DNA of 64,000 nucleotides. It comes from Paraglaciecola sp. L3A3. Its GTDB lineage: Bacteria > Pseudomonadota > Gammaproteobacteria > Enterobacterales > Alteromonadaceae. The notes under the pieces were generated by a model. It was not told where the DNA came from. It was given only the letters and a program-made list of their open reading frames with translations, and ran no database searches. Positions 1-64,000 of this stretch are shown here, in pieces. The position numbers and the translations under genes were made by a program. The stretch is taken from contig NZ_CP047023.1 in NCBI RefSeq assembly GCF_009796765.1, positions 4,199,501 to 4,263,500 on the forward strand, read 5' to 3'. Each line of letters starts with the position of its first letter. Within the stretch, counting starts at the first letter, position 1.

Positions 1-8
1 CACTCTCA

Positions 9-1556
9 ATGATCTTAACTGAAACTCCACGTCGAAAATTAGTTACCCAATTAGTCAATTGGGGACATTGGTTTACTTTGTTAAATATTATCATTGCCAT
101 CACTATAGCCGGCATTTATATCTTAAACTCTCCTATGCCTGAAACAACATTGGGAGTGGTATATTTATTGGTAAATTGGGTAAGCCACGTTGGCTTTCTA
201 ACTTTTTTTGCCTTCGTAATCTTGATACTGCCTTTATGTTATCTAGCCAAAAATGCTAAAACCGTGAAAATAGTCAGTTCAATTTTGGCTGCATTGGGCT
301 TAGCTTCCCTTGGTTTTGACGCCCTACTTTACAATAAATATGGTGTGCACCTAAGTATCAACTCTGCTGATATCATCAGACATGAAGCACAAACTGTTAT
401 TGCTCAATTTAGTTGGCAGCAATGGGGATATTTGTTATTTCTATTTTTAGCTTGGTTGTCGTTTCAACTGGTTGTGGCTAATGCATTATGGGCTCGAATT
501 GATAGGCTACAAAAACGTCGCTGGGGATTTCCTATCAGTGGCTTTTTTGTCAGTTGTTTTGTCGCAAGTCATGCATTACACGTTTGGGCTGATGCCAATT
601 TATATCAACCCATAGTGCAGCAAGACAATATATTCCCACTGTCTTACCCTGCCACTGCAAAAACCTTAATGGCACGCTATAGCCTGTTAGATATTGAAGA
701 TTATCAACAACGTAAAGCTTTGCAGTTTAATCATACTCTGAAAGGTATTTCTTACCCTTCGTCACCAGTATATTGCCCTGTGAATAAAAGTAGTAAAGTA
801 CTGTTATTAGCGATAGCTGAAGGTAAGGTTCCTCAACAAATACCGGGGTTAGTGAAAGGGCAAAATCACTATGGATTTCATTCTTCAGCAATCAGCGGGA
901 TTAATTCCATTTTATATGGTCTACCTGAGTTGTATCACCAATCATTGCAAGAATATCAACCTATTCTACTCAACTTACCTCGTTCAATGGGTTTGGATGT
1001 ATCCTTATATTTACCCAACAATAAGCAAGAACCTCTTAATCCATTCATTGCAGATTGGGCACAGTTCAAGCAAAAAATAACAAATGCTAACAGCAATTTG
1101 TCTGTGGGCTTTATTGAAGCCAAACAATTATCAGAGTTATTAACTGATTCTGTTTTAGCTGAATACCAAATAATCATCACTAATCTAGCCAGTGCTGATA
1201 ATTTAAAACAATTATTATTTACCAATATTCCATTAAACAAAGTGTTATCGAGTCAGGAAGATTTAGCACCGACAGCTCTCACTTTATTAGGCTGTAATGC
1301 TCAAACCAGAACTTATAGTACAGGCAATAGTTTAACCACAAACTCTGGTGTTAATTACGTAGTAGGCACCCAAGGCAGTAAAGTTTTATTACTAAATAAC
1401 AATCAGAGAATCGAAATAATGAACAATGGTAGTGTCAAAATATTTGATTTAGACAACAGCCAAGAATTATTTACCCCAATTAATACCGACCTATTAAGCC
1501 AAGGCATTAAAAACTTAACCCACTTTTCTGCTAAACGTTCATATAAAAATCAGTAA
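9..1556 (+). CDS. YejM/PbgA-like inner membrane protein (DUF3413) with degenerate periplasmic domain
   Basis: The N-terminus (RRKLVTQLVNWGHWF) lines up almost residue for residue with E. coli YejM/PbgA/LapC, and the start sits at the same place. About five membrane helices cover residues 20-200, followed by the family signature SHALHVWADANLYQPI and a LPLSYPATAKTLM stretch. In E. coli this protein senses periplasmic lipopolysaccharide and controls LpxC turnover through LapB. The periplasmic alkaline-phosphatase-fold part is recognisable only in fragments, and at 515 residues the protein is about 70 shorter than the E. coli one. The TVDG/DHTD-like metal-site segments of the sulfatase fold are not visible. 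It probably acts as a sensor or scaffold and not as a hydrolase. A strong hairpin follows the stop. Confidence 0.82.
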   Translation: MILTETPRRKLVTQLVNWGHWFTLLNIIIAITIAGIYILNSPMPETTLGVVYLLVNWVSHVGFLTFFAFVILILPLCYLAKNAKTVKIVSSILAALGLASLGFDALLYNKYGVHLSINSADIIRHEAQTVIAQFSWQQWGYLLFLFLAWLSFQLVVANALWARIDRLQKRRWGFPISGFFVSCFVASHALHVWADANLYQPIVQQDNIFPLSYPATAKTLMARYSLLDIEDYQQRKALQFNHTLKGISYPSSPVYCPVNKSSKVLLLAIAEGKVPQQIPGLVKGQNHYGFHSSAISGINSILYGLPELYHQSLQEYQPILLNLPRSMGLDVSLYLPNNKQEPLNPFIADWAQFKQKITNANSNLSVGFIEAKQLSELLTDSVLAEYQIIITNLASADNLKQLLFTNIPLNKVLSSQEDLAPTALTLLGCNAQTRTYSTGNSLTTNSGVNYVVGTQGSKVLLLNNNQRIEIMNNGSVKIFDLDNSQELFTPINTDLLSQGIKNLTHFSAKRSYKNQ

Positions 1557-1565
1557 TTATCTTTA

Positions 1566-1594
1566 ACTGTAAGCAGAGTCACTCTGCTTACAGT
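1566..1594 (+). terminator. 13-bp perfect hairpin after the YejM-like gene
   Basis: The arms ACTGTAAGCAGAG and CTCTGCTTACAGT pair perfectly around a TCA loop, ten bases after the stop codon. The U-tract is weak, so it may act mainly as a 3'-end stabiliser or a factor-assisted terminator. Confidence 0.6.
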
Positions 1595-1667
1595 GAGTTA
1601 TTCTTCACAATCTCTCATCATTTTTTTAATTTCGTGCTTGACTATTTGACCTGCCTGCAATAAGTTA

Positions 1668-1686
1668 AATGCAAATCATTCTCATT
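1668..1686 (+). promoter_or_regulatory. Putative Fur box
   Basis: The 19-mer AATGCAAATCATTCTCATT matches the ferric-uptake-regulator palindrome AATGATAATCATTATCATT at 16 of 19 positions. It ends 12 bases before the ATG at 1699. It covers an earlier in-frame ATG at 1669, which argues for the start at 1699. Confidence 0.65.
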
Positions 1687-1698
1687 TACAATGAAACC

Positions 1699-2106
1699 AT
1701 GTCAATTAATTATTGTTTTACATTTTCAGCGATTGAATTAACCGTTCGTTACTGCGATAACCAAAGTAAAGATTTAGGGATTATTAGCAGCTACGTACAT
1801 ATTGGATTACAAAGGGCAAAAAATCTTAAACAGCTAAAAAGTGTGCGTTCAGCCCATATGCGTGTGATAGACACGTTAATTGATACTATGTGTGACAACG
1901 CATTACCCCTTGCATGGCGCCAACACTGTCACCTCTATATAAAACGATTATTACCTTTACTTTTCGAAATGTTAGAACCTGCAAAATATAACCAAAAAGT
2001 AAATGAAATCAACATATTACACACCTACTTTTTACAGCAGCCTACACAAGAACAATCAACATTCTGCAACTCAAAAGCTGTCATAAAAAAGAAAATGAAT
2101 CAATAA
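1699..2106 (+). CDS. Hypothetical protein, first gene of a putative Fur-controlled operon
   Basis: The 135-residue product is not recognised. The reading frame is open from an upstream ATG at 1669, but that codon lies inside the Fur box, so the ATG at 1699 (MSINYCFTF) is preferred. The sequence looks cytoplasmic and mostly helical, with no signal peptide or membrane segment. Several cysteines and histidines are scattered through it (C31, C72 and a CHLY stretch). A good Shine-Dalgarno (AAGGAG) lies just after its stop and serves the next gene 11 bases on, so the two form an operon. The Fur box suggests iron-dependent expression; the function is unknown. Confidence 0.55.
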   Translation: MSINYCFTFSAIELTVRYCDNQSKDLGIISSYVHIGLQRAKNLKQLKSVRSAHMRVIDTLIDTMCDNALPLAWRQHCHLYIKRLLPLLFEMLEPAKYNQKVNEINILHTYFLQQPTQEQSTFCNSKAVIKKKMNQ

Positions 2107-2117
2107 GGAGAGCTGTT

Positions 2118-2570
2118 ATGGTCGAATATCAATATATTTGTATTCAACACAGAGCTTGGGTGGATGAAAATCCACAGCAAGCTTTTGACAATGTTTTACA
2201 ACTCACTAAATTAGCCGAGAAAAAGCTACATAAGAACCAATTTGAAGAAGCGATTCAACTATTAGGCGCCGCTTTTGAAACCGCCGAGATAATCTTTGAT
2301 AACCGTCTAGAGTCCCCACAGCTGACTACTAGTTTAACGTCCTCAGCTATTATGCTAGCCCATGCTTATTCCATTACTGGCCGAGCTGAAGCCGCAACAC
2401 GGCTATTACTCAGACTAAAGAACAAAATGCAATGTGCGATTAGTTGCGCTGTGGGTTATGCCACTAAGGTTGCTTTTTTCCAACATTGTTCCGAAGCCTT
2501 AACAGAAGCCAATAAAGATATTAATTACGCCTTACAAGAAAAACCTGCACATGGGCTTAACTACCATTAA
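2118..2570 (+). CDS. Hypothetical helical (TPR-like) protein, second gene of the putative Fur operon
   Basis: A 150-residue soluble protein starting at ATG 2118 behind AAGGAGAG. Residues 25-115 look like helix-turn-helix repeats of TPR character (LTKLAEKKLHKNQFEEAIQLLGAAFETA, described here by its pattern of alternating A/L positions, then a second unit around AHAYSITGRAEAATRLLLRL). No catalytic motif is visible. It is probably co-transcribed with the preceding hypothetical gene and meets rlmA tail to tail. A scaffold or adaptor role is only an inference from the repeats. Confidence 0.6.
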   Translation: MVEYQYICIQHRAWVDENPQQAFDNVLQLTKLAEKKLHKNQFEEAIQLLGAAFETAEIIFDNRLESPQLTTSLTSSAIMLAHAYSITGRAEAATRLLLRLKNKMQCAISCAVGYATKVAFFQHCSEALTEANKDINYALQEKPAHGLNYH

Positions 2571-2586
2571 TTGGTAACATAAAAGT

Positions 2587-3435
2587 TTACGCTAACTTGC
2601 TATACAAACTAATATCAAAATCAGTGGTCACTAACTGCAAGTCTTGAATTAGCTGTTGTTTTTTTTGTTCAGTGGCAGACCAATAATAAGGGGTCATCAT
2701 TAACAAATTTTCTCTTGCAGCTTCAGTAGTAAGTGGCACATCAAAACCTAAGTTAATTCGGCTCTGTAAGATAAATCCTGCAGGCAGACTGGAGTTATCT
2801 TTATGCTCGCTGGGCGAATCATATAGTGCTTGTTTAAGTTGATGCAGATGATTAGCTGCTGGGTTTACTGTTAGCCAAAGACCATTAGCTTTCAGCACCC
2901 GCAATATTTCTTGTTCGCTACTTGGGGCAAATATCTGTAACACTGCATTTTGGCTAACAGCTGGTAAAGGCAGATGATAGGTACTTGCCACTGCAAATTG
3001 ATTATCTTTATATTTTTTTGCGGCTTTTAGTACTGCATTTTTTGAAATATCTATACCACTATAGGCACAAGTCATGCCTGCAGATTGAACAAATTGGCTA
3101 ATTACATTCATGTAATACCCTTCACCACAGCCTGCATCAAAAAAGCTCAAATCATTTTGATTTTCTACGGTGCGAAAATAGTCTGCAACTAATTGACTGA
3201 GCTTTTCTGCTAGCGGTTGGTAATGGCCTTGTTCTAAAAATGCCCGGCGAGCATTGACCATACCTTTATTATCACCTGGCTCTTTGCTGTTTTTGTGATG
3301 GGCTAATAACAAATTAACATAACCTTCTTTAGCCATATCAAAGCTGTGATTATTCTCACAACACCAAGTTCTATTATTTAATACTAAGGCACTTTGACAA
3401 GAAGGGCAGTTCCACGAAGAGCTAACAGGATTCAT
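2587..3435 (-). CDS. rlmA: 23S rRNA (guanine-745-N1)-methyltransferase RlmA
   Basis: The 282-residue protein begins with the RlmA zinc ribbon: CPSCQ at residues 10-14 and a second pair of ligands in WCCENNHSFD at 25-34. The family motif FDMAKEGYVNLL follows immediately. The SAM-binding Rossmann part starts with DAGCGEGYY near residue 101, and the ARRAFLEQGHYQPL segment is shared with E. coli RlmA. The enzyme methylates N1 of G745 in helix 35 of 23S rRNA using SAM. It is a single-gene unit convergent with the preceding operon. Confidence 0.93.
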   Translation of the reverse strand: MNPVSSSWNCPSCQSALVLNNRTWCCENNHSFDMAKEGYVNLLLAHHKNSKEPGDNKGMVNARRAFLEQGHYQPLAEKLSQLVADYFRTVENQNDLSFFDAGCGEGYYMNVISQFVQSAGMTCAYSGIDISKNAVLKAAKKYKDNQFAVASTYHLPLPAVSQNAVLQIFAPSSEQEILRVLKANGLWLTVNPAANHLHQLKQALYDSPSEHKDNSSLPAGFILQSRINLGFDVPLTTEAARENLLMMTPYYWSATEQKKQQLIQDLQLVTTDFDISLYSKLA

Positions 3436-3580
3436 TTATTCTTTCTAACTTAAATAACAGCCGGCAATGATAAGTAGTCACTAGCAGTGCGTCCAGCGGT
3501 TTTTAATTAGCAGTTTTTATTTATGTGGAGTTTTAGATTACGTTTTTTATTCAACATCAATAACATAGTAAAAATTTAGC

Positions 3581-3611
3581 AAAAAAAAGCACCGCGTTTA
3601 CCTAGCGGTGC
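3581..3611 (-). terminator. Rho-independent terminator of the GH42/GH167-like gene
   Basis: Read leftward, GCACCGC pairs with GCGGTGC and is followed by eight T. It lies about 30 bases beyond the stop codon of the gene ending at 3642. Confidence 0.85.
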
Positions 3612-3641
3612 CATTTAGGCTTACATATATAAAGCTAATTA

Positions 3642-6080
3642 TTATTGCGCTTTTACCTCTAACAATAATATGCCTTCTGAAGCCAATTCAAATTCAGTCG
3701 TTAAAACATTGCCAGTCATTAAATCAGTGATAACAACAGACTTACCGTTTCTTAGGGTTAAATCTAATTTAGCTGTGTTATGACCAACGTTGAGTATATT
3801 CACTAAATAACTACCATCCGCTTGTTGTACTGTGCGCCATGTAGTCGCTTTGTAGGCTTCACCGTTGTCTTCGGCAATGAGCACATCTGGCATGTGCTCA
3901 GCCACTTCAGCTAAGGCAACTTGCTTGATTTTAGCAATGTTGGCACCGGCTTCTAACTTAATTAGCTTGCCTTTACCTGCCACTAGTTTTTGCGAACGTT
4001 TCTTGCCGTACTCGTTTAGCTGTAAGCTTTTGGCATCAAGAATAATCGTGCCGCCGGTATTCAAGTATGATTGTAAGGCTGAGAATTCAGCATCACTAAC
4101 GTTAGGATTGTTATACACAACCACTGTATCCCAGCTGCTATTGTCTTGTTTTTGAATAATATTTTTGGTCACAAAACCTAGAGGTGCACCTTCGAAGAAT
4201 AACTCTTCGTAAAGTTTGTAAGCTTTAGTCATGTAATTTTCGGTATTGATTGCTGTGGTTTCAGAATAAAACAAACGCAGTGGACGGGGTTGTTCACGTA
4301 GTTCGATAATTTCTTCTGAAAAACTGTTCAAGTCGTACATGACCTGAGTCACTTCATTAGTGACGTGGGGCTGCATATTATTCGAGCCCGCATAAGCACC
4401 ACCTAAACCTGGATCAAAGAAGTCTAACTCTCCTTCTAACCTATCTTCAGGCGACCCGTCTGGGTCACGAGCCCAGAACCAACCAGTGTTGGCATCCATT
4501 CCCAATAACGTCGCTAACCAATATACACTACGCACGTAGCTGGTGCGTGTATCCAGATCACGCCATTGGCCCGATGATAAAAAGTGTGACTCTGAGTTAA
4601 AATTAATTTTGTCTGGTGCAACCGACTCCATAAAATCATGGAACATGGCCACTTTCCCCCAAGAGTAAGCGTACTTTTCCATCCATTTAGAAGACTTACC
4701 GGGGCGTATGTTTTCACTACCAAATGCTTTGGCATCATGGCCTACCATAGTGGTTAATTCAGCCAGGGCTTCGGTATCAATACCTCCAGAACGGGCGTCT
4801 TCCATAAACATTCTTGGCATGATTTTAATAGAAGTATCAGCCTCTGGATTGACTGAGTGCAACTCATTTTGGACAAAGGTAAACCAGTCTGTAGAACGAT
4901 CCATATTATAACGAGACCAGTCATACCAAATGGGTTGACCTAGTAGTGCTGGGTCGATTGGGATCTCGATTTGAATATTGTCGAAACCAGAGAACTCTGT
5001 ATTCCAATTGTCATTCAACTGGGCAATATCACCGGCATATTTGTTATCTAACCAGCTACGAAACTTGTTCAAGGTATAAGATGAAATGGAAGTCATTTCT
5101 TCAAATTTTTGCGTCCAATGGCCTTTTTCAGCATACCAATGAGGTTCGTTAGCTAATACAAAGCCTAACTCAGTGACTTTTTTGCCTTTGGTTAAGCGAC
5201 CTGTTTCACGGATGATTTTACCCCACACCTCACGCACAAGTGGGTTGTCGATATCAAAACCAGTAAATAAAGAGCGACCTTTGCGCACTTCTGGTTCACG
5301 CTTTTCGATCCATTCTGGAATACCCATGATCCAGTAATATAAAAAACCAATATTGGTATCTGGAATATCGGTTAGCTCTTTCATTAACTCTTGATCAAAG
5401 GTGCCATCTTCTTTCAATAGAAAGGAGTTAATCGCTCGGTCATGATCAGTTGGATAAAGGTTTTCACCACCGTGATAAAGTGCGCCTAAATGATCATTAT
5501 AAACGTCGGTATTAGTTAAAGGTTGACCCACAGTTTTAGAAAAATAATCATAAGGGAAGATAGGTTTACCGTTACTGAGAAACATATTGTCGGCGGCTTT
5601 GGTGCCTTGCCAATCTACTTTATTCACAGGGCGACGTTTGATTTCACCACGTAATTCTTGGCCTAAAACATCTATGCCTTTTTCTAATATTTCAACCACT
5701 TTAGTCCGTTCAAAGTCGGGCAAATCTAAAGCAAGTTGCTTTTTGTCTTTTGCGTAATAGCGCTCATAGCCAAAAGCCATTTCGATAGCTTCTGGGTTGG
5801 CTTCATCCCAATTAGCAAATTTAAGAAACTCTTCTGAAAACCACACTAAGGTTTCTTCGCGAGCAACATCGATGTTTTTCGCTCGGGCTTGGTCCATCAT
5901 GTCTTTTAAGGTGGCTAATTTAACCCGCGCTTGTTTTTCTAAAACACTAGTGACGACAGCTTTTGTTTGTGCGGACTCAGTTTTTGTTGCTGTATTCACT
6001 TCGGTATTAGCTTGATGATTACAAGCTGAGGTAAGCAATAGCGCGGAAGCAATAGATGCTCCTATAAAATGGCGTTTCAT
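3642..6080 (-). CDS. Clan GH-A glycoside hydrolase lipoprotein (GH42/GH167-like)
   Basis: An 812-residue exported lipoprotein with lipobox LTSAC (Cys20). A long TIM barrel covers roughly residues 130-590. The acid/base candidate is E312 in FVLANEPHW and the nucleophile candidate is E497 in FNSESHF, the two-glutamate layout of clan GH-A retaining enzymes. After the barrel comes a GATase-like alpha/beta domain (about 590-720, with YLNTGGTIILDA) and a C-terminal beta domain, the order seen in GH42 beta-galactosidases and GH42-derived GH167 carrageenan enzymes. It lies next to a GH82 carrageenase and has the shared regulon palindrome about 60 bp upstream. Likely role: exo-acting cleavage of beta-galactosidic bonds in carrageenan oligosaccharides. 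The family is inferred; GH50 is the main alternative. Confidence 0.72.
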   Translation of the reverse strand: MKRHFIGASIASALLLTSACNHQANTEVNTATKTESAQTKAVVTSVLEKQARVKLATLKDMMDQARAKNIDVAREETLVWFSEEFLKFANWDEANPEAIEMAFGYERYYAKDKKQLALDLPDFERTKVVEILEKGIDVLGQELRGEIKRRPVNKVDWQGTKAADNMFLSNGKPIFPYDYFSKTVGQPLTNTDVYNDHLGALYHGGENLYPTDHDRAINSFLLKEDGTFDQELMKELTDIPDTNIGFLYYWIMGIPEWIEKREPEVRKGRSLFTGFDIDNPLVREVWGKIIRETGRLTKGKKVTELGFVLANEPHWYAEKGHWTQKFEEMTSISSYTLNKFRSWLDNKYAGDIAQLNDNWNTEFSGFDNIQIEIPIDPALLGQPIWYDWSRYNMDRSTDWFTFVQNELHSVNPEADTSIKIMPRMFMEDARSGGIDTEALAELTTMVGHDAKAFGSENIRPGKSSKWMEKYAYSWGKVAMFHDFMESVAPDKINFNSESHFLSSGQWRDLDTRTSYVRSVYWLATLLGMDANTGWFWARDPDGSPEDRLEGELDFFDPGLGGAYAGSNNMQPHVTNEVTQVMYDLNSFSEEIIELREQPRPLRLFYSETTAINTENYMTKAYKLYEELFFEGAPLGFVTKNIIQKQDNSSWDTVVVYNNPNVSDAEFSALQSYLNTGGTIILDAKSLQLNEYGKKRSQKLVAGKGKLIKLEAGANIAKIKQVALAEVAEHMPDVLIAEDNGEAYKATTWRTVQQADGSYLVNILNVGHNTAKLDLTLRNGKSVVITDLMTGNVLTTEFELASEGILLLEVKAQ

Positions 6081-6140
6081 GATCTATCTCACTATATCTG
6101 TTAACAAGATGTTGCTTTAAAAACCACATACTACATACTT

Positions 6141-6155
6141 AAACATCATATGTAT
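6141..6155. promoter_or_regulatory. Putative DgoR-like operator (GH42/GH167-like gene)
   Basis: AAACATCATATGTAT matches the recurring AAACAT-N3-ATGTTT palindrome at 11 of 12 defined positions. It lies about 60 bp upstream of the leftward gene that starts at 6080. Confidence 0.55.
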
Positions 6156-6213
6156 AGATATTTAATAACATTGCTGCGGATTAATTAGAGACTTTGTGCA
6201 TTGGCTCAGAACG

Positions 6214-6242
6214 AAAAAAAGCCAGTAACACTGGTTACTGGC
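6214..6242 (-). terminator. Rho-independent terminator of the iota-carrageenase gene
   Basis: GCCAGTAAC and GTTACTGGC pair around ACTG. On the leftward strand the hairpin is followed by seven T, and it is about 70 bases past the stop codon at 6309. Confidence 0.8.
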
Positions 6243-6266
6243 CTTACTCTAAATCATAAATATATA

Positions 6267-6291
6267 CCTAGCTAAATTAGCTAGGTTTTTT
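6267..6291 (+). terminator. Hairpin with rightward T-run between carrageenase stop and its terminator
   Basis: CCTAGCTAA and TTAGCTAGG pair around one A and are followed by six T on the plus strand. No rightward gene reads into it, so it may block antisense transcription or simply be part of the 3' UTR. Confidence 0.4.
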
Positions 6292-6308
6292 ATTGGTTCA
6301 CTAAACAA

Positions 6309-9300
6309 CTAGTTGCTGTAATTCCAACGTGCCTCTGAACAATCAGGTAACTGAACAGCCGTACCGTAATTAGTTACAGTTGGATTTAATCTAGCTGAAT
6401 GACTATCAATTAGATCATGGTGAACGCTAGGGAAATCATTAGCAATTAAATCATAAACATTGATATTAAAGTTATAATCCACACCTGCTTGCATATGATT
6501 CTCTATAGGCGCGACTGAGTCTCCCATGAATATCTGCGCCCTATTTGGCCATTGAGAACTTGCTGCAATACACAGGTTGTCTGCCGAGGGTATGTAATAG
6601 AGATTCTGTAATTTCAAGTGAGCATCAATACCGTAGTTAGCTGTAACATTATAAATATAAGACTCTTCAAACCAACCAGGTTTTAATCCTGTTCTTTGAT
6701 GAACCGCATCTAAACAGGCCTTAGTTTCGTTGATACGAGTTGCCCACTGCTGGACACCACGTTGATACGTGGTTCCTGCACAGCCAGCGCCATAAGTATC
6801 GTCAACTTCAGTAGTCCAAGCATTTTTGTCAACTCCAGATGGACTAAACAACTCCACAAAACCATCATCCACCCTAACGGCAAAACTACAGCTATTTGCT
6901 GTTACACCATTCACTTGAACAGAGCCGTTTTGTTGGAAGTGAGGGCCAAACATAACGGGAGCTAAACAATTTGTGCCACGAATATCTTCAGCAAAAATAT
7001 TATGTATTCCACCTTTATCCGGCGCACCTTGCCCAAATTCTTTCAAAGATAAATTATCGGTCTCCATACGCAGGGTAATCCCGCCTTGAGAATGCAAGTT
7101 TCTGAACAAGATATTGTCTGCCATGTACATTTGAATAACGCCATAACCAAATAGCGAATTGCTTTGGTCGATATTTTCTACAATACCATTAGTGGGTCCG
7201 TAGAAAGCGCCGTCTCGTGAAGTGGGGCCGACTAGGAATGAAGCAAATACCGTTTTGTTATCTTTTATCTTGATGTTTGAGAACTTAAAATTTTCTATAT
7301 CACCCATCTTAAATACGGCAACACGCTCATTATTCGGGCTGGCTGTTGAGATCCTATCTATTGATAAATCAACGGTGAAACCATCGTCTAGGCCAATCAT
7401 ACTGAAATTTTCAGCCTTACCTTGGCTATCATTACCCATTTCAAACAACCAGACGTTATACCCACCACCTTGAGACATGTGGAAAGTGGCCCCTTGGTCT
7501 ACTTCTAAATGAACGTTCGATCTTAAATGCAAACTACGTACATAGTAGTCACCTGCAGGAATAATTAACTTACCTCCTCCAAGGTTATGGCTAATATCAT
7601 CAATTGCAGCTTGTAGATCAGCGGTATCATTTTTACTGTTGTCAGCTGAAGCTTGTGTGCTCACCTGATAATCAGTTACAGCGTTTCGAGTAACATTAAA
7701 GGCTATAGGGGCGGTGTAAAAACTGGTGTCTACTACTGCTAAGGGTGCTGTGCGACCATTTGATGTGAAAGTACCACTACCATCATGGAAACCATAATCA
7801 GGGCCAGTCCACTCACCATCATCACCAGATGTGACAGACCGAGCCAAGGCATTATCACCAATTAACACATAATCATCGATAATCACTTTGTCACCTTCTT
7901 CTAATCCTCCAAAGAAGAATGAAGGTAATAGATCAACAATATCGCTACCTGTGGTCAGCACCCAAGTGTCTGGTACAGAAAAACTGGCTAAATCAGTATT
8001 TAAATCGGTAAACGTAAGCTCAACCCATTCACCAAAATCAGCAGAGTTGACCGTTGCCGTATAATCTGGCGATATGGCTTGCGCGGCGGTTACTTTGCCA
8101 AACTTACCTCCATCTAAGGTCACGTTCCATGGTAATAAATGATGCTTAATAATCACATCATCTGTGCCTAAGTTACCTGCGCCTTTTTCAACTTTCACTC
8201 TAAGGGTGACAGATTGGATTTCAGACTCGATAGCGCCGCCACCAAACTCAACACTCCATGGATTGCTATTACCCCACTTGTGCCAAAGTAAAGATTGGTT
8301 ATTGATGTTCACATTTTCGTTTGTATCAAGGTAAGAAATGGCATTGGTACCGTTATAACCTGCGCCTTCTTCTAAACCGATAGTCCCGTAGTCATTTAGG
8401 ACATAACCCCAGCCGCCATTTTGCGCGACTGTTGCATCATTAAAGTTATATTCAATACTAAAATCAGTAGGTACTGGCAAGGGCTCGCCCACCACTGTTG
8501 TTGCTTGATAGTTATCAATATAAATTTTATCGCCGACTTCGGTATTGCCAAATTTAAATTCTGGATACACGTTTAAATCGCCGCCATTGGCCCCCACCCA
8601 GTCAGACGGGATAGTAAATTCAGATTCGCCACCTTGTAAAACCAGCTCGATCTCTACCCAGCCCGAAGTACTAGCAGGTACCACACCAACAAACTTAGGC
8701 GCAGCTTCTAGGGCCGCAGGATAATTGGCTTGTTTGTTACCCGTGACCAATCCATAGGGCAACAAGTAATGAATCACCTCTATGTCTTTTTCGCTAACTA
8801 GGTCAGTTTTGACCCACAAGTTAACACTTGTGATTGTGTGTCCATGGTTAGCAAAACGAGCGGTAAATGGACTGGCAGACCACTGCTGTAAATAAATACC
8901 ATTTTGTTCAGGGTTAATATTCACACTGGCATCGGTATAAGAAATAGCCGAGCCATTGTGACCTTGCTCTTCAAAAGCCATCACGCCACGATCAACAATT
9001 GTATAAATCCAGCCTTGACTACCTTGATTAGGTGCTAAGTTATTGGTATTAAAATCATAATTAAACGTCAGAACGTCACCTAGGTTATATTCTGGCTCAT
9101 CAACACCGCCAGAGTTTCCGCCCCCGCTATTATCACCACCAGAACCTCCACCGGTTCCTGGATCAGTGTCATCAACTGGCTCGCAACATGGGTTTTCTAA
9201 AGATTCAGCACTGATTAAATAGTTATCGACATACACTTTGTCTCCTACTTCTAAACCATCGAATAAGAACTGAGGGTAAACTTGAATGTCTGAACTGCCG

Positions 9301-10247
9301 TCATAATGCACCCAAGTATCAGGAATAGTAAATTGACGTGAGCCAGTTTTACTATCTACAAACTCTATTTGCACCCAAGTATTGTTTGCCGAGGCAGGAA
9401 TAACCATTTCATATTCAGGGCCTACGTCTAAGCCTGCATCTAAGGTAGGACCTTTTTTATCATCGATTAGTGGAAATGGGATCACGTTATGACGAACGGT
9501 AACATTGCCCGCCACTGCTTTTTCAACTTTCACCCATAGTGAGACTGAGTCTAGTGTTTTACCATGAGCATCACCTAATAAGTCAGTCCAAGGGTTGATA
9601 TTGTCTTGATTGGTGCGGTTATTAAAACGAATACCATTTTGCGTAATATTCACATTAGTACTGTCATCTACATATGAGTATACAGCACTACCATCTTCGC
9701 CTTGGCCTTCCTCAAAGGCCATCACACCTCTATTCTTAGTAGGGTATACCCAACCTTCCCAATTGTTATTCTCTGTTTGAATTTGGTCAATGTTAAAGTC
9801 ATAGCTAAATTCTATGCTTGATGATTCAGCCACAAACTGTTGTAACTCAGCCGTATAACTTAACTCCCCACGCTTGATTTCGAAAAATACTTGAGAACTA
9901 TCATTGACCGAAGCTAGATTAAAATATGGTAAACCTTGCGCGTCTAAACCGTCAGCGTCCATAACAGTGTGACTGCTACTAGTGATCACAAGCCTTAATT
10001 CATCAGAAAGTTCTGGCGAATCTGACAATTCAATGGTGTTGTAGGTGTAATAACCTACACGGCGTTTTGTGTAACGTTCACTTTGTTGAATACTGGCCGA
10101 CTCAACTATCAGCCAAGCGCCCTCTTCTACTGCATGTGTGTAAAAAGATAACTGACAGAATAATGTCAACATAATGAAACGAATAAATGCCCGCTGGACA
10201 CTTTGTAATTTATTTAACCAAACTCGGTTAAAGCTGGACTTAACCAT
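6309..10247 (-). CDS. GH82 iota-carrageenase with three N-terminal beta-rich modules
   Basis: A 1312-residue secreted protein with a signal peptide (about 1-39) and a GGAGAG Shine-Dalgarno. The C-terminal part (about 850-1312) is a right-handed beta-helix of family GH82. It matches the Alteromonas CgiA iota-carrageenase in stretches such as ADNILFRNLHS, RMETDN and VMFGPHF. E1062 and D1064 correspond to the catalytic E245 and D247. Q1039 keeps the 23-residue spacing of CgiA Q222, and H1103 matches H281. Before it come an unassigned segment (41-143) and three homologous modules of about 200 residues (144-343, 387-580, 594-798). Each carries W..Y..RGVMAFEE-, LWVKVE- and GDKVYIDNY-type motifs, and a Gly/Ser linker separates the first two. 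The enzyme cuts beta-1,4 bonds of iota-carrageenan with inversion. The modules may bind carbohydrate. It is more than twice the length of characterised GH82 enzymes of about 490-570 residues. Confidence 0.95.
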   Translation of the reverse strand: MVKSSFNRVWLNKLQSVQRAFIRFIMLTLFCQLSFYTHAVEEGAWLIVESASIQQSERYTKRRVGYYTYNTIELSDSPELSDELRLVITSSSHTVMDADGLDAQGLPYFNLASVNDSSQVFFEIKRGELSYTAELQQFVAESSSIEFSYDFNIDQIQTENNNWEGWVYPTKNRGVMAFEEGQGEDGSAVYSYVDDSTNVNITQNGIRFNNRTNQDNINPWTDLLGDAHGKTLDSVSLWVKVEKAVAGNVTVRHNVIPFPLIDDKKGPTLDAGLDVGPEYEMVIPASANNTWVQIEFVDSKTGSRQFTIPDTWVHYDGSSDIQVYPQFLFDGLEVGDKVYVDNYLISAESLENPCCEPVDDTDPGTGGGSGGDNSGGGNSGGVDEPEYNLGDVLTFNYDFNTNNLAPNQGSQGWIYTIVDRGVMAFEEQGHNGSAISYTDASVNINPEQNGIYLQQWSASPFTARFANHGHTITSVNLWVKTDLVSEKDIEVIHYLLPYGLVTGNKQANYPAALEAAPKFVGVVPASTSGWVEIELVLQGGESEFTIPSDWVGANGGDLNVYPEFKFGNTEVGDKIYIDNYQATTVVGEPLPVPTDFSIEYNFNDATVAQNGGWGYVLNDYGTIGLEEGAGYNGTNAISYLDTNENVNINNQSLLWHKWGNSNPWSVEFGGGAIESEIQSVTLRVKVEKGAGNLGTDDVIIKHHLLPWNVTLDGGKFGKVTAAQAISPDYTATVNSADFGEWVELTFTDLNTDLASFSVPDTWVLTTGSDIVDLLPSFFFGGLEEGDKVIIDDYVLIGDNALARSVTSGDDGEWTGPDYGFHDGSGTFTSNGRTAPLAVVDTSFYTAPIAFNVTRNAVTDYQVSTQASADNSKNDTADLQAAIDDISHNLGGGKLIIPAGDYYVRSLHLRSNVHLEVDQGATFHMSQGGGYNVWLFEMGNDSQGKAENFSMIGLDDGFTVDLSIDRISTASPNNERVAVFKMGDIENFKFSNIKIKDNKTVFASFLVGPTSRDGAFYGPTNGIVENIDQSNSLFGYGVIQMYMADNILFRNLHSQGGITLRMETDNLSLKEFGQGAPDKGGIHNIFAEDIRGTNCLAPVMFGPHFQQNGSVQVNGVTANSCSFAVRVDDGFVELFSPSGVDKNAWTTEVDDTYGAGCAGTTYQRGVQQWATRINETKACLDAVHQRTGLKPGWFEESYIYNVTANYGIDAHLKLQNLYYIPSADNLCIAASSQWPNRAQIFMGDSVAPIENHMQAGVDYNFNINVYDLIANDFPSVHHDLIDSHSARLNPTVTNYGTAVQLPDCSEARWNYSN

Positions 10248-10334
10248 TTTCTGCTCTCCAAAAAATCAAAGACAGGCTATTTAATAAAAGTATCTTTGTT
10301 AAATAGCGCTAATAAGACACCCAATGACAAGCTA

Positions 10335-10958
10335 TTAACTTGCTACTTTACGAGACTTAGATTTTTGTCTTAACGCTATTAAGGCTATTGAAAACAAGAC
10401 TAGTGCAGAAGGCTCTGGTACAGGGCTGGTGCTTTGACTAATTGCAATATCAGATACGGTTAAATAGTCATCATAGACATAATCAAAATCTTCCACTCCA
10501 AACTCAAGGGCGACTGAATTGCCTAACCAAGCACTAATATCAACACTTAACCCCTGCGTTAGAAAGTCATGGAGTAGATCACCATTGTCATCAACTAAGG
10601 TCGCATAGGCATCATCTGCTAAATAATCTACATTTAATGAAAGTAACCACGAATCTGCAGCCACCACAAATTCCTGAAATAAGTACACACCCCACTGCTC
10701 ATCAGGCGTGGCATCAAACGTGCTTAGGGTGACACTGTTAGCGTCTGTGGAAAAAGCATTAGCATAATCACTAAAATTCACATCAAATGCTTGTTGCTCG
10801 TCAACCCCGTCAAAATAATTAACATCGCCTCCCCAACCATTTAATCCATCACTAAAATCATCATTAATTAGACCCGCAGATGCGGAGCCACTAAGAGCCA
10901 GCCCAGCAATTAAACAGGCCGACGTTAAAATATTTTTATGCGCTAAATTTAATTTCAT
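10335..10958 (-). CDS. PEP-CTERM anchored secreted protein next to the carrageenase
   Basis: A 207-residue protein with a signal peptide ending near SASA (residue 28) and a classic C-terminal sorting signal: VPEP (PEP at 181-183), a hydrophobic helix, then a basic tail RQKSKSRK. The middle begins with INDDFSDGLNGWGGDV and looks like a beta-sandwich of the kind common in PEP-CTERM proteins. An exosortase would cleave at PEP during export and EPS-linked sorting. It lies 87 bp upstream of the carrageenase gene on the same strand, so the two could be co-transcribed. The sequence is rich in Asp, which suggests calcium binding, but this is inference. No exosortase gene is visible in the window. Confidence 0.85.
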   Translation of the reverse strand: MKLNLAHKNILTSACLIAGLALSGSASAGLINDDFSDGLNGWGGDVNYFDGVDEQQAFDVNFSDYANAFSTDANSVTLSTFDATPDEQWGVYLFQEFVVAADSWLLSLNVDYLADDAYATLVDDNGDLLHDFLTQGLSVDISAWLGNSVALEFGVEDFDYVYDDYLTVSDIAISQSTSPVPEPSALVLFSIALIALRQKSKSRKVAS

Positions 10959-11050
10959 TATCGTTTCCTAATACTGTGTTTATCTCCAGTCACACTACAT
11001 CAACTTAAATGAGTGTCACTGTACGTTACTTTTATTGATTTTCATTACCC

Positions 11051-11083
11051 AAACAATATAAAGGTCATATCTTTATATTGTTT
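11051..11083. promoter_or_regulatory. Perfect 13-bp inverted repeat upstream of the PEP-CTERM/carrageenase genes
   Basis: The arms AAACAATATAAAG and CTTTATATTGTTT are exact reverse complements around a 7-base spacer, GTCATAT. The centre is about 110 bp upstream of the start at 10958. No T-run supports a terminator, and the symmetry suits a dimeric regulator. It differs from the AAACAT-N3-ATGTTT motif found elsewhere in this island. Confidence 0.5.
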
Positions 11084-11237
11084 GAATTTACACTAATGTA
11101 TTATTTATGTAAACATAATGTATAAAATAAACGACACTTGTTACTACTGATAACATGAGGAAAATGGCGATAGGTGATGCTTTAAAACAAGTGGAGGTGC
11201 GTATTTCAACGAGTGGGTAGATGGCTAGCGCTATTAT

Positions 11238-11395
11238 TTATAATACTTAACCTGAATACTGGATAAGCCGAACCTCTCGATAACGCTCTTTTTGTGCCTA
11301 GCGGCGTTGGATTGTCTAGCAATAACACGTTATTACGTACGACAATCCGCCTTGCTATCCACGAAAAATTTCGTCACCGAGTAAGCAACCATGTG
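11238..11395. repeat. Possible interspersed repeat or decayed mobile element
   Basis: GGATTGTC (11309-11316) and GACAATCC (11341-11348) flank a palindromic core, AATAACACGTTATT, giving a long imperfect hairpin. The flanking DNA is visibly less AT-rich than its surroundings, and no reading frame fits it. It resembles short non-coding repeats scattered in Alteromonadales genomes, but only one copy is in this window, so the call rests on structure alone. Confidence 0.35.
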
Positions 11396-11503
11396 AGGTG
11401 AATTGGATGGATGTTATTAAGCTATTGAATTGTAATGATAAATTAAGATTGGACGATATTTCTTATCCAGAACTCAGGTTACTTAAAGTGCCTTATTACA
11501 GGC

Positions 11504-11535
11504 ACAAAAAAAGGCCGAATATTCATTCGGCCTTA
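11504..11535 (-). terminator. Rho-independent terminator of the dgo operon
   Basis: GGCCGAAT and ATTCGGCC pair around ATTC. The leftward strand then has a run of seven or more T. It is about 30 bases past the stop of the GntR gene. Confidence 0.88.
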
Positions 11536-11563
11536 ATAAACTTTCAGAAAGTAAATCTTAAAA

Positions 11564-12313
11564 TTATTTAACGACTAACTCATCACCATAAGATTCTTTT
11601 AATCGACGTAATGCATCGTTCAACAATTTCTCAGTTAACTTCTCTGCTAAACCGCCATCTCTATTTGCAATCGCTTCGTAAACTTCTCTATGATAAGCAA
11701 CGGAATCACTATTATTTCTAGGATCTTGATTAGTGATGCGCACGCTCACTAATAAGGCAGAATAAATCACCCCTTCCATGGCATTTAAGAATTCATTGTG
11801 GGCAGCTCTAAGTACCGCTTTATGAAACAATGCATCAGCGACAATGAACTTTTCTAAAGATCCAGTCTCTTGTTCCATACGAATACAAGCATCATCGATT
11901 TCTTTTAAATCTTCTGTACTTGCTCGTTCGGCAGCCCACTTAGCCGCTTTAGGTTCAAAAGCTAAACGTACGTCCATCAATTGACTAATAAATTCAATTT
12001 TGGGGGTGGCAGTAATATGCCAGGCTAACACGTCGTCATCTAACAAGATCCATTCATTACGGGGACGCACTTTGGTACCAATACCGCGGCGAACATCTAA
12101 TAAACCTTTGCCCACTAAAATTTTCACTGCGTCGCGCACAACCACACGACTCACTTGATAACGATCTGCAAGCGCATTTTCGTCTTCAATTAAAGAGCCT
12201 GGTTCAAATGTACCAGCTACTATACGTCGGCCCAGTTCTCTGGCGACTTGAATTGACAAACTAGGTGTCATTTTCGCTGCACGTTTTAAATCGTAGTAAA
12301 CTAATTCGCTCAT
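11564..12313 (-). CDS. dgoR: GntR/FadR-family regulator, DgoR-like
   Basis: A 249-residue regulator with an N-terminal winged helix (about 18-85; GRRIVAGTFEPGS, DRYQVSRVVVRDAVKIL) and an all-helical FCD effector domain (about 95-240) with metal-ligand type histidines in FHKAVLRAAHN and HREVYEAI. The segment RPRNEWILLDDDVLAW closely resembles E. coli DgoR, the galactonate-pathway repressor. It is the last gene of the MFS-dgoK-dgoA set, but a 101-bp gap with its own palindrome (12349-12363) suggests a separate, autoregulated promoter. It probably binds AAACAT-N3-ATGTTT and responds to a 2-keto-3-deoxygalactonate-type intermediate. The effector is inferred. Confidence 0.85.
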   Translation of the reverse strand: MSELVYYDLKRAAKMTPSLSIQVARELGRRIVAGTFEPGSLIEDENALADRYQVSRVVVRDAVKILVGKGLLDVRRGIGTKVRPRNEWILLDDDVLAWHITATPKIEFISQLMDVRLAFEPKAAKWAAERASTEDLKEIDDACIRMEQETGSLEKFIVADALFHKAVLRAAHNEFLNAMEGVIYSALLVSVRITNQDPRNNSDSVAYHREVYEAIANRDGGLAEKLTEKLLNDALRRLKESYGDELVVK

Positions 12314-12348
12314 AATATTGTCTTTTTCTTATTCACTAAGCACATAAT

Positions 12349-12363
12349 AAACGTATTATGTTT
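12349..12363. promoter_or_regulatory. Putative DgoR-like operator (autoregulatory)
   Basis: AAACGTATTATGTTT matches AAACAT-N3-ATGTTT with one mismatch and lies 36-50 bp upstream of the regulator gene. It overlaps a second perfect dyad, ACATAATA-N4-TATTATGT, at 12342-12361. Confidence 0.6.
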
Positions 12364-12414
12364 ATATATGCCTTAATTTACCAGTAAAAACATTATTTGT
12401 TCTACTAATTATAA

Positions 12415-13056
12415 TTAATGGCCTTGAATACAGGCTTTGTAAGCAGCAACATAATTTCTAGCATTACTGCGAATTTGTTCATCAGACATAGTCGCTTTAT
12501 ACAAAGCTGAACCTAAACCAAATCCAGCAGCACCAATTTCAAGATACGGGCGCATACTCTCTTCTGTAGGTTCAATGCCACCCACGGGATAACACAAAGT
12601 ACCTTTAGGTAATACTGAGTTCAGTGCTTTATAACCATCTAAACCTAACATAGAAATAGGAAATAACTTGATCCCGGTCGCCCCAGCCGCTAACGCATTA
12701 AAGGCTTCTGTTGGGGTTACGATACCAGGAAAAGTAGCACAACCAGCAGCCACAGATATTTTAATCACTTCTTCATTACAGTTCGGCGTGACCACTAAAT
12801 TAGCCCCTGTCGCCACAACTTGCTTAGCTAACTCAGGTGTGGTTACTGTGCCTGCGCCTATTAAGTAATTTTCACCAAATGTATCAACCAATAGCTTTAT
12901 ACTTTTTAATGCTTCAGGGCTATTCAGCGGTACTTCTACCGCTGTAAATCCTTCATCAATTAATATAGTTGCAACTGCAACAACTTTCTCGGGAGTAACG
13001 CCACGAATGATAGCAATTAGGGGTAAATGTGCGTCTAAATTAATTTTTTTGTTCAT
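12415..13056 (-). CDS. dgoA: 2-dehydro-3-deoxy-6-phosphogalactonate aldolase
   Basis: A 213-residue class I aldolase of the KDPG/KDPGal family. The catalytic glutamate region is EVPLNSP, the GAGTV and TPN motifs follow, and the Schiff-base lysine lies in TGIKLFPIS. The sequence tracks E. coli DgoA closely (LPLIAI-RG-TPE, GLGSALY). It splits 2-keto-3-deoxy-6-phosphogalactonate into pyruvate and glyceraldehyde-3-phosphate, the last step of the De Ley-Doudoroff galactose pathway. It starts 16 bp after dgoK in the same operon. KDPG specificity (Eda) is the alternative, but the neighbouring kinase favours the galactonate branch. Confidence 0.92.
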   Translation of the reverse strand: MNKKINLDAHLPLIAIIRGVTPEKVVAVATILIDEGFTAVEVPLNSPEALKSIKLLVDTFGENYLIGAGTVTTPELAKQVVATGANLVVTPNCNEEVIKISVAAGCATFPGIVTPTEAFNALAAGATGIKLFPISMLGLDGYKALNSVLPKGTLCYPVGGIEPTEESMRPYLEIGAAGFGLGSALYKATMSDEQIRSNARNYVAAYKACIQGH

Positions 13057-13072
13057 TTCAATTCCGAATAAT

Positions 13073-13972
13073 TTATTCTAATTCTGCGACTAGGTCTGAT
13101 ATTCCCGCTAAGAAACATTCATTGCCGCTGAGGATTTCACTTTTAACACCAAGTTGCTTACACGCATCTTGATATCGAGCACACAATGCATTGCCGCCTA
13201 CCAGATATACGAACTGAATAGGCAACTCCTTCAATTCATAACCAATAAGCAACCCCGATAAATAATCAGGTATTTGTGCCTCAGTTAAGTTTTTAAATAA
13301 CCGATTAGTCCAGGCTAAAAAAATACGATTAGTCAATTGACCGGTCTGCCCATCACTGACACCTTTTAAAAATGCCTGTTTATCTTGTGGCGCATCAGTT
13401 GGTAAACCTTTACCAAGAAGAGAGTGTTGCGATAACACAGAATAAAATTCACCGGTTAAGAAACTGGCGAATGCCGTAATTCTGCCATTGCTATAGGTCG
13501 CGTGTTTACTATGTGTACCCGGCAAGATGGCGGTAAATTCTGAAACTTGCAGTAACTTCGCCACACCGAACAGTTGCACTTCTTCACCACGCATCACATC
13601 ATAATTATCCAGTTCATAGTTATGACATACGCCAGGTAAAATAGTCGCTTTAGGACCCCAAGGAAGTATGAAACTATGGGCTTTTTCAATTAGTTTATGG
13701 CTGTCCACTGGAGTTTGCGCATAATCGACATTCACCCACCCTTTTAATGAACCAATCATACCCGCCATATAAATGGGCAAACTCTCATAATTTACTAACC
13801 AAGCCGCTAACAAGTTTTCTAACGTTTCAGCAAATTTACTGTCTTTAACTTGCAACAAACCTAAGGGTGCTTCTTTGGTGTCTAATAAATTGCCACTATT
13901 GTCCATAGCAAAAGCACGAAAATTTGTACTGCCCCAATCAACCACTAGATAACTAGCTTGAACATCTTTCAT
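13073..13972 (-). CDS. dgoK: 2-dehydro-3-deoxygalactonokinase
   Basis: A 299-residue kinase of the DgoK family with the N-terminal phosphate motif VVDWGSTNFRAF, the core PGTHSKHA segment and the C-terminal VGGNALCARY segment. It phosphorylates 2-keto-3-deoxygalactonate with ATP in the cytoplasm to give the substrate of DgoA. It sits 14 bp downstream of the sugar transporter gene and 16 bp upstream of dgoA, so the three are one operon. In agar and carrageenan degraders this kinase and aldolase pair handles galactose and anhydrogalactose carbon. Confidence 0.93.
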   Translation of the reverse strand: MKDVQASYLVVDWGSTNFRAFAMDNSGNLLDTKEAPLGLLQVKDSKFAETLENLLAAWLVNYESLPIYMAGMIGSLKGWVNVDYAQTPVDSHKLIEKAHSFILPWGPKATILPGVCHNYELDNYDVMRGEEVQLFGVAKLLQVSEFTAILPGTHSKHATYSNGRITAFASFLTGEFYSVLSQHSLLGKGLPTDAPQDKQAFLKGVSDGQTGQLTNRIFLAWTNRLFKNLTEAQIPDYLSGLLIGYELKELPIQFVYLVGGNALCARYQDACKQLGVKSEILSGNECFLAGISDLVAELE

Positions 13973-13986
13973 ATTTATTTAATACC

Positions 13987-15555
13987 TTAAGAGCGAACTA
14001 ACTGACGCTCAATATCCTCTATCGATTTGCCTTTAGTTTCGGGCAAGATAAACCACATAACAATTAATCCAACTAATCCTAGCGTCGCATAAATAAAGAA
14101 TATGCTCGCCACCCCCATGTTATCTAATTGCCATGGGAAAAATTGTTGAATGGACCATGATGAAATTGTTTGCACTAAAGCAGCAAAAGGCAGAGCAACA
14201 CTACGTACCGAGTTAGGGAATACTTCAGAAAATATCACCCACATGATCGGCCCAATTGACAAATTAAATGCAGCTAAAAATGCAAAGATACCAAATAGTA
14301 CCAAAGGTGCGTTAATACCCACAACACTATTATGTATAATTACACCACTAACTATGGGTAATTCTTTTTTATTATACATTTCAGACAGCTTTGTTTTAAG
14401 CGTCACATCATTATCAAAGGTACGGCCTAATAAACGTTCAACACTTTCGGTGGGTATATTTTCTGCTTTTAATTCAACCACAATGCTGGCCACGGCTTTT
14501 TCATCAAACACATATTTCGCCTGACTAAAACCAAACCAAGTAGACCCATGAGCCACCACCACTAAAACTAAACCCGCTAAGGTTAAAAACCTACGACCTA
14601 GCTTTTCAACAAATGCAATGGCAATAAAGGTTGCAATTAACCCCACTACACCTGTGGTAATGGTTTGCATAAAGGTATCTTCAACACTCATACCCACCTG
14701 TTCAAATACCATAGGGGCAAAAAACAGCACCGCATTCATACCAGTTGCGCCTTGCACAATGGCATAACACACTGCAATAAGAAGCACAAAACGCATCCGC
14801 CCACTAAACAACTCTTTAAGTTGCTTTTTAATTGGCAGCTTAGGCTCATTGTGTAAACTTTGTTTAACACTATCTATTAGCCCAGTAATTTGTTCTTTTG
14901 GCGCAATACGTGCAAATACCTTTGCCGCTTCTTCTTCTCTACCTTGCATCACTAACCAGCGTGGAGACTCTGGAATTTTCAGTAACAATGCAATCCACAG
15001 AGCATTTGCAACGAGTTCTGCACCCAGCATGTAGCGCCAAATGTTATCGTTATTAATCCAACTAATTTCATCAATGTATTTAATTAAGAAATAGTTGATC
15101 ACAAAAGCCAACAATAACCCGAGCCCAATCATAAATTGATTCACTGAAACAAACTTTCCGCGCTTTTCAGGTGGGGCTATCTCACCTATATACATAGCCG
15201 ACACAGTAATTGAAGCAAAGGCTACGCCGCCAATAAAGCGTCCGATAACTAGCATCTCGTAATTTACCGCAGTGGCTGAAATTAAAGAAGATAAAGAATA
15301 AGTAAAACCGATCGCTAATAAAGTTTTAGCTCGACCAAACTTTTCACACAAAGAACCAGTAAAAAAGAGTGCAACAATGACGCCTAATAACGCACAACCG
15401 ACTACAGTCCCTTGTTGAATACTGTCTAATTCAAATAAAGAACTAACATACCGTATTGCCCCAGAAATATTAGCGGCATCTAAACCGAAGACAAATCCAC
15501 CAAAAGCAGCAATCAGTGAAAACCGTGTGACGTTAGAATTTGGATTATTTACCAT
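13987..15555 (-). CDS. Sugar porter family MFS transporter
   Basis: A protein of about 522 residues with 12 predicted helices and sugar-porter hallmarks: FGFVFGLDAANISGA, GRFIGG in helix 4, the central PESPRWL motif, and the C-terminal PETKGKSIEDIE signature at the end. ATG 15555 lies ten bases after GAGG and is preferred over a TTG two codons earlier. A loop of about 60 residues between helices 9 and 10 is longer than usual. It likely brings galactose or a carrageenan-derived sugar into the cytoplasm by proton symport. It is the first gene of the operon with dgoK and dgoA, behind a perfect regulon palindrome. Confidence 0.88.
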   Translation of the reverse strand: MVNNPNSNVTRFSLIAAFGGFVFGLDAANISGAIRYVSSLFELDSIQQGTVVGCALLGVIVALFFTGSLCEKFGRAKTLLAIGFTYSLSSLISATAVNYEMLVIGRFIGGVAFASITVSAMYIGEIAPPEKRGKFVSVNQFMIGLGLLLAFVINYFLIKYIDEISWINNDNIWRYMLGAELVANALWIALLLKIPESPRWLVMQGREEEAAKVFARIAPKEQITGLIDSVKQSLHNEPKLPIKKQLKELFSGRMRFVLLIAVCYAIVQGATGMNAVLFFAPMVFEQVGMSVEDTFMQTITTGVVGLIATFIAIAFVEKLGRRFLTLAGLVLVVVAHGSTWFGFSQAKYVFDEKAVASIVVELKAENIPTESVERLLGRTFDNDVTLKTKLSEMYNKKELPIVSGVIIHNSVVGINAPLVLFGIFAFLAAFNLSIGPIMWVIFSEVFPNSVRSVALPFAALVQTISSWSIQQFFPWQLDNMGVASIFFIYATLGLVGLIVMWFILPETKGKSIEDIERQLVRS

Positions 15556-15587
15556 TTTCAATTTACCTCAATACATATCATTATATT

Positions 15588-15602
15588 AAACATACTATGT
15601 TT
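15588..15602. promoter_or_regulatory. Putative DgoR-like operator, shared by divergent genes
   Basis: AAACATACTATGTTT is a perfect dyad that extends to TTAAACATACTATGTTTAA (15586-15604). It sits between the MFS-dgoK-dgoA operon and the divergent SMP-30-like gene, about 33 bp from the first and 88 bp from the second. Confidence 0.7.
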
Positions 15603-15689
15603 AATGTGTTATAAAAACAATCTAAATCTGTTTTTTAACATTTGCTTTACACCAGTAAACTTTATAATCAACTAAAATATAGGAAAAAT

Positions 15690-16727
15690 ATGCTACAAGT
15701 CGTCCGCCACATAGTGTTAATTACATTATTAACCAGTAATAATATTTACGCATCCGCTCCAGCTGAAAGCAACAAACTAACGGCTACACTTTTTAGTCAG
15801 CTCCCTGACAATTGTCCAACTCCTGATGCATTTGATATTGCGCCAGATGGTAGTTTGACATTAACGTGTCCCAACTACTCGAATAGAAAATTAGAAGGTG
15901 AGTTATTTAGTTTGGATAAAAACGGAAACGTCACCCATCTGGCTACAGTGCCAAGAATTGACAAAAATAATAAAGCTAATCCCATGGGCTTAGCATACGG
16001 ACCAGATGGCGCCTTATACGTAGCAGATAGTAGAGGCCCAAAACATGGGCGTATCCTTAAACTCACATTCGAAGGCAAAAAAATAGTATCAAGCGATATT
16101 GTTGCATCAGGCCTTAATCCTAATGGCCTGCGCTACCATCAAGGTTATCTATATGCCACTCAACCCAAAATGCCCAGAGTAAAAACGACAAAAAGTACCA
16201 GTGTTGTCTATCGATTTAAAGCTAGCGATCGAAACATTAAGGTCACTAATACTTTAGCTGACGAAAACATAATTTTTAGTGTAGAAACTCAAAACCCTGA
16301 TCGTCAATTTGGATTGGACGGCTTAGTGTTTGATCAAAAAGGTCATTTGTACACCACCGATTTTGGTGACGGCATTATTTATAAACTGACATTAGATCAA
16401 CAAAAAAGCGTACAGACTCAAGAACTTTATGCACAAGTACCGAATACTGTAGGTGTAGACGGCATGGCTATCGATCTAAAAGGTAATTTATATTTAGCTG
16501 GTTTTTCACAAAACCAAATATTAAAAGTAAATACTCAAGGAGCGGTTTCTATTATCGCGGATTACCCAGACAATGACGGTAGCAATGGTCAATTAGATCA
16601 ACCTGCCGACTTAATTGTTTATGAGGATAAATTGATCATCTCAAACTTTGATTTAATGGTCAGTAAAGGCATGTTGAATACCAAACATAGTAAACCTTAC
16701 ACGTTATCAGTAATTGATTTGAAGTAG
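15690..16727 (+). CDS. SMP-30/gluconolactonase-like secreted beta-propeller protein
   Basis: A 345-residue protein starting at ATG 15690 behind AGGA; the frame is open further upstream but without a ribosome site. Residues 1-25 form a signal peptide (IYASA). The rest is a six-bladed propeller of the SMP-30/NHL type, with repeated blades such as MGLAYGPDGALYVADS, LDGLVFDQKGHLYTTDF and VDGMAIDLKGNLYLAG. Family members include sugar lactonases, so it could hydrolyse galactonolactone or an anhydro-sugar lactone in the periplasm. It shares its upstream palindrome with the galactonate operon. Substrate and activity are inferred. Confidence 0.75.
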   Translation: MLQVVRHIVLITLLTSNNIYASAPAESNKLTATLFSQLPDNCPTPDAFDIAPDGSLTLTCPNYSNRKLEGELFSLDKNGNVTHLATVPRIDKNNKANPMGLAYGPDGALYVADSRGPKHGRILKLTFEGKKIVSSDIVASGLNPNGLRYHQGYLYATQPKMPRVKTTKSTSVVYRFKASDRNIKVTNTLADENIIFSVETQNPDRQFGLDGLVFDQKGHLYTTDFGDGIIYKLTLDQQKSVQTQELYAQVPNTVGVDGMAIDLKGNLYLAGFSQNQILKVNTQGAVSIIADYPDNDGSNGQLDQPADLIVYEDKLIISNFDLMVSKGMLNTKHSKPYTLSVIDLK

Positions 16728-16923
16728 TTTAGCCATATACAAAATGCTGTGAGTGTGCCAACGTAACATGCTCATAGTCCCTACTCTCTTCTAGTAAATA
16801 AATTGTAAACACCCTCGATTTAATAGTAAACATTGGATTTCAATGGTAAATTGCCACCATGGAATTGTTAACGATTTACTGTTTTTCAACTAGTTTGTAA
16901 ATAATTACTCGATAAGTGAGCTT

Positions 16924-19671
16924 ATGAAAACCTCAAATTTCCCAACACGCTTTGCATTAACACTTTGTTTTTTAGCCATAGTCAATTTTGGATGTACGAG
17001 TCCAACAGAATACTCTAGCAACAAACAAACAGATGATTTTTTTGAACAAATAAAAAATACAAAAGCCCCATCAGATCCAAACATTGAATGGCAAAGCATT
17101 GGCCCGGGTATGTCTGGGTATAACGAAAAACTCTGGACTCACCCTACCGATCCAAAGGCGATTTTCTTAGGTCCTGATATGCATGTCGCTTATGGCAGTT
17201 GGGATTCAGGACATACTTGGCATAACATTCAAGATCCTGATGGTCTTGGCCAAGAAATGAAACGAATACTGGATATTGACTTTTCTCACCAAGATGCAGA
17301 TTTTGGTATGGCGATTGATTGGAATGGTTGGCTGTATCAAACCAAAGACCGCGGACGCTCTTGGCAAAAACTACATGAACTTGCAGGCAGTTATAAAGAT
17401 GTTGGTGTTGACCCATACGATCCGATTGCCTTTAGAAAAGGCTGGTATGACGAACAAATAGGCAGACGTTTAGCAGAAATATCAGTTGACCCCAGTAATG
17501 ATAACCTCTGGTATATCGGCGCTGGCGATTTTTGGAATACCAAAGAAAATCATAGAAGTATAACTCGTACCCAAGGTAATAAATTGGCCTATGCTGATTA
17601 TGGTTACTTACTAAAAAGTACCAATAAAGGTAAAACTTGGAGCAAGATATCAAAAGGATTACCTGAAGATCTAGATACTGGCAGAATTTTAGTTCATCCA
17701 GAAAACTCGCAACAAATTATTGCTGCCACTAACCGTGGTTTAATGCACAGCAGTAATGGCGGTTTAGATTGGCAGTTTGCTGCCAATGGTTTACCCCATA
17801 ATATTCCTCGCGATTTAACCTATCATTACGATAAGGCAACAGGTCAATACACCTTATATTTAATTGAACAAACCACCTATAACAAAGACGGCCAGTCAGT
17901 CAGTTCTTCTGGTGGGATCTATACAAGTACTGACGGCGGTAAACACTGGAAAAATATCACAGGAAACCTAGCCCTCGATTTAACTCAAATTTCTTATCCT
18001 GAAGAAATTCAACGTTATTACCGTACTTTAGCGAACTGGTTTGAAATTAGTCCTAATGCAGCTAAAGAGCAATTCCCCAAATTACCCACTGCTGTTTTAC
18101 CCGTATTCAATCGCATAGTAGTAAACCCAAATAACAGCCAAGAAATATATATTACCTACAACAAAAAACACGATCGCACTTTTGGCCCAGGTGAAGTATG
18201 GCGAACTCTTGATGGTGGTAAAACATGGTTAGTCGTTGCCCGTCATGGTAAATACTGGCTCAGTGGTAAAGACAAAGATTATTGGGCAAAACGAAATAAT
18301 CCCACTCATACCAATATTGATTTTGCCCATGTACAACCAGAAATGGATCATGCCGCAGAAAACCAGGGTAACCGTCTATTAGCTATCAACTCTGCAGGCC
18401 AAGTATTTATGAGTATCTCGCAACAAACCCACAGATCGTCAGATAAAGGAAAAACTTGGCAACAAATTGATGATGATGAAGTATCACCTGGTAGTGATGT
18501 GTGGGTTGGCCGTGGCGATAGTAATTTGCCAGGTCGATTTATGTTGTTGGAAACAGGTATCCCAGAAAGACGTTTATTAGCCAGTGGTGAACATGGTGTT
18601 TGGCAAACGGTGGCCGCAGATTTACCTAACAAACAAGATGTAGCTTTACAACAAATAGAAGGACAAACCAATATTACCGGTATGGTATCTATCTCAACTA
18701 TCGCTGTGCATCCCAAGGATCCTAATATCATTTACTTATTAGCTTGGCGTCAAAAACACCTAGGTAAATTGCGTCGTTCCACCGACGGTGGCAAAAGCTG
18801 GGAAAACATAGCCACAGTTGTTGAAAATGATATTAAAAAAGTCGATGGTTATGCTGCCAAAAGCCAAGACCAAACAATCAATCAAGTTGTGCAAGGCCCT
18901 AAAGGTTTAATGCCAGCGCAGAACTCACTGATTATTGATCCCAATAATCCTGACAATATGTATTTTGTCATGACCAGAGATGCATTTTCAGAAATTTATC
19001 GTGCGCCTCGTCGTAATCCAACTAAAGGAGATTATGGCGTAATGAAGTCGACCGATGGAGGCTATAACTGGCAAAGTAGCAACCAAGGGATCCATGCTGG
19101 CGCGAGCTTACGTACCATAACCTTCGATCCTGCTGACTCCAATACTTTATATGCAGCGGCAACAGATGACCAAGGAGGCTTATATAAGTCAAGCAATCAA
19201 GGTAAGAATTGGCACAGAGTTACCATTCCAACAGTGATTAAAAGTGTCAACAATGTGTTTGTCGATAGGAATACTCAAGCTATATATATTAGTGCTGGCG
19301 GTTTCTATACAGGTAAATATGCAGAAGGTGGAGCTTGGCGTAGCTTGGATAATGGCAATACTTGGCAACAAATATTTAAAGCACCATTAGTGCTGCAAGT
19401 AGAGTCATCGCCTGTCAATCCAGATTTGTTAGTGCTCACTGTGGGTAACCAAATGCGTATGGATAGACAATTTATGAATCCGGGCATTTATTTATCGCAA
19501 GATGGGGGCAATAGCTGGAATAAAATCAATAAACAGTTAGGTAACTACGATAAAATTATTGATGCTAAACCCGATCCATATAATCCCAATGTAATCTGGG
19601 CAGCCGGCTGGGGAAGTGGTTGGCATATTGCTTATTTAAATGGCTCTAAAGAGAGTTGGTTAACAAAGTAA
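16924..19671 (+). CDS. Large Asp-box (BNR/sortilin-like) propeller lipoprotein, candidate new galactan enzyme
   Basis: A 915-residue lipoprotein with lipobox VNFGC (Cys24). At least ten Asp-box turns of the form S-x-D-x-G-x-T/S-W run through the whole length (for example STNKGKTW, STDGGKHW, TLDGGKTW, SSDKGKTW, STDGGYNW, SQDGGNSW). This is the pattern of tandem seven-bladed propellers as in GH74 and VPS10/sortilin-like proteins. No known catalytic family could be assigned, and no low-complexity linker splits it. It lies between the SMP-30-like gene and the symporter/GH117 pair, so it is probably a cell-surface protein acting on or binding carrageenan. Only a half-match to the regulon palindrome is seen at about 16828-16842. 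Confidence 0.75.
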   Translation: MKTSNFPTRFALTLCFLAIVNFGCTSPTEYSSNKQTDDFFEQIKNTKAPSDPNIEWQSIGPGMSGYNEKLWTHPTDPKAIFLGPDMHVAYGSWDSGHTWHNIQDPDGLGQEMKRILDIDFSHQDADFGMAIDWNGWLYQTKDRGRSWQKLHELAGSYKDVGVDPYDPIAFRKGWYDEQIGRRLAEISVDPSNDNLWYIGAGDFWNTKENHRSITRTQGNKLAYADYGYLLKSTNKGKTWSKISKGLPEDLDTGRILVHPENSQQIIAATNRGLMHSSNGGLDWQFAANGLPHNIPRDLTYHYDKATGQYTLYLIEQTTYNKDGQSVSSSGGIYTSTDGGKHWKNITGNLALDLTQISYPEEIQRYYRTLANWFEISPNAAKEQFPKLPTAVLPVFNRIVVNPNNSQEIYITYNKKHDRTFGPGEVWRTLDGGKTWLVVARHGKYWLSGKDKDYWAKRNNPTHTNIDFAHVQPEMDHAAENQGNRLLAINSAGQVFMSISQQTHRSSDKGKTWQQIDDDEVSPGSDVWVGRGDSNLPGRFMLLETGIPERRLLASGEHGVWQTVAADLPNKQDVALQQIEGQTNITGMVSISTIAVHPKDPNIIYLLAWRQKHLGKLRRSTDGGKSWENIATVVENDIKKVDGYAAKSQDQTINQVVQGPKGLMPAQNSLIIDPNNPDNMYFVMTRDAFSEIYRAPRRNPTKGDYGVMKSTDGGYNWQSSNQGIHAGASLRTITFDPADSNTLYAAATDDQGGLYKSSNQGKNWHRVTIPTVIKSVNNVFVDRNTQAIYISAGGFYTGKYAEGGAWRSLDNGNTWQQIFKAPLVLQVESSPVNPDLLVLTVGNQMRMDRQFMNPGIYLSQDGGNSWNKINKQLGNYDKIIDAKPDPYNPNVIWAAGWGSGWHIAYLNGSKESWLTK

Positions 19672-19703
19672 ATACTGAGTAAACTAACCAATACATTGAT
19701 TTT

Positions 19704-19727
19704 AGCCCAGCTTTGTTGGGCTTTTTA
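19704..19727 (+). terminator. Rho-independent terminator of the Asp-box lipoprotein gene
   Basis: AGCCCA and TGGGCT pair around a short loop and are followed by TTTTTATT, about 30 bases after the stop codon. Confidence 0.8.
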
Positions 19728-19928
19728 TTCTTTATAACTTAACATTCTGACAAAATACCTTTGTTACTATAATAGATACGACGTGACATTGTATATTGTT
19801 TATATTATTGTACGCCCACCCTATTGAACCTAGATTTCTGAATAATTTTCGAACCAAGGTCATGCCTAACGTATGCAGTTCATATAAATTTTTCAGGTTA
19901 CTAAAACATAGAAAAATAAGCTTTCAAT

Positions 19929-21614
19929 ATGAATATTATAGATATTAGCGTTATTCTGATTTTTACCCTTTTAGTTGTTGGTTGTGGTTTGAGTTTTTCT
20001 AGCTCAGGTCGCGATATCAAGTCCTTTTTCTCCGCAGGTGGTGCCCTTCCTTGGTGGATGAGTGGTTTATCATTATTTATGAGCTTCTTTTCTGCGGGAA
20101 CCTTTGTGGTATGGGGCTCAATAGCTTACAAACACGGGTGGGTAGCCATTACCATTCAATGGACTATGTGCTTAGCAGGGATCATCATTGGTTTTTGGAT
20201 CGCACCGAAATGGAATAAAACCAAGGTTATCACTGCCGCCGAATTTATCAGAAATCGCTTAGGTCAACGCGTACAAACCGTATATACCAGCATTTTTATC
20301 GTGATTTCTACCTTCACTACAGGCGCATTTTTATACCCAGTAGCGAAAATTATTGAAGTGGCCACAGGCCTACCAATAGTCAGTACCATCATTGCTCTAG
20401 GTCTACTTATTTTATTTTACACCGCAGTTGGCGGACTATGGGCAGTAATAGTCACAGATATTTTACAGTTTGTGGTACTTACCGCTGCGGTTTTAATTGT
20501 GGTGCCATTAGCCTTAGACCAAGTCGGCGGTGTGTCTGGTTTTATTGAAAAAGCCCCAGAAGGATTTTTCGCTCTTTCTAGTGGTGAATATTCATGGAGC
20601 TTCATCTTTGCTTTTGCCTTATATAATTTATTTTTTATTGCCGGAAATTGGGCTTACGTACAACGATATACCAGTGTTGCTACACCTAAAGATGCTAAAA
20701 AGGTGGGTTGGTTATTTGGCGGTTTATATTTAATTAGCCCTGTTATTTGGATGTTGGCACCTATGATTTATCGTGTGCTTAATCCTGACCTTGCTGGTAC
20801 TGACGACGAAGGTGCTTACTTACTAATGTGTAAAGCAGTATTACCTATAGGTATGCTGGGCTTAATGTTAGGTGGTATGATTTTCGCTACATCCAGCTCA
20901 ATCAATACAGCGCTAAACATTACCGCTGGGGTCATTACCAATGATGTATTTAAATTTTTTCGTCCTAATGCCAGTCAAAACACCCTAGTTAAAGTGGGCC
21001 GTATTGCTACTGCTTGTTTAGGCCTTGTCACTATAGGAGTCGCTTTATTAGTGCCTTATATGGGCGGCGTGGTAGAAGTGGTGATGACTATGGCAGCCTT
21101 CACCGGTGGCGCATTGTTCTTACCACCAATTTGGTTGTTGTTTTCACGTTTCCAAAATGGTTTTACCATCCTGAGCACGAGTATATTAACGTTACTTATC
21201 AACGCATTCTTTAAGTTTGTATCGCCCAGTTTATTAGATATCTCACTGTCTCGTTCAGAGGAGATGTTAGTGGGTGTGTTAGTTCCAGTATTCTTCTTAA
21301 CCGTTTTTGAATTGTATAAACGAGCGAGAAATGAACAAGCTGAATTATATGAAGAATACACAAAAATAGAACAAGCTAAAAACGTGCAAGAAGCACCTGA
21401 AGAGCAACAAGATCATGATACCGATAACAACAAAGGTAGCCGAGTTATTGGCTTTGGTATTTTCATGACAGGTTTGATCATGCTTGGTTTATCATTTTTG
21501 GCAGAAAAAGGCGTATTCGTAGTAGGACTTACTGCAACGATAGTGACATTATTAGGCGCTGTACTTTTGTATCGTTTTCGCAGCACCAAAGCCAGTGGAG
21601 CGACAAATGCCTAA
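19929..21614 (+). CDS. Sodium:solute symporter (SSS/SGLT family)
   Basis: A 561-residue membrane protein with about 13-14 helices. The SSS core shows in FFSAGGALPWWMSGLSLFMSFFSAGTF near residues 33-60, AVGGLWAVIVTDILQFVVL near 165, and FATSSSINTALNI near 318, each described here by its landmark residues. A charged cytoplasmic segment (about 470-505, EEQQDHDTDNN) precedes the last helices. It likely imports a galactan mono- or oligosaccharide with sodium. Its stop overlaps the GH117 start by eight bases, a translationally coupled pair, so the imported substrate is probably the neo-oligosaccharide that GH117 splits. Confidence 0.87.
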   Translation: MNIIDISVILIFTLLVVGCGLSFSSSGRDIKSFFSAGGALPWWMSGLSLFMSFFSAGTFVVWGSIAYKHGWVAITIQWTMCLAGIIIGFWIAPKWNKTKVITAAEFIRNRLGQRVQTVYTSIFIVISTFTTGAFLYPVAKIIEVATGLPIVSTIIALGLLILFYTAVGGLWAVIVTDILQFVVLTAAVLIVVPLALDQVGGVSGFIEKAPEGFFALSSGEYSWSFIFAFALYNLFFIAGNWAYVQRYTSVATPKDAKKVGWLFGGLYLISPVIWMLAPMIYRVLNPDLAGTDDEGAYLLMCKAVLPIGMLGLMLGGMIFATSSSINTALNITAGVITNDVFKFFRPNASQNTLVKVGRIATACLGLVTIGVALLVPYMGGVVEVVMTMAAFTGGALFLPPIWLLFSRFQNGFTILSTSILTLLINAFFKFVSPSLLDISLSRSEEMLVGVLVPVFFLTVFELYKRARNEQAELYEEYTKIEQAKNVQEAPEEQQDHDTDNNKGSRVIGFGIFMTGLIMLGLSFLAEKGVFVVGLTATIVTLLGAVLLYRFRSTKASGATNA

Positions 21615-22779
21615 GCAAAAAACTGTAGGTTTCCCTTGGGATATCCCCCAAGCAAAACCCGACCGCCCATTAAGTTTGGCCATGGAGCGTTTGTACGATA
21701 ATTATTTAACGCCTAGGCCCGAAGACAATCCATTATTTACTAGCTTTAGATACACCAAGTTAGCAGGTTTTGACTACAGTAATCACGATGGTACCGTTTC
21801 TAGACGAGACCCCTCTAAAATAGTAAAGGTGAATGACGTATATTATGTTTGGTATACCAAACGAGCTACACCGACCCCGCCTAATGGCGCAGAGTTATGC
21901 ACAGACGTTATACCTTCGACTGATTGGGATTTAGCAGAGATTTGGTACGCCACCAGCCAAGATGGTTTTACTTGGCAAGAGCAAGGCGTTGCTGTCACTC
22001 GGCCAAATAAACCAGGCCTTGGTTGGCGCTCGGTATCGACCCCAGACATACTTGTTTGGCAAGATAAATACTATTTGTACTATCAAGCATTTATGGAAGC
22101 CAGTGGATTAAAAGGAGATCATTGTCCGGTAACCTTGTCATCAGCTGACTCACCTGATGGTCCATGGACACCTTGCAATGAAATTGTAGTGGCCAATGGT
22201 GCAAAAGATGAATGGGATCAGTTTTCTATTCACGACCCTTATTTATTAGTGTTTGCAGGAAAAATTCACCTATATTACAAAGCAGCTTACGGCGACAGAC
22301 CAGATTATTTGGTGGGCAATGGTTTAGCCATAGCTGAAAGCCCTATGGGGCCTTTTGTTAAACACCCACTTAATCCCATTATGAACTCTGGCCACGAAAC
22401 TTGTTATTTCCCGTTTAGACAAGGGATTGCCAACTTAGCCATACGTAATGGTAACGAAAACAACACTATTCAATACTCGCCAGACGGAGTTAATTTTAGT
22501 CTTGCCTCAGTTACCTCACTGATGCCCACTGCTGCCGGTCCTTATATACCTGATGCGTTTAGTGATACTAATGATGGAGCGGGTATAAGCTGGGGCTTAT
22601 CACATTTTTCAGATAAACAGGATCCTACCTCCAAACACAGCTTCCTCGGACGATTCGACTGTAACTTGTTAGCCAATAAACAAAGCAACGAATTAAAAGA
22701 AACTGACATAGTGCATAACCCAGAGGTTTATTTTGCCCAAAGCCTTAGCCCTGAACAAATACAAGCAAGGCAAAAATAA
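21607..22779 (+). CDS. GH117 alpha-1,3-(3,6-anhydro)galactosidase (neoagarobiose hydrolase-like)
   Basis: A 390-residue protein with no signal peptide. The start at ATG 21607 follows GGAG by seven bases and overlaps the symporter stop. The N-terminal SxAxxR motif (S23, A25, R28), which marks the dimerising helix region of GH117, is present. A five-bladed propeller follows, with the catalytic-type aspartate D68 in SRRDPSK, STPDILVWQDKYYLYYQ, and HETCYFPF near the C-terminal third. GH117 enzymes remove the non-reducing-end 3,6-anhydro-alpha-L-galactose from neoagarobiose in the cytoplasm. Next to carrageenan enzymes it may accept the D-anhydro sugar or serve hybrid galactans. Confidence 0.9.
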   Translation: MPKQKTVGFPWDIPQAKPDRPLSLAMERLYDNYLTPRPEDNPLFTSFRYTKLAGFDYSNHDGTVSRRDPSKIVKVNDVYYVWYTKRATPTPPNGAELCTDVIPSTDWDLAEIWYATSQDGFTWQEQGVAVTRPNKPGLGWRSVSTPDILVWQDKYYLYYQAFMEASGLKGDHCPVTLSSADSPDGPWTPCNEIVVANGAKDEWDQFSIHDPYLLVFAGKIHLYYKAAYGDRPDYLVGNGLAIAESPMGPFVKHPLNPIMNSGHETCYFPFRQGIANLAIRNGNENNTIQYSPDGVNFSLASVTSLMPTAAGPYIPDAFSDTNDGAGISWGLSHFSDKQDPTSKHSFLGRFDCNLLANKQSNELKETDIVHNPEVYFAQSLSPEQIQARQK

Positions 22780-22814
22780 AGGGAAATCTGATTTATTCAA
22801 AATAGAGATTATAC

Positions 22815-22846
22815 AAAAAAGCATCATTATTTAGTGATGCTTTTTA
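22815..22846. terminator. Bidirectional terminator between GH117 and GH127 genes
   Basis: GCATCA and TGATGC pair around eight bases and have A-runs on the left and T-runs on the right, so it can stop both convergent transcripts. Confidence 0.78.
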
Positions 22847-22918
22847 ATATGTATAGTTTACCCCAGCTATAAAAATAGATAGTTAGTACTTGCGTACTTT
22901 AAACCTAGATAATTAATA

Positions 22919-24904
22919 TTACTTCCAAACAACAGGCACAAATACCGACATTTCGGCGGTACCGCGGTTACTCCAAGCATAATAAGGTACAAAGTTAGTT
23001 TTATTTTCTTGCCAATTTGGCTTTTTAACCGCGGTGTACATCGCCCCTTGTTCAGTTGAACGTAAGTAAGTATCAGCAGTGATAATAGCAGTACCACCTA
23101 AGAAGTCAGCTTGATAGTCAACGGCTAACTCAGTGTCACCTTTGACATAAACATCCAACACACTAGCGCCTTCTGGTAAATCAGGGGTTTCAACACAATA
23201 AACTACTGGCCCACGTTTTATTGCCACTTGATTACGCACTTCTTCGATACGTTGATGCCCTTCAATAAAAGTCGCTTCCATTGGAATATCAATCACAATC
23301 ACATCACCAGCTTGCCATTCACGGTTAAGAATTGCATAAGAGGCAGGAATCGCTTCAACACCTGCATCTTTACCGTTAATAGTAATAGTCACTCCGGTTG
23401 CCCAACCTGGCACGCGTAAAGCAATATCAAAGGCTTCTGACTTACATGCATCTACCGTGAGTTTAACTAAACCTTTCCACGGATATTCAGTGTCTTGAGA
23501 TAACTTAATCTTAGAGCCATCAAGCATAGTGGTAGCTAAATTATTACTGCCGTATAAATTAACGTGTACACCATTATCAGCCAAGCTATAAGCCCAACCG
23601 GATAGATTTGAAATAGTACGCACTAAGTTAGGTGGGCAGCAAAAACACGCTAAATAACCTTCGCGGTTTGGCGTTTCGGTCACATCAGCATGGGCATCAT
23701 AGTCGCGGGTACCGTGTAACATTCTGAGTGGGTTAGCATAAAAGTAATCTTTACCTTCAACACTAATACCTGACAGGCCACTGTTGTGCATGACTAATTC
23801 AATAATGTCGGCATATTTGGCTTGGCCATGAATACCTAACATTCTAAAACTGAACATGGCATTACATAAATTTGCACAGGTTTCGTTATAAGCAGTTAAG
23901 TTAGGCATCATATAATCATCAATGAAACCTTCTTCGATCATATCTCGGTTAGCAGATGCACCATAGTGAGTTTGCCCCACAGCCCCAGTTGCATACATTT
24001 TTTTCTGAGTAACACTTTCCCACAAACGATCTAGCGCAGTAATTAAAGCGGTTTCGCCCGTTTCAGCATAGACATCAGCAGCTCCTGCATAATAATACAA
24101 AGCTAGTACCGCATGACCGACCGGATCGGTTGCTTCTCTTAGTGGGGTTCGCTCTTGTACCATGTCGCCAATTGGATAACCCACAGTGGTATTGTCATGC
24201 ACTATTTCGTATGTGCCACGACGGTCGATAAACTTCTGCGCTAGTTTAAGATATTTTTCGTCGCCCACTGTGCGGTATAGTTCAACCAAGCCCATAATTT
24301 GGGTTTGGTTAAAACCAAAACGTTGGAAGTGCCGTGTATCTGGGAAAAAAATGGTATACAAAAGTTCAGCATGTTTAATCGCCAAATCTAAAAAATTATT
24401 TTGTCCCGTTAACCTATGATGGGCACAAGCACTGATAAACAAATGGCCAGTGTTATACATTTCATGATATTTACGATTTTCATATCGATCAGCGTCTGCA
24501 CATAGTTGGATTTGTGTTTGCAAATACCCGTCAGGCTCTTGTGCTTTGGCCAAAATATCTATGTATTCATCTAATTCAGTCAGCAATGCTGCTTCTTTAG
24601 TTAATGCATAGGCATAGGTTTTCGCTTCCATAAATTTATAAAAGTCGCCATCATGCCAATACATACCTTTATGCTCGCCTTTTTTCATACCTGCAGCAAT
24701 TTTAAAGTTATTCAATGCATGACCTACATCACCACATAAAACATCCCCCATGTATGGGATCATAACGTCAATCGCCTTTTGGGTTTTTTCGGCCCAAAAA
24801 CCATGAGTCCAGGTACAATCCCCAAAGTTAATATTTTTTAGCTTTACATGTGGGCTTGCTGAATTGGCATTAATTGCCTTGTTGTGCGCATGTACTGAAT
24901 TCAA
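22919..24904 (-). CDS. GH127 (DUF1680) glycoside hydrolase, probable 3,6-anhydro-D-galactosidase
   Basis: A protein of about 661 residues without a signal peptide. TTG 24904 has AGGA seven bases upstream and is preferred to the TTG eight codons earlier. An (alpha/alpha)6 barrel is followed by beta domains. The GH127 zinc-site residues are all present: E341 and C343 in NETCANL, and C420, C422 and C423 in ACFCCPP, mirroring E338, C340, C415, C417 and C418 of the beta-L-arabinofuranosidase HypBA1. GH127 members of marine Pseudoalteromonas carrageenan loci are alpha-1,3-(3,6-anhydro)-D-galactosidases acting on neocarrabiose, the most likely role here. A perfect regulon palindrome lies about 140 bp upstream. 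Confidence 0.88.
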   Translation of the reverse strand: MNSVHAHNKAINANSASPHVKLKNINFGDCTWTHGFWAEKTQKAIDVMIPYMGDVLCGDVGHALNNFKIAAGMKKGEHKGMYWHDGDFYKFMEAKTYAYALTKEAALLTELDEYIDILAKAQEPDGYLQTQIQLCADADRYENRKYHEMYNTGHLFISACAHHRLTGQNNFLDLAIKHAELLYTIFFPDTRHFQRFGFNQTQIMGLVELYRTVGDEKYLKLAQKFIDRRGTYEIVHDNTTVGYPIGDMVQERTPLREATDPVGHAVLALYYYAGAADVYAETGETALITALDRLWESVTQKKMYATGAVGQTHYGASANRDMIEEGFIDDYMMPNLTAYNETCANLCNAMFSFRMLGIHGQAKYADIIELVMHNSGLSGISVEGKDYFYANPLRMLHGTRDYDAHADVTETPNREGYLACFCCPPNLVRTISNLSGWAYSLADNGVHVNLYGSNNLATTMLDGSKIKLSQDTEYPWKGLVKLTVDACKSEAFDIALRVPGWATGVTITINGKDAGVEAIPASYAILNREWQAGDVIVIDIPMEATFIEGHQRIEEVRNQVAIKRGPVVYCVETPDLPEGASVLDVYVKGDTELAVDYQADFLGGTAIITADTYLRSTEQGAMYTAVKKPNWQENKTNFVPYYAWSNRGTAEMSVFVPVVWK

Positions 24905-25045
24905 AATAATTTCCTGCCTATCATACAAACTGAGATGTTATACCAAAGAAAAAGTATTTCACTCAAAGTGGGTTATCAAAAATGGTTATCTGATTTAGCC
25001 AAAACCAATATTGTTATGACATTGTTAAATCAATTACGAACATTT

Positions 25046-25060
25046 AAACATATGATGTTT
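25046..25060. promoter_or_regulatory. Putative DgoR-like operator (GH127 gene)
   Basis: AAACATATGATGTTT is a perfect AAACAT-N3-ATGTTT dyad, extended by one matching T/A pair on each side, between the GH127 and GH5 genes and upstream of GH127. Confidence 0.65.
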
Positions 25061-25172
25061 ATAAAAACAATACCTAGAAATTTATTATCAACTCAGAACT
25101 AAACTGATCGCTAACCCCAAGATCTAAATACCCAATATTAGGCTTTTAAAAAGTGACAACAGCAAAGTACAT

Positions 25173-26222
25173 CTATTGCTCAGCACCAGCATAATCATAG
25201 TTGTGCCAATTACGTATTATTTCTTTAACTAACTTACCTGATTGAGTAAAGTTATCGTCAGTCCAATTCGCATCGGGTTTAGAGCCTACAGATAACATAG
25301 ATGCCCCTTCTTTTTTACTGTGCAATGACCAATTGCAGTGAGATAAATCATTAACTCGCATAAAATCTATCCAACGCTTTGTTTCATCTACATTTGCCTC
25401 ACCATCACCATTTGCATTGACGGTACCCCACTCGGTCACCATTAAGGCAATACCTTTATTCATGGCATAACTAGCTTTATCTCTTAAGTCTTGTTTATGC
25501 GTGCCTGCATAAAAATGTAAGGTGTAAGCTAAATTTTCAACACCTAAAATTGGATTGTCAGCGGCTTTGTCCACTTCTTGTGACCACTTTTGTGTGCCTA
25601 CAACAATCAAGTTATCAGGGTCGATTTTTCTTATTGCAGCAATAACATGCTCAGCATATGGCTTAATCACAGTATTCCAGTCTGTATTGGCTAAAGGTTC
25701 GTTATAAATTTCGTAAATTATATTAGGCGTATTGCCATATTGATTGGCAATTGAGGTAAAGAAATCGACAGCTTGTGGAATATTTTCTTCTGCATGATGC
25801 GAATGCCAATCCACAATAAAATACATACCCTGCTCAATGGCAGCATCGGCTACGGCTTGGATTTTTTGCATTCGCCCTATTGGGTCTTCAAGGTAACCCC
25901 CTCTGCTTTCAACCCCCATAGCGATTCTAATAATAGGCGCGTTCCACTCTTGCTGCATATAAGCCACTACATCCGCATTATAATATTCATCGGGTGCATA
26001 ATGCCCTTTTTGCTGCCATCCTTTGTTGCCCCAAAACAAACTCGGTCCAGCCAAAGATACCTTGTCGCCATGTTGATCTGTAATTTTACTGCCGACCACC
26101 TTTAATTGACCATATAATTGCACAGCAGTTTGTGTTGAGACTTGATTATTATCTGATTGAAACCAACAACCAGATAAAAAAAATACTACAGTCATGAACA
26201 TCGGATAAGATAATATCTGCAT
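25173..26222 (-). CDS. GH5 (subfamily 2-like) endoglucanase-type lipoprotein
   Basis: A 349-residue lipoprotein with lipobox FLSGC (Cys19) and an AGGA ribosome site. A single TIM barrel carries the GH5 landmarks: DWHSH at 138-142, acid/base E175 in EIYNEP, the HFYAG turn near 236 and nucleophile E264 in MVTEWGT. These match cellulase-like GH5_2 enzymes, which cut beta-1,4-glucan. It has no linker or binding module. Its position beside GH127 suggests membership in the galactan island, but the sequence favours a beta-glucan substrate, so it may serve another polysaccharide. No good copy of the regulon palindrome precedes it. Confidence 0.85.
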   Translation of the reverse strand: MQILSYPMFMTVVFFLSGCWFQSDNNQVSTQTAVQLYGQLKVVGSKITDQHGDKVSLAGPSLFWGNKGWQQKGHYAPDEYYNADVVAYMQQEWNAPIIRIAMGVESRGGYLEDPIGRMQKIQAVADAAIEQGMYFIVDWHSHHAEENIPQAVDFFTSIANQYGNTPNIIYEIYNEPLANTDWNTVIKPYAEHVIAAIRKIDPDNLIVVGTQKWSQEVDKAADNPILGVENLAYTLHFYAGTHKQDLRDKASYAMNKGIALMVTEWGTVNANGDGEANVDETKRWIDFMRVNDLSHCNWSLHSKKEGASMLSVGSKPDANWTDDNFTQSGKLVKEIIRNWHNYDYAGAEQ

Positions 26223-26365
26223 TTTCTGTCCTAAAAATATTCAATATTTTTATTGTGTTACAGATAGTAACCACAAACATGACGGATTAAATATATTATT
26301 TGTCACAATTTGACATGAGTTTTCTGTTGAAAATCAGGCAAAATGTGATCACAAACTTATTAACC

Positions 26366-26932
26366 ATGAGGCAAGTATTGAAATACATCGAGCATAAACA
26401 ACAGATTAAACTGGTCTTCAGTATTTTTATTATTTTTACTGTTATAGAAATTTTTAATTTGTTTACAGGAAGATGGTTAAACCAATTTGGCAACATACCT
26501 AGATACATCCCAGGATTAATGGGAATAATCACTGGGCCGTTTGTTCATGGCAGTTTGCAACATTACTTCTCTAACATTCTGCCCTTATGTATTTTTAGTT
26601 ATCTACTGTTGCAATACGGGTTAAAGCGTTATGTATTAATCACTATTTTTATCACCTTATTAACAGGAATACTTGTTTGGTTATTTGCCCGCTCTGCCAC
26701 TCACATCGGTGTGAGTGGGGTGATATACGGATATTTTGGATATTTACTTTTAGCTGGCTTTTTAAGTGGTAAATTTAAGCTTATTTTAATATCACTTGTT
26801 GTCGGCTTTTTTTACGGAGGATTAATATTTGGCGTGCTACCGTCTAGCCCTTACATTTCTTGGGAATCCCACCTTTTTGGTTTTATTTCAGGATTAGTTG
26901 CTGCAAAGTTGTGGGCACAAGCCAAAGTATGA
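26366..26932 (+). CDS. Rhomboid family intramembrane serine protease
   Basis: A protein of about 188 residues with six predicted helices. The family motifs are HGSLQHYFSN after the first helix, the catalytic serine in GVSGVIYG and the catalytic histidine in SWESHLFGF. ATG 26366 puts about ten residues before the first helix, as in relatives; the frame is also open from TTG 26300 and ATG 26315, and none of these has a clear ribosome site. It cleaves transmembrane substrates within the inner membrane; the substrate is unknown. It is divergent from the GH5 gene. The VC0807-like gene begins 85 bp downstream and may be co-transcribed. Confidence 0.82.
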   Translation: MRQVLKYIEHKQQIKLVFSIFIIFTVIEIFNLFTGRWLNQFGNIPRYIPGLMGIITGPFVHGSLQHYFSNILPLCIFSYLLLQYGLKRYVLITIFITLLTGILVWLFARSATHIGVSGVIYGYFGYLLLAGFLSGKFKLILISLVVGFFYGGLIFGVLPSSPYISWESHLFGFISGLVAAKLWAQAKV

Positions 26933-27017
26933 ATATCTACAAACTATTCTTAGCCGATTGCTAAGAATTTGAATATACTAGTCTCACAAAATTATTGTGT
27001 AATTTATTAGGTCAGGA

Positions 27018-27716
27018 ATGTCTGAAACAAAACCTCAAAAGCAAGGTGGCCTGCTAGGCAACTTAGCATTTAACATCATTATACCTGTCGTCATCATGTC
27101 TAAATTAAGTGGTGATGAATATCTAGGGCCCGCTTGGAGTATAGTGGCGGCTCTTATTTTCCCAATAGGCTATGGACTTTGGGATTTAAAAAAATCAGGT
27201 AAATTTAATGCCTTTTCTATATTGGGTATCGTCAGTGTATTTTTAACCGGCGGCATCAGTTTATTGGAATTACCCGCTGAATATATCGCCATAAAAGAAG
27301 CAGCTATACCCGGTATAATAGGCTTAGCGGTACTTTTTACTCAACGCACAAGCAAACCATTACTGAAAGTATTTGTATTAAATGAACAAATAGTGAATTG
27401 GCCTAATTTAAGCCAATCATTAGAAAACGCAGGCAATACAGATGTATTTGAAAAGAAGATGGCCAATAGTTCTTATATAGTCGCTGGCTCATTTTTCTTA
27501 TCGTCAGCTCTTAATTATATTTTAGCAAAAGTCATTTTAGTAAGCCCTCCAGGAACAACAGAATATACCGAAGAGTTAGGCAGAATGACGGCTCTCAGTT
27601 ACCCAGTGATTGTGATCCCTAGCATGATCATGTTGATGGCCGCTTTGTGGTATCTATTTTCACAAATCAAAAAACTGACAGGCGAAGAGTTAGAGAAATT
27701 TTTAGCTGACGTATAG
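27018..27716 (+). CDS. VC0807-like integral membrane protein
   Basis: A 232-residue protein with about six helices, resembling the VC0807 family of unassigned inner-membrane proteins. Landmarks are NIIIPVVIMSKLS at the N-terminus, GYGLWDL near residue 54 and a re-entrant LSYPVIVIPSMIMLMAALWYL helix near the C-terminus. No catalytic or transport motif is evident. It ends just before a strong bidirectional terminator. Confidence 0.68.
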   Translation: MSETKPQKQGGLLGNLAFNIIIPVVIMSKLSGDEYLGPAWSIVAALIFPIGYGLWDLKKSGKFNAFSILGIVSVFLTGGISLLELPAEYIAIKEAAIPGIIGLAVLFTQRTSKPLLKVFVLNEQIVNWPNLSQSLENAGNTDVFEKKMANSSYIVAGSFFLSSALNYILAKVILVSPPGTTEYTEELGRMTALSYPVIVIPSMIMLMAALWYLFSQIKKLTGEELEKFLADV

Positions 27717-27740
27717 TCTAATACCTAGTACAGAACAATA

Positions 27741-27779
27741 AAAAAGCCCGCATTATTCATGATAATGCGGGCTTTTTTT
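27741..27779. terminator. Bidirectional rho-independent terminator
   Basis: AGCCCGCATTAT and ATAATGCGGGCT pair perfectly around TCATG, flanked by an A-run on the left and seven T on the right. It serves the convergent VC0807-like and alkaline phosphatase genes. Confidence 0.93.
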
Positions 27780-27797
27780 AATGCTGTTTAATTGAGA

Positions 27798-29084
27798 TTA
27801 TTTGGCTTGTAATAATTCAAATATCTTTTTGGCTATATCAGTATTATCAGAGTGCCCGATAAACATTTCACGACCTGCGCCCATTGCAAATACAGGTACA
27901 TCTACACCTGTATGGCCGCCAGATGTCCAACCTGTAGAAGTCCTAACATCAATTATCTTTTTAATAGCGTTATATAATTCTTTTTCTTTAGTGGGCTTAT
28001 CTAACGTTGCTGATTCCTCTGCTGTTAATTGAAATTTTAACAAAGATGAAGCCAATTCACCGCGATTTTTAGAGTCCACTAATTGTTTAGATATTTCAGT
28101 TGGTGAAACATCCATCTGTCTTAAAATTTTAGGTTCCCATTTATACTTGCCATTGGCGCCAATAGAAACCCCGCCAGTATTGTGATCGGCGGTCAATACA
28201 ACCAAAGTATCTGGGTGATCTTTTACATATTGCTCTAACCATTCTAAAGTAATCGCCAAATCACGCATTTCCCACATAGCAGCAGCGATATCGTTAGCAT
28301 GACCAGCCCAATCCACTTGACTCGCTTCTGCTAATAAAAAGAAGCCATTTTCATTCTCTAATTGTGCTATTGCTGCTTTAGTTAACTGAGGCAAGCGCTG
28401 TTTATTAGTTGAATCTAGAGCCCAAGGTAAACCTGTATCAGCAAACAAGCCTAGAACGGATTTGCCTTTTTGTAACTGATCTAATTTAGCTATGTCATCT
28501 ATATACTGATAACCCGCTTGCTGAAACTCTTTAGTTAAGTCTCGGTCGTCCCTTGCAAAGTATTTCCAGCCCCCACCTAACATCACATCCAATACAAAAT
28601 TACCCTCTATTCTATCGTCAAAGTAACTATTGGCGATAACATCATAATTTTGTCTACTTTCATTATGAGCACTGAAACCTGCAGGTGTAGCGTGATTAAT
28701 TTGCGAAGTCACTGCGACCCCTGTCTTACGACCTTGCTGCTTAGCTAATTCTAAAACAGTACGCACCGCTTTTTTATCAACATCGACTGCAATCGCACCA
28801 TTGTAAGTTTTTATACCTGATGACAAAGCCGTTGCACCGGCTGCAGAATCAGTCACATAGCCCGAGTTTAAGTGGGGATGGGTACTAGCCATACCGACTA
28901 AGTTACGATCAAATACAGTCTGTTCTACTTCTGGAGTAGACATATCATCAGCAAACATCCGATAGGCAGTAGGATAAGCTGGCCCCATTCCGTCACCGAC
29001 TATCATTATAATGTTCTTCGGCGCCTGTGCGGCTAAAGTAGACGAACATATACCTGCCATTAAAAGAGAAACCAGTAGTTTCAT
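27798..29084 (-). CDS. Alkaline phosphatase (PhoA family)
   Basis: A 428-residue periplasmic enzyme with a signal peptide ending near TLAA (residue 19) and a GGAGA ribosome site. The metal site begins at D31 in IVGDGMG, the phosphorylated serine is S80 in YVTDSAAGATA, and later ligand motifs are EASQVDWAGH, LTADHNTGG and SGGHTG. It hydrolyses phosphomonoesters in the periplasm. No Pho box was recognised in the 100 bp upstream. It forms a single-gene unit ending at a strong terminator. Confidence 0.94.
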   Translation of the reverse strand: MKLLVSLLMAGICSSTLAAQAPKNIIMIVGDGMGPAYPTAYRMFADDMSTPEVEQTVFDRNLVGMASTHPHLNSGYVTDSAAGATALSSGIKTYNGAIAVDVDKKAVRTVLELAKQQGRKTGVAVTSQINHATPAGFSAHNESRQNYDVIANSYFDDRIEGNFVLDVMLGGGWKYFARDDRDLTKEFQQAGYQYIDDIAKLDQLQKGKSVLGLFADTGLPWALDSTNKQRLPQLTKAAIAQLENENGFFLLAEASQVDWAGHANDIAAAMWEMRDLAITLEWLEQYVKDHPDTLVVLTADHNTGGVSIGANGKYKWEPKILRQMDVSPTEISKQLVDSKNRGELASSLLKFQLTAEESATLDKPTKEKELYNAIKKIIDVRTSTGWTSGGHTGVDVPVFAMGAGREMFIGHSDNTDIAKKIFELLQAK

Positions 29085-29236
29085 ATTGTCTCCATATAAA
29101 GGATGTAAATTGAAAATTGCAATTAAGAACTAAATACAATCTTATCGATACCAAGGATATTACCTTATATTGTGAATTTTTTATAAAAACTAATAAAGAA
29201 GAAATTAGCTTTATCACGTCAAATATACAGTTATTT

Positions 29237-30184
29237 CTACTCAGCTAAAATTTCGCGCATCCTCTGTTGCACCACATCGACCAAAAGGTCTGGTTGAAAC
29301 TTTGAAATAAAGCGATTACACCCAACCTTTTTCACCATTGCTTCATTAAAACTTCCACTTAATGAGGTATTTAAGACTATAAATAGTGAACTCATTCGAG
29401 GATCTTGGCGTACTTCGGCGGTTAGACGGTAACCATCCATTTCTGGCATTTCGGCATCGGTGAACATCAGCAAAATTTCATCAGTCACCTCCTTACCCTC
29501 ATCAGCCCAACTTCTCAGTAAATTAAGAGCTTTAAGACCATCATTTTGTTCGATGATTACCATCCCAAGTTGGCAAAGAGTCTCTCTAATTTGCCATCTA
29601 GCTGTAGATGAATCATCGACAATTAATACTTTTTTCCCGCGAAGATGAGATGCCACTTCCTGATCTAATATTTCAGGGGATATACTCGTGTCGTATTCAA
29701 CGATTTCCGCTAATACTTTCTCTACGTCAATAATTTCAACTAACTCTTTATTATTATCTATTTCAATTTGGGTAATAGCGGTTAAATAATTATTTTTTCC
29801 TGCAGCCGTCGGCGGTGGTTGGATTTCGCTCCAGGAGGTGTTCACAATATTCATCACCTGCCCAATGAGAAATCCCTGCACAGTCCGGTTATATTCAGTA
29901 ATAATGACATTTTCGGTTTGGTAATTTTCTGCTCCGTGGGTGATTTTAATCGCAGAACGGAGATCAATCACCGGAATAGACTTTCCTCGATAGTCAGTGA
30001 CACCTTTTAAATGCTGATGTGAACCTATCATTTGATTCATTTTAGGAACGGTAATAACTTCCCTCACCTTAAACACATTTAGCGCAAAAGTATGTCTAGT
30101 ACCTAACTTGAACATAAGCAGTTCTAATCTGTTTTCGCCAACAAGTTGTGTTCTTTGGTCAACAGAAGACAATAAATCTGACAT
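29237..30184 (-). CDS. cheV: Chemotaxis coupling/response regulator protein CheV
   Basis: A protein of about 315 residues. The start at ATG 30184 (MSDLLSSVDQRTQLVG) matches the usual CheV N-terminus; a GTG six codons upstream is the alternative. Residues 1-165 form a CheW-like domain with GVTDYRGKSIPVIDL. Residues 180-312 form a receiver domain with the acidic pair in LIVDDSS, the phospho-acceptor aspartate in FTDAEMPEMDG and the conserved lysine in FISKFQP. It couples chemoreceptors to CheA and tunes adaptation. It is a lone gene, not in a chemotaxis cluster. Confidence 0.93.
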   Translation of the reverse strand: MSDLLSSVDQRTQLVGENRLELLMFKLGTRHTFALNVFKVREVITVPKMNQMIGSHQHLKGVTDYRGKSIPVIDLRSAIKITHGAENYQTENVIITEYNRTVQGFLIGQVMNIVNTSWSEIQPPPTAAGKNNYLTAITQIEIDNNKELVEIIDVEKVLAEIVEYDTSISPEILDQEVASHLRGKKVLIVDDSSTARWQIRETLCQLGMVIIEQNDGLKALNLLRSWADEGKEVTDEILLMFTDAEMPEMDGYRLTAEVRQDPRMSSLFIVLNTSLSGSFNEAMVKKVGCNRFISKFQPDLLVDVVQQRMREILAE

Positions 30185-30416
30185 AAATGTTTTCTCGCTC
30201 ACGGTTCAAAGCTTAGCTGTTAAGTAAATTAAGATTAACTGACAATAGCCTTGTATACAATTCTAGGGAAATAAACAGTCACCGTATTTTAATACTCCGC
30301 AGCATCATAATTTAATAAGTGTTCACTTCGATACTTATGTAAAAAATATCCATCCATAAATAGGTTATGATTTACTACTAAATCACAGTAACAGATAACC
30401 TCTAGAAAAATATAAT

Positions 30417-31358
30417 ATGAACATAACCAAAATCGATTTGAATCTGCTTGTTTATCTTGATGTGCTAATGCGTGAAGGTAACGTTACAAAAGCAGCCAAT
30501 CAATTAGGTATTACCCAGCCTGCTATGAGTAACAATTTAAAAAAGTTAAGAGAGTTATTTAAAGACCCACTGTTAATTCGTACTAGCAGTGGCATGTTAC
30601 CAACCCAAAGAGCAACCCAACTACAGCCGATTATTAGAAATGTTTTGTCGAAATTAGAAAATACAATCAACACTGAAATTGAATTTTCTTCCCTCATTAG
30701 TGATAGAACATTTAGGGTTATGGCCAGTGATTACGCTGAATCAACCTTATTAATGGAAGTCATAAGAAGGCTAGATAAACTCGCTCCCAATATCACCTTA
30801 GATTTAATCACCCCAAGTGATGTGACTTTTCATGACGTGGAGCAAGGCAAAGTCGATATGGCGATTAATCGCTTTGAAGAACTACCCCAATCATTTCACC
30901 AAAAAGTGATTTGGCAAGACTCGTTCGCTTGTGTGATGAACAGCCGAAATCCATTAGTCTCAGAATTCAATTTAGATAATTACCTTAAAAACAAACATAT
31001 TTGGGTTAGTAAAACAGGATTTGGTGTGGGTGTAGGAATCGATCCTAATGCGGTACAGAAATTGGGCTGGGTAGATGCTGAATTAACCAAGTTGGGCAAA
31101 AAACGCGATATCAGGGTATTTACACGTCATTACCACGTTGCCTTGCAACTAGCCAAAGAACAAAACCTAGTCGCAACATTACCAAAGCGGGCAGCAAATC
31201 TATATAAAAACGATCCTAATGTAAAAATACTTGAACCACCGTTTTATATCCCCCCTTTCCCATTAAAAATGGCTTGGAGTGCTATTTTACAGCACGACGC
31301 TGGACATATATGGTTAAGAAGATTAATTACAGAGGTAGGTGAAGAGTTGTCTAGTTGA
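30417..31358 (+). CDS. LysR family transcriptional regulator
   Basis: A 313-residue LysR protein. The N-terminal winged helix (about 5-65) shows LREGNVTKAANQLGITQPAMSNNLKKLRELF-type landmarks, including the helix that contacts DNA (ITQPAMSNNL). The effector-binding domain covers about 90-305. It belongs to the NodD/LeuO-like branch by its first-helix sequence NLLVYLDVLMREG. It stands between cheV (divergent) and the nucleotidyltransferase gene (convergent), so no target is obvious from position. Confidence 0.88.
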   Translation: MNITKIDLNLLVYLDVLMREGNVTKAANQLGITQPAMSNNLKKLRELFKDPLLIRTSSGMLPTQRATQLQPIIRNVLSKLENTINTEIEFSSLISDRTFRVMASDYAESTLLMEVIRRLDKLAPNITLDLITPSDVTFHDVEQGKVDMAINRFEELPQSFHQKVIWQDSFACVMNSRNPLVSEFNLDNYLKNKHIWVSKTGFGVGVGIDPNAVQKLGWVDAELTKLGKKRDIRVFTRHYHVALQLAKEQNLVATLPKRAANLYKNDPNVKILEPPFYIPPFPLKMAWSAILQHDAGHIWLRRLITEVGEELSS

Positions 31359-31378
31359 GATTAAATCGAAAATACAGT

Positions 31379-32488
31379 TTAAGGCTGATCTAACTCTTTA
31401 GTAAAAAAGTGTTTTCCTAATAAAGACTGGGTCAAACCAACGAGACTCTTAGTGGTTAAATGAAATATTAATATGTGTAACGGCATTTTTTGGAAATGTC
31501 CACGCAATAAAACCAGAAACTCAGCCAAAGCAAAAAATTTGGGGCGACAGCTAGGGTGACTTGGCAGTAATACCTTTTTGTAAACAAAATCTAAATAACC
31601 AATATTCCACGGAATATTTTTGGCGACTTGCTCAGTAATTTCTTCAGGTATACGTGTTTTTAGTATTTGTTGCACATAACGACAAGCCAGAAATAGCTCT
31701 AATTCAAAGCCCGTTTCTTTACTCAATGAAAGTAACTCTTGCCAATAATCACCCTCACTGTGATAAGTCATTAGAGTATGAATATCAATAATATCTCGAT
31801 AGCCTTTTTTAACATCTTCATTAAAAAACAAATGAATTAAGCTATGTAAGGTCATAGCGGCAAAAGATAAAATTTGAAAGCCATCTTCTGTAGTCACACT
31901 ATGAGTAGCAAACTGGTTTGCATCTAATTGCCGACCTGAAATAATCGGCACAATATTATGATGGATATCTATAATAGTGCCACGTTTACCATGACGTAAT
32001 GGCGGTATTTCATGAGCCCATTTACGATAATACTTTTCGTCATGTTCGGTTAACTCTTCTGATAACCAACCAAATAGACACAGCTTTTTTTCAATCTCAT
32101 CGATTGAAGATTTATCCGACAATATATCTATATCATTATAGACTCGAGTATCCCCTACTCTAGTCTTTGATAAGGTATACCCAGCCCCTTTTAGAAAAAT
32201 TAAATATTGCTGCTTGTCACCAATCTCACGTTGTAACTCAGCGGCTTCAAACATCACCTGCTTTTTATGGTTTGCAACCAGCACATCTGCATTTAAAAAG
32301 TGTCGTTGAGCTTGTTGGGGAATTTTTTGAAAAATACCCGCTTGTTTAAAAACGGCCGAATAGCAGGCTAATAACTGTTGATGACGTAAAATTAAAACCA
32401 ATTGTTGCCACTGTTTAGGCGTAAAGGCCAATGCAACTTCGGGCTTGATATACACTGAACAAACATCGCGAGCTGAAAGGTTAAGCAT
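31379..32488 (-). CDS. Nucleotidyltransferase family protein (NTP_transf_5) of the HPr-rel-A type set
   Basis: A protein of about 369 residues. The minimal nucleotidyltransferase core shows in LIFLKGAGYTLSK followed by RVYNDIDIL, where D-x-D supplies the metal ligands, and IIDIHHNI later. This is the PF14907 type, found with HprK-like kinases in lasso-peptide and PEP-CTERM settings. Its start overlaps the end of the kinase gene; ATG 32488 is chosen over a TTG two codons earlier. It is the last gene of a leftward four-gene operon. It may transfer a nucleotide or sugar-phosphate to the operon's protein substrate; this is inference. Confidence 0.78.
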   Translation of the reverse strand: MLNLSARDVCSVYIKPEVALAFTPKQWQQLVLILRHQQLLACYSAVFKQAGIFQKIPQQAQRHFLNADVLVANHKKQVMFEAAELQREIGDKQQYLIFLKGAGYTLSKTRVGDTRVYNDIDILSDKSSIDEIEKKLCLFGWLSEELTEHDEKYYRKWAHEIPPLRHGKRGTIIDIHHNIVPIISGRQLDANQFATHSVTTEDGFQILSFAAMTLHSLIHLFFNEDVKKGYRDIIDIHTLMTYHSEGDYWQELLSLSKETGFELELFLACRYVQQILKTRIPEEITEQVAKNIPWNIGYLDFVYKKVLLPSHPSCRPKFFALAEFLVLLRGHFQKMPLHILIFHLTTKSLVGLTQSLLGKHFFTKELDQP

Positions 32489-33368
32489 TTCCAATAATTT
32501 CCTGCTCTAAAAATTCAGCTACTTGCTGTAAATCGTTGTGGAAAATTTCAAAGGTTTGAACACCTTCAATCACATGAGTCAATGTATTAAAAGCCTGTCC
32601 TCCCAACACACTATAATTTATTGCGTTATCAACCAGCTGCATAAAAGCTTGAGTTTTATCTAATTGATATATTTGTAAATCTTGATCGACTCGATAATTT
32701 GGAAATACCACGCCAACCAATTCTGCAGTTTCTGTTCGATTTTGCCAACTTAACTCAGGCGGAGACAAATGAATTACATCCCCTTTATGGGTATCTCTAG
32801 CTATGTCTGAAAACTTCCCTTCAGGGAATAATTTTTTTGCGATATCAATCGATTGATTTTTTAAACAAATAGGTCGAACAAATGGCACCACTGTTTTGCT
32901 ATTAGGAATAATTAAGGCCATTTCATCTGATAACAAACGCCAGCCGTTATGGGCTAAATAGGCGGTTAGTGTACTTTTTCCTGAACCTGGGGGGGCAGGA
33001 AACAAAATAGCTTTATTGCCCTTAGCTAACACAGCAGAATGGATGATAACATGCTGTACTTCATTACCAGCCACAGTCCAATTCATCCCCCATTCTAAAA
33101 ATGCATAAGCTTTTTGAAAGCTCAGAGGTTTGAAAGGTTCTAGCTGATCGCAAAAAAATCGAGCCTGAGGACGAATAAATGAACGTAAGCCCGAAGACTT
33201 TTGCACCGACAATTCATAATCAGCCACTTCATCTACTGTATCTACTGTATCTACTGTTTTTTTAAAACGTTCGCCATAAATAGTAGCTAAATTTTGAGCT
33301 ACCTGAGGGAGGTCAGTATTAACAGAAAATGAAAAAGGATGTAAATCTATAAAATAACTAGCAGGCAT
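32481..33368 (-). CDS. HprK-related kinase A (HPr-rel-A type)
   Basis: A 295-residue protein whose C-terminal half resembles the HPr kinase/phosphorylase core. The Walker A loop is PPGSGKST at 126-133 and an acidic pair follows in LLSDEM at 148-149. The first about 100 residues are not HprK-like. An in-frame triplicated T-V-D unit (38-46) comes from three exact 9-base repeats (33231-33257). The start overlaps the PqqD-like gene by one base. In lasso-peptide clusters related kinases phosphorylate the peptide C-terminus, so this enzyme may phosphorylate a protein delivered by the PqqD-like partner. Confidence 0.83.
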   Translation of the reverse strand: MPASYFIDLHPFSFSVNTDLPQVAQNLATIYGERFKKTVDTVDTVDEVADYELSVQKSSGLRSFIRPQARFFCDQLEPFKPLSFQKAYAFLEWGMNWTVAGNEVQHVIIHSAVLAKGNKAILFPAPPGSGKSTLTAYLAHNGWRLLSDEMALIIPNSKTVVPFVRPICLKNQSIDIAKKLFPEGKFSDIARDTHKGDVIHLSPPELSWQNRTETAELVGVVFPNYRVDQDLQIYQLDKTQAFMQLVDNAINYSVLGGQAFNTLTHVIEGVQTFEIFHNDLQQVAEFLEQEIIGNA

Positions 33369-33604
33369 CAGTGATTTTTATTATCTAAAGGAACTAAGAT
33401 GTTTTTCTGCATTAGAGAACTCATCGCAAGACTTTTCACATCTGATTTATCCAATTTCATTTCACCTGTCAAAGCCTTAACAATTTCAGTTTCTGACATT
33501 AAAATACTCAACGTTTCCCCTGAATATAAGTCTAAAAAGACACAACTTGAATGATCAGAAAAGGAGTGATAAATCACTCCTTTCGATAAAAAAATACCAA
33601 GCAT
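33368..33604 (-). CDS. PqqD-like small protein (RRE fold candidate) of the HPr-rel-A type set
   Basis: A 78-residue protein with the size and pattern of PqqD-family peptide chaperones: an N-terminal beta hairpin part (SSCVFLDLYSGETLSIL) followed by helices (SETEIVKALTG, LDKSDVKSLAMSSLMQ). Such domains bind leader peptides of modified peptides. It lies 11 bp after the Tat-signal protein gene and overlaps the kinase gene by one base, so it could present that protein or another substrate to the kinase. The identification rests on size, pattern and neighbours. Confidence 0.72.
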   Translation of the reverse strand: MLGIFLSKGVIYHSFSDHSSCVFLDLYSGETLSILMSETEIVKALTGEMKLDKSDVKSLAMSSLMQKNILVPLDNKNH

Positions 33605-33615
33605 TATACTAAGGT

Positions 33616-34197
33616 TTAATATGCATGATTATTATTAATCAAATCATCAAGTTCTGACCCAAAATTAGAATTAGTTAAGGATAAGCTCCACAACTGTTGG
33701 GCAAACGCATCTAAATCAGGATATGCTGCGTTTGTTGCCTCAGAATAATAAGCATTATAAACGACGGGATAATTTATGCCCAGCGTTCCATGATATTTAG
33801 CATTCAAGTACATTGCCACCATTTGAAAATGAACGTTATCTTGGCTTCCGGTTAGCACTTCATAAAATGTGTCAGTAATACTTGAAGCAGTAAATACTGA
33901 ATTGAAAGCTACATTATCTGCTCGATGGGATCCACGGCGGCCATTATTCCTTGTAGGATGTAGTCTTTGTTTCCAAAAACCGTGAGATAATAATGCAATA
34001 GGAGCAACACTGGTACTGGGTATATTATTTGAACCATGCCCAGATGCCACAACCGAACCCGCAATTGTTGCCCATGCAGAACGACCCGGTATTGATGCGA
34101 TAACGGCACCTGCTGACGCCCGTTTTAAAAACGTACGACGTTGTTTTGTGTTGTTAGAAACCGAAGATTCTATTCCTTTTGGATTATCAAGACTCAT
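33616..34197 (-). CDS. Tat-exported protein with a GYWKNHP-like motif, putative substrate of the HPr-rel-A type set
   Basis: A 193-residue protein with a twin-arginine signal (QRRTFLK at 19-25, then a hydrophobic stretch ending in GRSAWA about residue 43). The mature part carries SHGFWKQRLHP near 71-81, similar to the GYWKNHP motif of many secreted PEP-CTERM-associated proteins, followed by FNSVF and MVAMYLNAKYHG segments that also fit that domain. It is the first gene of the leftward operon, ahead of the PqqD-like, kinase and nucleotidyltransferase genes. A Tat signal implies folding or modification in the cytoplasm before export. Its biochemical function is unknown. Confidence 0.75.
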   Translation of the reverse strand: MSLDNPKGIESSVSNNTKQRRTFLKRASAGAVIASIPGRSAWATIAGSVVASGHGSNNIPSTSVAPIALLSHGFWKQRLHPTRNNGRRGSHRADNVAFNSVFTASSITDTFYEVLTGSQDNVHFQMVAMYLNAKYHGTLGINYPVVYNAYYSEATNAAYPDLDAFAQQLWSLSLTNSNFGSELDDLINNNHAY

Positions 34198-34242
34198 AAC
34201 AATTCCTTAAATTAAATTCTTTTCACTAATTCCATAGAATAA

Positions 34243-34258
34243 AGCAAGTATTAGACCA
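34243..34258 (-). promoter_or_regulatory. Possible sigma-54 promoter of the HPr-rel-A type operon
   Basis: Read leftward, TGGTCTAATACTTGCT has the invariant GG-N10-GC spacing and a perfect TTGCT -12 element, with a weaker -24 half. It would start transcription about 35 bp before the Tat-signal protein gene. Confidence 0.45.
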
Positions 34259-34343
34259 CTTCATAACCAATTGAAAAACAAGGATAAATAAATAGTTAAA
34301 AACTAGGTATGTAAAAATTAATGACACTATATACTTTATACCG

Positions 34344-35114
34344 TCATTTTACCTTTAGGTTCTTACCTTTAGCAAGTTCAATTAAGTATTTAACTGGGAT
34401 TGCATAACTGATAGCTGATGGTTTTTCTAACACCGATTCTTTACTTTCTTTAACAAATACTTTATTCAAAATGCCCAAAACTTCGCCACTATGAGCATCA
34501 TAGAGTGGGCTGCCACTGTTGCCCGGATAAGCTGTAATATCCAGTTGATAAATCATAAACTTTTTATCCAGCCTCTTTAACATGTTGATTGACAACTGGC
34601 TAGAATGCGCTGTGGGTATCACATCGGGTGTAGTGGCTGCCACTATTCCTCTGTGAGTTGCTGGATATAAACCTAGTACCGCGCCAATAGGAAATCCTGT
34701 TAACAATACATCAGTACCATCATCTACATAATGTGAGTCTGCTAATTTTAACGGAGTTAATGGGCTGGGTAACTTTAAAATTGCTAAATCATGTTCACGA
34801 TCTTTGGCAATGATTTCTACTCTGGCTATTTTAGGTTTTCTTCCTGTTCCTGAAAAAACGATATGATATTGTACTTTCTGCGGATCTAATGGCTTATCGA
34901 TTACATGGTAATTTGTCGCCACTAGAGAACCATCACCAAAAACAAAACCTGTGCCATGTAATTGATGTGTTTGCACTCCTAATGCATCATATAGTCCCAC
35001 ACCTACAACTGAGGGTTTCACTTGGGCAACGACTTTGGTTATCGAATGAGCATTAACAGTCGATACAAACATTAACGCAATAAGCCCTGTAACTATAATT
35101 TTTTTTAATATCAT
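34344..35114 (-). CDS. Trypsin-like periplasmic serine protease (S1C, no PDZ)
   Basis: A 256-residue secreted protease with a signal peptide ending near VNA (residue 22). The catalytic triad is H70 (NYHV), D109 (EHDLAIL) and S200 (GNSGSPL). Unlike DegP/DegS it has no PDZ domain. Such small trypsin-like proteases accompany many exosortase loci. It is transcribed leftward, separated from the HPr-rel-A type operon by about 145 bp. It may process secreted proteins of the EPS matrix; the substrate is unknown. Confidence 0.88.
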   Translation of the reverse strand: MILKKIIVTGLIALMFVSTVNAHSITKVVAQVKPSVVGVGLYDALGVQTHQLHGTGFVFGDGSLVATNYHVIDKPLDPQKVQYHIVFSGTGRKPKIARVEIIAKDREHDLAILKLPSPLTPLKLADSHYVDDGTDVLLTGFPIGAVLGLYPATHRGIVAATTPDVIPTAHSSQLSINMLKRLDKKFMIYQLDITAYPGNSGSPLYDAHSGEVLGILNKVFVKESKESVLEKPSAISYAIPVKYLIELAKGKNLKVK

Positions 35115-35551
35115 TGATTTTTAAATACTGTTCCAACGGTGGATATGAGTATAATCACATACACAATGTATATCGGCCATTTAATTATAAGTTTCTCATC
35201 AATGATTTAAACTAACAAATACCTCAGTAGATATTAACAATATCAACTAAATAAAAAGGGTTAGACAACTTCACGCCCCAAGATGTCAAAAAATTTTACA
35301 CATACAAAAATAGGCCTGACTGGCAGAGAAATAACTGAATATTTTTTCCCGCAGATATTTGGGTTGGGAAACCCATCATCAACACAAGTTGATAATCTCC
35401 CAAACACTTATATTCACATTTCAACAATTGGCAGAACAAACACATTAATTGGCTAAAACAATAGTTGAGGTTAACATCAAAAACATTGTGGATTAATATA
35501 AAGATTGATACACCTAATGTATAGATATTACAGTAAAAAGGGATTTAGGTA
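35115..35551. other. 437-bp divergent intergenic region with nested hairpins
   Basis: No gene is seen. The region separates the leftward protease gene from the rightward YdcF-like gene and must carry both promoters. Nested symmetry occurs at 35358-35404: TTTGGG pairs with CCCAAA on the outside, ATCAAC with GTTGAT (around ACAA) inside, and GGGTT with AACCC overlaps the left side. It could be a regulator site or a structured leader. Confidence 0.5.
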
Positions 35552-36304
35552 ATGTTATCTGATATAGCTAATTTTATTAGTTCACCACTGGTGCATACGC
35601 CATTACTATTTGTATTTTTTAGAATATTAGTTACTTTTAACGTATTGCCAAAAACGTGTAAATGGTTATCTTTGCTACCCATTTTTTGGCTGTATGTTTG
35701 TTCCTTAACCTACCCAAGTGCACTGATGATTAAGCACTTAGAAGATCAATATGACGTAGTTTCACTAGACTCCAACAAATGGAAACAAACGGATGGCATA
35801 GTAGTATTGGCGTGTTATTACTTTGAGGATGATGAGCTCCCATTTGTTTCCCATTGGCCTAATTGCTCACTACAACGTAATTTACACGCCAGTTTAATGT
35901 ATAAAAAGTACCCACTTCCTATTTATCTAGCAGGAGCAGTTTTAGGCCAAAACCAAAAAAAATCGATAGCCGAGCGCAATAAGTCATTCTTCGAAATTCT
36001 AGGCGTTAAAAGTCAGGATATAATCACCGCATCACAAGGCAGAAATACTCAGGCGGAAGCTGTGGCTCTAGCACCTTTATTGAAAGGTAAACGCATTTCT
36101 TTAGTGACGTCAGCTAGCCATATGCCAAGAGCTGTGCAATATTTTGAAGAACAAGGTCTTGAAGTTGTACCAATCCCTGTGGAGCACATGAGTAATAGAA
36201 AAATTGAACCCATGTTAGGTTTGCCCAACGCTCGAAGCTTATATAGAAGTGAGAGAGCCATACATGAATATTTAGGTTTAATTTATCAGAATTATCTACG
36301 TTAA
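35552..36304 (+). CDS. YdcF/ElyC/SanA-like DUF218 membrane protein
   Basis: A 250-residue protein with two or three N-terminal helices (about 15-65) and a DUF218 Rossmann-like domain. Landmarks are GIVVLACYY, IYLAGAVLG, SQGRNTQAEAVAL and LVTSASHMPRAVQYFEEQGLEV. Relatives act in envelope biogenesis and handling of lipid carriers or cyclic enterobacterial common antigen (ElyC, SanA). In an EPS locus it may act on undecaprenyl-linked intermediates. It is the first rightward gene of the EPS region. Confidence 0.82.
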   Translation: MLSDIANFISSPLVHTPLLFVFFRILVTFNVLPKTCKWLSLLPIFWLYVCSLTYPSALMIKHLEDQYDVVSLDSNKWKQTDGIVVLACYYFEDDELPFVSHWPNCSLQRNLHASLMYKKYPLPIYLAGAVLGQNQKKSIAERNKSFFEILGVKSQDIITASQGRNTQAEAVALAPLLKGKRISLVTSASHMPRAVQYFEEQGLEVVPIPVEHMSNRKIEPMLGLPNARSLYRSERAIHEYLGLIYQNYLR

Positions 36305-36380
36305 ATTGCAATGGCATCAATAATTTCGTAATAATAACCAACTATAACGATTAAGATATAAAGATAGAGGCTGACATTAA

Positions 36381-37220
36381 GTGAATAAAATTGTACCAAT
36401 ATTTTCTGGAGGAGGGACTCGATTATCCGCGCATATTGGTATTTTGGATGCATTAAACCAGCTAAATGTGAGCTTTGATCATATAGTTGGAGTATCTGGC
36501 GGTTCGATAGTCGCTTCTTTATATTGCTCGGGGATGCCTTTAGAGCAAATCAAAGAATTAGCAATAGAAACTGATTTCAAGAAATTTAAAGGCTTCAGCC
36601 TGCTTACCTTATTATTACAAGGGGGACTCAGTAATGGTGATAAATTTGAAGCATGGATAGACAACAAGCTCGGTGGCAAAACATTTTCTCAAATATCACA
36701 CCACTTAAATATTTTAGCCACAGATGTGAATGGCGGTGGGCCGGTAACCTTTAATAAAAAAAATTCACCACACTTAAAAGTATCAAAAGCAGTTAGGTTT
36801 TCGATGTCGATCCCTCTATTTTTTAGTTTTCAATCTTATAAAGAACATATTTTAGTTGATGGCGCCATTTTATCAGAAGACGCGCTATATCAAGATTGGG
36901 CTGATGATGGTACGCAAGTCATTTGTTTCAGATTAAAAAGTGATCAAGTGGCAGATAAAAAATTTAAAAAAAGTTGGTTGCCTATAAAACAATATGTGAT
37001 GATGCTTGTTAGAACTTTTATGACAGCAATGTCTAGAGAGTACGTACATGACCAATACTGGAAAAATACCATAGTTGTAAATACTGGCAAATTATCTCCT
37101 GTAGATTTTAATATGACGGTCCAGCAGAAAGAAGACTTATATTTGGCAGGTTATCAAACAGCACTAGAATTTGTACCTAACCGAATGGAAAGAGATCGAG
37201 ATACTAATAAAGTATCCTAA
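36381..37220 (+). CDS. Patatin-like phospholipase
   Basis: A 279-residue enzyme starting at GTG 36381. It has the oxyanion loop GGGTRL (10-15), the nucleophile serine S39 in GVSGGS and the dyad aspartate in LVDGAIL near residue 160. It is a Ser-Asp acyl hydrolase without a signal peptide. The next gene, an exosortase-associated acyltransferase, begins 11 bp downstream, so the pair may release and re-attach acyl chains in lipid or EPS maturation. That functional link is inferred from position. Confidence 0.88.
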   Translation: MNKIVPIFSGGGTRLSAHIGILDALNQLNVSFDHIVGVSGGSIVASLYCSGMPLEQIKELAIETDFKKFKGFSLLTLLLQGGLSNGDKFEAWIDNKLGGKTFSQISHHLNILATDVNGGGPVTFNKKNSPHLKVSKAVRFSMSIPLFFSFQSYKEHILVDGAILSEDALYQDWADDGTQVICFRLKSDQVADKKFKKSWLPIKQYVMMLVRTFMTAMSREYVHDQYWKNTIVVNTGKLSPVDFNMTVQQKEDLYLAGYQTALEFVPNRMERDRDTNKVS

Positions 37221-37231
37221 GGGAATATGAA

Positions 37232-38059
37232 GTGAAAAAACTTAGAAAATATGCAAATAAACCATTCATTGGTCCTATTATAAAAAAAATTATTAATTTT
37301 GAAGTCAGTCGGCAAGCTAACAAAATTTCAGCTCACTTTTCTGAATATTTAAGTCCAGTCCTAGCATTAGAACCATCACTACAAACCGAAGCTTATAAAA
37401 TTCGTCATGAAGTCTATTGCCGAGAATTAAAATTTGAGGAAATGAAGCCAAGTGGTTTAGAAATCGATGATTTTGATAGTCACTCAACCCATTGCTTAAT
37501 TCAACATATGCCTACAGGTGAATACGCGGGTACAGTTCGAATTGTAAAGTCAGCAAATGAAAGCCAATTATTGCCTATCGAAAAGTACTGTATGAGTTCG
37601 ATAGACGAAGATAATGTTCATCCAAATGATTTTCCAAGAGAAGAAATTTGTGAAATATCTCGACTAGCAGTCCCAGCCCAATTCAGAAAACGTCAAACAG
37701 ATAAGTTTAAAGGCTCAGCCACAGGTGTAATTAACCAAACAGTCTATTCTGAAAAAGAACTCAGGTGTTTTCCATTTATTGCGGTAGGTCTTTATCTTTC
37801 AGTCGCATCAATTTGTTTACGCCAAGGGATAAAGCATTGCTTTGTTATGATGGAACCAAGACTTGCACGGAGTTTACGCTTTGTTGGTATTCCTTTTGAA
37901 CAAGTAGGGCCCGTTGTGGAGTACCATGGAAAAAGAGCACCATATTATATAAGTAGACATCTGTTGATGAATGGCCTAAGTCCAGGTTTTAAAAGTATGC
38001 TTAAAAACATAGATAAAAAAATTGAAGCACAGTACAAATCAACACAGCCAAAGGTTTAA
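37232..38059 (+). CDS. PEP-CTERM/exosortase system-associated acyltransferase
   Basis: A 275-residue GNAT/autoinducer-synthase-like protein starting at GTG 37232 with AAGGGA upstream; the nearby ATG runs into a stop after one codon. The core YKIRHEVYCRELKFE and EICEISRLAVPAQFRKR segments match the exosortase-associated acyltransferase subfamily. A long insert before PFIAVGLYLSVA and a hydrophobic MMEPRLARSLRFVG segment complete the fold. It likely N- or O-acylates an EPS- or lipid-linked substrate. Its presence is good evidence that the genome has an exosortase system. Confidence 0.88.
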   Translation: MKKLRKYANKPFIGPIIKKIINFEVSRQANKISAHFSEYLSPVLALEPSLQTEAYKIRHEVYCRELKFEEMKPSGLEIDDFDSHSTHCLIQHMPTGEYAGTVRIVKSANESQLLPIEKYCMSSIDEDNVHPNDFPREEICEISRLAVPAQFRKRQTDKFKGSATGVINQTVYSEKELRCFPFIAVGLYLSVASICLRQGIKHCFVMMEPRLARSLRFVGIPFEQVGPVVEYHGKRAPYYISRHLLMNGLSPGFKSMLKNIDKKIEAQYKSTQPKV

Positions 38060-38076
38060 AGATCTGTCAGAAAAAT

Positions 38077-38091
38077 TTACATTCCATGTAA
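38077..38091. promoter_or_regulatory. Palindrome upstream of the sigma-54 promoter, possible activator site
   Basis: TTACATTCCATGTAA is a perfect 6-bp dyad with a 3-base centre, 54 bp upstream of the -24 element. Sigma-54 promoters need an upstream enhancer, and exosortase loci often carry the activator PrsR, which is a candidate binder. Confidence 0.5.
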
Positions 38092-38144
38092 CTCATTTTC
38101 GGGAAAAAAAATCAACCACTTGTTTTTAAACAACTTTTTAAAAC

Positions 38145-38160
38145 TGGCACAAAGAATGCT
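38145..38160 (+). promoter_or_regulatory. Sigma-54 (RpoN) promoter of the PEP-CTERM gene
   Basis: TGGCACAAAGAATGCT matches TGGCAC-N5-TTGCT with one change, and the GG and GC are exactly ten bases apart. The predicted start of transcription is near 38171, about 37 bp before the ATG at 38208. Confidence 0.82.
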
Positions 38161-38207
38161 TTAGGTATTATGATTCAGAAATTCTCCATAACAAGGAAAT
38201 GCAAAAT

Positions 38208-39107
38208 ATGAAAAATTTAATAAGTAAAACAAAATTACTATCTGCTAGTTTAGTGCTTGCGATGGGTGTTGCCGGCAGCGCGACTGCAGCAACAGTTACT
38301 TTTGGTGGGCAAGCAGCGACTGATGGCTCTGCAAAAACAAGTAACAAAATTGACGCAAGCAACATAATAACTGATGTAACTCAAGGTTATTTCGTTGAGA
38401 CTTTTGATATTGCTACTGAAGTTCCAGCTTTTTCTGGCATTCCTGGCACTCAAAATACGGCTTACAATGTTACTACACCGGTAAATGCTACCGATGCAGC
38501 GGATAATGGTGCTAACCCAAGTGCAGGTTGTGCAGTTAATTCGCCACTAGCCCTTACTCAAAGCGCTCCAGGCGTAGTAAATGTAAGAAAAGGCTCTGTT
38601 ACTAGTGTTGCAGCAGCTCCTGCTAATGATACAACATGTTACGCTTATACCACTCCACAAACAGCTGGCGCACAACCTAGTTATGTAGATATCGATTATA
38701 GTAGCTTTTTAACATCAATCGGTGGTTTGGTTCCAAACTTAGCTGGTTCTAGTATTAACTATCTTGGTTTTTACTGGGGTTCTGCAGATATATATAATTC
38801 ATTTGAATTTTACTCAGATGATACCTTGTTAAAAACAATAACTGGTCAAGAATTATTCGATGAACTTGGTGGAACTTCAGGTGACCAAGTAGATGATAGA
38901 ACAAATGTTTACGTTAACATCGACTTTACTATTGCTGAATCATTCAACAAATTTCGCGTACTGACCTCTGGTGTTGCCGGTGAATTTGATAATATCGTAA
39001 TTGGATTAGATAAACGTCCAGACATTCAAGTTCCAGCTCCTACTGGTTTAGCTCTATTAGGTTTAGGCTTATTAGGTCTAGGTTTTGGAAGAAGATTAAA
39101 AAAATAA
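38208..39107 (+). CDS. VPAP-type PEP-CTERM secreted protein
   Basis: A 299-residue protein starting at ATG 38208, about ten bases after AAGGA; an ATG at 38199 is too close to that site. The signal peptide ends near SATAA (about residue 26). The C-terminal 25 residues are a sorting signal with VPAP in place of PEP, a Leu/Gly helix and RRLKK. The mature protein is rich in Thr, Ala and Asn, with YLGFYWGSADIYNSFEFYSDD, a segment common in PEP-CTERM proteins, here given by its WGSAD landmark. It should be sorted by the exosortase into the EPS matrix. It is the only gene here with a textbook sigma-54 promoter, and it ends at its own terminator. Confidence 0.9.
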   Translation: MKNLISKTKLLSASLVLAMGVAGSATAATVTFGGQAATDGSAKTSNKIDASNIITDVTQGYFVETFDIATEVPAFSGIPGTQNTAYNVTTPVNATDAADNGANPSAGCAVNSPLALTQSAPGVVNVRKGSVTSVAAAPANDTTCYAYTTPQTAGAQPSYVDIDYSSFLTSIGGLVPNLAGSSINYLGFYWGSADIYNSFEFYSDDTLLKTITGQELFDELGGTSGDQVDDRTNVYVNIDFTIAESFNKFRVLTSGVAGEFDNIVIGLDKRPDIQVPAPTGLALLGLGLLGLGFGRRLKK

Positions 39108-39128
39108 GTAACATTAAAGTTTACTTAA

Positions 39129-39158
39129 AAAGAGCGATTTATAATCGCTCTTTTTTTT
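39129..39158 (+). terminator. Rho-independent terminator of the PEP-CTERM gene
   Basis: AGAGCGATT and AATCGCTCT pair perfectly around TAT and are followed by seven more T, 24 bases after the stop codon. Confidence 0.93.
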
Positions 39159-39292
39159 GCGTTATTATTTATCACTATTAATAATTATCCTCCTATATAC
39201 TTATTTTTTTAACAAACCATTCAATCTTTCAATTTTAATCTGATAAAGTACGAGCAATTCGTATCACGCAGGTCAAGATAAGTGAGACAAAA

Positions 39293-40930
39293 ATGGATAT
39301 AGTTAATACTCTTAAAAAAAATCTAGACTCAGACTTGGTCACTATTTTATGTGAAAAACAAGCAAGCGGTCAGTATGGAAAAACTACATTTGCTACACCA
39401 GAATCGCTTTATGCTGCAATTGTTGTAAAAGCACCTAATGCTTTACCAGATATTCTAAAATTAGCAAACGAAATAGGATTTCACCTTGTTCCTCTGAGCA
39501 GTGGTAATAATTGGGGTTATGGCTCAATTCCCAAACAAAAATTAACTAAACCATTGATTATATTAGATCTGGGACAGTTAAAAAAAATAACCCCAACTTC
39601 TAAAGAATTAGGTCTGATTACCTTACAGCCGGGTGTGACTCAGCAAGAGCTATATGATTATTTAAAACAAAATAATTGGGATTATATGGTTCCTGTCACT
39701 GGCGCGGGCCCTTCATGTAGCATATTAAGTAATGCCCTTGAGCGAGGCTACGGCATCACCCCAAGAACAGACCATTTCATGGCAGTAAACGCTCTGAAAG
39801 CCTATTTACCTCATCCTGAACTATGTCACACACAATATAATTCCGCTGTATCAGAGTTAGATCAATCAAAAGATGACTTCATAGACAAAACATATAAGTG
39901 GGGTTTAGGGCCCTATTTAGACGGACTATTTACCCAGAGTAATTTAGCCGTAGTGACTGAGGTGACAATAAGATTAGCTCCCAAACCAGTATACTTTAGC
40001 TCTTTTTACCTGCAGATATTTAATAACGATAACTTTCAAGACTCGGTTTTGCTGATCAGAGAATTTTTGAAAGATTTCGAAACAATTACTGGCTCTATTA
40101 ATTTAATGGATCGAAATCGACTTATTTCCATGACTGCACAAAATCCTAATGGCACTGATAAACATACCAATATGACACAAGAACAAGTTATCCAGCTTGC
40201 AAACAATAAACGTTTACCAGAATGGATGATAGTAGGGTCACTCTATGGCACAAAAACAATTGTAAATAGTGCGAAGAAGGAATTTAAGAAGAGAGCAAAA
40301 AAAATCGGAAAAGTGTATTTTTCAGACAGCTTGCTATTAAAACTAGCGACAACTTTAGCTAAAGTGCCCTTACCATCACTATCAGCAATTGATAACATAA
40401 AAAGCCAGTTATTATCTTTGCAGCAGGGACAAGAGATAATGTTAGGCAAACCTAACCAAGTAGCGCTGCCACTCGCATACTGGCGTAATCCAAGAGTCGA
40501 ACCGAACAAAAATAATGCACTATCTCCTGCACAAGATGAATGCGGGCTGTTATGGTATGCCCCTTTAATTCCTATGCTCCCGGAAAAGCTAGCTGAATTT
40601 GTAAAGTTTGTTAAATTAACAACGCCCAAATACGGCATAGAACCTCTAATTACCTTTACCAATTTAAAACACGATTGTATTGATTCAACAGTTCCCATCG
40701 TTTTTGATTTACACAATAGTGAGGCCAAAAAATCAGCTCACAACTGCTTGGATGAATTAATTTCCGAAGGAAAAAAACGAGGGTTTGTTCCTTATAGGAT
40801 GGATGTAGTGCAACAACAGAAGCTTGATCCAAATCAATTATTTTGGAAAACAGTCAATTTACTTAAAGAAACAATTGATCCGAATAACGTAATCTCACCT
40901 GGTAGATACGCACCTTCAGCAAATGATTAA
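39293..40930 (+). CDS. FAD-binding oxidoreductase (vanillyl-alcohol oxidase/PCMH type)
   Basis: A 545-residue flavoprotein. The FAD-binding half (about 40-215) has PLSSGNNWGYGS and ITLQPGVTQQELYDYL, typical of FAD_binding_4 domains, and GAGPSCSILSNALERGYG. The C-terminal half ends with FWKTVNLLKETIDPNNVISPGRYAP, the usual closing motif of the vanillyl-alcohol oxidase and p-cresol methylhydroxylase group, cited here by its PNNVISPGRY landmark. It has no signal peptide. It lies between the PEP-CTERM gene and prsT. Its substrate, perhaps a phenolic or a sugar, cannot be read from the sequence. Confidence 0.82.
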   Translation: MDIVNTLKKNLDSDLVTILCEKQASGQYGKTTFATPESLYAAIVVKAPNALPDILKLANEIGFHLVPLSSGNNWGYGSIPKQKLTKPLIILDLGQLKKITPTSKELGLITLQPGVTQQELYDYLKQNNWDYMVPVTGAGPSCSILSNALERGYGITPRTDHFMAVNALKAYLPHPELCHTQYNSAVSELDQSKDDFIDKTYKWGLGPYLDGLFTQSNLAVVTEVTIRLAPKPVYFSSFYLQIFNNDNFQDSVLLIREFLKDFETITGSINLMDRNRLISMTAQNPNGTDKHTNMTQEQVIQLANNKRLPEWMIVGSLYGTKTIVNSAKKEFKKRAKKIGKVYFSDSLLLKLATTLAKVPLPSLSAIDNIKSQLLSLQQGQEIMLGKPNQVALPLAYWRNPRVEPNKNNALSPAQDECGLLWYAPLIPMLPEKLAEFVKFVKLTTPKYGIEPLITFTNLKHDCIDSTVPIVFDLHNSEAKKSAHNCLDELISEGKKRGFVPYRMDVVQQQKLDPNQLFWKTVNLLKETIDPNNVISPGRYAPSAND

Positions 40931-41072
40931 GTAATGGGAATTTGTAAAAATAAGTATGATTTTTTATAAACAACTGTAATAGAATGAGTTTACATAAGTC
41001 GAAGAACGAAAAATTTAAGATATGTTTTCTCATAAGTAATTGGGTAATATAGTTTTTACTAATGGAGTTAGA

Positions 41073-43808
41073 ATGCGTCAGAAGTTAATCAGTTTATTAT
41101 TGGCTTTATCAGTCATACCGCTTATAGGATGTAATAAAAAAACAGAGCAGGAGTATATTGAATCCGCTAGAGTTAGTTACATTAATCATGATATTAATTC
41201 TGCAATTTTAGCTCTTAAAAATGCGATTATTATTGAGCCATCAAACTTCAATACTAGAGTGAAAATTGGTCATTTTTACTTCGAAAAAAGTTTATACGAA
41301 GAAGCTGAAAAAGAGTTGAGAAAAGCCCTAGAACTCGGTGCGCCTGCAGACTTAGTCATCCCCCCACTAAGCAGAACAATATTTTACCAAAATGACTTTT
41401 TCCGAGTGATTAATTTAACAAAAGACTTTAAAACAGACGATAAAGCGATATTGAGCTCCGTTAATTTATTCAATTATTTATCTAAATTTAAGACAGAAGA
41501 AAATGTTGAACAGATCGAAATAGGATATTTAGAAAATGATGATCAACTTATAGCAAGAGCATACCAATCACTGGCCATTGGAAACTTAAAGCAAAGTGAA
41601 GAAATAATAAATACTTTTCAAAACCAAGATAAAAATAAATTAGAAAAACTCTTATTATCGAGTTTAGTCAACACCTTTCTAGACAATAAACCCGAGGCTA
41701 TAGAAGACTTAGAAAATGCAGTAGCAATTGCACCTAATTATTATGTGGCCAGATTTCAGTTAGCTGAAATCTTAATTAAAGCCGATAGGCAAAACGAAGC
41801 AAAATCACATGTAAATTTTCTGTATGACATAAATAGTAAAAGCGCCTATATAAACCTATTAAAAGCACAGATTGAATTTAAAAACGAAAAATTCGAAGAT
41901 TCATTTTCTTCAGTGGAAACCGCGATTCAAAATGGTATCGATAATACTGTGAGCAATTTATTAGCAGGAGTGACAGCTTACCGAACAAACAAATTAGAAA
42001 GTGCATATAGGTATTTAAGTAAAGTAGCACCAAGCCTTCCTAATAATCATTTAGGTAAAAGGTTATTAGCTGAGGTGCAATTAAGGCTAGGCTACACGGA
42101 TAACATTGAGACATTAATGTCAAACTTCTCAGGAGATTCAAAATATGAATCAGAGCTTTACTCGAAAGCTGGAATAAGGATGTTTCAACAAGGAAACCTA
42201 GAAAAAGCTAAAAGTTTTCTTAGTAAATCGAACTCAATTACACCTAATAACTCGGAAAATTTATTAAAAGAAGGGCTAGTGAGGCTATTGAATGATGATT
42301 TTGAAGGAATCAAAAATCTCGAGCATGCTATTAAGTCCAATGAAGAGTTAGACGAGGCTTGGATGCTATTAGCACAAGCTCATGTACAAGCCGGCGATAT
42401 CGATTTAGCCCTCGAAACAGCTCAAAAGTGGCAAAAAATCGATTCAGAAAATGGTACTGCCCTTGAGGCATATATCTATTTACAGATAAATAAAAATACT
42501 GAAGCCCGAAAATTACTTGAAAATAATTTAAAACAAAATTCGGAGCACCCCATATCTACTCGTTTTCTTATGCTTCTCAATGCGAGAGAAAACAGATTAC
42601 CCGAAGCTAGAGAGCTCGCAGAGCGATTAGTTTATATGGACTTGAGTAATCTCCAATCTATGATAACTCTCACCAATATTGTGGTAGATCAGAAACAAGT
42701 AGAGCAACTAGAGCCATTTTTTACAAAAATAATCACAGATAACGCTGATGACAACGATATAACTATGACGACGAAAGCCGCACTCGCCTTATTATATAAT
42801 TATCAAAAACAGCCGGAGAAAGCCATCTCACTGCTTTCAAATATTGTCGAACCTTCAAAAGAAATATTTGCCGCTTTAGGGAATACTTATTTTGCACAAA
42901 AACAATTTAATAAGGCGTTTGACACTTATTCACAATGGAAGGAAAGATATCCTTCAGACAAAAGAGCTTGGCTTTATGCTCTAGAAGCCCTAAATGAAAG
43001 TGGAGACTATAACAAAGCACTTATAATGGCGAATGAGGCAACTAATTTATTCCCTCACGAACAAGGCTTTGACATATTTATCGCGAGCTTTTTGCTAAAA
43101 ACAGGAAAAGTTCGAGAATCAAGAGAAAAACTTGATGAATTAAAGAAGCAAAATATTAACAACCCTTTACTCAAGCTCTTTGATGGAGAATTAGCTTTAT
43201 TGCAACAAGACTTTTCAACGGCCGCTTTATTATTAAAAGAACACTACAACTCTACGCCTTCTTTTGAGACAGCAAAGCTGTTAGCAGACTCCCTAGCTGG
43301 CTTAGGAAAGGCTGCAGAAGGTGCAAAGTACTTAGAACAAGAGTTAATAAAACTACCGGCTCGCTTTAAAGAAATACATTATGTCGCCGAGTTCTACAGC
43401 ACACATAGTATGTATGAAAAATCAGCAGAGCATTATGAATCAATTATTACTAGGTTTCCCGACCATTTAATTACATTAAATAATTACGCAGATGTATTAG
43501 TTAAATTAAGTAGGGTTGACGAAGCATACAAATATGCAGCGAAGGTAAATAAATTAGCTCCCGATTCTCCCTATTTTATGGATACATTAGGCTGGATAAT
43601 ATATAAACAGAAAAAACCAAGAGAGGCTCTGTATTATTTATCCAAAGCCTATGAAAAATTACCTGATCAGGCTGTCATACAACTCCATTATGCAGAAGTT
43701 CTAATTGCAGAAAAGCAATACTCAGAAGCAAAAGGGATTTTAAGAAGAGTAAAAGCTACAAATATATCTCAAGAACAAGAGTTGAAACGACTCAATAGTG
43801 CACTCTAG
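41073..43808 (+). CDS. prsT: XrtA/PEP-CTERM system TPR-repeat lipoprotein PrsT
   Basis: A 911-residue lipoprotein starting at ATG 41073 behind GGAG; the frame is open from 41040 without a ribosome site. The lipobox is LIGC near residue 20. TPR repeats fill almost the whole protein (for example SAILALKNAIIIEPSN, AKSFLSKSNSITPNN, KAFDTYSQWKERYPSD, KSAEHYESIITRFPDH, REALYYLSKAYEKLPD). Length and repeat order fit the PEP_TPR_lipo family (PrsT) found in exosortase-A loci, thought to be an outer-membrane periplasmic scaffold for EPS export. It begins the long rightward run of EPS genes. Confidence 0.9.
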   Translation: MRQKLISLLLALSVIPLIGCNKKTEQEYIESARVSYINHDINSAILALKNAIIIEPSNFNTRVKIGHFYFEKSLYEEAEKELRKALELGAPADLVIPPLSRTIFYQNDFFRVINLTKDFKTDDKAILSSVNLFNYLSKFKTEENVEQIEIGYLENDDQLIARAYQSLAIGNLKQSEEIINTFQNQDKNKLEKLLLSSLVNTFLDNKPEAIEDLENAVAIAPNYYVARFQLAEILIKADRQNEAKSHVNFLYDINSKSAYINLLKAQIEFKNEKFEDSFSSVETAIQNGIDNTVSNLLAGVTAYRTNKLESAYRYLSKVAPSLPNNHLGKRLLAEVQLRLGYTDNIETLMSNFSGDSKYESELYSKAGIRMFQQGNLEKAKSFLSKSNSITPNNSENLLKEGLVRLLNDDFEGIKNLEHAIKSNEELDEAWMLLAQAHVQAGDIDLALETAQKWQKIDSENGTALEAYIYLQINKNTEARKLLENNLKQNSEHPISTRFLMLLNARENRLPEARELAERLVYMDLSNLQSMITLTNIVVDQKQVEQLEPFFTKIITDNADDNDITMTTKAALALLYNYQKQPEKAISLLSNIVEPSKEIFAALGNTYFAQKQFNKAFDTYSQWKERYPSDKRAWLYALEALNESGDYNKALIMANEATNLFPHEQGFDIFIASFLLKTGKVRESREKLDELKKQNINNPLLKLFDGELALLQQDFSTAALLLKEHYNSTPSFETAKLLADSLAGLGKAAEGAKYLEQELIKLPARFKEIHYVAEFYSTHSMYEKSAEHYESIITRFPDHLITLNNYADVLVKLSRVDEAYKYAAKVNKLAPDSPYFMDTLGWIIYKQKKPREALYYLSKAYEKLPDQAVIQLHYAEVLIAEKQYSEAKGILRRVKATNISQEQELKRLNSAL

Positions 43809-43844
43809 TTTAGAAATATAGGTTGTAAGCTCATAGGGAATGAT

Positions 43845-44951
43845 TTGAAAGTATCTGTATCTCACTATGCATTGGAAGACGAAAATACGCTTAAGAATAA
43901 ATGGACCTCTCTATTCTTAAGCTCTAAACAATGTGTATTTTTAGATTGGAATTGGATTTCAGCTTGGCTGCAATCCATTCCTTCTACTGTCCTCGTAATT
44001 GAAGCAAATGTTAATAATAAACCAGTAGGTTTAGGGCTCTGCTGCGAAAAGACCAAACGTGTTTTTTTTAACAGCTTCGCCATCCAAACATTATGGTTAC
44101 ATAAATATGGTGATGATTTAGTTGATCAAACTTGGATTGAACATAATGACTTTTTGCTTGATATAAAGTACGAAGAAGAAGTAAGAGCAGCACTACTTGA
44201 ATATATAAAAAGTAAGCTCAACCGTTGGCATGAATTTTACGTTGGTATGTCTCAACAGTCCCTATTAACCAAATTCGAAGAGGTTTTAGGGCCATCAAGA
44301 ACAATTGTACATTCTGCCGATTTTTCCGTCGATTTAAGCCAAATGCAAGATGTTTCCCAATATCTTTCTTCTTTATCTAAAAACACTAGATCACAAATTA
44401 ATCGTTCACAAAAATTACTTAACCAACTCGGCGAAGTAAAATTAACTATTGCTAAAACAGAACAAGAAAAGCAAAACTTTTTTCAGCTGATAAGTTTATT
44501 TCATCAGCAAAAATGGCGAGATACCGAGCTAGGCAGCGGTTTCGACAACACTACTTTCGTGAATTTCCATAAAAGCATCATTATTAAAGATGTGAACAAT
44601 AGCTACTCAGATATTTACGCTTTAGAACTGAATGGAGAAGCTTTAGCTTTACTTTATTTGTTAAAAACAAAAGATGCTTGGTATTTTTATTTATCTGGCA
44701 TACAAACCCATTCAGACAATAGAATTAAAATAGGCTTATTGGCCCATACTTTAGTGATAGAACAAGCGATAAAATGTAATATACAAAAATATAGTTTTTT
44801 GGCTGGCGATGCCAGATACAAACAATCAATGAGTAACGTGGTAGAAGAGCCTCAAGCTCTCGTTTGTTTTTCAAAACCCTCAAGCTTACTTATTTTGATA
44901 AAACAGCTACGTCATTTAAAACAAATCATATTTCCCTCGAATAAAGATTAA
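43845..44951 (+). CDS. GNAT/FemAB-fold acetyltransferase (CelD-like)
   Basis: A 368-residue protein starting at TTG 43845, five bases after AGGGA; the adjacent ATG is followed by a stop within two codons. It has the BioF2/FemAB-like double GNAT pattern: VFLDWNWISAWLQ near the N-terminus, SLSKNTRSQINRSQKLL in the middle, and FSFLAGDARYKQS-type DARYKQ close to the end, a motif typical of CelD-like proteins in cellulose and EPS loci. It likely acylates an EPS precursor in the cytoplasm. It sits 36 bp after prsT. Confidence 0.82.
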   Translation: MKVSVSHYALEDENTLKNKWTSLFLSSKQCVFLDWNWISAWLQSIPSTVLVIEANVNNKPVGLGLCCEKTKRVFFNSFAIQTLWLHKYGDDLVDQTWIEHNDFLLDIKYEEEVRAALLEYIKSKLNRWHEFYVGMSQQSLLTKFEEVLGPSRTIVHSADFSVDLSQMQDVSQYLSSLSKNTRSQINRSQKLLNQLGEVKLTIAKTEQEKQNFFQLISLFHQQKWRDTELGSGFDNTTFVNFHKSIIIKDVNNSYSDIYALELNGEALALLYLLKTKDAWYFYLSGIQTHSDNRIKIGLLAHTLVIEQAIKCNIQKYSFLAGDARYKQSMSNVVEEPQALVCFSKPSSLLILIKQLRHLKQIIFPSNKD

Positions 44952-44967
44952 TAGGTATAAGCAGCAA

Positions 44968-47523
44968 GTGATTAGAATTCCAGTCCTATTGAAGAAACAA
45001 CAAACTTCACCTTTAGTTAAGTTTGGTCTACCATTACCTTGTGGTGTACTCAAATCACTTGATCAAATGTCAATTGAAGTAAATGGCAACAAGGTTGAGG
45101 CGAGTGCACAAATAACCTCAAACTGGCATGACAAAAGTATTAAGTCATGCTTAATAATTATTTATTTCTCCTGCCATCCCGTTGAAAAAATCGAGATAGT
45201 GATTGACCCTAGCTTTGCAGCTTCAATTACGCCAAAAGAAGATTCATTTGTATTAGATATTGATCAGCAGTTCATTAAGTTACAAACAGAAAACACTGTA
45301 TTTAGTTACAATCTTAATCAATCTAGTTTTGAATTAAATTACACAAACCACTTAGTGAAACAAGCTGGAACAATTAATTTAAAAGATGCACTAGGCTCAA
45401 AATTAATTCCTAACACTGTAGATTACCAAATAGTAAGAAAACAAAGTTTACTGAGCCAAGAAAATTCTGATCTTGAGATCATAGTAAAAGGTCAATTTTC
45501 CGATCAACAACCGCAGCCCCCTTGCCTGTTTACCTTAACATTCGCTTTTTATAAAAATGCTGAGCTACTGAATATTCAACTCATCATACATAATCCGAAA
45601 GCAGCCGAACACAATATGGGATTGTGGGACTTAGGTGACCCTAGTTCGTTTATGTTTAATAGCCTCAACTTAAGCCTAGATAATGCAGAGCCTCAAGCTT
45701 GGTGCTACTCCAGCGACTTAGTTGGCAAAGAACAGACCCTAGTAACTAAATCAATTTGTATTAGTCAATATGCAAGTGGCGGAGAAAATTGGCAAAGCCC
45801 AGTTCATGTAGACAAAACGGGCAAAGTACCATTGAAAAAGAATGGTTACGATATCATCCAACAAGAGAAGATTATTGCAACAGGAAGTAGAGCCACACCC
45901 AATCTAACTATCCCGAATAAATTACAGCTCACGCAAACCCAATTTTGGCAAAATTTTCCCTCTTCACTCCTCGCTAGTGACAAAAATATCACCTTTGAAT
46001 TTTTCCCAGCTGAAAAGCAGACATTGCACGAGTTACAAGGAGGAGAAAAGAAAACTCATGAAATTTGGCTATCGACAATAACGAACGATAATTTAGCTTG
46101 GGTACATACTTTTAAAAGTGTAAAAATACCTGACACTTGGTTAGCACAAACCAGCTTAGGCCAATTGATGTCATTTACACAGCTCCCCAGTGCTTGGCAA
46201 GAATTAATTAACAACGCCCTTGAAAGTGAACAAAACTTCTTTAAAAAACGAGAAGCTTTAGATGAGTTTGGCTGGCGTAATTTTGGTGATTTGTATGCAG
46301 ATCACGAAACAGCAGAACACTCTGGTGAAGATATTTTTGTTTCCCATTACAACAATCAATATGATCCTATCTTGGGTTTTCTCAAACAATTTTTAGTTTC
46401 TGGCGACCCTAGATGGTTTGAGTTGGCCGATGACTTAGCTAAACATGTAGTCGATATAGATATTTATCACACTGACCAAGATAAGCCTGAATACAATGGA
46501 GGGTTATTTTGGCACACAGATCATTATCTCCAAGCGTATACATCTTCCCATCGCTCTTATTCAGAACATCAGCCTAGTGACGCATATCAAGATCATGCTG
46601 GCGGTGGCGGCCCTGGAGGACAACATTGTTATACCACTGGTTTATGCTTACACCACATGCTGACAGCTAACGAGGCGTCTAAACAAGCGGTGCTAACCCT
46701 AACCAACTGGATTACTCATGTATATGAAGGTTCTGGTACTTGTTTAGAATTATTGCTCGCTTTCAAAAATAGGCATGTAGCAGGTTATAAAAATCATTTT
46801 ACTGGGCAATACCCTTTAGATAGAGGCACAGCAAACTATGTCATTGCGTTATTAGATAGTTTTGAATTAACTCAAAAGCACTATTATTTAGAACAAGCCG
46901 AACACATTTTCAAAAACTCTTTCCACCCGAACGAAGATATCAATCAACGTAACCTAGATGATGTTGAAAACACTTGGTTTTATACCGTATTACTGCAAGC
47001 TATTTGTAAATACTTAGCGATTAAAGAAAGTATGCAACAACTGGATGACAACTTTTATTATTGTCGAGACAGTTTACTCAATTTTGCTAGATGGATGCTT
47101 ATATATGAAAACCCATATTTAGAAAAGCCAGATATTCTCGAGTACCCTAATGATACTTGGACGGCCCAAGATTTACGCAAAGTACAAATTTTTGCAGCAG
47201 CTTATTATTATAGCCCGACTGTCAATCAAGTATTTTTAGATAAAGCCAACTATTTTGAAGAATATATACTCAATAGACTTAACTGTTCAGCTACCAAAAC
47301 GTATACTCGAATAATGATTTTGGTGTTACAAAACTACGGTTTTTTGAACTTATACAAAAATAGACCGGAAATATCGCCATATAAAGCACCTAAATTTAAT
47401 TGGCCTAAAGCCCCTTACCAAAACAAATCAATGTTAAGTGGCTTATTCATACAAATGGTAAAACGGTTAACTAAAATATCCATCAAGGGTGAAATAAATT
47501 GGTTGAAAAAACGACTTAATTAA
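44968..47523 (+). CDS. PcRGLX/YetA-like protein (PL26-type architecture) within the EPS locus
   Basis: An 851-residue protein starting at GTG 44968. The N-terminal part has the RIFT-barrel pattern of exo-rhamnogalacturonan lyase PcRGLX and B. subtilis YetA: VKFGLPLPCGVL near 20-31 and SNWHDKSIKSCLIIIYF near 52-68. A central beta region with FYKNAELLNIQLIIHNP and a C-terminal alpha/alpha toroid (about 400-800; WFELADDLAKHVVDIDIYH, HAGGGGPGGQH, RGTANYVIALLDS) complete the three-part layout, cited here by landmarks. No signal peptide is visible, so a cytoplasmic or non-classically exported role is open. It may trim or edit the EPS. It sits 16 bp after the CelD-like gene. Confidence 0.7.
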   Translation: MIRIPVLLKKQQTSPLVKFGLPLPCGVLKSLDQMSIEVNGNKVEASAQITSNWHDKSIKSCLIIIYFSCHPVEKIEIVIDPSFAASITPKEDSFVLDIDQQFIKLQTENTVFSYNLNQSSFELNYTNHLVKQAGTINLKDALGSKLIPNTVDYQIVRKQSLLSQENSDLEIIVKGQFSDQQPQPPCLFTLTFAFYKNAELLNIQLIIHNPKAAEHNMGLWDLGDPSSFMFNSLNLSLDNAEPQAWCYSSDLVGKEQTLVTKSICISQYASGGENWQSPVHVDKTGKVPLKKNGYDIIQQEKIIATGSRATPNLTIPNKLQLTQTQFWQNFPSSLLASDKNITFEFFPAEKQTLHELQGGEKKTHEIWLSTITNDNLAWVHTFKSVKIPDTWLAQTSLGQLMSFTQLPSAWQELINNALESEQNFFKKREALDEFGWRNFGDLYADHETAEHSGEDIFVSHYNNQYDPILGFLKQFLVSGDPRWFELADDLAKHVVDIDIYHTDQDKPEYNGGLFWHTDHYLQAYTSSHRSYSEHQPSDAYQDHAGGGGPGGQHCYTTGLCLHHMLTANEASKQAVLTLTNWITHVYEGSGTCLELLLAFKNRHVAGYKNHFTGQYPLDRGTANYVIALLDSFELTQKHYYLEQAEHIFKNSFHPNEDINQRNLDDVENTWFYTVLLQAICKYLAIKESMQQLDDNFYYCRDSLLNFARWMLIYENPYLEKPDILEYPNDTWTAQDLRKVQIFAAAYYYSPTVNQVFLDKANYFEEYILNRLNCSATKTYTRIMILVLQNYGFLNLYKNRPEISPYKAPKFNWPKAPYQNKSMLSGLFIQMVKRLTKISIKGEINWLKKRLN

Positions 47524-47538
47524 TAGGGAAATCTAAAC

Positions 47539-48489
47539 TTGGCAAAGGTGTCTTTTATCATTCCCCATAAGGGAAGGTTTGAAATGTTGTTACAGACTAT
47601 AGAGTCTGTAAATCAACAGGATTTTGACTTGTCTGAAATTGAAATCATAGTGGTCAGTCAAACCCCCACTATTACTGATATAGAACTGCCAACACTTAAA
47701 GTAAAATTAACTGTGTTAGTTCGCCCTGAATCAGACACTATATCCGCATTACGGAACTATGGCGTACAAAACTCATCAGGTGAGTATCTTGCCTTTTTAG
47801 ATGCAGACATATATCTATCTTCAAACTGGATAAACGGCATGATAGATGAACTTTGTCACACCCCACAAAGAATCATCACCAGTGCCGTACAAATTTGCCA
47901 ACAACAAGCACCTAGACTAGAAAAAATTAGAACTCATCTGAGTAATGTAGATGTGGATGTAGATGTAAACTTTTTACCCGGTAGAAACCTATTTATGAGC
48001 AAAGAGTCATTTCATAAAATTGGCGGGTTTCCGGAACACTTAGTCACATGTGAAGATTACTATTTTACCGACAAAGCGGCTAAATTAGGCTCGCTATTTT
48101 ATTCATCTACCGCCAATTATATTCATCTGGGTGAAGACAAAGAATTAGGTGCTATGTTCTCCAAAGAAATTTGGCGAGGCCAATCAAATTTACAATCGTT
48201 AAAAGGCAGAGATATCCCATTAAGAGAATGGCCAAGCCTTATCGTGCCACCCGCTATTTTTGCTTGTTTATTATTATCCTGCATTTTATTAGTCAGTGGT
48301 TTAGCGCATTGGTCTGTTATTTTTTTATGCCTAGCCGCGATCCCCGTTCTAGCGTATACATTAAGACTCTGGCGTATAGCTAAAAGTGATGTATCACTCA
48401 TCGATATATTGTTATTTTACAGTTATTATTTTCCAGCAAGAGCCTTAGGCACTTTTGTTGGATTATTTAAAACCATTACAGTTAAATAG
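47539..48489 (+). CDS. Family 2 glycosyltransferase with C-terminal membrane helices
   Basis: A 316-residue GT2 enzyme starting at TTG 47539 behind AGGGAA. The GT-A fold shows in VSFIIPHKGRFEMLLQTIESV, the metal-binding D-x-D in FLDADIYLSSNW, and the acceptor segment in FPEHLVTCEDYYFTDKA, cited by landmarks. Two helices near 235-275 and a further hydrophobic tail anchor it in the membrane. A run of V-D units at residues 137-143 comes from an in-frame 6-base repeat (47947-47967). It is part of the same operon as its neighbours. Confidence 0.88.
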   Translation: MAKVSFIIPHKGRFEMLLQTIESVNQQDFDLSEIEIIVVSQTPTITDIELPTLKVKLTVLVRPESDTISALRNYGVQNSSGEYLAFLDADIYLSSNWINGMIDELCHTPQRIITSAVQICQQQAPRLEKIRTHLSNVDVDVDVNFLPGRNLFMSKESFHKIGGFPEHLVTCEDYYFTDKAAKLGSLFYSSTANYIHLGEDKELGAMFSKEIWRGQSNLQSLKGRDIPLREWPSLIVPPAIFACLLLSCILLVSGLAHWSVIFLCLAAIPVLAYTLRLWRIAKSDVSLIDILLFYSYYFPARALGTFVGLFKTITVK

Positions 48490-48503
48490 GGCTAGTTGTA
48501 AAA

Positions 48504-49619
48504 ATGTCAAAAAAAATCAATGTATTACAATTTATTTGCCCGACAGGATTTTATGGCGCAGAGCGCTGGATATTAGCTTTAGCTAAACATTTAGATGTTA
48601 ACACAGTCAATTGTGAGTTAGCAGTTACTATGGAGCCAGAACAGAAAGAACTAGAGATAGTCAAAGAATATAAAAAACTTGGCCTTGTCAGTCATACTGT
48701 TGCCATGAAAAACAAATTTGATTTATCAGCCATAAATAAACTGGTCGAGCTCATCAAAAAAAATCAAATAGATATCATTCATACCCATGGTTACAAATCT
48801 GACATCATTGGTGTACTAGCAGCCAAAAAAGCGGGAATAAAGTGTATTGTTACTCCTCATGGATTCGAAAACGCCAAAGACATCAAACTAAGAACATTTA
48901 TTTGGCTAGGTTGCCAAGCGATGAAATTTGGCCATTATGTTGTGCCTCTATCCCAGCAATTATTATCTGATTGCAAACGCATGGGCGTGAAATCGGCAAA
49001 AACCATCTATATACAAAATGGTGTAGACCTTTCGGAGGTTGAGCAAACTCCAATTCCTGAGAGGCAAGCTCCAGCAGAAAAACGCATTGGTTTTGTTGGG
49101 CAAATGATAAGCCGCAAAAACATTTTTGATTTACTCGATGTATTTGATAGCTTACATGCAAAACACTCAAATACTCGTTTGGTTTTATTGGGAGACGGCG
49201 ATGCTCGACAAGAGCTAGAAAAATATGCCAGTACACTGAAAAGTAATTCTCATATAGAATTTTTAGGCTTTAGAGACGACAGACTCGAGCTATTAAAATC
49301 CTTCGACTTATTTGCCATGACATCGACTTTAGAAGGTATTCCTCGCTGTTTGATGGAAGCCGCAGCAGCAAATATTCCTGTTGCAGCTTACGACATACCA
49401 GGCATTGATCAAATCATTCAACATAATGATACTGGATTACTAGCAGAACTCGGTGATAAAGAAAGATTAGAAGCACATTGGCAAACGATACTATTTAACC
49501 CTGCTGAAGCGACAAGACTGGCTGCTAATGCTAAAGAATATGTATATGAACATTATTCTGCTAACCGCATGGCAACAGAGTACACAGCATTATTTAAAAC
49601 GTGTGTAGGCCATAACTAA
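48504..49619 (+). CDS. Family 4 glycosyltransferase
   Basis: A 371-residue GT-B enzyme. The N-terminal acceptor domain begins with FICPTGFYGAERWILALAKHL and contains HTHGYKSDIIG. The donor domain has RIGFVGQMISRKN, VLLGDGDARQELE and the family E-x7-E motif in STLEGIPRCLMEAAAANIPVAA, cited by landmarks. It adds a nucleotide-sugar residue to the lipid-linked EPS repeat. Its stop and the start of the deacetylase gene share one base (TAATG), so translation is coupled. Confidence 0.9.
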   Translation: MSKKINVLQFICPTGFYGAERWILALAKHLDVNTVNCELAVTMEPEQKELEIVKEYKKLGLVSHTVAMKNKFDLSAINKLVELIKKNQIDIIHTHGYKSDIIGVLAAKKAGIKCIVTPHGFENAKDIKLRTFIWLGCQAMKFGHYVVPLSQQLLSDCKRMGVKSAKTIYIQNGVDLSEVEQTPIPERQAPAEKRIGFVGQMISRKNIFDLLDVFDSLHAKHSNTRLVLLGDGDARQELEKYASTLKSNSHIEFLGFRDDRLELLKSFDLFAMTSTLEGIPRCLMEAAAANIPVAAYDIPGIDQIIQHNDTGLLAELGDKERLEAHWQTILFNPAEATRLAANAKEYVYEHYSANRMATEYTALFKTCVGHN

Positions 49620-50638
49620 TGACGCAGGCAGTAAAGGAAAACAAGCCAATATTATTTGTATTATCAATTGATACAGAAGAAGAATGGGATTGGTCAGGAC
49701 CATTCCCGCAAAAACAGGCTGACATACAAAATATTGTACATATCCCTGAATTTCATAACCTTATTACAGGTTTAGGCATCCGTCCCACCTATTTTGTTGA
49801 TTATGCCGTATTAGAAACCAAAGAATCGATTGAAAATATATGTCGAGTAAAGGCTCAAGATAATTGTGAAATAGGGGCTCACTTGCACCCTTGGTGTAAC
49901 CCTCCTTATTTTGAGCATGTTGGAGAAGCAGAATCTCATGTTATAAATCTGCCAATTGATGAAGTAGAAAAAAAACTAACAGCTCTGGTGGACAAAATTA
50001 AAACGACTACAGGTGTTGCACCTAAGTCTTTTAGAACGGGTCGCTGGGGAATTGATGGCAAGGTTATGAACTTACTGTTACAAGCAGGTTTTAACGTGGA
50101 TTCAAGTGTTTACCCCTACTACGAAAATGAATATTTTAGTTGTTTAGGCTCACCTGCTACTCCTTATTGGCCAGATTTGAGTGACCCATTAAAAACATCA
50201 AGCCAAAATAAAATGTACGAAATTCCTGTCACTGTAGGCTTTAATCAACATAACTTCGAATTAGCCAATACTATCCACACGATGTTTACTCGCTCGAACT
50301 TAAAATGGACACGTTTTAATGGTTTGGCTTGGCATACAGGTTTGCTCAGAAAAAACTATTTGTGCCCTGAACTGTCATCTGTGAGAGATATGATAAACCT
50401 TTGCGATATGGTTATCCAAAAAGGTTACCCCGTCATTCATATGTATATGCATAGTTCTAGTTTATTAAATAATAACAATAACTTACTGGGACAAGACAAT
50501 GCATTTAATCATATTTGTCACAGCATTGAGCAAGTAATAAATCATTTAAAAGCTCATTACGAAATTGAGTTTTGCACCATTTCAGAAGCAGCACAAAAAA
50601 TGCAATCACAACAGCGAAACAAACAAAATGAAGTATAA
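49619..50638 (+). CDS. Polysaccharide deacetylase-like protein (NodB/CE4 fold)
   Basis: A 339-residue protein of the NodB-homology type. The catalytic aspartate pair is in FVLSIDTEEEWDW near residues 13-25. The metal histidines are in GAHLHPW, a variant of the usual H-x3-H. SFRTGRWGID is the third motif. C-terminal HMYMHSSSLL likely supplies the last histidine. It would remove acetyl groups from an EPS sugar. The motif spacing differs from the standard PEP-CTERM-locus deacetylase, so it may act on another substrate. Confidence 0.82.
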   Translation: MTQAVKENKPILFVLSIDTEEEWDWSGPFPQKQADIQNIVHIPEFHNLITGLGIRPTYFVDYAVLETKESIENICRVKAQDNCEIGAHLHPWCNPPYFEHVGEAESHVINLPIDEVEKKLTALVDKIKTTTGVAPKSFRTGRWGIDGKVMNLLLQAGFNVDSSVYPYYENEYFSCLGSPATPYWPDLSDPLKTSSQNKMYEIPVTVGFNQHNFELANTIHTMFTRSNLKWTRFNGLAWHTGLLRKNYLCPELSSVRDMINLCDMVIQKGYPVIHMYMHSSSLLNNNNNLLGQDNAFNHICHSIEQVINHLKAHYEIEFCTISEAAQKMQSQQRNKQNEV

Positions 50639-51686
50639 GATTGTTCATGCATCCAACGCATTAGAAAGTGCTTGGGAAAAATACGTAGAAAATCATCCAT
50701 TAGCGACTCCTTATCATAGGTTTGCCTGGATGAAATCGGTGGAACAAGCGTATCAACATACTAATGTTAGTTTGCTTGCCTATGAACAAGATAAAGTTGT
50801 TGGCATATTACCCTGTATAAAAATGCAAGCTCCTTTAGGAAAAGCTAAATTCTGCGCTTTACCTTTTTGCGATTTAGGTTATGCCTTAGCTGACAATAAT
50901 GATGTGTTACAAATAATGCAGCAGCATGCAATGGCCGAGCTAAAAAAAATCGGTGGTCAAATATTTGAATATCGAGATAGCAAGCAAGAATTTACCGACT
51001 TAATTGCAGAAAATGCAAAAGTACGGATGTTATTGCCATTACCTAATACTGCCGACGAATTAATGGCTGGTTTTAAGTCCAAGTTGCGTAGCCAAGTTCG
51101 CAAGTCAGAAAAGAATGGGCTCACTTTTACTATCGCTAGTAGCCAACAACAAATAGATGATTTTTATAAAATATTTTCTATCAATATGCGTAAACTGGGC
51201 TCTCCAGTACACGCCAAACAATGGTTTGAGACTCTGTTTCAAAACTATGGTGACAATATCTTTCTATCGGTTGTATATACAGATGATATTGCCATTGGTG
51301 CTGGTATTGTCATTCGTAATCAGAATAAAGTGGCGATTCCTTGGGCATCTACTGTGGCTGATTACAATAAGCTTGCGCCTAATATGATGCTATATTGGTC
51401 ACTGCTTAAACATGCTTGTGATTTAGGTTGTAAAGAATTTGACTTCGGCCGTTCATCTTTTGGTGAAGGCACCTTCAAATTTAAACAACAGTGGGGGGCT
51501 AAACCTATGCCACTACTCTGGTCTGACTTAGCTGACCAAGGGCAAGAAGCAACTGATAAAGATGAAAATTTAGCTGAACAAACTCCAGGTAAAATTAGAC
51601 CATTAGTTGAAAATATATGGGCAAAATTACCTCTGGGTATTACCACATCGCTGGGGCCCCAAATACGTAAACATATAAGTCTGTAA
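50628..51686 (+). CDS. FemAB-related protein, XrtA/PEP-CTERM associated
   Basis: A 352-residue protein starting at ATG 50628, overlapping the deacetylase stop by 11 bases. It has the twin-GNAT FemAB fold: YHRFAWMKSVEQAY near residue 25, KSKLRSQVRKSEKNGL near 145, and the closing ALKHACDLGCKEFDFGRSS-type DFGRSSFGEGTFKFKQQWGA segment, cited by landmarks. This matches the PEP-CTERM-locus FemAB subfamily. It probably adds an amino-acid or acyl group to an EPS or lipid precursor. Confidence 0.87.
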   Translation: MKYKIVHASNALESAWEKYVENHPLATPYHRFAWMKSVEQAYQHTNVSLLAYEQDKVVGILPCIKMQAPLGKAKFCALPFCDLGYALADNNDVLQIMQQHAMAELKKIGGQIFEYRDSKQEFTDLIAENAKVRMLLPLPNTADELMAGFKSKLRSQVRKSEKNGLTFTIASSQQQIDDFYKIFSINMRKLGSPVHAKQWFETLFQNYGDNIFLSVVYTDDIAIGAGIVIRNQNKVAIPWASTVADYNKLAPNMMLYWSLLKHACDLGCKEFDFGRSSFGEGTFKFKQQWGAKPMPLLWSDLADQGQEATDKDENLAEQTPGKIRPLVENIWAKLPLGITTSLGPQIRKHISL

Positions 51687-51720
51687 GACAGATTTAACCA
51701 AAAGACAGGAATCATTCATA

Positions 51721-53625
51721 ATGTGCGGAATTGCCGGTTTTACTCACTTTTTAGGGAATATGGGAGATAAGCAAACCCTAAAAGCAATGGGCGATAGCAT
51801 TTATCATCGCGGCCCAGATGCTGGCGGAGAATATATTGATGACTGTGTAGGTTTAGCCCACCGTCGATTAGCTATCATTGATTTGTCCGAAGCAGGGGTT
51901 CAGCCCATGGCCTCCCATGACGGTCGATATATCATTGTATTTAATGGTGAAATATACAATTACCTAGCATTACGAGAAGAATTAAGTGCTGCTGGCTATC
52001 CATTTAAAACTCATACAGATACCGAAGTAATTTTGGCATTATATGCATCCAAGGGCGAAAAGATGCTTGCGCAGCTAAATGGCATGTTTACTTTTGCCCT
52101 ATGGGATACGGTAGATAAAAACCTGATGATTGCTCGGGATAGAATGGGTAAAAAGCCCCTTTATTATTTACAAACTGACAAGCAGTTTGCTTTCGCATCA
52201 GAAATAAAAGCGCTATTAACACTGCCCAATATTCCTAAAGATATTCGATTAGATGCAGTTCACGACTTTTTTGCCTATCAATACATTCCCGATCCTAAAA
52301 CCATATTCACGTATATGCATAAACTGCCTCCGGGACATTTTATGATGGTCTCTGCCGACGAAACTCGGATAGAACAATATTGGGATGTGAGCTTTGCCAA
52401 TATAAGCAATAAAGGCGAAAAAGAGCTAACAGAAGAGCTATACGCACTTGCCACCGAAAAAACCAAAGACCGTATGGTCAGTGACGTACCACTAGGGGCT
52501 TTTTTAAGTGGTGGTATTGATTCAAGTGGAGTAGTGGCCATGATGGCCCTTAATTCCGATACCCCAGTTAAAACCTGCTCCATTGGCTTTGACGACAAGA
52601 AATATAATGAAACCGAATTCGCCCAAGTGGTGGCAGATAAATATAAAACAGAACACTTTGAGTTTACCGTTCACCAAAATGTTAAAGATAACTTAGAACA
52701 TATAGTCTCATTTTTTGATGAACCATTTGCAGACCCTTCACTGGTGCCTACATATTTTGTTTCTGAACTTGCCCGCTCTGAAGTCACAGTAGCCATAGCA
52801 GGTGATGGTGGTGATGAAGTTTTTGCCGGTTATGAAAAATATACTACCGACGACATTGAAAACCGTTTACGTAGTAAGTTTCCAGCTATATTAAGAAAAA
52901 AGCTATTCCCGTCATTAGCTAACTTATTTGCTAAAAGCGAGCTAGCGGTATTTCGTAAAGCCAAATCCCTTTTTCATAGCCTGAGCCTCGACCCTGCCAT
53001 GGGCTTTTATGTCACTAACTCACAAATTGAAGACAGATTATGGAGCAAGTTAGCCAATCAAGAAACACTAGATAAATTAGGTAGTTACCATCCTTCAAGC
53101 ATTACAGTAGACACATACAACAAAGCGGATGGCACAGACCACTTGTCAAAAATATTATACACAGACATGAAAACCTACCTGCCCGGCGGTATATTAGTCA
53201 AGGTAGATAGAATGAGTATGGCCAACTCTCTAGAAGTCAGAGCACCTTTGTTAGACAAAGAAGTAGTAGAGTTCTCAGCCACCCTGCCCTCTTCATTAAA
53301 ATTTAATAACGGCGAGAAAAAGTACATTCTTAAAGAAGCCTTTAAACCCGTATTACCCCACGATATTTTATACCGTAAAAAAATGGGATTTTCTGTGCCC
53401 CTAGCCGCTTGGCTACGTGGTGAAATTAAAGAGCTGGCCGAAGAATACCTATTTACTAAGTCCAACGGCATTCAACAATTTTTTAATATGGAAGTAGTGG
53501 AAAACCTTTGGCAACAACATCAAGAGTCAAAAGCTGACCACTCAACTGTATTATGGAGCATGTTAATGTTCCAAATGTGGTGGTTTAGATATATGACATC
53601 TAACGAGATCCCGAATGGACAATAG
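51721..53625 (+). CDS. asnB: XrtA/PEP-CTERM system amidotransferase (AsnB-like)
   Basis: A 634-residue class II glutamine amidotransferase. Cys2 is the N-terminal nucleophile (MCGIAGF). The glutaminase domain ends near 200 (FNGEIYNY, ARDRMGKKPLYY). The synthetase half begins with the ATP-binding loop FLSGGIDSSGV near 264, and RMSMANSLEVRAPLLD and YRKKMGFSVPL follow. Length and order match the exosortase-A-associated amidotransferase, thought to amidate a sugar or peptide component of the EPS. Its end overlaps the next gene by 11 bases. Confidence 0.92.
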   Translation: MCGIAGFTHFLGNMGDKQTLKAMGDSIYHRGPDAGGEYIDDCVGLAHRRLAIIDLSEAGVQPMASHDGRYIIVFNGEIYNYLALREELSAAGYPFKTHTDTEVILALYASKGEKMLAQLNGMFTFALWDTVDKNLMIARDRMGKKPLYYLQTDKQFAFASEIKALLTLPNIPKDIRLDAVHDFFAYQYIPDPKTIFTYMHKLPPGHFMMVSADETRIEQYWDVSFANISNKGEKELTEELYALATEKTKDRMVSDVPLGAFLSGGIDSSGVVAMMALNSDTPVKTCSIGFDDKKYNETEFAQVVADKYKTEHFEFTVHQNVKDNLEHIVSFFDEPFADPSLVPTYFVSELARSEVTVAIAGDGGDEVFAGYEKYTTDDIENRLRSKFPAILRKKLFPSLANLFAKSELAVFRKAKSLFHSLSLDPAMGFYVTNSQIEDRLWSKLANQETLDKLGSYHPSSITVDTYNKADGTDHLSKILYTDMKTYLPGGILVKVDRMSMANSLEVRAPLLDKEVVEFSATLPSSLKFNNGEKKYILKEAFKPVLPHDILYRKKMGFSVPLAAWLRGEIKELAEEYLFTKSNGIQQFFNMEVVENLWQQHQESKADHSTVLWSMLMFQMWWFRYMTSNEIPNGQ

Positions 53626-54658
53626 AAATGTTTCATTAGATCTACTAAGAGCAATAGCAATATTAATGGTATTTACCGGTCATACGGTTCTAAGTTTTGG
53701 CTCCCCTGATCATTTATTTCCCTTGCGGTTTGGCGGAACCGGGGTTGATTTATTTTTTGTCTTATCAGGCTGGCTAATCGGTTATCAACTTTTTAAAGAA
53801 GTAAAAAATTTTGGTGGCATTGATGTTAAACGCTTTTGGATAAGACGGTGGATGCGCACACTACCTGCCTATTATGCGGTTTTAGCGCTAACTATTGCAC
53901 AACAGTATTTAACCAAAGACAATGTAGATTTTCCTATAGAACATTTATTTTTTCTTCAAAATTATCAACAAACTATAAGTTTATTCACAGTAAGTTGGTC
54001 ATTATGTGTAGAAGAACAATTTTATTTATTGATAGCACCACTTATTGTATTGCTAACAAAAACAAATAAACATAATCGTACTATTATTTTGGTTATATTA
54101 ATGCTTTTACCAACTGTATTTAGAGAATTAAACTGGTATGGGGACTTGAAAGAAACCCATGTCAGGTGGGACTGTTGTGTAATGGGCGTACTGCTAGCAA
54201 ATATATACTATAACCACCCCGAATTTTGGAAAAAGCTATTAAACGCTGCGGGTCCATTAGCATTAATAACATTATTAGTATATCTAAGTTTTTATTACTT
54301 TCGTTGGTATCCATCTGAATATATTACCGATCCAAGCAAATTAGGATTAGCCTTCATTTTTGGCTGTTGGATATTGTGGGCAAATAAAACCCATATTACC
54401 TTCAATAAATCTATTAATAGCATTATTTATTACATTTCCACACGTTCATATGCTATTTATCTACTGCATCCTGAAGCTTTAGCATTATGTAAAAAAATAA
54501 TTATTGAACAACATTTTCTTGTGTATCTAGCTATAGCTTTTTTTATATCTTGCTTCGCCTCTGAGTTTCTTTATCGCCTTCTAGAAAGGCCGATCATGAA
54601 TATGCGAGATAATTTCGAAGTATCTTCTGCACGTAACTCAACACTAATAAAAGAATAA
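53615..54658 (+). CDS. Acyltransferase 3 (OafA/YrhL-like) integral membrane protein
   Basis: A 347-residue protein with about ten helices. The N-terminal LDLLRAIAILMVFTGH carries the active-site histidine, and GGTGVDLFFVLSGWLI and SWSLCVEEQFYLL are family hallmarks, cited by landmarks. It O-acylates surface polysaccharide using acyl-CoA from the cytoplasm. It has no SGNH domain, unlike the next gene. Confidence 0.92.
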   Translation: MDNRNVSLDLLRAIAILMVFTGHTVLSFGSPDHLFPLRFGGTGVDLFFVLSGWLIGYQLFKEVKNFGGIDVKRFWIRRWMRTLPAYYAVLALTIAQQYLTKDNVDFPIEHLFFLQNYQQTISLFTVSWSLCVEEQFYLLIAPLIVLLTKTNKHNRTIILVILMLLPTVFRELNWYGDLKETHVRWDCCVMGVLLANIYYNHPEFWKKLLNAAGPLALITLLVYLSFYYFRWYPSEYITDPSKLGLAFIFGCWILWANKTHITFNKSINSIIYYISTRSYAIYLLHPEALALCKKIIIEQHFLVYLAIAFFISCFASEFLYRLLERPIMNMRDNFEVSSARNSTLIKE

Positions 54659-54664
54659 AAAATA

Positions 54665-56638
54665 ATGAGTAATTTAATTAAGTATAGGAATGATCTTGAT
54701 GGCTTAAGAGCAATTGCTATTTTACCCGTAATTCTTTTTCACCAAGGCTATAATTTTGTATCTGGAGGTTATGTTGGCGTTGATATATTTTTTGTATTGA
54801 GTGGCTACTTGATATCATTAATTATCATCAAAGAAATAAAAGAAAATTCATTTAAATTTTCCAATTTTTTCTTAAGAAGAATACGACGCCTATTGCCAAT
54901 GGCATTAACCATTTATACTTTTTGTTTATTTGTATTCTTATTTATTTACCCCAATATTTATTTTCAAAAAATATTGAATGCAATACTTGCATCAAGCTTT
55001 TTTTCCTCAAATATATTATTTTGGCAACAAGGTGGGTACTTCACAAGTCATGTATTAGAGTTAAACCCACTTCTTCATACCTGGAGTTTAAGTGTTGAGG
55101 AGCAATTCTATTTCCTATTTCCGATATTTTTATTATTACTCTTCAAAATAACATCTTCAATAAAACTACAATTATTATTGATAATTGCATTGATCTTATG
55201 CTCCATCTCATTGGCCATTATTTACGCTCCATCAGATGTATCATATGCAGCCTTTTACCTATTACCACCTCGACTATATGAACTAGGTGTAGGCTCATTA
55301 CTAGCTTTTATAATATACCAATTTCCAGATCATTCTCTTAGAAAACTAAAATACTTAAAAGAACTTGGATTGGTCTTAATTTTATACTCTGTTTTTATGT
55401 TTGATGAAAACACCTCATTCCCATCTTATAATGCGCTGGTACCTGTTTTAGGCGCAGGTTTAATTATTTTTTCAAATAGGAATATAGGTTTTGCAAATTG
55501 GATTTTAAATCAAAAGCAAATTGTTTTTATTGGTTTAATTTCATACTCGTTATATCTATGGCATTGGCCTTTGATTGTCATTCAGAATTGGATTTTTTCA
55601 ACTGAGACTGCTTTTTTTGTACCAATTTTAACTTTATTAATTTCATTCATATTTTCAATTTTGACCTACAGATACATTGAGACACCAACCAGAAATAAAA
55701 ATTTATTCTCTAATAAAAAACTATTACAAATAATTTTCAGCTTATTTTCACTACTTTTAATTACAACACTTTTGCTAAAGTACGTAGGCAACAATTATAT
55801 TGTCGACAGAGACGGAAGTATCAATCACCAATTTATCGCGGCAATTGAACCAGAACCCAATAGAGCATCATGTACGAATAAAATGAAACAACAAGGGGAG
55901 CTAGAATACTGCGAGATGAGTAGTAAAAGCCCAACTAATAAAAAGATATTTGTTTGGGGTGACAGTCACGGCAGTGCGTTAATGCCTGCTTTTGATAATT
56001 TTAATAACTCCTATGACATTAAATATTCTAATAATACAGGCTGTCCACCAATTCAAAATGTTGAGCGAAATAATGGTAGGACGAATTGTAAGGGTTACAA
56101 TGATAAAATTATTCAACACTTACTAGATAGTGACTACAACCTTGTAATTATAGTTGGAGCATTTAACAACTATTTAAACTGGGGGTTAATAAATACACTT
56201 GAAGATACTAAATCAGATGATTCTCTAACCGAACGCTTAAAAAGAAATATAAATAATTTGCACTCTCGTTTTGAAGAAAAGAGTATTAAATTCTTATTTA
56301 TCAGTCAGCCTCCAAGATTTACAAAGAGCGTTCCACTTGAATACCTTAGAGTCAAAACACTAGGATTAGATTACGAGCAACAAACAATTTCGCTCGCAGA
56401 ATACAATCATCAAACATCTGATTTCTTCTCAATTATCCCAACAAAATGGCAAAAACTGGTATTTAGACCAATTCAGTTATACTGCCCTAAAAACACCTGT
56501 ATTTCTCAAAAAGATAATCACCTTCTGTATAAAGATAGTCACCATATTACAAACGATTTCGCAAAAGAAGTTGGAGTAGAATTGGAAATATTCTTATCTA
56601 ATATTTTAGACTCTCAAAGGGATGAGCATGAAAACTAA
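54665..56638 (+). CDS. OafA-type acyltransferase fused to a periplasmic SGNH hydrolase domain
   Basis: A 657-residue protein. Residues 1-370 are the acyltransferase-3 membrane part (YRNDLDGLRAIAILPVILFH, GGYVGVDIFFVLSGYLIS, TWSLSVEEQFYFL), cited by landmarks. Residues about 385-650 form the SGNH domain, with the GDSH block at about 432-435 and the C-terminal D-x-x-H in YKDSHHIT. This two-domain layout is common for O-antigen and EPS O-acetyltransferases. It follows the previous acyltransferase gene by six bases, giving two different O-acylating enzymes in tandem. Confidence 0.92.
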   Translation: MSNLIKYRNDLDGLRAIAILPVILFHQGYNFVSGGYVGVDIFFVLSGYLISLIIIKEIKENSFKFSNFFLRRIRRLLPMALTIYTFCLFVFLFIYPNIYFQKILNAILASSFFSSNILFWQQGGYFTSHVLELNPLLHTWSLSVEEQFYFLFPIFLLLLFKITSSIKLQLLLIIALILCSISLAIIYAPSDVSYAAFYLLPPRLYELGVGSLLAFIIYQFPDHSLRKLKYLKELGLVLILYSVFMFDENTSFPSYNALVPVLGAGLIIFSNRNIGFANWILNQKQIVFIGLISYSLYLWHWPLIVIQNWIFSTETAFFVPILTLLISFIFSILTYRYIETPTRNKNLFSNKKLLQIIFSLFSLLLITTLLLKYVGNNYIVDRDGSINHQFIAAIEPEPNRASCTNKMKQQGELEYCEMSSKSPTNKKIFVWGDSHGSALMPAFDNFNNSYDIKYSNNTGCPPIQNVERNNGRTNCKGYNDKIIQHLLDSDYNLVIIVGAFNNYLNWGLINTLEDTKSDDSLTERLKRNINNLHSRFEEKSIKFLFISQPPRFTKSVPLEYLRVKTLGLDYEQQTISLAEYNHQTSDFFSIIPTKWQKLVFRPIQLYCPKNTCISQKDNHLLYKDSHHITNDFAKEVGVELEIFLSNILDSQRDEHEN

Positions 56639-57743
56639 AATTATGCACATTACCTATGATATGCGCATAGGTGGTACCGAAATGGTAATTAAAAACCTAA
56701 TTGATGGTGCTAACAAAAAACAATTTGAAATGTCAGTTTTATGTATTGAATCACCTCTTGGGCCATTTGCACAAGAGTTGCTTAGTAATGGGATAAAAAT
56801 TGAAACGCTCAAGCGCAAACCTGGTTTTGATACCTCATTAATATCAGCAATTCGCCGAACAATAAAAGCGAACAACATAGATATTATTCACTGTCATCAG
56901 TACACGCCTTGGGTTTATGGAGTTATTGCAGCTGCTTTAACCGGTACTAAAGTCATATTTACAGAGCATGGGCGTTTTTATCCAGACTCAAGTACTTGGA
57001 AGCGAAAATTAATTAATCCCATATTAAATATATTCACCCATCAGGTGACCGCAATATCTAGAGCAACAAAACAAGCATTAATTGAATATGAGAACATACC
57101 AGCGCAAGACATAGAGATCATTTATAACGGAATAGCACCTATTGAGTTTGATGAATATAAAGTAAACATATTACGTAAGAAACTAAATATTCCCGAAAAC
57201 CATACTGTACTGGGCACAGTAGCTCGTTTTGACCCTATAAAAAACCACTCCATGATGTTAAACGCATTTGCTAACATTTTAACCCAGCAACCTAATTGTA
57301 CATTACTAATTGTTGGTGACGGAGAAGAGCGTGAGAATATTGAAAAGTGCATCGAAAACTTAAACATCAAAAATAATGTAATTTTAACAGGATATGAACA
57401 AAAACCTGTGCATCATATTGCCTTAATGGATTTATTTTTATTATCATCACTAAGTGAAGGTACATCTATGACACTGCTTGAAGCTATGTCAATTGGAAAA
57501 CCTTGTGTAGTCACTGATGCAGGAGGAAACCCTGAAATTATTTTTCATAATAAAAATGGATTGGTCACATCAAATGATAATGAAGCGGAATTCTCTAAAG
57601 CAATTCAAACACTTCTTTGTTCTCCTGAATTATTAAAAATACAAGGTTCAACCGGCAAAGAGATGTTCTATAAACTTTTTGAGGAAAAAATTATGAATCA
57701 AAAGTTTAGTCTTATATATCAAAAGTTGGCTTTAAAAAGATGA
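56628..57743 (+). CDS. Family 4 glycosyltransferase, PEP-CTERM associated type
   Basis: A 371-residue GT-B enzyme. ATG 56628 is preferred since it is about seven bases after AAAGGG; another ATG at 56622 lies too close. The N-terminal signature is ITYDMRIGGTEMVIKNLID, with EHGRFYPDS in the acceptor side and VGDGEERENIE and SLSEGTSMTLLEAMSIGKP in the donor side, cited by landmarks. It resembles the sugar transferases (Stp-type) of exosortase-A loci. It overlaps the end of the preceding acyltransferase gene. Confidence 0.88.
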   Translation: MKTKIMHITYDMRIGGTEMVIKNLIDGANKKQFEMSVLCIESPLGPFAQELLSNGIKIETLKRKPGFDTSLISAIRRTIKANNIDIIHCHQYTPWVYGVIAAALTGTKVIFTEHGRFYPDSSTWKRKLINPILNIFTHQVTAISRATKQALIEYENIPAQDIEIIYNGIAPIEFDEYKVNILRKKLNIPENHTVLGTVARFDPIKNHSMMLNAFANILTQQPNCTLLIVGDGEERENIEKCIENLNIKNNVILTGYEQKPVHHIALMDLFLLSSLSEGTSMTLLEAMSIGKPCVVTDAGGNPEIIFHNKNGLVTSNDNEAEFSKAIQTLLCSPELLKIQGSTGKEMFYKLFEEKIMNQKFSLIYQKLALKR

Positions 57744-57850
57744 ATAATACTTTATTCATCAATAGTAGAATTACACACAATTTAAGGTGTGTTAATAATA
57801 CTAAAACACCACTTCTTTTAAACAATTTAAGAACAGTAAAGGAATAAGTC

Positions 57851-59257
57851 ATGTTTAAAATATTGCTTTACATGATATTTTCCATATCTTTCGTATCAAT
57901 AGTAACACTCCCGTGGCTTACGGCCGTGATATATTACGCCAATGGAATTATGCAACCTAAATACATTTGGCCATGGACATTTCCAGATTTTGCGGTTTCT
58001 AAATTTTTAGCCATTTTTTCTATTGTTGCTTTTTTAATAGCAATATCCACAAAAAAGTTAGATGCCAGTATTTATCGCAATAAACAAAATTTTGTTTTAT
58101 TAGCTATGTGGATACTTATTCATTTATCAGAAATTTTTAGCCCATACCCGGTATATTTTGCTGGTGTACGAGCAGAAATAGTACTAGACGCTTTTAACAC
58201 TATTTTCATTATGTATTTTGTAGGGTTAGGCTTATTGAGTAATGTAGAACATTATAAAAAGTCGCTGCTCTATATGGCTACCATGTTTGCTCTAATTACT
58301 GTTTATTATGTGTATTGGGCCAATAGCATGTATTTAGACAGCCGCTGGGATATGTTTACAGGTGGCAGATTAAACCCTCCTAGTGGTACTTCAATTGGCG
58401 ACCAAAATGCTTTATCAAGTTTAATCGTCATGGGCATGCCCTTTATATTATTAGGCTTTTTTTATTGCAAAAATATTTACATCAAATTAAGTTGTATTGG
58501 AGTACTGCCATTATTGTGGCATTCATTATTTCTATTTGGCTCAAGGGGAGCGATGCTAGCGATACTCTTTACTACTATGGCAATATTAAAAGTATTATCG
58601 AATAATAAAAAATCTGATGATTCAGCTACACAATTTAAATATGTTAAATCGTTCAAATTAATCATTACCTTTGGTTTTGTTGTAGCTCTTGCATATCAAG
58701 GAGGAGCGATGCTGAATCGCTCTAGTGAAACAGCGGCTCAAGCACAACAAGGTGGTGATGAGCCGCTAAATCCAAGGTTGATTTCTTGGAGCGTCGGAAA
58801 AAAACTGGTCGGAAACTTCCCATTATTAGGTGCGGGGCCACAACGCTTTCAAATGGCGTCAAACACTCTGTATCCAGGAGAGTCAGTGCATGTGGCGCAC
58901 AATACTTTTCTCAATTTTGCTGCCAATACAGGGCTGCCGGTAGGCTTATTTTTTCTATACCTATTTTGGTTACAATATAAAAATTTCAAATATTGTGTTA
59001 AAAATAATATTCAAAATTACCCTCTACTAGATTATTTAAATAAAGCATGCTCCGCTGCATTATTCGCTTATTTTATTTCAGCGTTATTTTTAGATTTGAT
59101 TATTTTCGAAGCATTTTATTTTATTTTAATGCTAAATTTAGCCAAATTATTTATTTTTAAACAACTGCTTACACACACTACAGAAAACCATAGCCATGAT
59201 ACCCAAGGTAATAAAATAAGAAATAGTAACGGCATGATAATTAAAAGTGCAAGCTAG
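57851..59257 (+). CDS. O-antigen ligase/polymerase-like protein, exosortase A-associated type
   Basis: A 468-residue membrane protein with about 12 helices. The N-terminal VIYYANGIMQPKYIWPW segment matches the exosortase-A-associated O-glycosylation ligase family. The long periplasmic loop (about 295-345) holds the usual ligase motif region: NPRLISWSVG and LLGAGPQRFQMASN, then VHVAHNTFLNFAANTGLP with the conserved HN. It could polymerise the EPS repeat or transfer it to a protein or lipid. It is separated from the upstream gene by about 107 bp, the largest gap in this part of the locus. Confidence 0.88.
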   Translation: MFKILLYMIFSISFVSIVTLPWLTAVIYYANGIMQPKYIWPWTFPDFAVSKFLAIFSIVAFLIAISTKKLDASIYRNKQNFVLLAMWILIHLSEIFSPYPVYFAGVRAEIVLDAFNTIFIMYFVGLGLLSNVEHYKKSLLYMATMFALITVYYVYWANSMYLDSRWDMFTGGRLNPPSGTSIGDQNALSSLIVMGMPFILLGFFYCKNIYIKLSCIGVLPLLWHSLFLFGSRGAMLAILFTTMAILKVLSNNKKSDDSATQFKYVKSFKLIITFGFVVALAYQGGAMLNRSSETAAQAQQGGDEPLNPRLISWSVGKKLVGNFPLLGAGPQRFQMASNTLYPGESVHVAHNTFLNFAANTGLPVGLFFLYLFWLQYKNFKYCVKNNIQNYPLLDYLNKACSAALFAYFISALFLDLIIFEAFYFILMLNLAKLFIFKQLLTHTTENHSHDTQGNKIRNSNGMIIKSAS

Positions 59258-59267
59258 AATGGACCAC

Positions 59268-60143
59268 ATGAATAATAAATTAACTTACTCAATCGTTATG
59301 TTTGCTTACAATGAAGAAAAAAATATTAAAAACTCCATTTTAAGTATTCAGCAGCAAAAATCTGCACAACTTAATAAATTCTATCTCATTGCAAACGGCT
59401 GTACTGACAATACTGCTAAAATTGCCGAACAAGTTAAGTTAAATGAAGGGTTTACTGAACTAGAAATAATAGAGCTGAGCATTGGCGATAAATGCAACGC
59501 TTGGAATCATTATATCCATAACCTAGCAGAATATGCTGACGTACATTTTTTTGTAGATGCCGATGTCAAATTTTCAGATAGATGCTTTGATCTAATGGCC
59601 GAGCATCTAACGCAGTCTCCTCAAGACACTGTGACGATAGCAGGTATGCCTTTAACAGGCAGAAATAAAGCATATTATGAAAGCTTAGTTATTGAACGCG
59701 CTTGTTTTTTTGGAAACCTTTATGGTTTAAGACACCGCTTTATAGAGCGCTTACAAAATACCAGTTTTCACCTCCCTAAAGGGTTAAACTGGATTGATTC
59801 ATTCTTGACCAAAGCAGTTAATACGGACTTAACTTTTGGTAACAAAAACCTACCAAACCGAGTAACTTACCTTGAGGGAACGGGATATTTATTTGATAAT
59901 TTATCTGTTTTTTCATGGGCTGATATAAACTTATACCTAAGCCGAATTGCCCGTTACGAGCTAGGTAAATTACAAGAGCGCTATTTAGACCAGCTTAACT
60001 TTAATGACTGGCCAGAATCAATGAAAGACATAAATTTACAACTAGATAAAAACTTCGAGCAAGAAACGATCTCATTATCATTTATCAAGAAGTTCATGGT
60101 AAAAAAACGCCTTAAAAGACTTATTTTAAAAGCGGCAAAATGA
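59268..60143 (+). CDS. Family 2 glycosyltransferase
   Basis: A protein of about 291 residues. The start is uncertain: ATG 59268 has TGGA five bases upstream, while an ATG at 59259 lies right after the previous stop. The GT-A fold shows in YSIVMFAYNEEKNIKNSILSI, ANGCTDNT, the metal motif in FFVDADVKFSD and a long C-terminal helical part, cited by landmarks. It has no obvious membrane helices. It probably adds a sugar to the lipid-linked precursor in the cytoplasm. Confidence 0.85.
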   Translation: MNNKLTYSIVMFAYNEEKNIKNSILSIQQQKSAQLNKFYLIANGCTDNTAKIAEQVKLNEGFTELEIIELSIGDKCNAWNHYIHNLAEYADVHFFVDADVKFSDRCFDLMAEHLTQSPQDTVTIAGMPLTGRNKAYYESLVIERACFFGNLYGLRHRFIERLQNTSFHLPKGLNWIDSFLTKAVNTDLTFGNKNLPNRVTYLEGTGYLFDNLSVFSWADINLYLSRIARYELGKLQERYLDQLNFNDWPESMKDINLQLDKNFEQETISLSFIKKFMVKKRLKRLILKAAK

Positions 60144-60182
60144 TGTTTACATTCCCGATTGAATCATACAAGGCAATTCACT

Positions 60183-61670
60183 TTGAGTAGTTTAAAAAAA
60201 ACACTTTCCAGTAGTTTTTTATTAAGTTTTGAAACCATATTAAGAAAATTAGTCGGACTTGTTAGTACATTAGTGTTAGCGCGCCTATTGATGCCTGAAG
60301 ATTTTGGGATCATTGCTATTGCCTTAATGACAATGGGCCTATTAGAGGCCATGAAGGAGTTTGGGGCAGGAGCGTACTTGATGCGTTCAAAAGATATTAA
60401 CAAAGATATGATCAATACTTCATGGACCATTGGATTAATATCTACTATCGTATTTGCATTAATATTAGCCGTTAGTTCCCCCTTGGTTGCTGCATATTTT
60501 GAAGACCCTCGACTCATTCCTGTTCTCTGTGTTTACGCTACAATGTGGCTTTTACGCTCTGTAGGAAATCCAGGGACTGTTTTATTAAAAAGAGAACAAA
60601 ATTATTTACCCATCGTCAAAGCGAGTATCATTAGCAAGGTCATTTCTGTGGTAATAGTTATTCCCGCTGCAATATACTTTCAAAATTACTGGGCCTTAGT
60701 AATAGCCCAATACTCTATGTCGTTAACAGGTGTTATAAGTGGTTATATAATTCACCCACATAGGCCTAGGTTATGTTTAGTTAACTTTAAAGAGCAATGG
60801 AAGTTTTCAAGTTGGTTTCTATTACAGTCTATATTGGGGTATTGCCGCTCACAGCTTGATACCTTTTTAGTTGGTTCATTTTTCGACAAGGCCGCGCTTG
60901 GCTCATACCATACAATGAAATATTTAGCATCGATGCCAACCACCTTCTTAATAGGCCCAGCTACTGAGCCATTACTTGTGCAATTAGCCAAAATTAAAGA
61001 TACAAAGGCGTACTTTTCACAGCAATATAATGTAAGTTTGATTGTGCCTTTGTGTTTAGCAATTCCAGCATGTCTATTTATTTACTATAACCATGCATTA
61101 GTGACCCACATCATATTAGGTGACAATTGGATCGAATATTCAAAATTATTTGCTATATTTTGCATTTCAATTTTTACCATTTTAGTCCAACAGCACGCGT
61201 TACGTGTACTAATTATTCACGCAAAAACCAAACAAATTTTTTACTTTGAAATATTATCTTTTATCGGTTTATATGGTTATTTACTCACCCAGAACTTTGA
61301 CGAAATCCTTGTTTTTTCTACATCAAAAATAGCAATTGAACTATTAATGGCGCTACTTGTATTTATATACGTGACAATAAGATACACCTCTGTAAATAAC
61401 TTATTACAGTGTTTTTTATGTATATTACCCGTTGCTATTTCTGCATACATAGCTTCATATACAACGCGGCATATAATATTAGACCAGGGAGAGATAATTC
61501 AATTTATTATTACTACTGCCTCATTCGGCATAATTTATTTTTTAAGCTTGATTATTCAAGTTATGATTCTGAGGAATATGAGTAGAGAGTGGGCTTATAT
61601 ATGGAATATTTGCAGAAAAGTCATAATCAAAACCTTAGAAAGCAAACCGTTTAAATCAAAAAAGATATAG
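60183..61670 (+). CDS. Oligosaccharide flippase (MOP superfamily, Wzx-like)
   Basis: A protein of about 495 residues with 12-14 helices. TTG 60183 is preferred because AAGG lies nine bases upstream; an earlier TTG at 60159 lacks a site. Landmarks are GLVSTLVLARLLMPEDFGIIAIALMTMGLLEAMKEFG near the N-terminus, typical of WzxC/RfbX-type polysaccharide translocases, cited by its LMPEDFG motif, and the PTTFLIGPATEPLL segment near 255. It flips the undecaprenyl-linked EPS repeat to the periplasm for polymerisation. Confidence 0.9.
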   Translation: MSSLKKTLSSSFLLSFETILRKLVGLVSTLVLARLLMPEDFGIIAIALMTMGLLEAMKEFGAGAYLMRSKDINKDMINTSWTIGLISTIVFALILAVSSPLVAAYFEDPRLIPVLCVYATMWLLRSVGNPGTVLLKREQNYLPIVKASIISKVISVVIVIPAAIYFQNYWALVIAQYSMSLTGVISGYIIHPHRPRLCLVNFKEQWKFSSWFLLQSILGYCRSQLDTFLVGSFFDKAALGSYHTMKYLASMPTTFLIGPATEPLLVQLAKIKDTKAYFSQQYNVSLIVPLCLAIPACLFIYYNHALVTHIILGDNWIEYSKLFAIFCISIFTILVQQHALRVLIIHAKTKQIFYFEILSFIGLYGYLLTQNFDEILVFSTSKIAIELLMALLVFIYVTIRYTSVNNLLQCFLCILPVAISAYIASYTTRHIILDQGEIIQFIITTASFGIIYFLSLIIQVMILRNMSREWAYIWNICRKVIIKTLESKPFKSKKI

Positions 61671-61681
61671 GCACACTCAAT

Positions 61682-62569
61682 ATGTTTTATTTTATTACTA
61701 CATTAAGGCACCCCAGTAATGCTAAAAACTATCAGTCAGTATTAAATTTACTAAAGAACACAATTGAATCTGTTTGTAGTCAAAAAACGCAACACAGTTA
61801 CAAATTTTTGATTGTTTGCAACGAAATACCCGACATTAAAGTCGACACAAGTAAAGTTGAGTTTCTAGCAGTCGATTTTGAGCCCCCAGGTGAAGGTGCT
61901 GGCAGTAAACTTTCTTTTGAAAGCGTACTTAAAGATAAAGGCACAAAACTAGCGGCGGGCTTAGCATGGATACATCAATATAATCCAAGTAAAGTATTTA
62001 TCATTGATGCTGATGACTGGGTTAGTCGTGACGTTGTCGAGTTTGTGAATTCTAATCCAGAAGTAGATTATTGGCATGTCGACACAGGTTATTTAGTCAA
62101 TCTTGCAGAGAAAAAGAGCACACGTAAACATGGATTATGTCGATACTGCGGTAGTACTTATATATACAACTACCATAAACTACTTAACTTAATAGGTTAT
62201 ACTGGCACATTAAACCAAATATTATCCCAAGATCAAATAATCGAAAATATAGATGGGTTCGGCTTACTTTATTTGTTAGGTGACCATAGACGTCAATTAG
62301 GTTTTTTTCATAGGCTTCAAGAGAAAATAATCCCCATCCCATTTAAAGCCATTTGTTGGATACTTGACACTGGAGAAAACCATTCAGGAAAAACAGGCGG
62401 AAGCGATGGAGTACCCATTACTGCAGCAATGTTAAATGAGTTTGGTATCAAGAGCTTTGATATACCAGATCGCAAAGCAACATTAATGGAGAAATGTAAA
62501 GAATTCATTGCCAAAACGACTTCTCGTATAGGTTGGGCCAAAACTGATAAAACAGCAGAAAAAGTGTAG
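61682..62569 (+). CDS. GT2-like glycosyltransferase
   Basis: A 295-residue protein with a GT-A-like layout: FYFITTLRHPSN at the N-terminus, then the metal-binding DADDW near 103-107 (FIIDADDWVSRD). A CRYCGSTYIYN segment near 160 gives a Cys pair that is unusual for the family. The last 60 residues are charged. The donor sugar cannot be inferred. It lies 11 bp after the flippase gene and 7 bp before the DUF707-like gene. Confidence 0.75.
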   Translation: MFYFITTLRHPSNAKNYQSVLNLLKNTIESVCSQKTQHSYKFLIVCNEIPDIKVDTSKVEFLAVDFEPPGEGAGSKLSFESVLKDKGTKLAAGLAWIHQYNPSKVFIIDADDWVSRDVVEFVNSNPEVDYWHVDTGYLVNLAEKKSTRKHGLCRYCGSTYIYNYHKLLNLIGYTGTLNQILSQDQIIENIDGFGLLYLLGDHRRQLGFFHRLQEKIIPIPFKAICWILDTGENHSGKTGGSDGVPITAAMLNEFGIKSFDIPDRKATLMEKCKEFIAKTTSRIGWAKTDKTAEKV

Positions 62570-62576
62570 GAAAACA

Positions 62577-63434
62577 ATGATTAACCTAATAAAAAAACCT
62601 CAGCAGCCTCAAAAAAAATATCTAGTCTTTACCTCTGCTGGTATCAACTCTAATTTAATGCATTGGTTAAAAGGTGAACGCAACTTTGATTTATGGGTCA
62701 GTTACTATGGCGATGAAGATAATAAATTTAAAGATAATGCCGACTATTATATTGCTAAAAAAGGTGGGAAATTCCCTAATTTCCATTATTGTTATCAAAA
62801 ATGGAATGAAATAATAAGTCATTATGATGCAGTTATGATCATGGATGATGACTTGATTTTTAGTGGTTCTGATATTAGTCAGCTTTTTAATACACAACAA
62901 GAATTAGATCTGTGGCTTTTACAACCAGCATTCGATAGAAGAGGAAAAGTCAGTTTTAGCATCACCGAAACACATGCTTTTAGCAAGTTACGTTATGTTA
63001 ATTTTGTAGAAGTCACCTGCCCACTATTTCAAAAAGGTAAATTAGCAGAATTCATGGCCATCTATGATCCAATTCTTATTGGCTGGGGCGTAGATCTTTG
63101 GTACTCCGAAATACTTTCAAAGCAAGATACCATGCATAATAAAATTGCTATTATTGATGAAATATCCTGCATAAACCCCAGAGATAAAACCAAACAAAAT
63201 CAACTACGTGAAATTGATAAACTACAAAATACAGAGACACGTCAACTAGTTTGGCAAACGATACAAGAAAAACATAACCTTGATCGAAAGTTCAAAGATA
63301 AGAAACAGAACTACACGCAAATTAACGCTAAACCAACATTGAGTAATATATTACTAGGCATAAAAATCAAACTAATTAAACTCGCTTATAACTGCTATAA
63401 AAATATTAGATCTGAAAAATGGCGGCCTTCGTAA
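62577..63434 (+). CDS. DUF707-like putative glycosyltransferase
   Basis: A 285-residue protein. The block KFPNFHYCYQKWNEI, then YDAVMIMDDDLIFSG and LWLLQPAFDRRGKVSFSITE match the DUF707 pattern, with the D-D-D acting as the likely metal motif, cited by landmarks. GWGVDLWYSEIL lies near residue 165. The C-terminal tail is basic. It is likely cytoplasmic and acts in EPS assembly. It is followed by a partial glycosyltransferase at the window edge. Confidence 0.78.
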   Translation: MINLIKKPQQPQKKYLVFTSAGINSNLMHWLKGERNFDLWVSYYGDEDNKFKDNADYYIAKKGGKFPNFHYCYQKWNEIISHYDAVMIMDDDLIFSGSDISQLFNTQQELDLWLLQPAFDRRGKVSFSITETHAFSKLRYVNFVEVTCPLFQKGKLAEFMAIYDPILIGWGVDLWYSEILSKQDTMHNKIAIIDEISCINPRDKTKQNQLREIDKLQNTETRQLVWQTIQEKHNLDRKFKDKKQNYTQINAKPTLSNILLGIKIKLIKLAYNCYKNIRSEKWRPS

Positions 63435-63461
63435 CAATACTAAAACAAGCGATTCAAACAC

Positions 63462-64000
63462 ATGAAAATAGTATTTTTTGTTAGAGAATTCCCAGTTTAT
63501 TCTGAAACTTTTATTATTGATCAAATCATTGGACTTATTGATAGAGGCTTTGATGTAAGCATTATAACGCTTGCAATAAATGATCAAGCTCAATCAAAAT
63601 CAGTTAGTCATTATAAATTAATGGATAAAGTGCAATTGATTTCAGCTAATTATGGACATGGGATTAAGGCAAACATATTAAGTCTATTTGACGTAATAAA
63701 ATCACTCGGTAATAAAGTTTTTCGTCATTACCTATATGATGGCCTTAAGCATAAAAAACGCGGAGTAGAAGAACTAGCGACAATCATGCAGCACGCACCT
63801 AAAATATCTGCCGATGCCATTATTGCTCATTTTGGACCTAACGCTGTTATGGCCATGAAATTAACAGAACTAGGCGTACTTAAAGGTAAAATCCATGCAG
63901 TATTTCATGGCTATGATATGTCAAGATATGATTTTATTGACAAATATTTACCCGACTATAAGCGTTTATTTAAAATCGATATGCTCGCCCTGCCTATAAG
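63462..64000 (+). CDS. Family 4 glycosyltransferase, WcaL-like (cut by window edge)
   Basis: The frame is open from ATG 63462 to the last base, giving at least 179 residues. The start MKIVFFVREFPVYSETFIIDQI and the later AHFGPNAVMAMKL and FHGYDMSRYDF segments match the WcaL/colanic-acid type of GT4, cited by landmarks. The donor domain would lie beyond the window. It belongs to the EPS operon, 27 bp after the DUF707-like gene. Confidence 0.82.
   Translation, partial: MKIVFFVREFPVYSETFIIDQIIGLIDRGFDVSIITLAINDQAQSKSVSHYKLMDKVQLISANYGHGIKANILSLFDVIKSLGNKVFRHYLYDGLKHKKRGVEELATIMQHAPKISADAIIAHFGPNAVMAMKLTELGVLKGKIHAVFHGYDMSRYDFIDKYLPDYKRLFKIDMLALPI

Follow-up and report, generated by a model that had tools for sequence, protein, structure and literature searches.

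The window analysed here is a stretch of 64,000 nucleotides from Paraglaciecola sp. L3A3, in which four genes at 31379-34197 form a real, conserved cassette. All four are open and lie on the minus strand. The first (33616..34197) encodes a protein of 193 aa that is predicted to be Tat-exported and is the proposed substrate of the system. It is followed, after a gap of 11 bases, by the gene for a 78-aa PqqD-like protein (33368..33604), a putative leader-binding chaperone, which has 1 base in common with the gene for an HprK-related kinase A (32481..33368). The kinase gene in turn overlaps by 14 bases the gene for a PF14907 nucleotidyltransferase (31379..32494), which was called with a TTG start. 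Hence, the tight packing in one direction noted in a first-pass annotation of this DNA was confirmed.

This gene order recurs in other genomes. A Tat-family frame was found upstream of the kinase in 54 out of 55 loci (the window and 54 relatives), L049 and L086 being broken or odd cases among these 54 frames, and a Tat gene was directly adjacent upstream in 74 out of 80 named kinase loci, a set that partly overlaps the relatives' loci and, like it, includes related genomes which are not independent samples. These counts rule out a chance adjacency of the four genes. The nucleotidyltransferase gene was present at the cassette in 55 of 55 loci and in 79 of the 80 named loci, and an iterated profile detected a PqqD-like gene ahead of the kinase gene in 71 of these 80. 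The co-occurrence survey proposed in the first-pass annotation, in which a Tat protein missing from most related sets would have spoken against the idea, did not refute it. Across Pseudomonadota, 61 out of 398 sampled genomes carry the kinase family TIGR04352 over the cut-off, and the named kinase loci include those of Zoogloea, Massilia, Duganella, Thiobacillus and Methylomonas.

The kinase matched TIGR04352 (HprK_rel_A) with 297 bits at a curated cut-off of 200. Its His, Walker A Lys and Asp align with the HprK structures 1jb1 and 2qmh, and H110, the Walker A motif GKST, D148 and E149 are kept in all 130 length-filtered kinases. Compared with the catalytic His-Lys-Asp-Asp motif given for lasso kinases in the accessible part of PMC9266682, His, Lys and the first Asp are invariant and the fourth position is Glu in 130/130. 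Overall, the kinase resembles solved HprK only weakly (E 0.022), on par with other P-loop proteins. Two further genes of the genome scored 28 and 24 bits on TIGR04352, which we take as general P-loop similarity. The fourth gene product matched PF14907 with 108.9 bits (cut-off 31.2), and its candidate functional residues are strongly conserved among length-filtered homologs: D121 in 115/117, D123 in 116/117, and D176, H178, H217, H221 and D237 in 117/117. A sequence search of the PDB with this protein returned no match. Both enzymes are predicted to be catalytically active, with phosphorylation or nucleotidylation as the putative activity.

The 78-aa protein of the window is the least securely identified component. 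It matched no Pfam model at E up to 1 and no NCBIfam model at E up to 10, a range in which the HMMER filters drop most weak matches. From the alignment of proteins in the same slot, 33 out of 47 members matched TIGR04353 (PqqD_rel_X) at E up to 0.1, the window copy not being among them, and a search of the PDB with the slot profile found no PqqD. Judged by its position and its relatives, the protein is most likely PqqD-like.

The Tat protein is composed of a leader (residues 1-19), a twin arginine (R20-R21), a signal peptide extending to about A43, three spaced serines (S48, S52 and S56) and a variable mature domain. Tat export, as claimed in the first-pass annotation, is thus the likely fate of this protein, and the GYWKNHP-like motif also ascribed to it is present only in the degenerate form HGFWKQRLHP. 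The serines belong to an S-x3-S-x3-S motif (S48-V-V-A-S52-G-H-G-S56, codons at 34030..34056 on the minus strand), which we propose as the phosphorylation site. Among 76 aligned relatives, S48 and S52 are the sole invariant mature residues and S56 is kept in at least 90%, while the rest of the mature protein varies strongly. The spaced serine pattern occurred in 45 out of 53 proteins versus 45 out of 1040 background windows. In a set of 145 more diverse Tat proteins, the top three mature columns were Ser (125/140), Ser (124/137) and Cys (124/128), and the third serine column (110/136) ranked ninth. In the phylum sample, S-x3-S-x3-S was found in only 1 of 37 Tat candidates, and 29 of the 37 carry C[WFY]xS[FLY] near the C-terminus instead (class II). 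The S-x3-S-x3-S site may therefore not be universal across the phylum. An SGxMSGN motif may resemble the Ser46 region of HPr.

Mean identity was 75% over residues 1-57, a front that takes in the Tat signal, versus 28% over residues 58-193, and the front was the better conserved part in 79 out of 79 comparisons. A conserved leader, a variable core and a PqqD/RRE-type partner gene in 71/80 loci give the cassette a RiPP-like organization, in which the PqqD-like protein would bind the leader. In a comparison of 147 related genomes, all 54 that have the kinase also gave a match to the Tat family, which was detected in only 1 of the 93 genomes lacking the kinase. One match on each side is marginal, that in the kinase-positive G055 (E 4.5e-4) and that in the kinase-negative G116 (E 5.0e-4) being of about equal strength. 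No Pfam or NCBIfam family covers the Tat protein. The window protein gave only weak Tat-signal matches, and scans of 20 of the 54 Tat proteins yielded just such matches and scattered ones. A Tat lipoprotein was considered and rejected, because the Cys near the cleavage site, as read by eye, has no consistent lipobox and is missing from the window protein.

The region between the Tat gene and the neighboring gene for an HtrA-like protease contains a predicted PrsR/sigma-54 control site. On the minus strand, an exact match to the putative PrsR binding motif TGTC-N8-TTACA (34310..34326) is followed after a spacer of 51 bases by a sigma-54 -24/-12 element (34243..34258) that agrees in 9 of 11 scored positions and ends 45 bases before the Tat start codon. 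The arrangement published for PEP-CTERM genes, as given in the available portion of Haft 2006 (PMC1569441), is a 17-nt motif ending TTTACA, a spacer of 32-92 bases and a sigma-54 motif; the predicted site agrees in every part, a match that rests on the logo letters TTTACA and GG/GC. The whole genome has only 6 strict composite sites, of which five are located before genes whose products have PEP-CTERM-like tails and the sixth precedes the cassette operon. One of the five (38065..38160, plus strand) is located in the window upstream of the gene for a PEP-CTERM (exosortase-dependent) surface protein (38199..39107, plus strand), which matched the NF050191 domain with 48 bits (cut-off 29) and TIGR02595 with 16.1 (cut-off 16). 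Upstream of Tat genes, composite sites were detected in 43 of 52 and 48 of 73 regions, compared to 2 of 134 kinase upstream regions and 0 of 1280 shuffles. Other ORFs of the same loci had the site in 90 of 1197 cases, and PEP-CTERM genes may account for some of these. Exosortase XrtA was over the cut-off in 53 of 54 kinase-positive versus 14 of 93 kinase-negative relatives. In the phylum sample the association is looser: the composite site precedes just 4 of 22 Tat candidates, and 36 of 61 kinase-positive genomes are without XrtA over the cut-off. The shared control site and the XrtA co-occurrence make the link to the PEP-CTERM/EPS system, which had already been suspected from the letters of the window, stronger than could be seen there.

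Further components of this system are encoded on the plus strand, namely a PEP-CTERM/exosortase system-associated acyltransferase (37232..38059; TIGR03694, 252 bits), the TPR protein PrsT of the XrtA/PEP-CTERM system (41040..43808; 474.5 bits, cut-off 312.2) and an asparagine-synthase-like relative of the XrtA/PEP-CTERM amidotransferase (51721..53625; TIGR03108, 710.8 bits, below the cut-off of 816.9). In 21 of 53 phylum loci a relative of the latter lies close to the cassette, and in L132 the cassette lies between an XrtA glycosyltransferase gene and an XrtA amidotransferase gene. The HtrA-like trypsin-family protease with a signal peptide (34344..35114, minus strand; PF13365, 87.6 bits) has a relative within the fetched stretch in 35 of 55 relatives' loci and 4 of 53 phylum loci. 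A sulfotransferase-domain protein, counted by this domain alone with TPR-only matches excluded, was found near the cassette in 12 of 53 phylum loci. The first-pass annotation stated that a protease or cyclase partner is absent. This holds for the four genes, but has to be qualified by the protease neighbor and by the amidotransferase relative in the EPS locus, which is akin to lasso cyclases. A lasso peptide cluster proper was rejected. The lasso cyclase model NF033535 gave 310.6 bits on the amidotransferase relative against a cut-off of 525, TIGR03108 fitting better, and a lasso B2 cysteine protease was found neither among the four genes nor in the protease neighbor or the scanned EPS genes of the window, a B2 gene being present elsewhere in the genome.

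We consider it probable, with moderate confidence, that the cassette modifies a protein in a manner coupled to its secretion and belongs to the XrtA/PEP-CTERM exopolysaccharide programme, with serines being phosphorylated and extended before the protein is exported by Tat. PrsR and sigma-54 would turn on the operon jointly with the PEP-CTERM genes. The Tat protein would be synthesized with its conserved leader and presented to the enzymes by the PqqD-like protein. In the cytoplasm, the HprK-related kinase may phosphorylate the serines of the motif directly behind the signal peptide, and the PF14907 enzyme would then attach a further group to the phosphoserine; a sugar, as added by PsmN in pseudomycoidin, is most likely, a nucleotide being the alternative. 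Once folded and modified, the protein would exit via Tat to function in the envelope or the matrix and may there be trimmed by the neighboring HtrA-like protease. A more speculative extension, which we regard as doubtful, is that the Tat protein, with a phosphoserine-linked glycan built by the cassette, connects the cell envelope covalently or by adhesion to the XrtA exopolysaccharide. RiPP-type enzymes would make this protein-to-polysaccharide linkage before export, and the hypervariable cargo domain of the protein would differ between strains.

The Tat protein is favored as the substrate because of the Tat-kinase pairing, the gene adjacency in 74/80 loci and the conserved leader in front of a variable cargo. 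The same observations speak against the reading that an exopolysaccharide or lipid intermediate is the substrate of the kinase and the nucleotidyltransferase, with the Tat protein as an unmodified, co-expressed periplasmic partner. This is rather unlikely, although the cassette lies in or near EPS genes, the PF14907 protein of the window has no PDB sequence match to guide function, and the conserved serines could serve binding. Furthermore, the accessible text of PMC7470986 names a PqqD-like protein beside enzymes as a strong sign of a RiPP cluster, i.e. of a peptide substrate. Less probable still is a prosthetic group or cofactor attached to the serine and built via phosphorylation and nucleotidyl transfer, in which case the Tat protein would be an enzyme that is exported together with this group. 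The Tat pathway serves proteins that are given cofactors in the cytoplasm, and both tailoring enzymes contain several enzyme-like invariant residues, but the mature domain, with its low identity relative to the front and few polar residues conserved apart from the serines, is unlike an enzyme. Equally improbable is a regulatory HprK/P-like switch that phosphorylates and dephosphorylates the Tat or PqqD-like protein and thereby times export or EPS synthesis, since its HprK-like motifs and the control site shared with PEP-CTERM genes are countered by the absence of an HPr gene from the four and by the nucleotidyltransferase (79/80) and nearby sulfotransferase-domain proteins (12/53), which suit tailoring better.

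If the modification system proposed here is correct, enzymes known to tailor small peptides would act on entire exported proteins as well, the PEP-CTERM regulon would send a second type of product out of the cell, and a simple protein would be available for testing the chemistry of PF14907 enzymes. Since members of the kinase family occur widely in Pseudomonadota, the product of the system may matter for biofilms and sludge flocs. The terms HPr, PqqD and nucleotidyltransferase do not occur in the available text of two papers on floc formation.

The cassette can be compared with four known systems. HPr kinase/phosphorylase HprK shares the aligned His, Walker A Lys and Asp, but overall similarity is weak, its second Asp is replaced by Glu, and the cassette is without an HPr gene. 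With the XrtA/PEP-CTERM system (PrsK, PrsR and PrsT), as far as described in the accessible text of PMC1569441, the cassette shares the control-site arrangement, mostly the same genomes among relatives, and loci. In contrast to PEP-CTERM proteins, the Tat protein has a Tat signal and no C-terminal PEP, membrane helix and basic tail; it ends in DDLINNNHAY and has no TIGR02595 match.

The modified lasso peptides offer the closest chemistry. The paeninodin (PadeK), ThcoK/SyanK and pseudomycoidin (PsmK/PsmN) systems, in the portions of PMC9266682 and PMC8498205 available, combine an HprK-like kinase, a nucleotidyltransferase, sometimes a sulfotransferase, and B1-type (PqqD-like) proteins, and provide a precedent for a kinase and nucleotidyltransferase yielding a phosphoglycosylated serine. 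The resemblance of the cassette to lasso tailoring genes pointed out in the first-pass annotation is supported. The phospho-acceptor there is likewise a conserved serine, located at the C-terminus of the precursor, and the class II Tat proteins have their C[WFY]xS[FLY] near the C-terminus, whereas class I Tat proteins carry the serine motif at the mature N-terminus. Furthermore, a whole protein exported by Tat, and not a small peptide, is proposed as the substrate, and the cassette has no B2 protease among the scanned genes and no cyclase over the cut-off, only the XrtA amidotransferase relative.

The cassette most likely belongs to the HPr-rel-A system of NCBIfam (TIGR04352 and TIGR04353), the only two families named HprK-related or HPr-rel-A among the models listed. 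The kinase is over the cut-off and the PqqD slot matches TIGR04353 in 33/47 members, although the copy in the window has diverged too far to match this model. No paper describing the HPr-rel-A system or the cassette was found in the literature searched. The earlier statement that the activity is undescribed thus stands for this literature, but the kinase and its PqqD partner had already been named in NCBIfam. Our analysis adds a proposed Tat substrate with its serine motif, a PF14907 partner and PrsR/sigma-54 control. A pair of families that had a name, but no description in the papers searched, thereby gains a proposed substrate, candidate sites and a likely switch, and can be tested as a system.

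The cassette at 31379-34197 (minus strand) consists of four genes with open frames on the same strand, which overlap or almost touch, as the first-pass annotation had described. In transcription order, the first gene encodes a protein of 193 aa with a twin-arginine signal, for which a family search gave no match beyond weak Tat-signal hits. The third encodes HprK-related kinase A (TIGR04352, 297 bits versus a cut-off of 200) and the fourth a PF14907 nucleotidyltransferase (108.9 bits). The second gene product, of 78 aa, matches no family model when the window copy alone is searched. It is likely a diverged PqqD-family member, because a chain of relatives occupying the same slot matches PqqD models: TIGR04353, named HPr-rel-A system PqqD family peptide chaperone by NCBI, matches 33 of 47 slot members at E up to 0.1, and a lasso PqqD model matches 3 of 47. 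No PqqD turned up when the slot profile was run against solved structures.

The cassette is widely conserved. TIGR04352 matches above cut-off came from 54 of the 147 related genomes, a count that includes the genome of the window, and from 61 of 398 genomes sampled throughout the Pseudomonadota; the closest named relatives found were Paraglaciecola. The relatives' set of 54 loci comprises stretches around the kinase of the 53 other over-cut-off genomes and of G020, a genome just under the cut-off. Including the window, all 55 loci had a nucleotidyltransferase match, and in 54 a Tat-family frame preceded the kinase, two of these frames being broken or odd (loci L049 and L086). The sole locus without such a frame, that of G020 (L087), lies at a contig end and has kinase and nucleotidyltransferase matches in a single frame. 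In a separate collection of 80 named loci, partially overlapping with this set, 74 have a Tat gene directly upstream and adjacent, 71 have a PqqD-like gene and 79 a nucleotidyltransferase match. Of the 53 phylum loci, 23 gave a Tat gene by profile and 40 by a looser twin-arginine pattern, some of the latter possibly being false frames in G+C-rich DNA. Locus L036 may represent a duplicated cassette: its two Tat-family genes are on opposite strands, and its contig also carries two kinases near each other.

Across the relatives, presence of the Tat protein follows that of the kinase. A profile built from 20 Tat proteins (E up to 0.001) matched 54 of 54 kinase-positive versus 1 of 93 kinase-negative genomes. 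For the former the result is in part a product of the design, since the 20 proteins come from these genomes; absence from the latter is not affected by this choice. The single kinase-negative match (G116, E 5.0e-4) lies within a 498-aa frame, and one of the positives (G055, locus L086) is equally weak (E 4.5e-4). The window's genome, one contig of 5.31 Mb, has one copy of the family.

The front part of the Tat protein, which may function as a leader, is the conserved one. Mean identity among 79 homologues is 75% for residues 1-57 and 28% for residues 58-193, the front being higher in all 79. Directly after the signal peptide sits an S-x3-S-x3-S motif; such spaced serines occur in 45 of 53 proteins at this place versus 45 of 1040 sequence windows elsewhere in the proteins. 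Only R20, R21, S48 and S52 are invariant in 76 relatives, and S56, G53, F102 and A133 are further mature positions conserved at 90% or above. In 145 more diverse Tat proteins the top three mature columns are two serines (125/140 and 124/137) and a cysteine (124/128); the third serine (110/136) also ranks behind an Asn, a Phe, a second Cys, a Trp and a Gly. The window protein is devoid of the cysteines conserved in this set. Of 37 phylum Tat candidates, one has S-x3-S-x3-S and 29 have C[WFY]xS[FLY] near the C-terminus, forming a second Tat class (e.g. in L132, L139 and L159). The window and the Paraglaciecola-type loci L054, L049 (a broken frame) and L170 share the almost identical leader M[SN]LDNP.GIESSVS followed by differing sequence, which looks as if leader and cargo recombine.

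The operon carries the same kind of control site as PEP-CTERM genes. In 61 of 84 Tat promoters, TGTC-N8-TTAC had been found upstream of the sigma-54 site before the comparison with the work of Haft and colleagues (PMC1569441). Their composite site consists of a motif 1 of 17 nt, with TTTACA at its end, and a sigma-54 motif 2, separated by about 63 bases (32-92). According to these authors, it precedes 99 of 167 proteobacterial PEP-CTERM genes and also occurs a few times before other genes, and PrsR is its proposed activator. RpoN dependence has been shown for one PEP-CTERM gene in Aquincola (PMC9850573). In our two sets, 43 of 52 and 48 of 73 Tat genes are preceded by the full composite site. 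Among the controls, it occurred upstream of 2 of 134 kinase genes and of 90 of 1197 further ORFs in these loci, and in none of 1280 shuffles. Within the phylum set, it was found before 4 of 22 Tat genes. The predicted PrsR/sigma-54 site of the window (34326-34243) has a spacer of 51 bases. A strict pattern gave six sites genome-wide, its reversed form none. Five of the six precede frames with a PEP-CTERM-like tail, as judged by eye, the model scan covering the window's one among them; the sixth precedes the cassette operon. Two further exact motif 1 copies in the window, at 35284-35300 (+) and 46119-46135 (-), have no scored sigma-54 element in range, the former being upstream of ElyC-like, patatin and acyltransferase genes.

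Genome content and neighborhood strongly link the cassette to the exopolysaccharide programme. The exosortase XrtA scored above cut-off in 53 of 54 kinase-positive versus 14 of 93 kinase-negative relatives, and in 25 of 61 versus 10 of 337 genomes of the phylum sample, in which many kinase-positive genomes lacking XrtA are represented by fragmented or incomplete assemblies. In L132, derived from a kinase-positive genome without XrtA, the cassette lies between XrtA-system glycosyltransferases and an XrtA-system amidotransferase. PrsK and PrsR occur together near the cassette in 17 of the relatives' 55 loci, and an exosortase-associated acyltransferase relative in 31 of 55.

The first-pass statement that a protease or cyclase partner is missing applies to the four genes only, since both an HtrA-like protease and an amidotransferase relative are encoded in the window. 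The former, with signal peptide and serine-protease motifs, is encoded just upstream of the cassette; relatives occur within the stretches fetched for 35 of the 55 relatives' loci, and 1.1-1.2 kb downstream of the kinase in phylum loci L119, L120 and L146. The latter, an XrtA amidotransferase relative, also scores with the lasso cyclase model, and 21 of 53 phylum loci have a counterpart close to the cassette. Outside the window, the same genome contains a separate lasso-like locus (L261), in which a second PqqD-family gene (3337-4054, minus strand; contig C1, about 3,902,300-3,903,050) adjoins a lasso B2-type protease (NF033537, 53.7 bits) and an ABC transporter.

Judging from conserved residues, both enzymes look active. 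A His, the Walker A GKST, an Asp and a Glu after Walker A, Lys170, Thr193, Lys195 and Asn251 are invariant in 130 kinases, and the His, Walker Lys and Asp align with HprK of known structure, although overall similarity is weak. A D-x-D pair and several His and Asp residues are conserved in all or nearly all of 117 nucleotidyltransferases. We propose that the PqqD-like protein presents the Tat precursor, which is probably the substrate of the cassette. The kinase would then phosphorylate its serines, a step we favor with some reserve, and the nucleotidyltransferase might cap or extend the serine phosphate; such a further phosphate-linked group is a tentative suggestion. The modified product would be exported by the Tat pathway and act outside the cell within a PrsR-controlled surface programme. 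Of this proposal, the genes present, the Tat-kinase pairing, the conserved motif and the control site are observed; the catalytic steps, the function of the leader and the external role are inferred.

No paper on this system was found among open-licence papers. Already known are the two NCBIfam names and, from lasso peptides, the component enzyme types. A useful precedent is pseudomycoidin, a lasso peptide with a serine that is phosphorylated by PsmK; PsmN, annotated as nucleotidyltransferase, then puts one or two hexoses on the phosphate (PMC9266682, PMC8498205), though one of these reviews allows for a host glycosyltransferase instead. Sulfotransferase genes also occur in such lasso clusters (PMC8498205). 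The stretches fetched for 12 of the 53 phylum loci encode a sulfotransferase-domain protein, versus none for the 55 relatives' loci, and L132 has a TPR-sulfotransferase fusion (4771-6468, minus strand) between kinase and nucleotidyltransferase. The C[WFY]xS[FLY] motif of the second Tat class resembles the C-terminal serine of phosphorylated lasso precursors.
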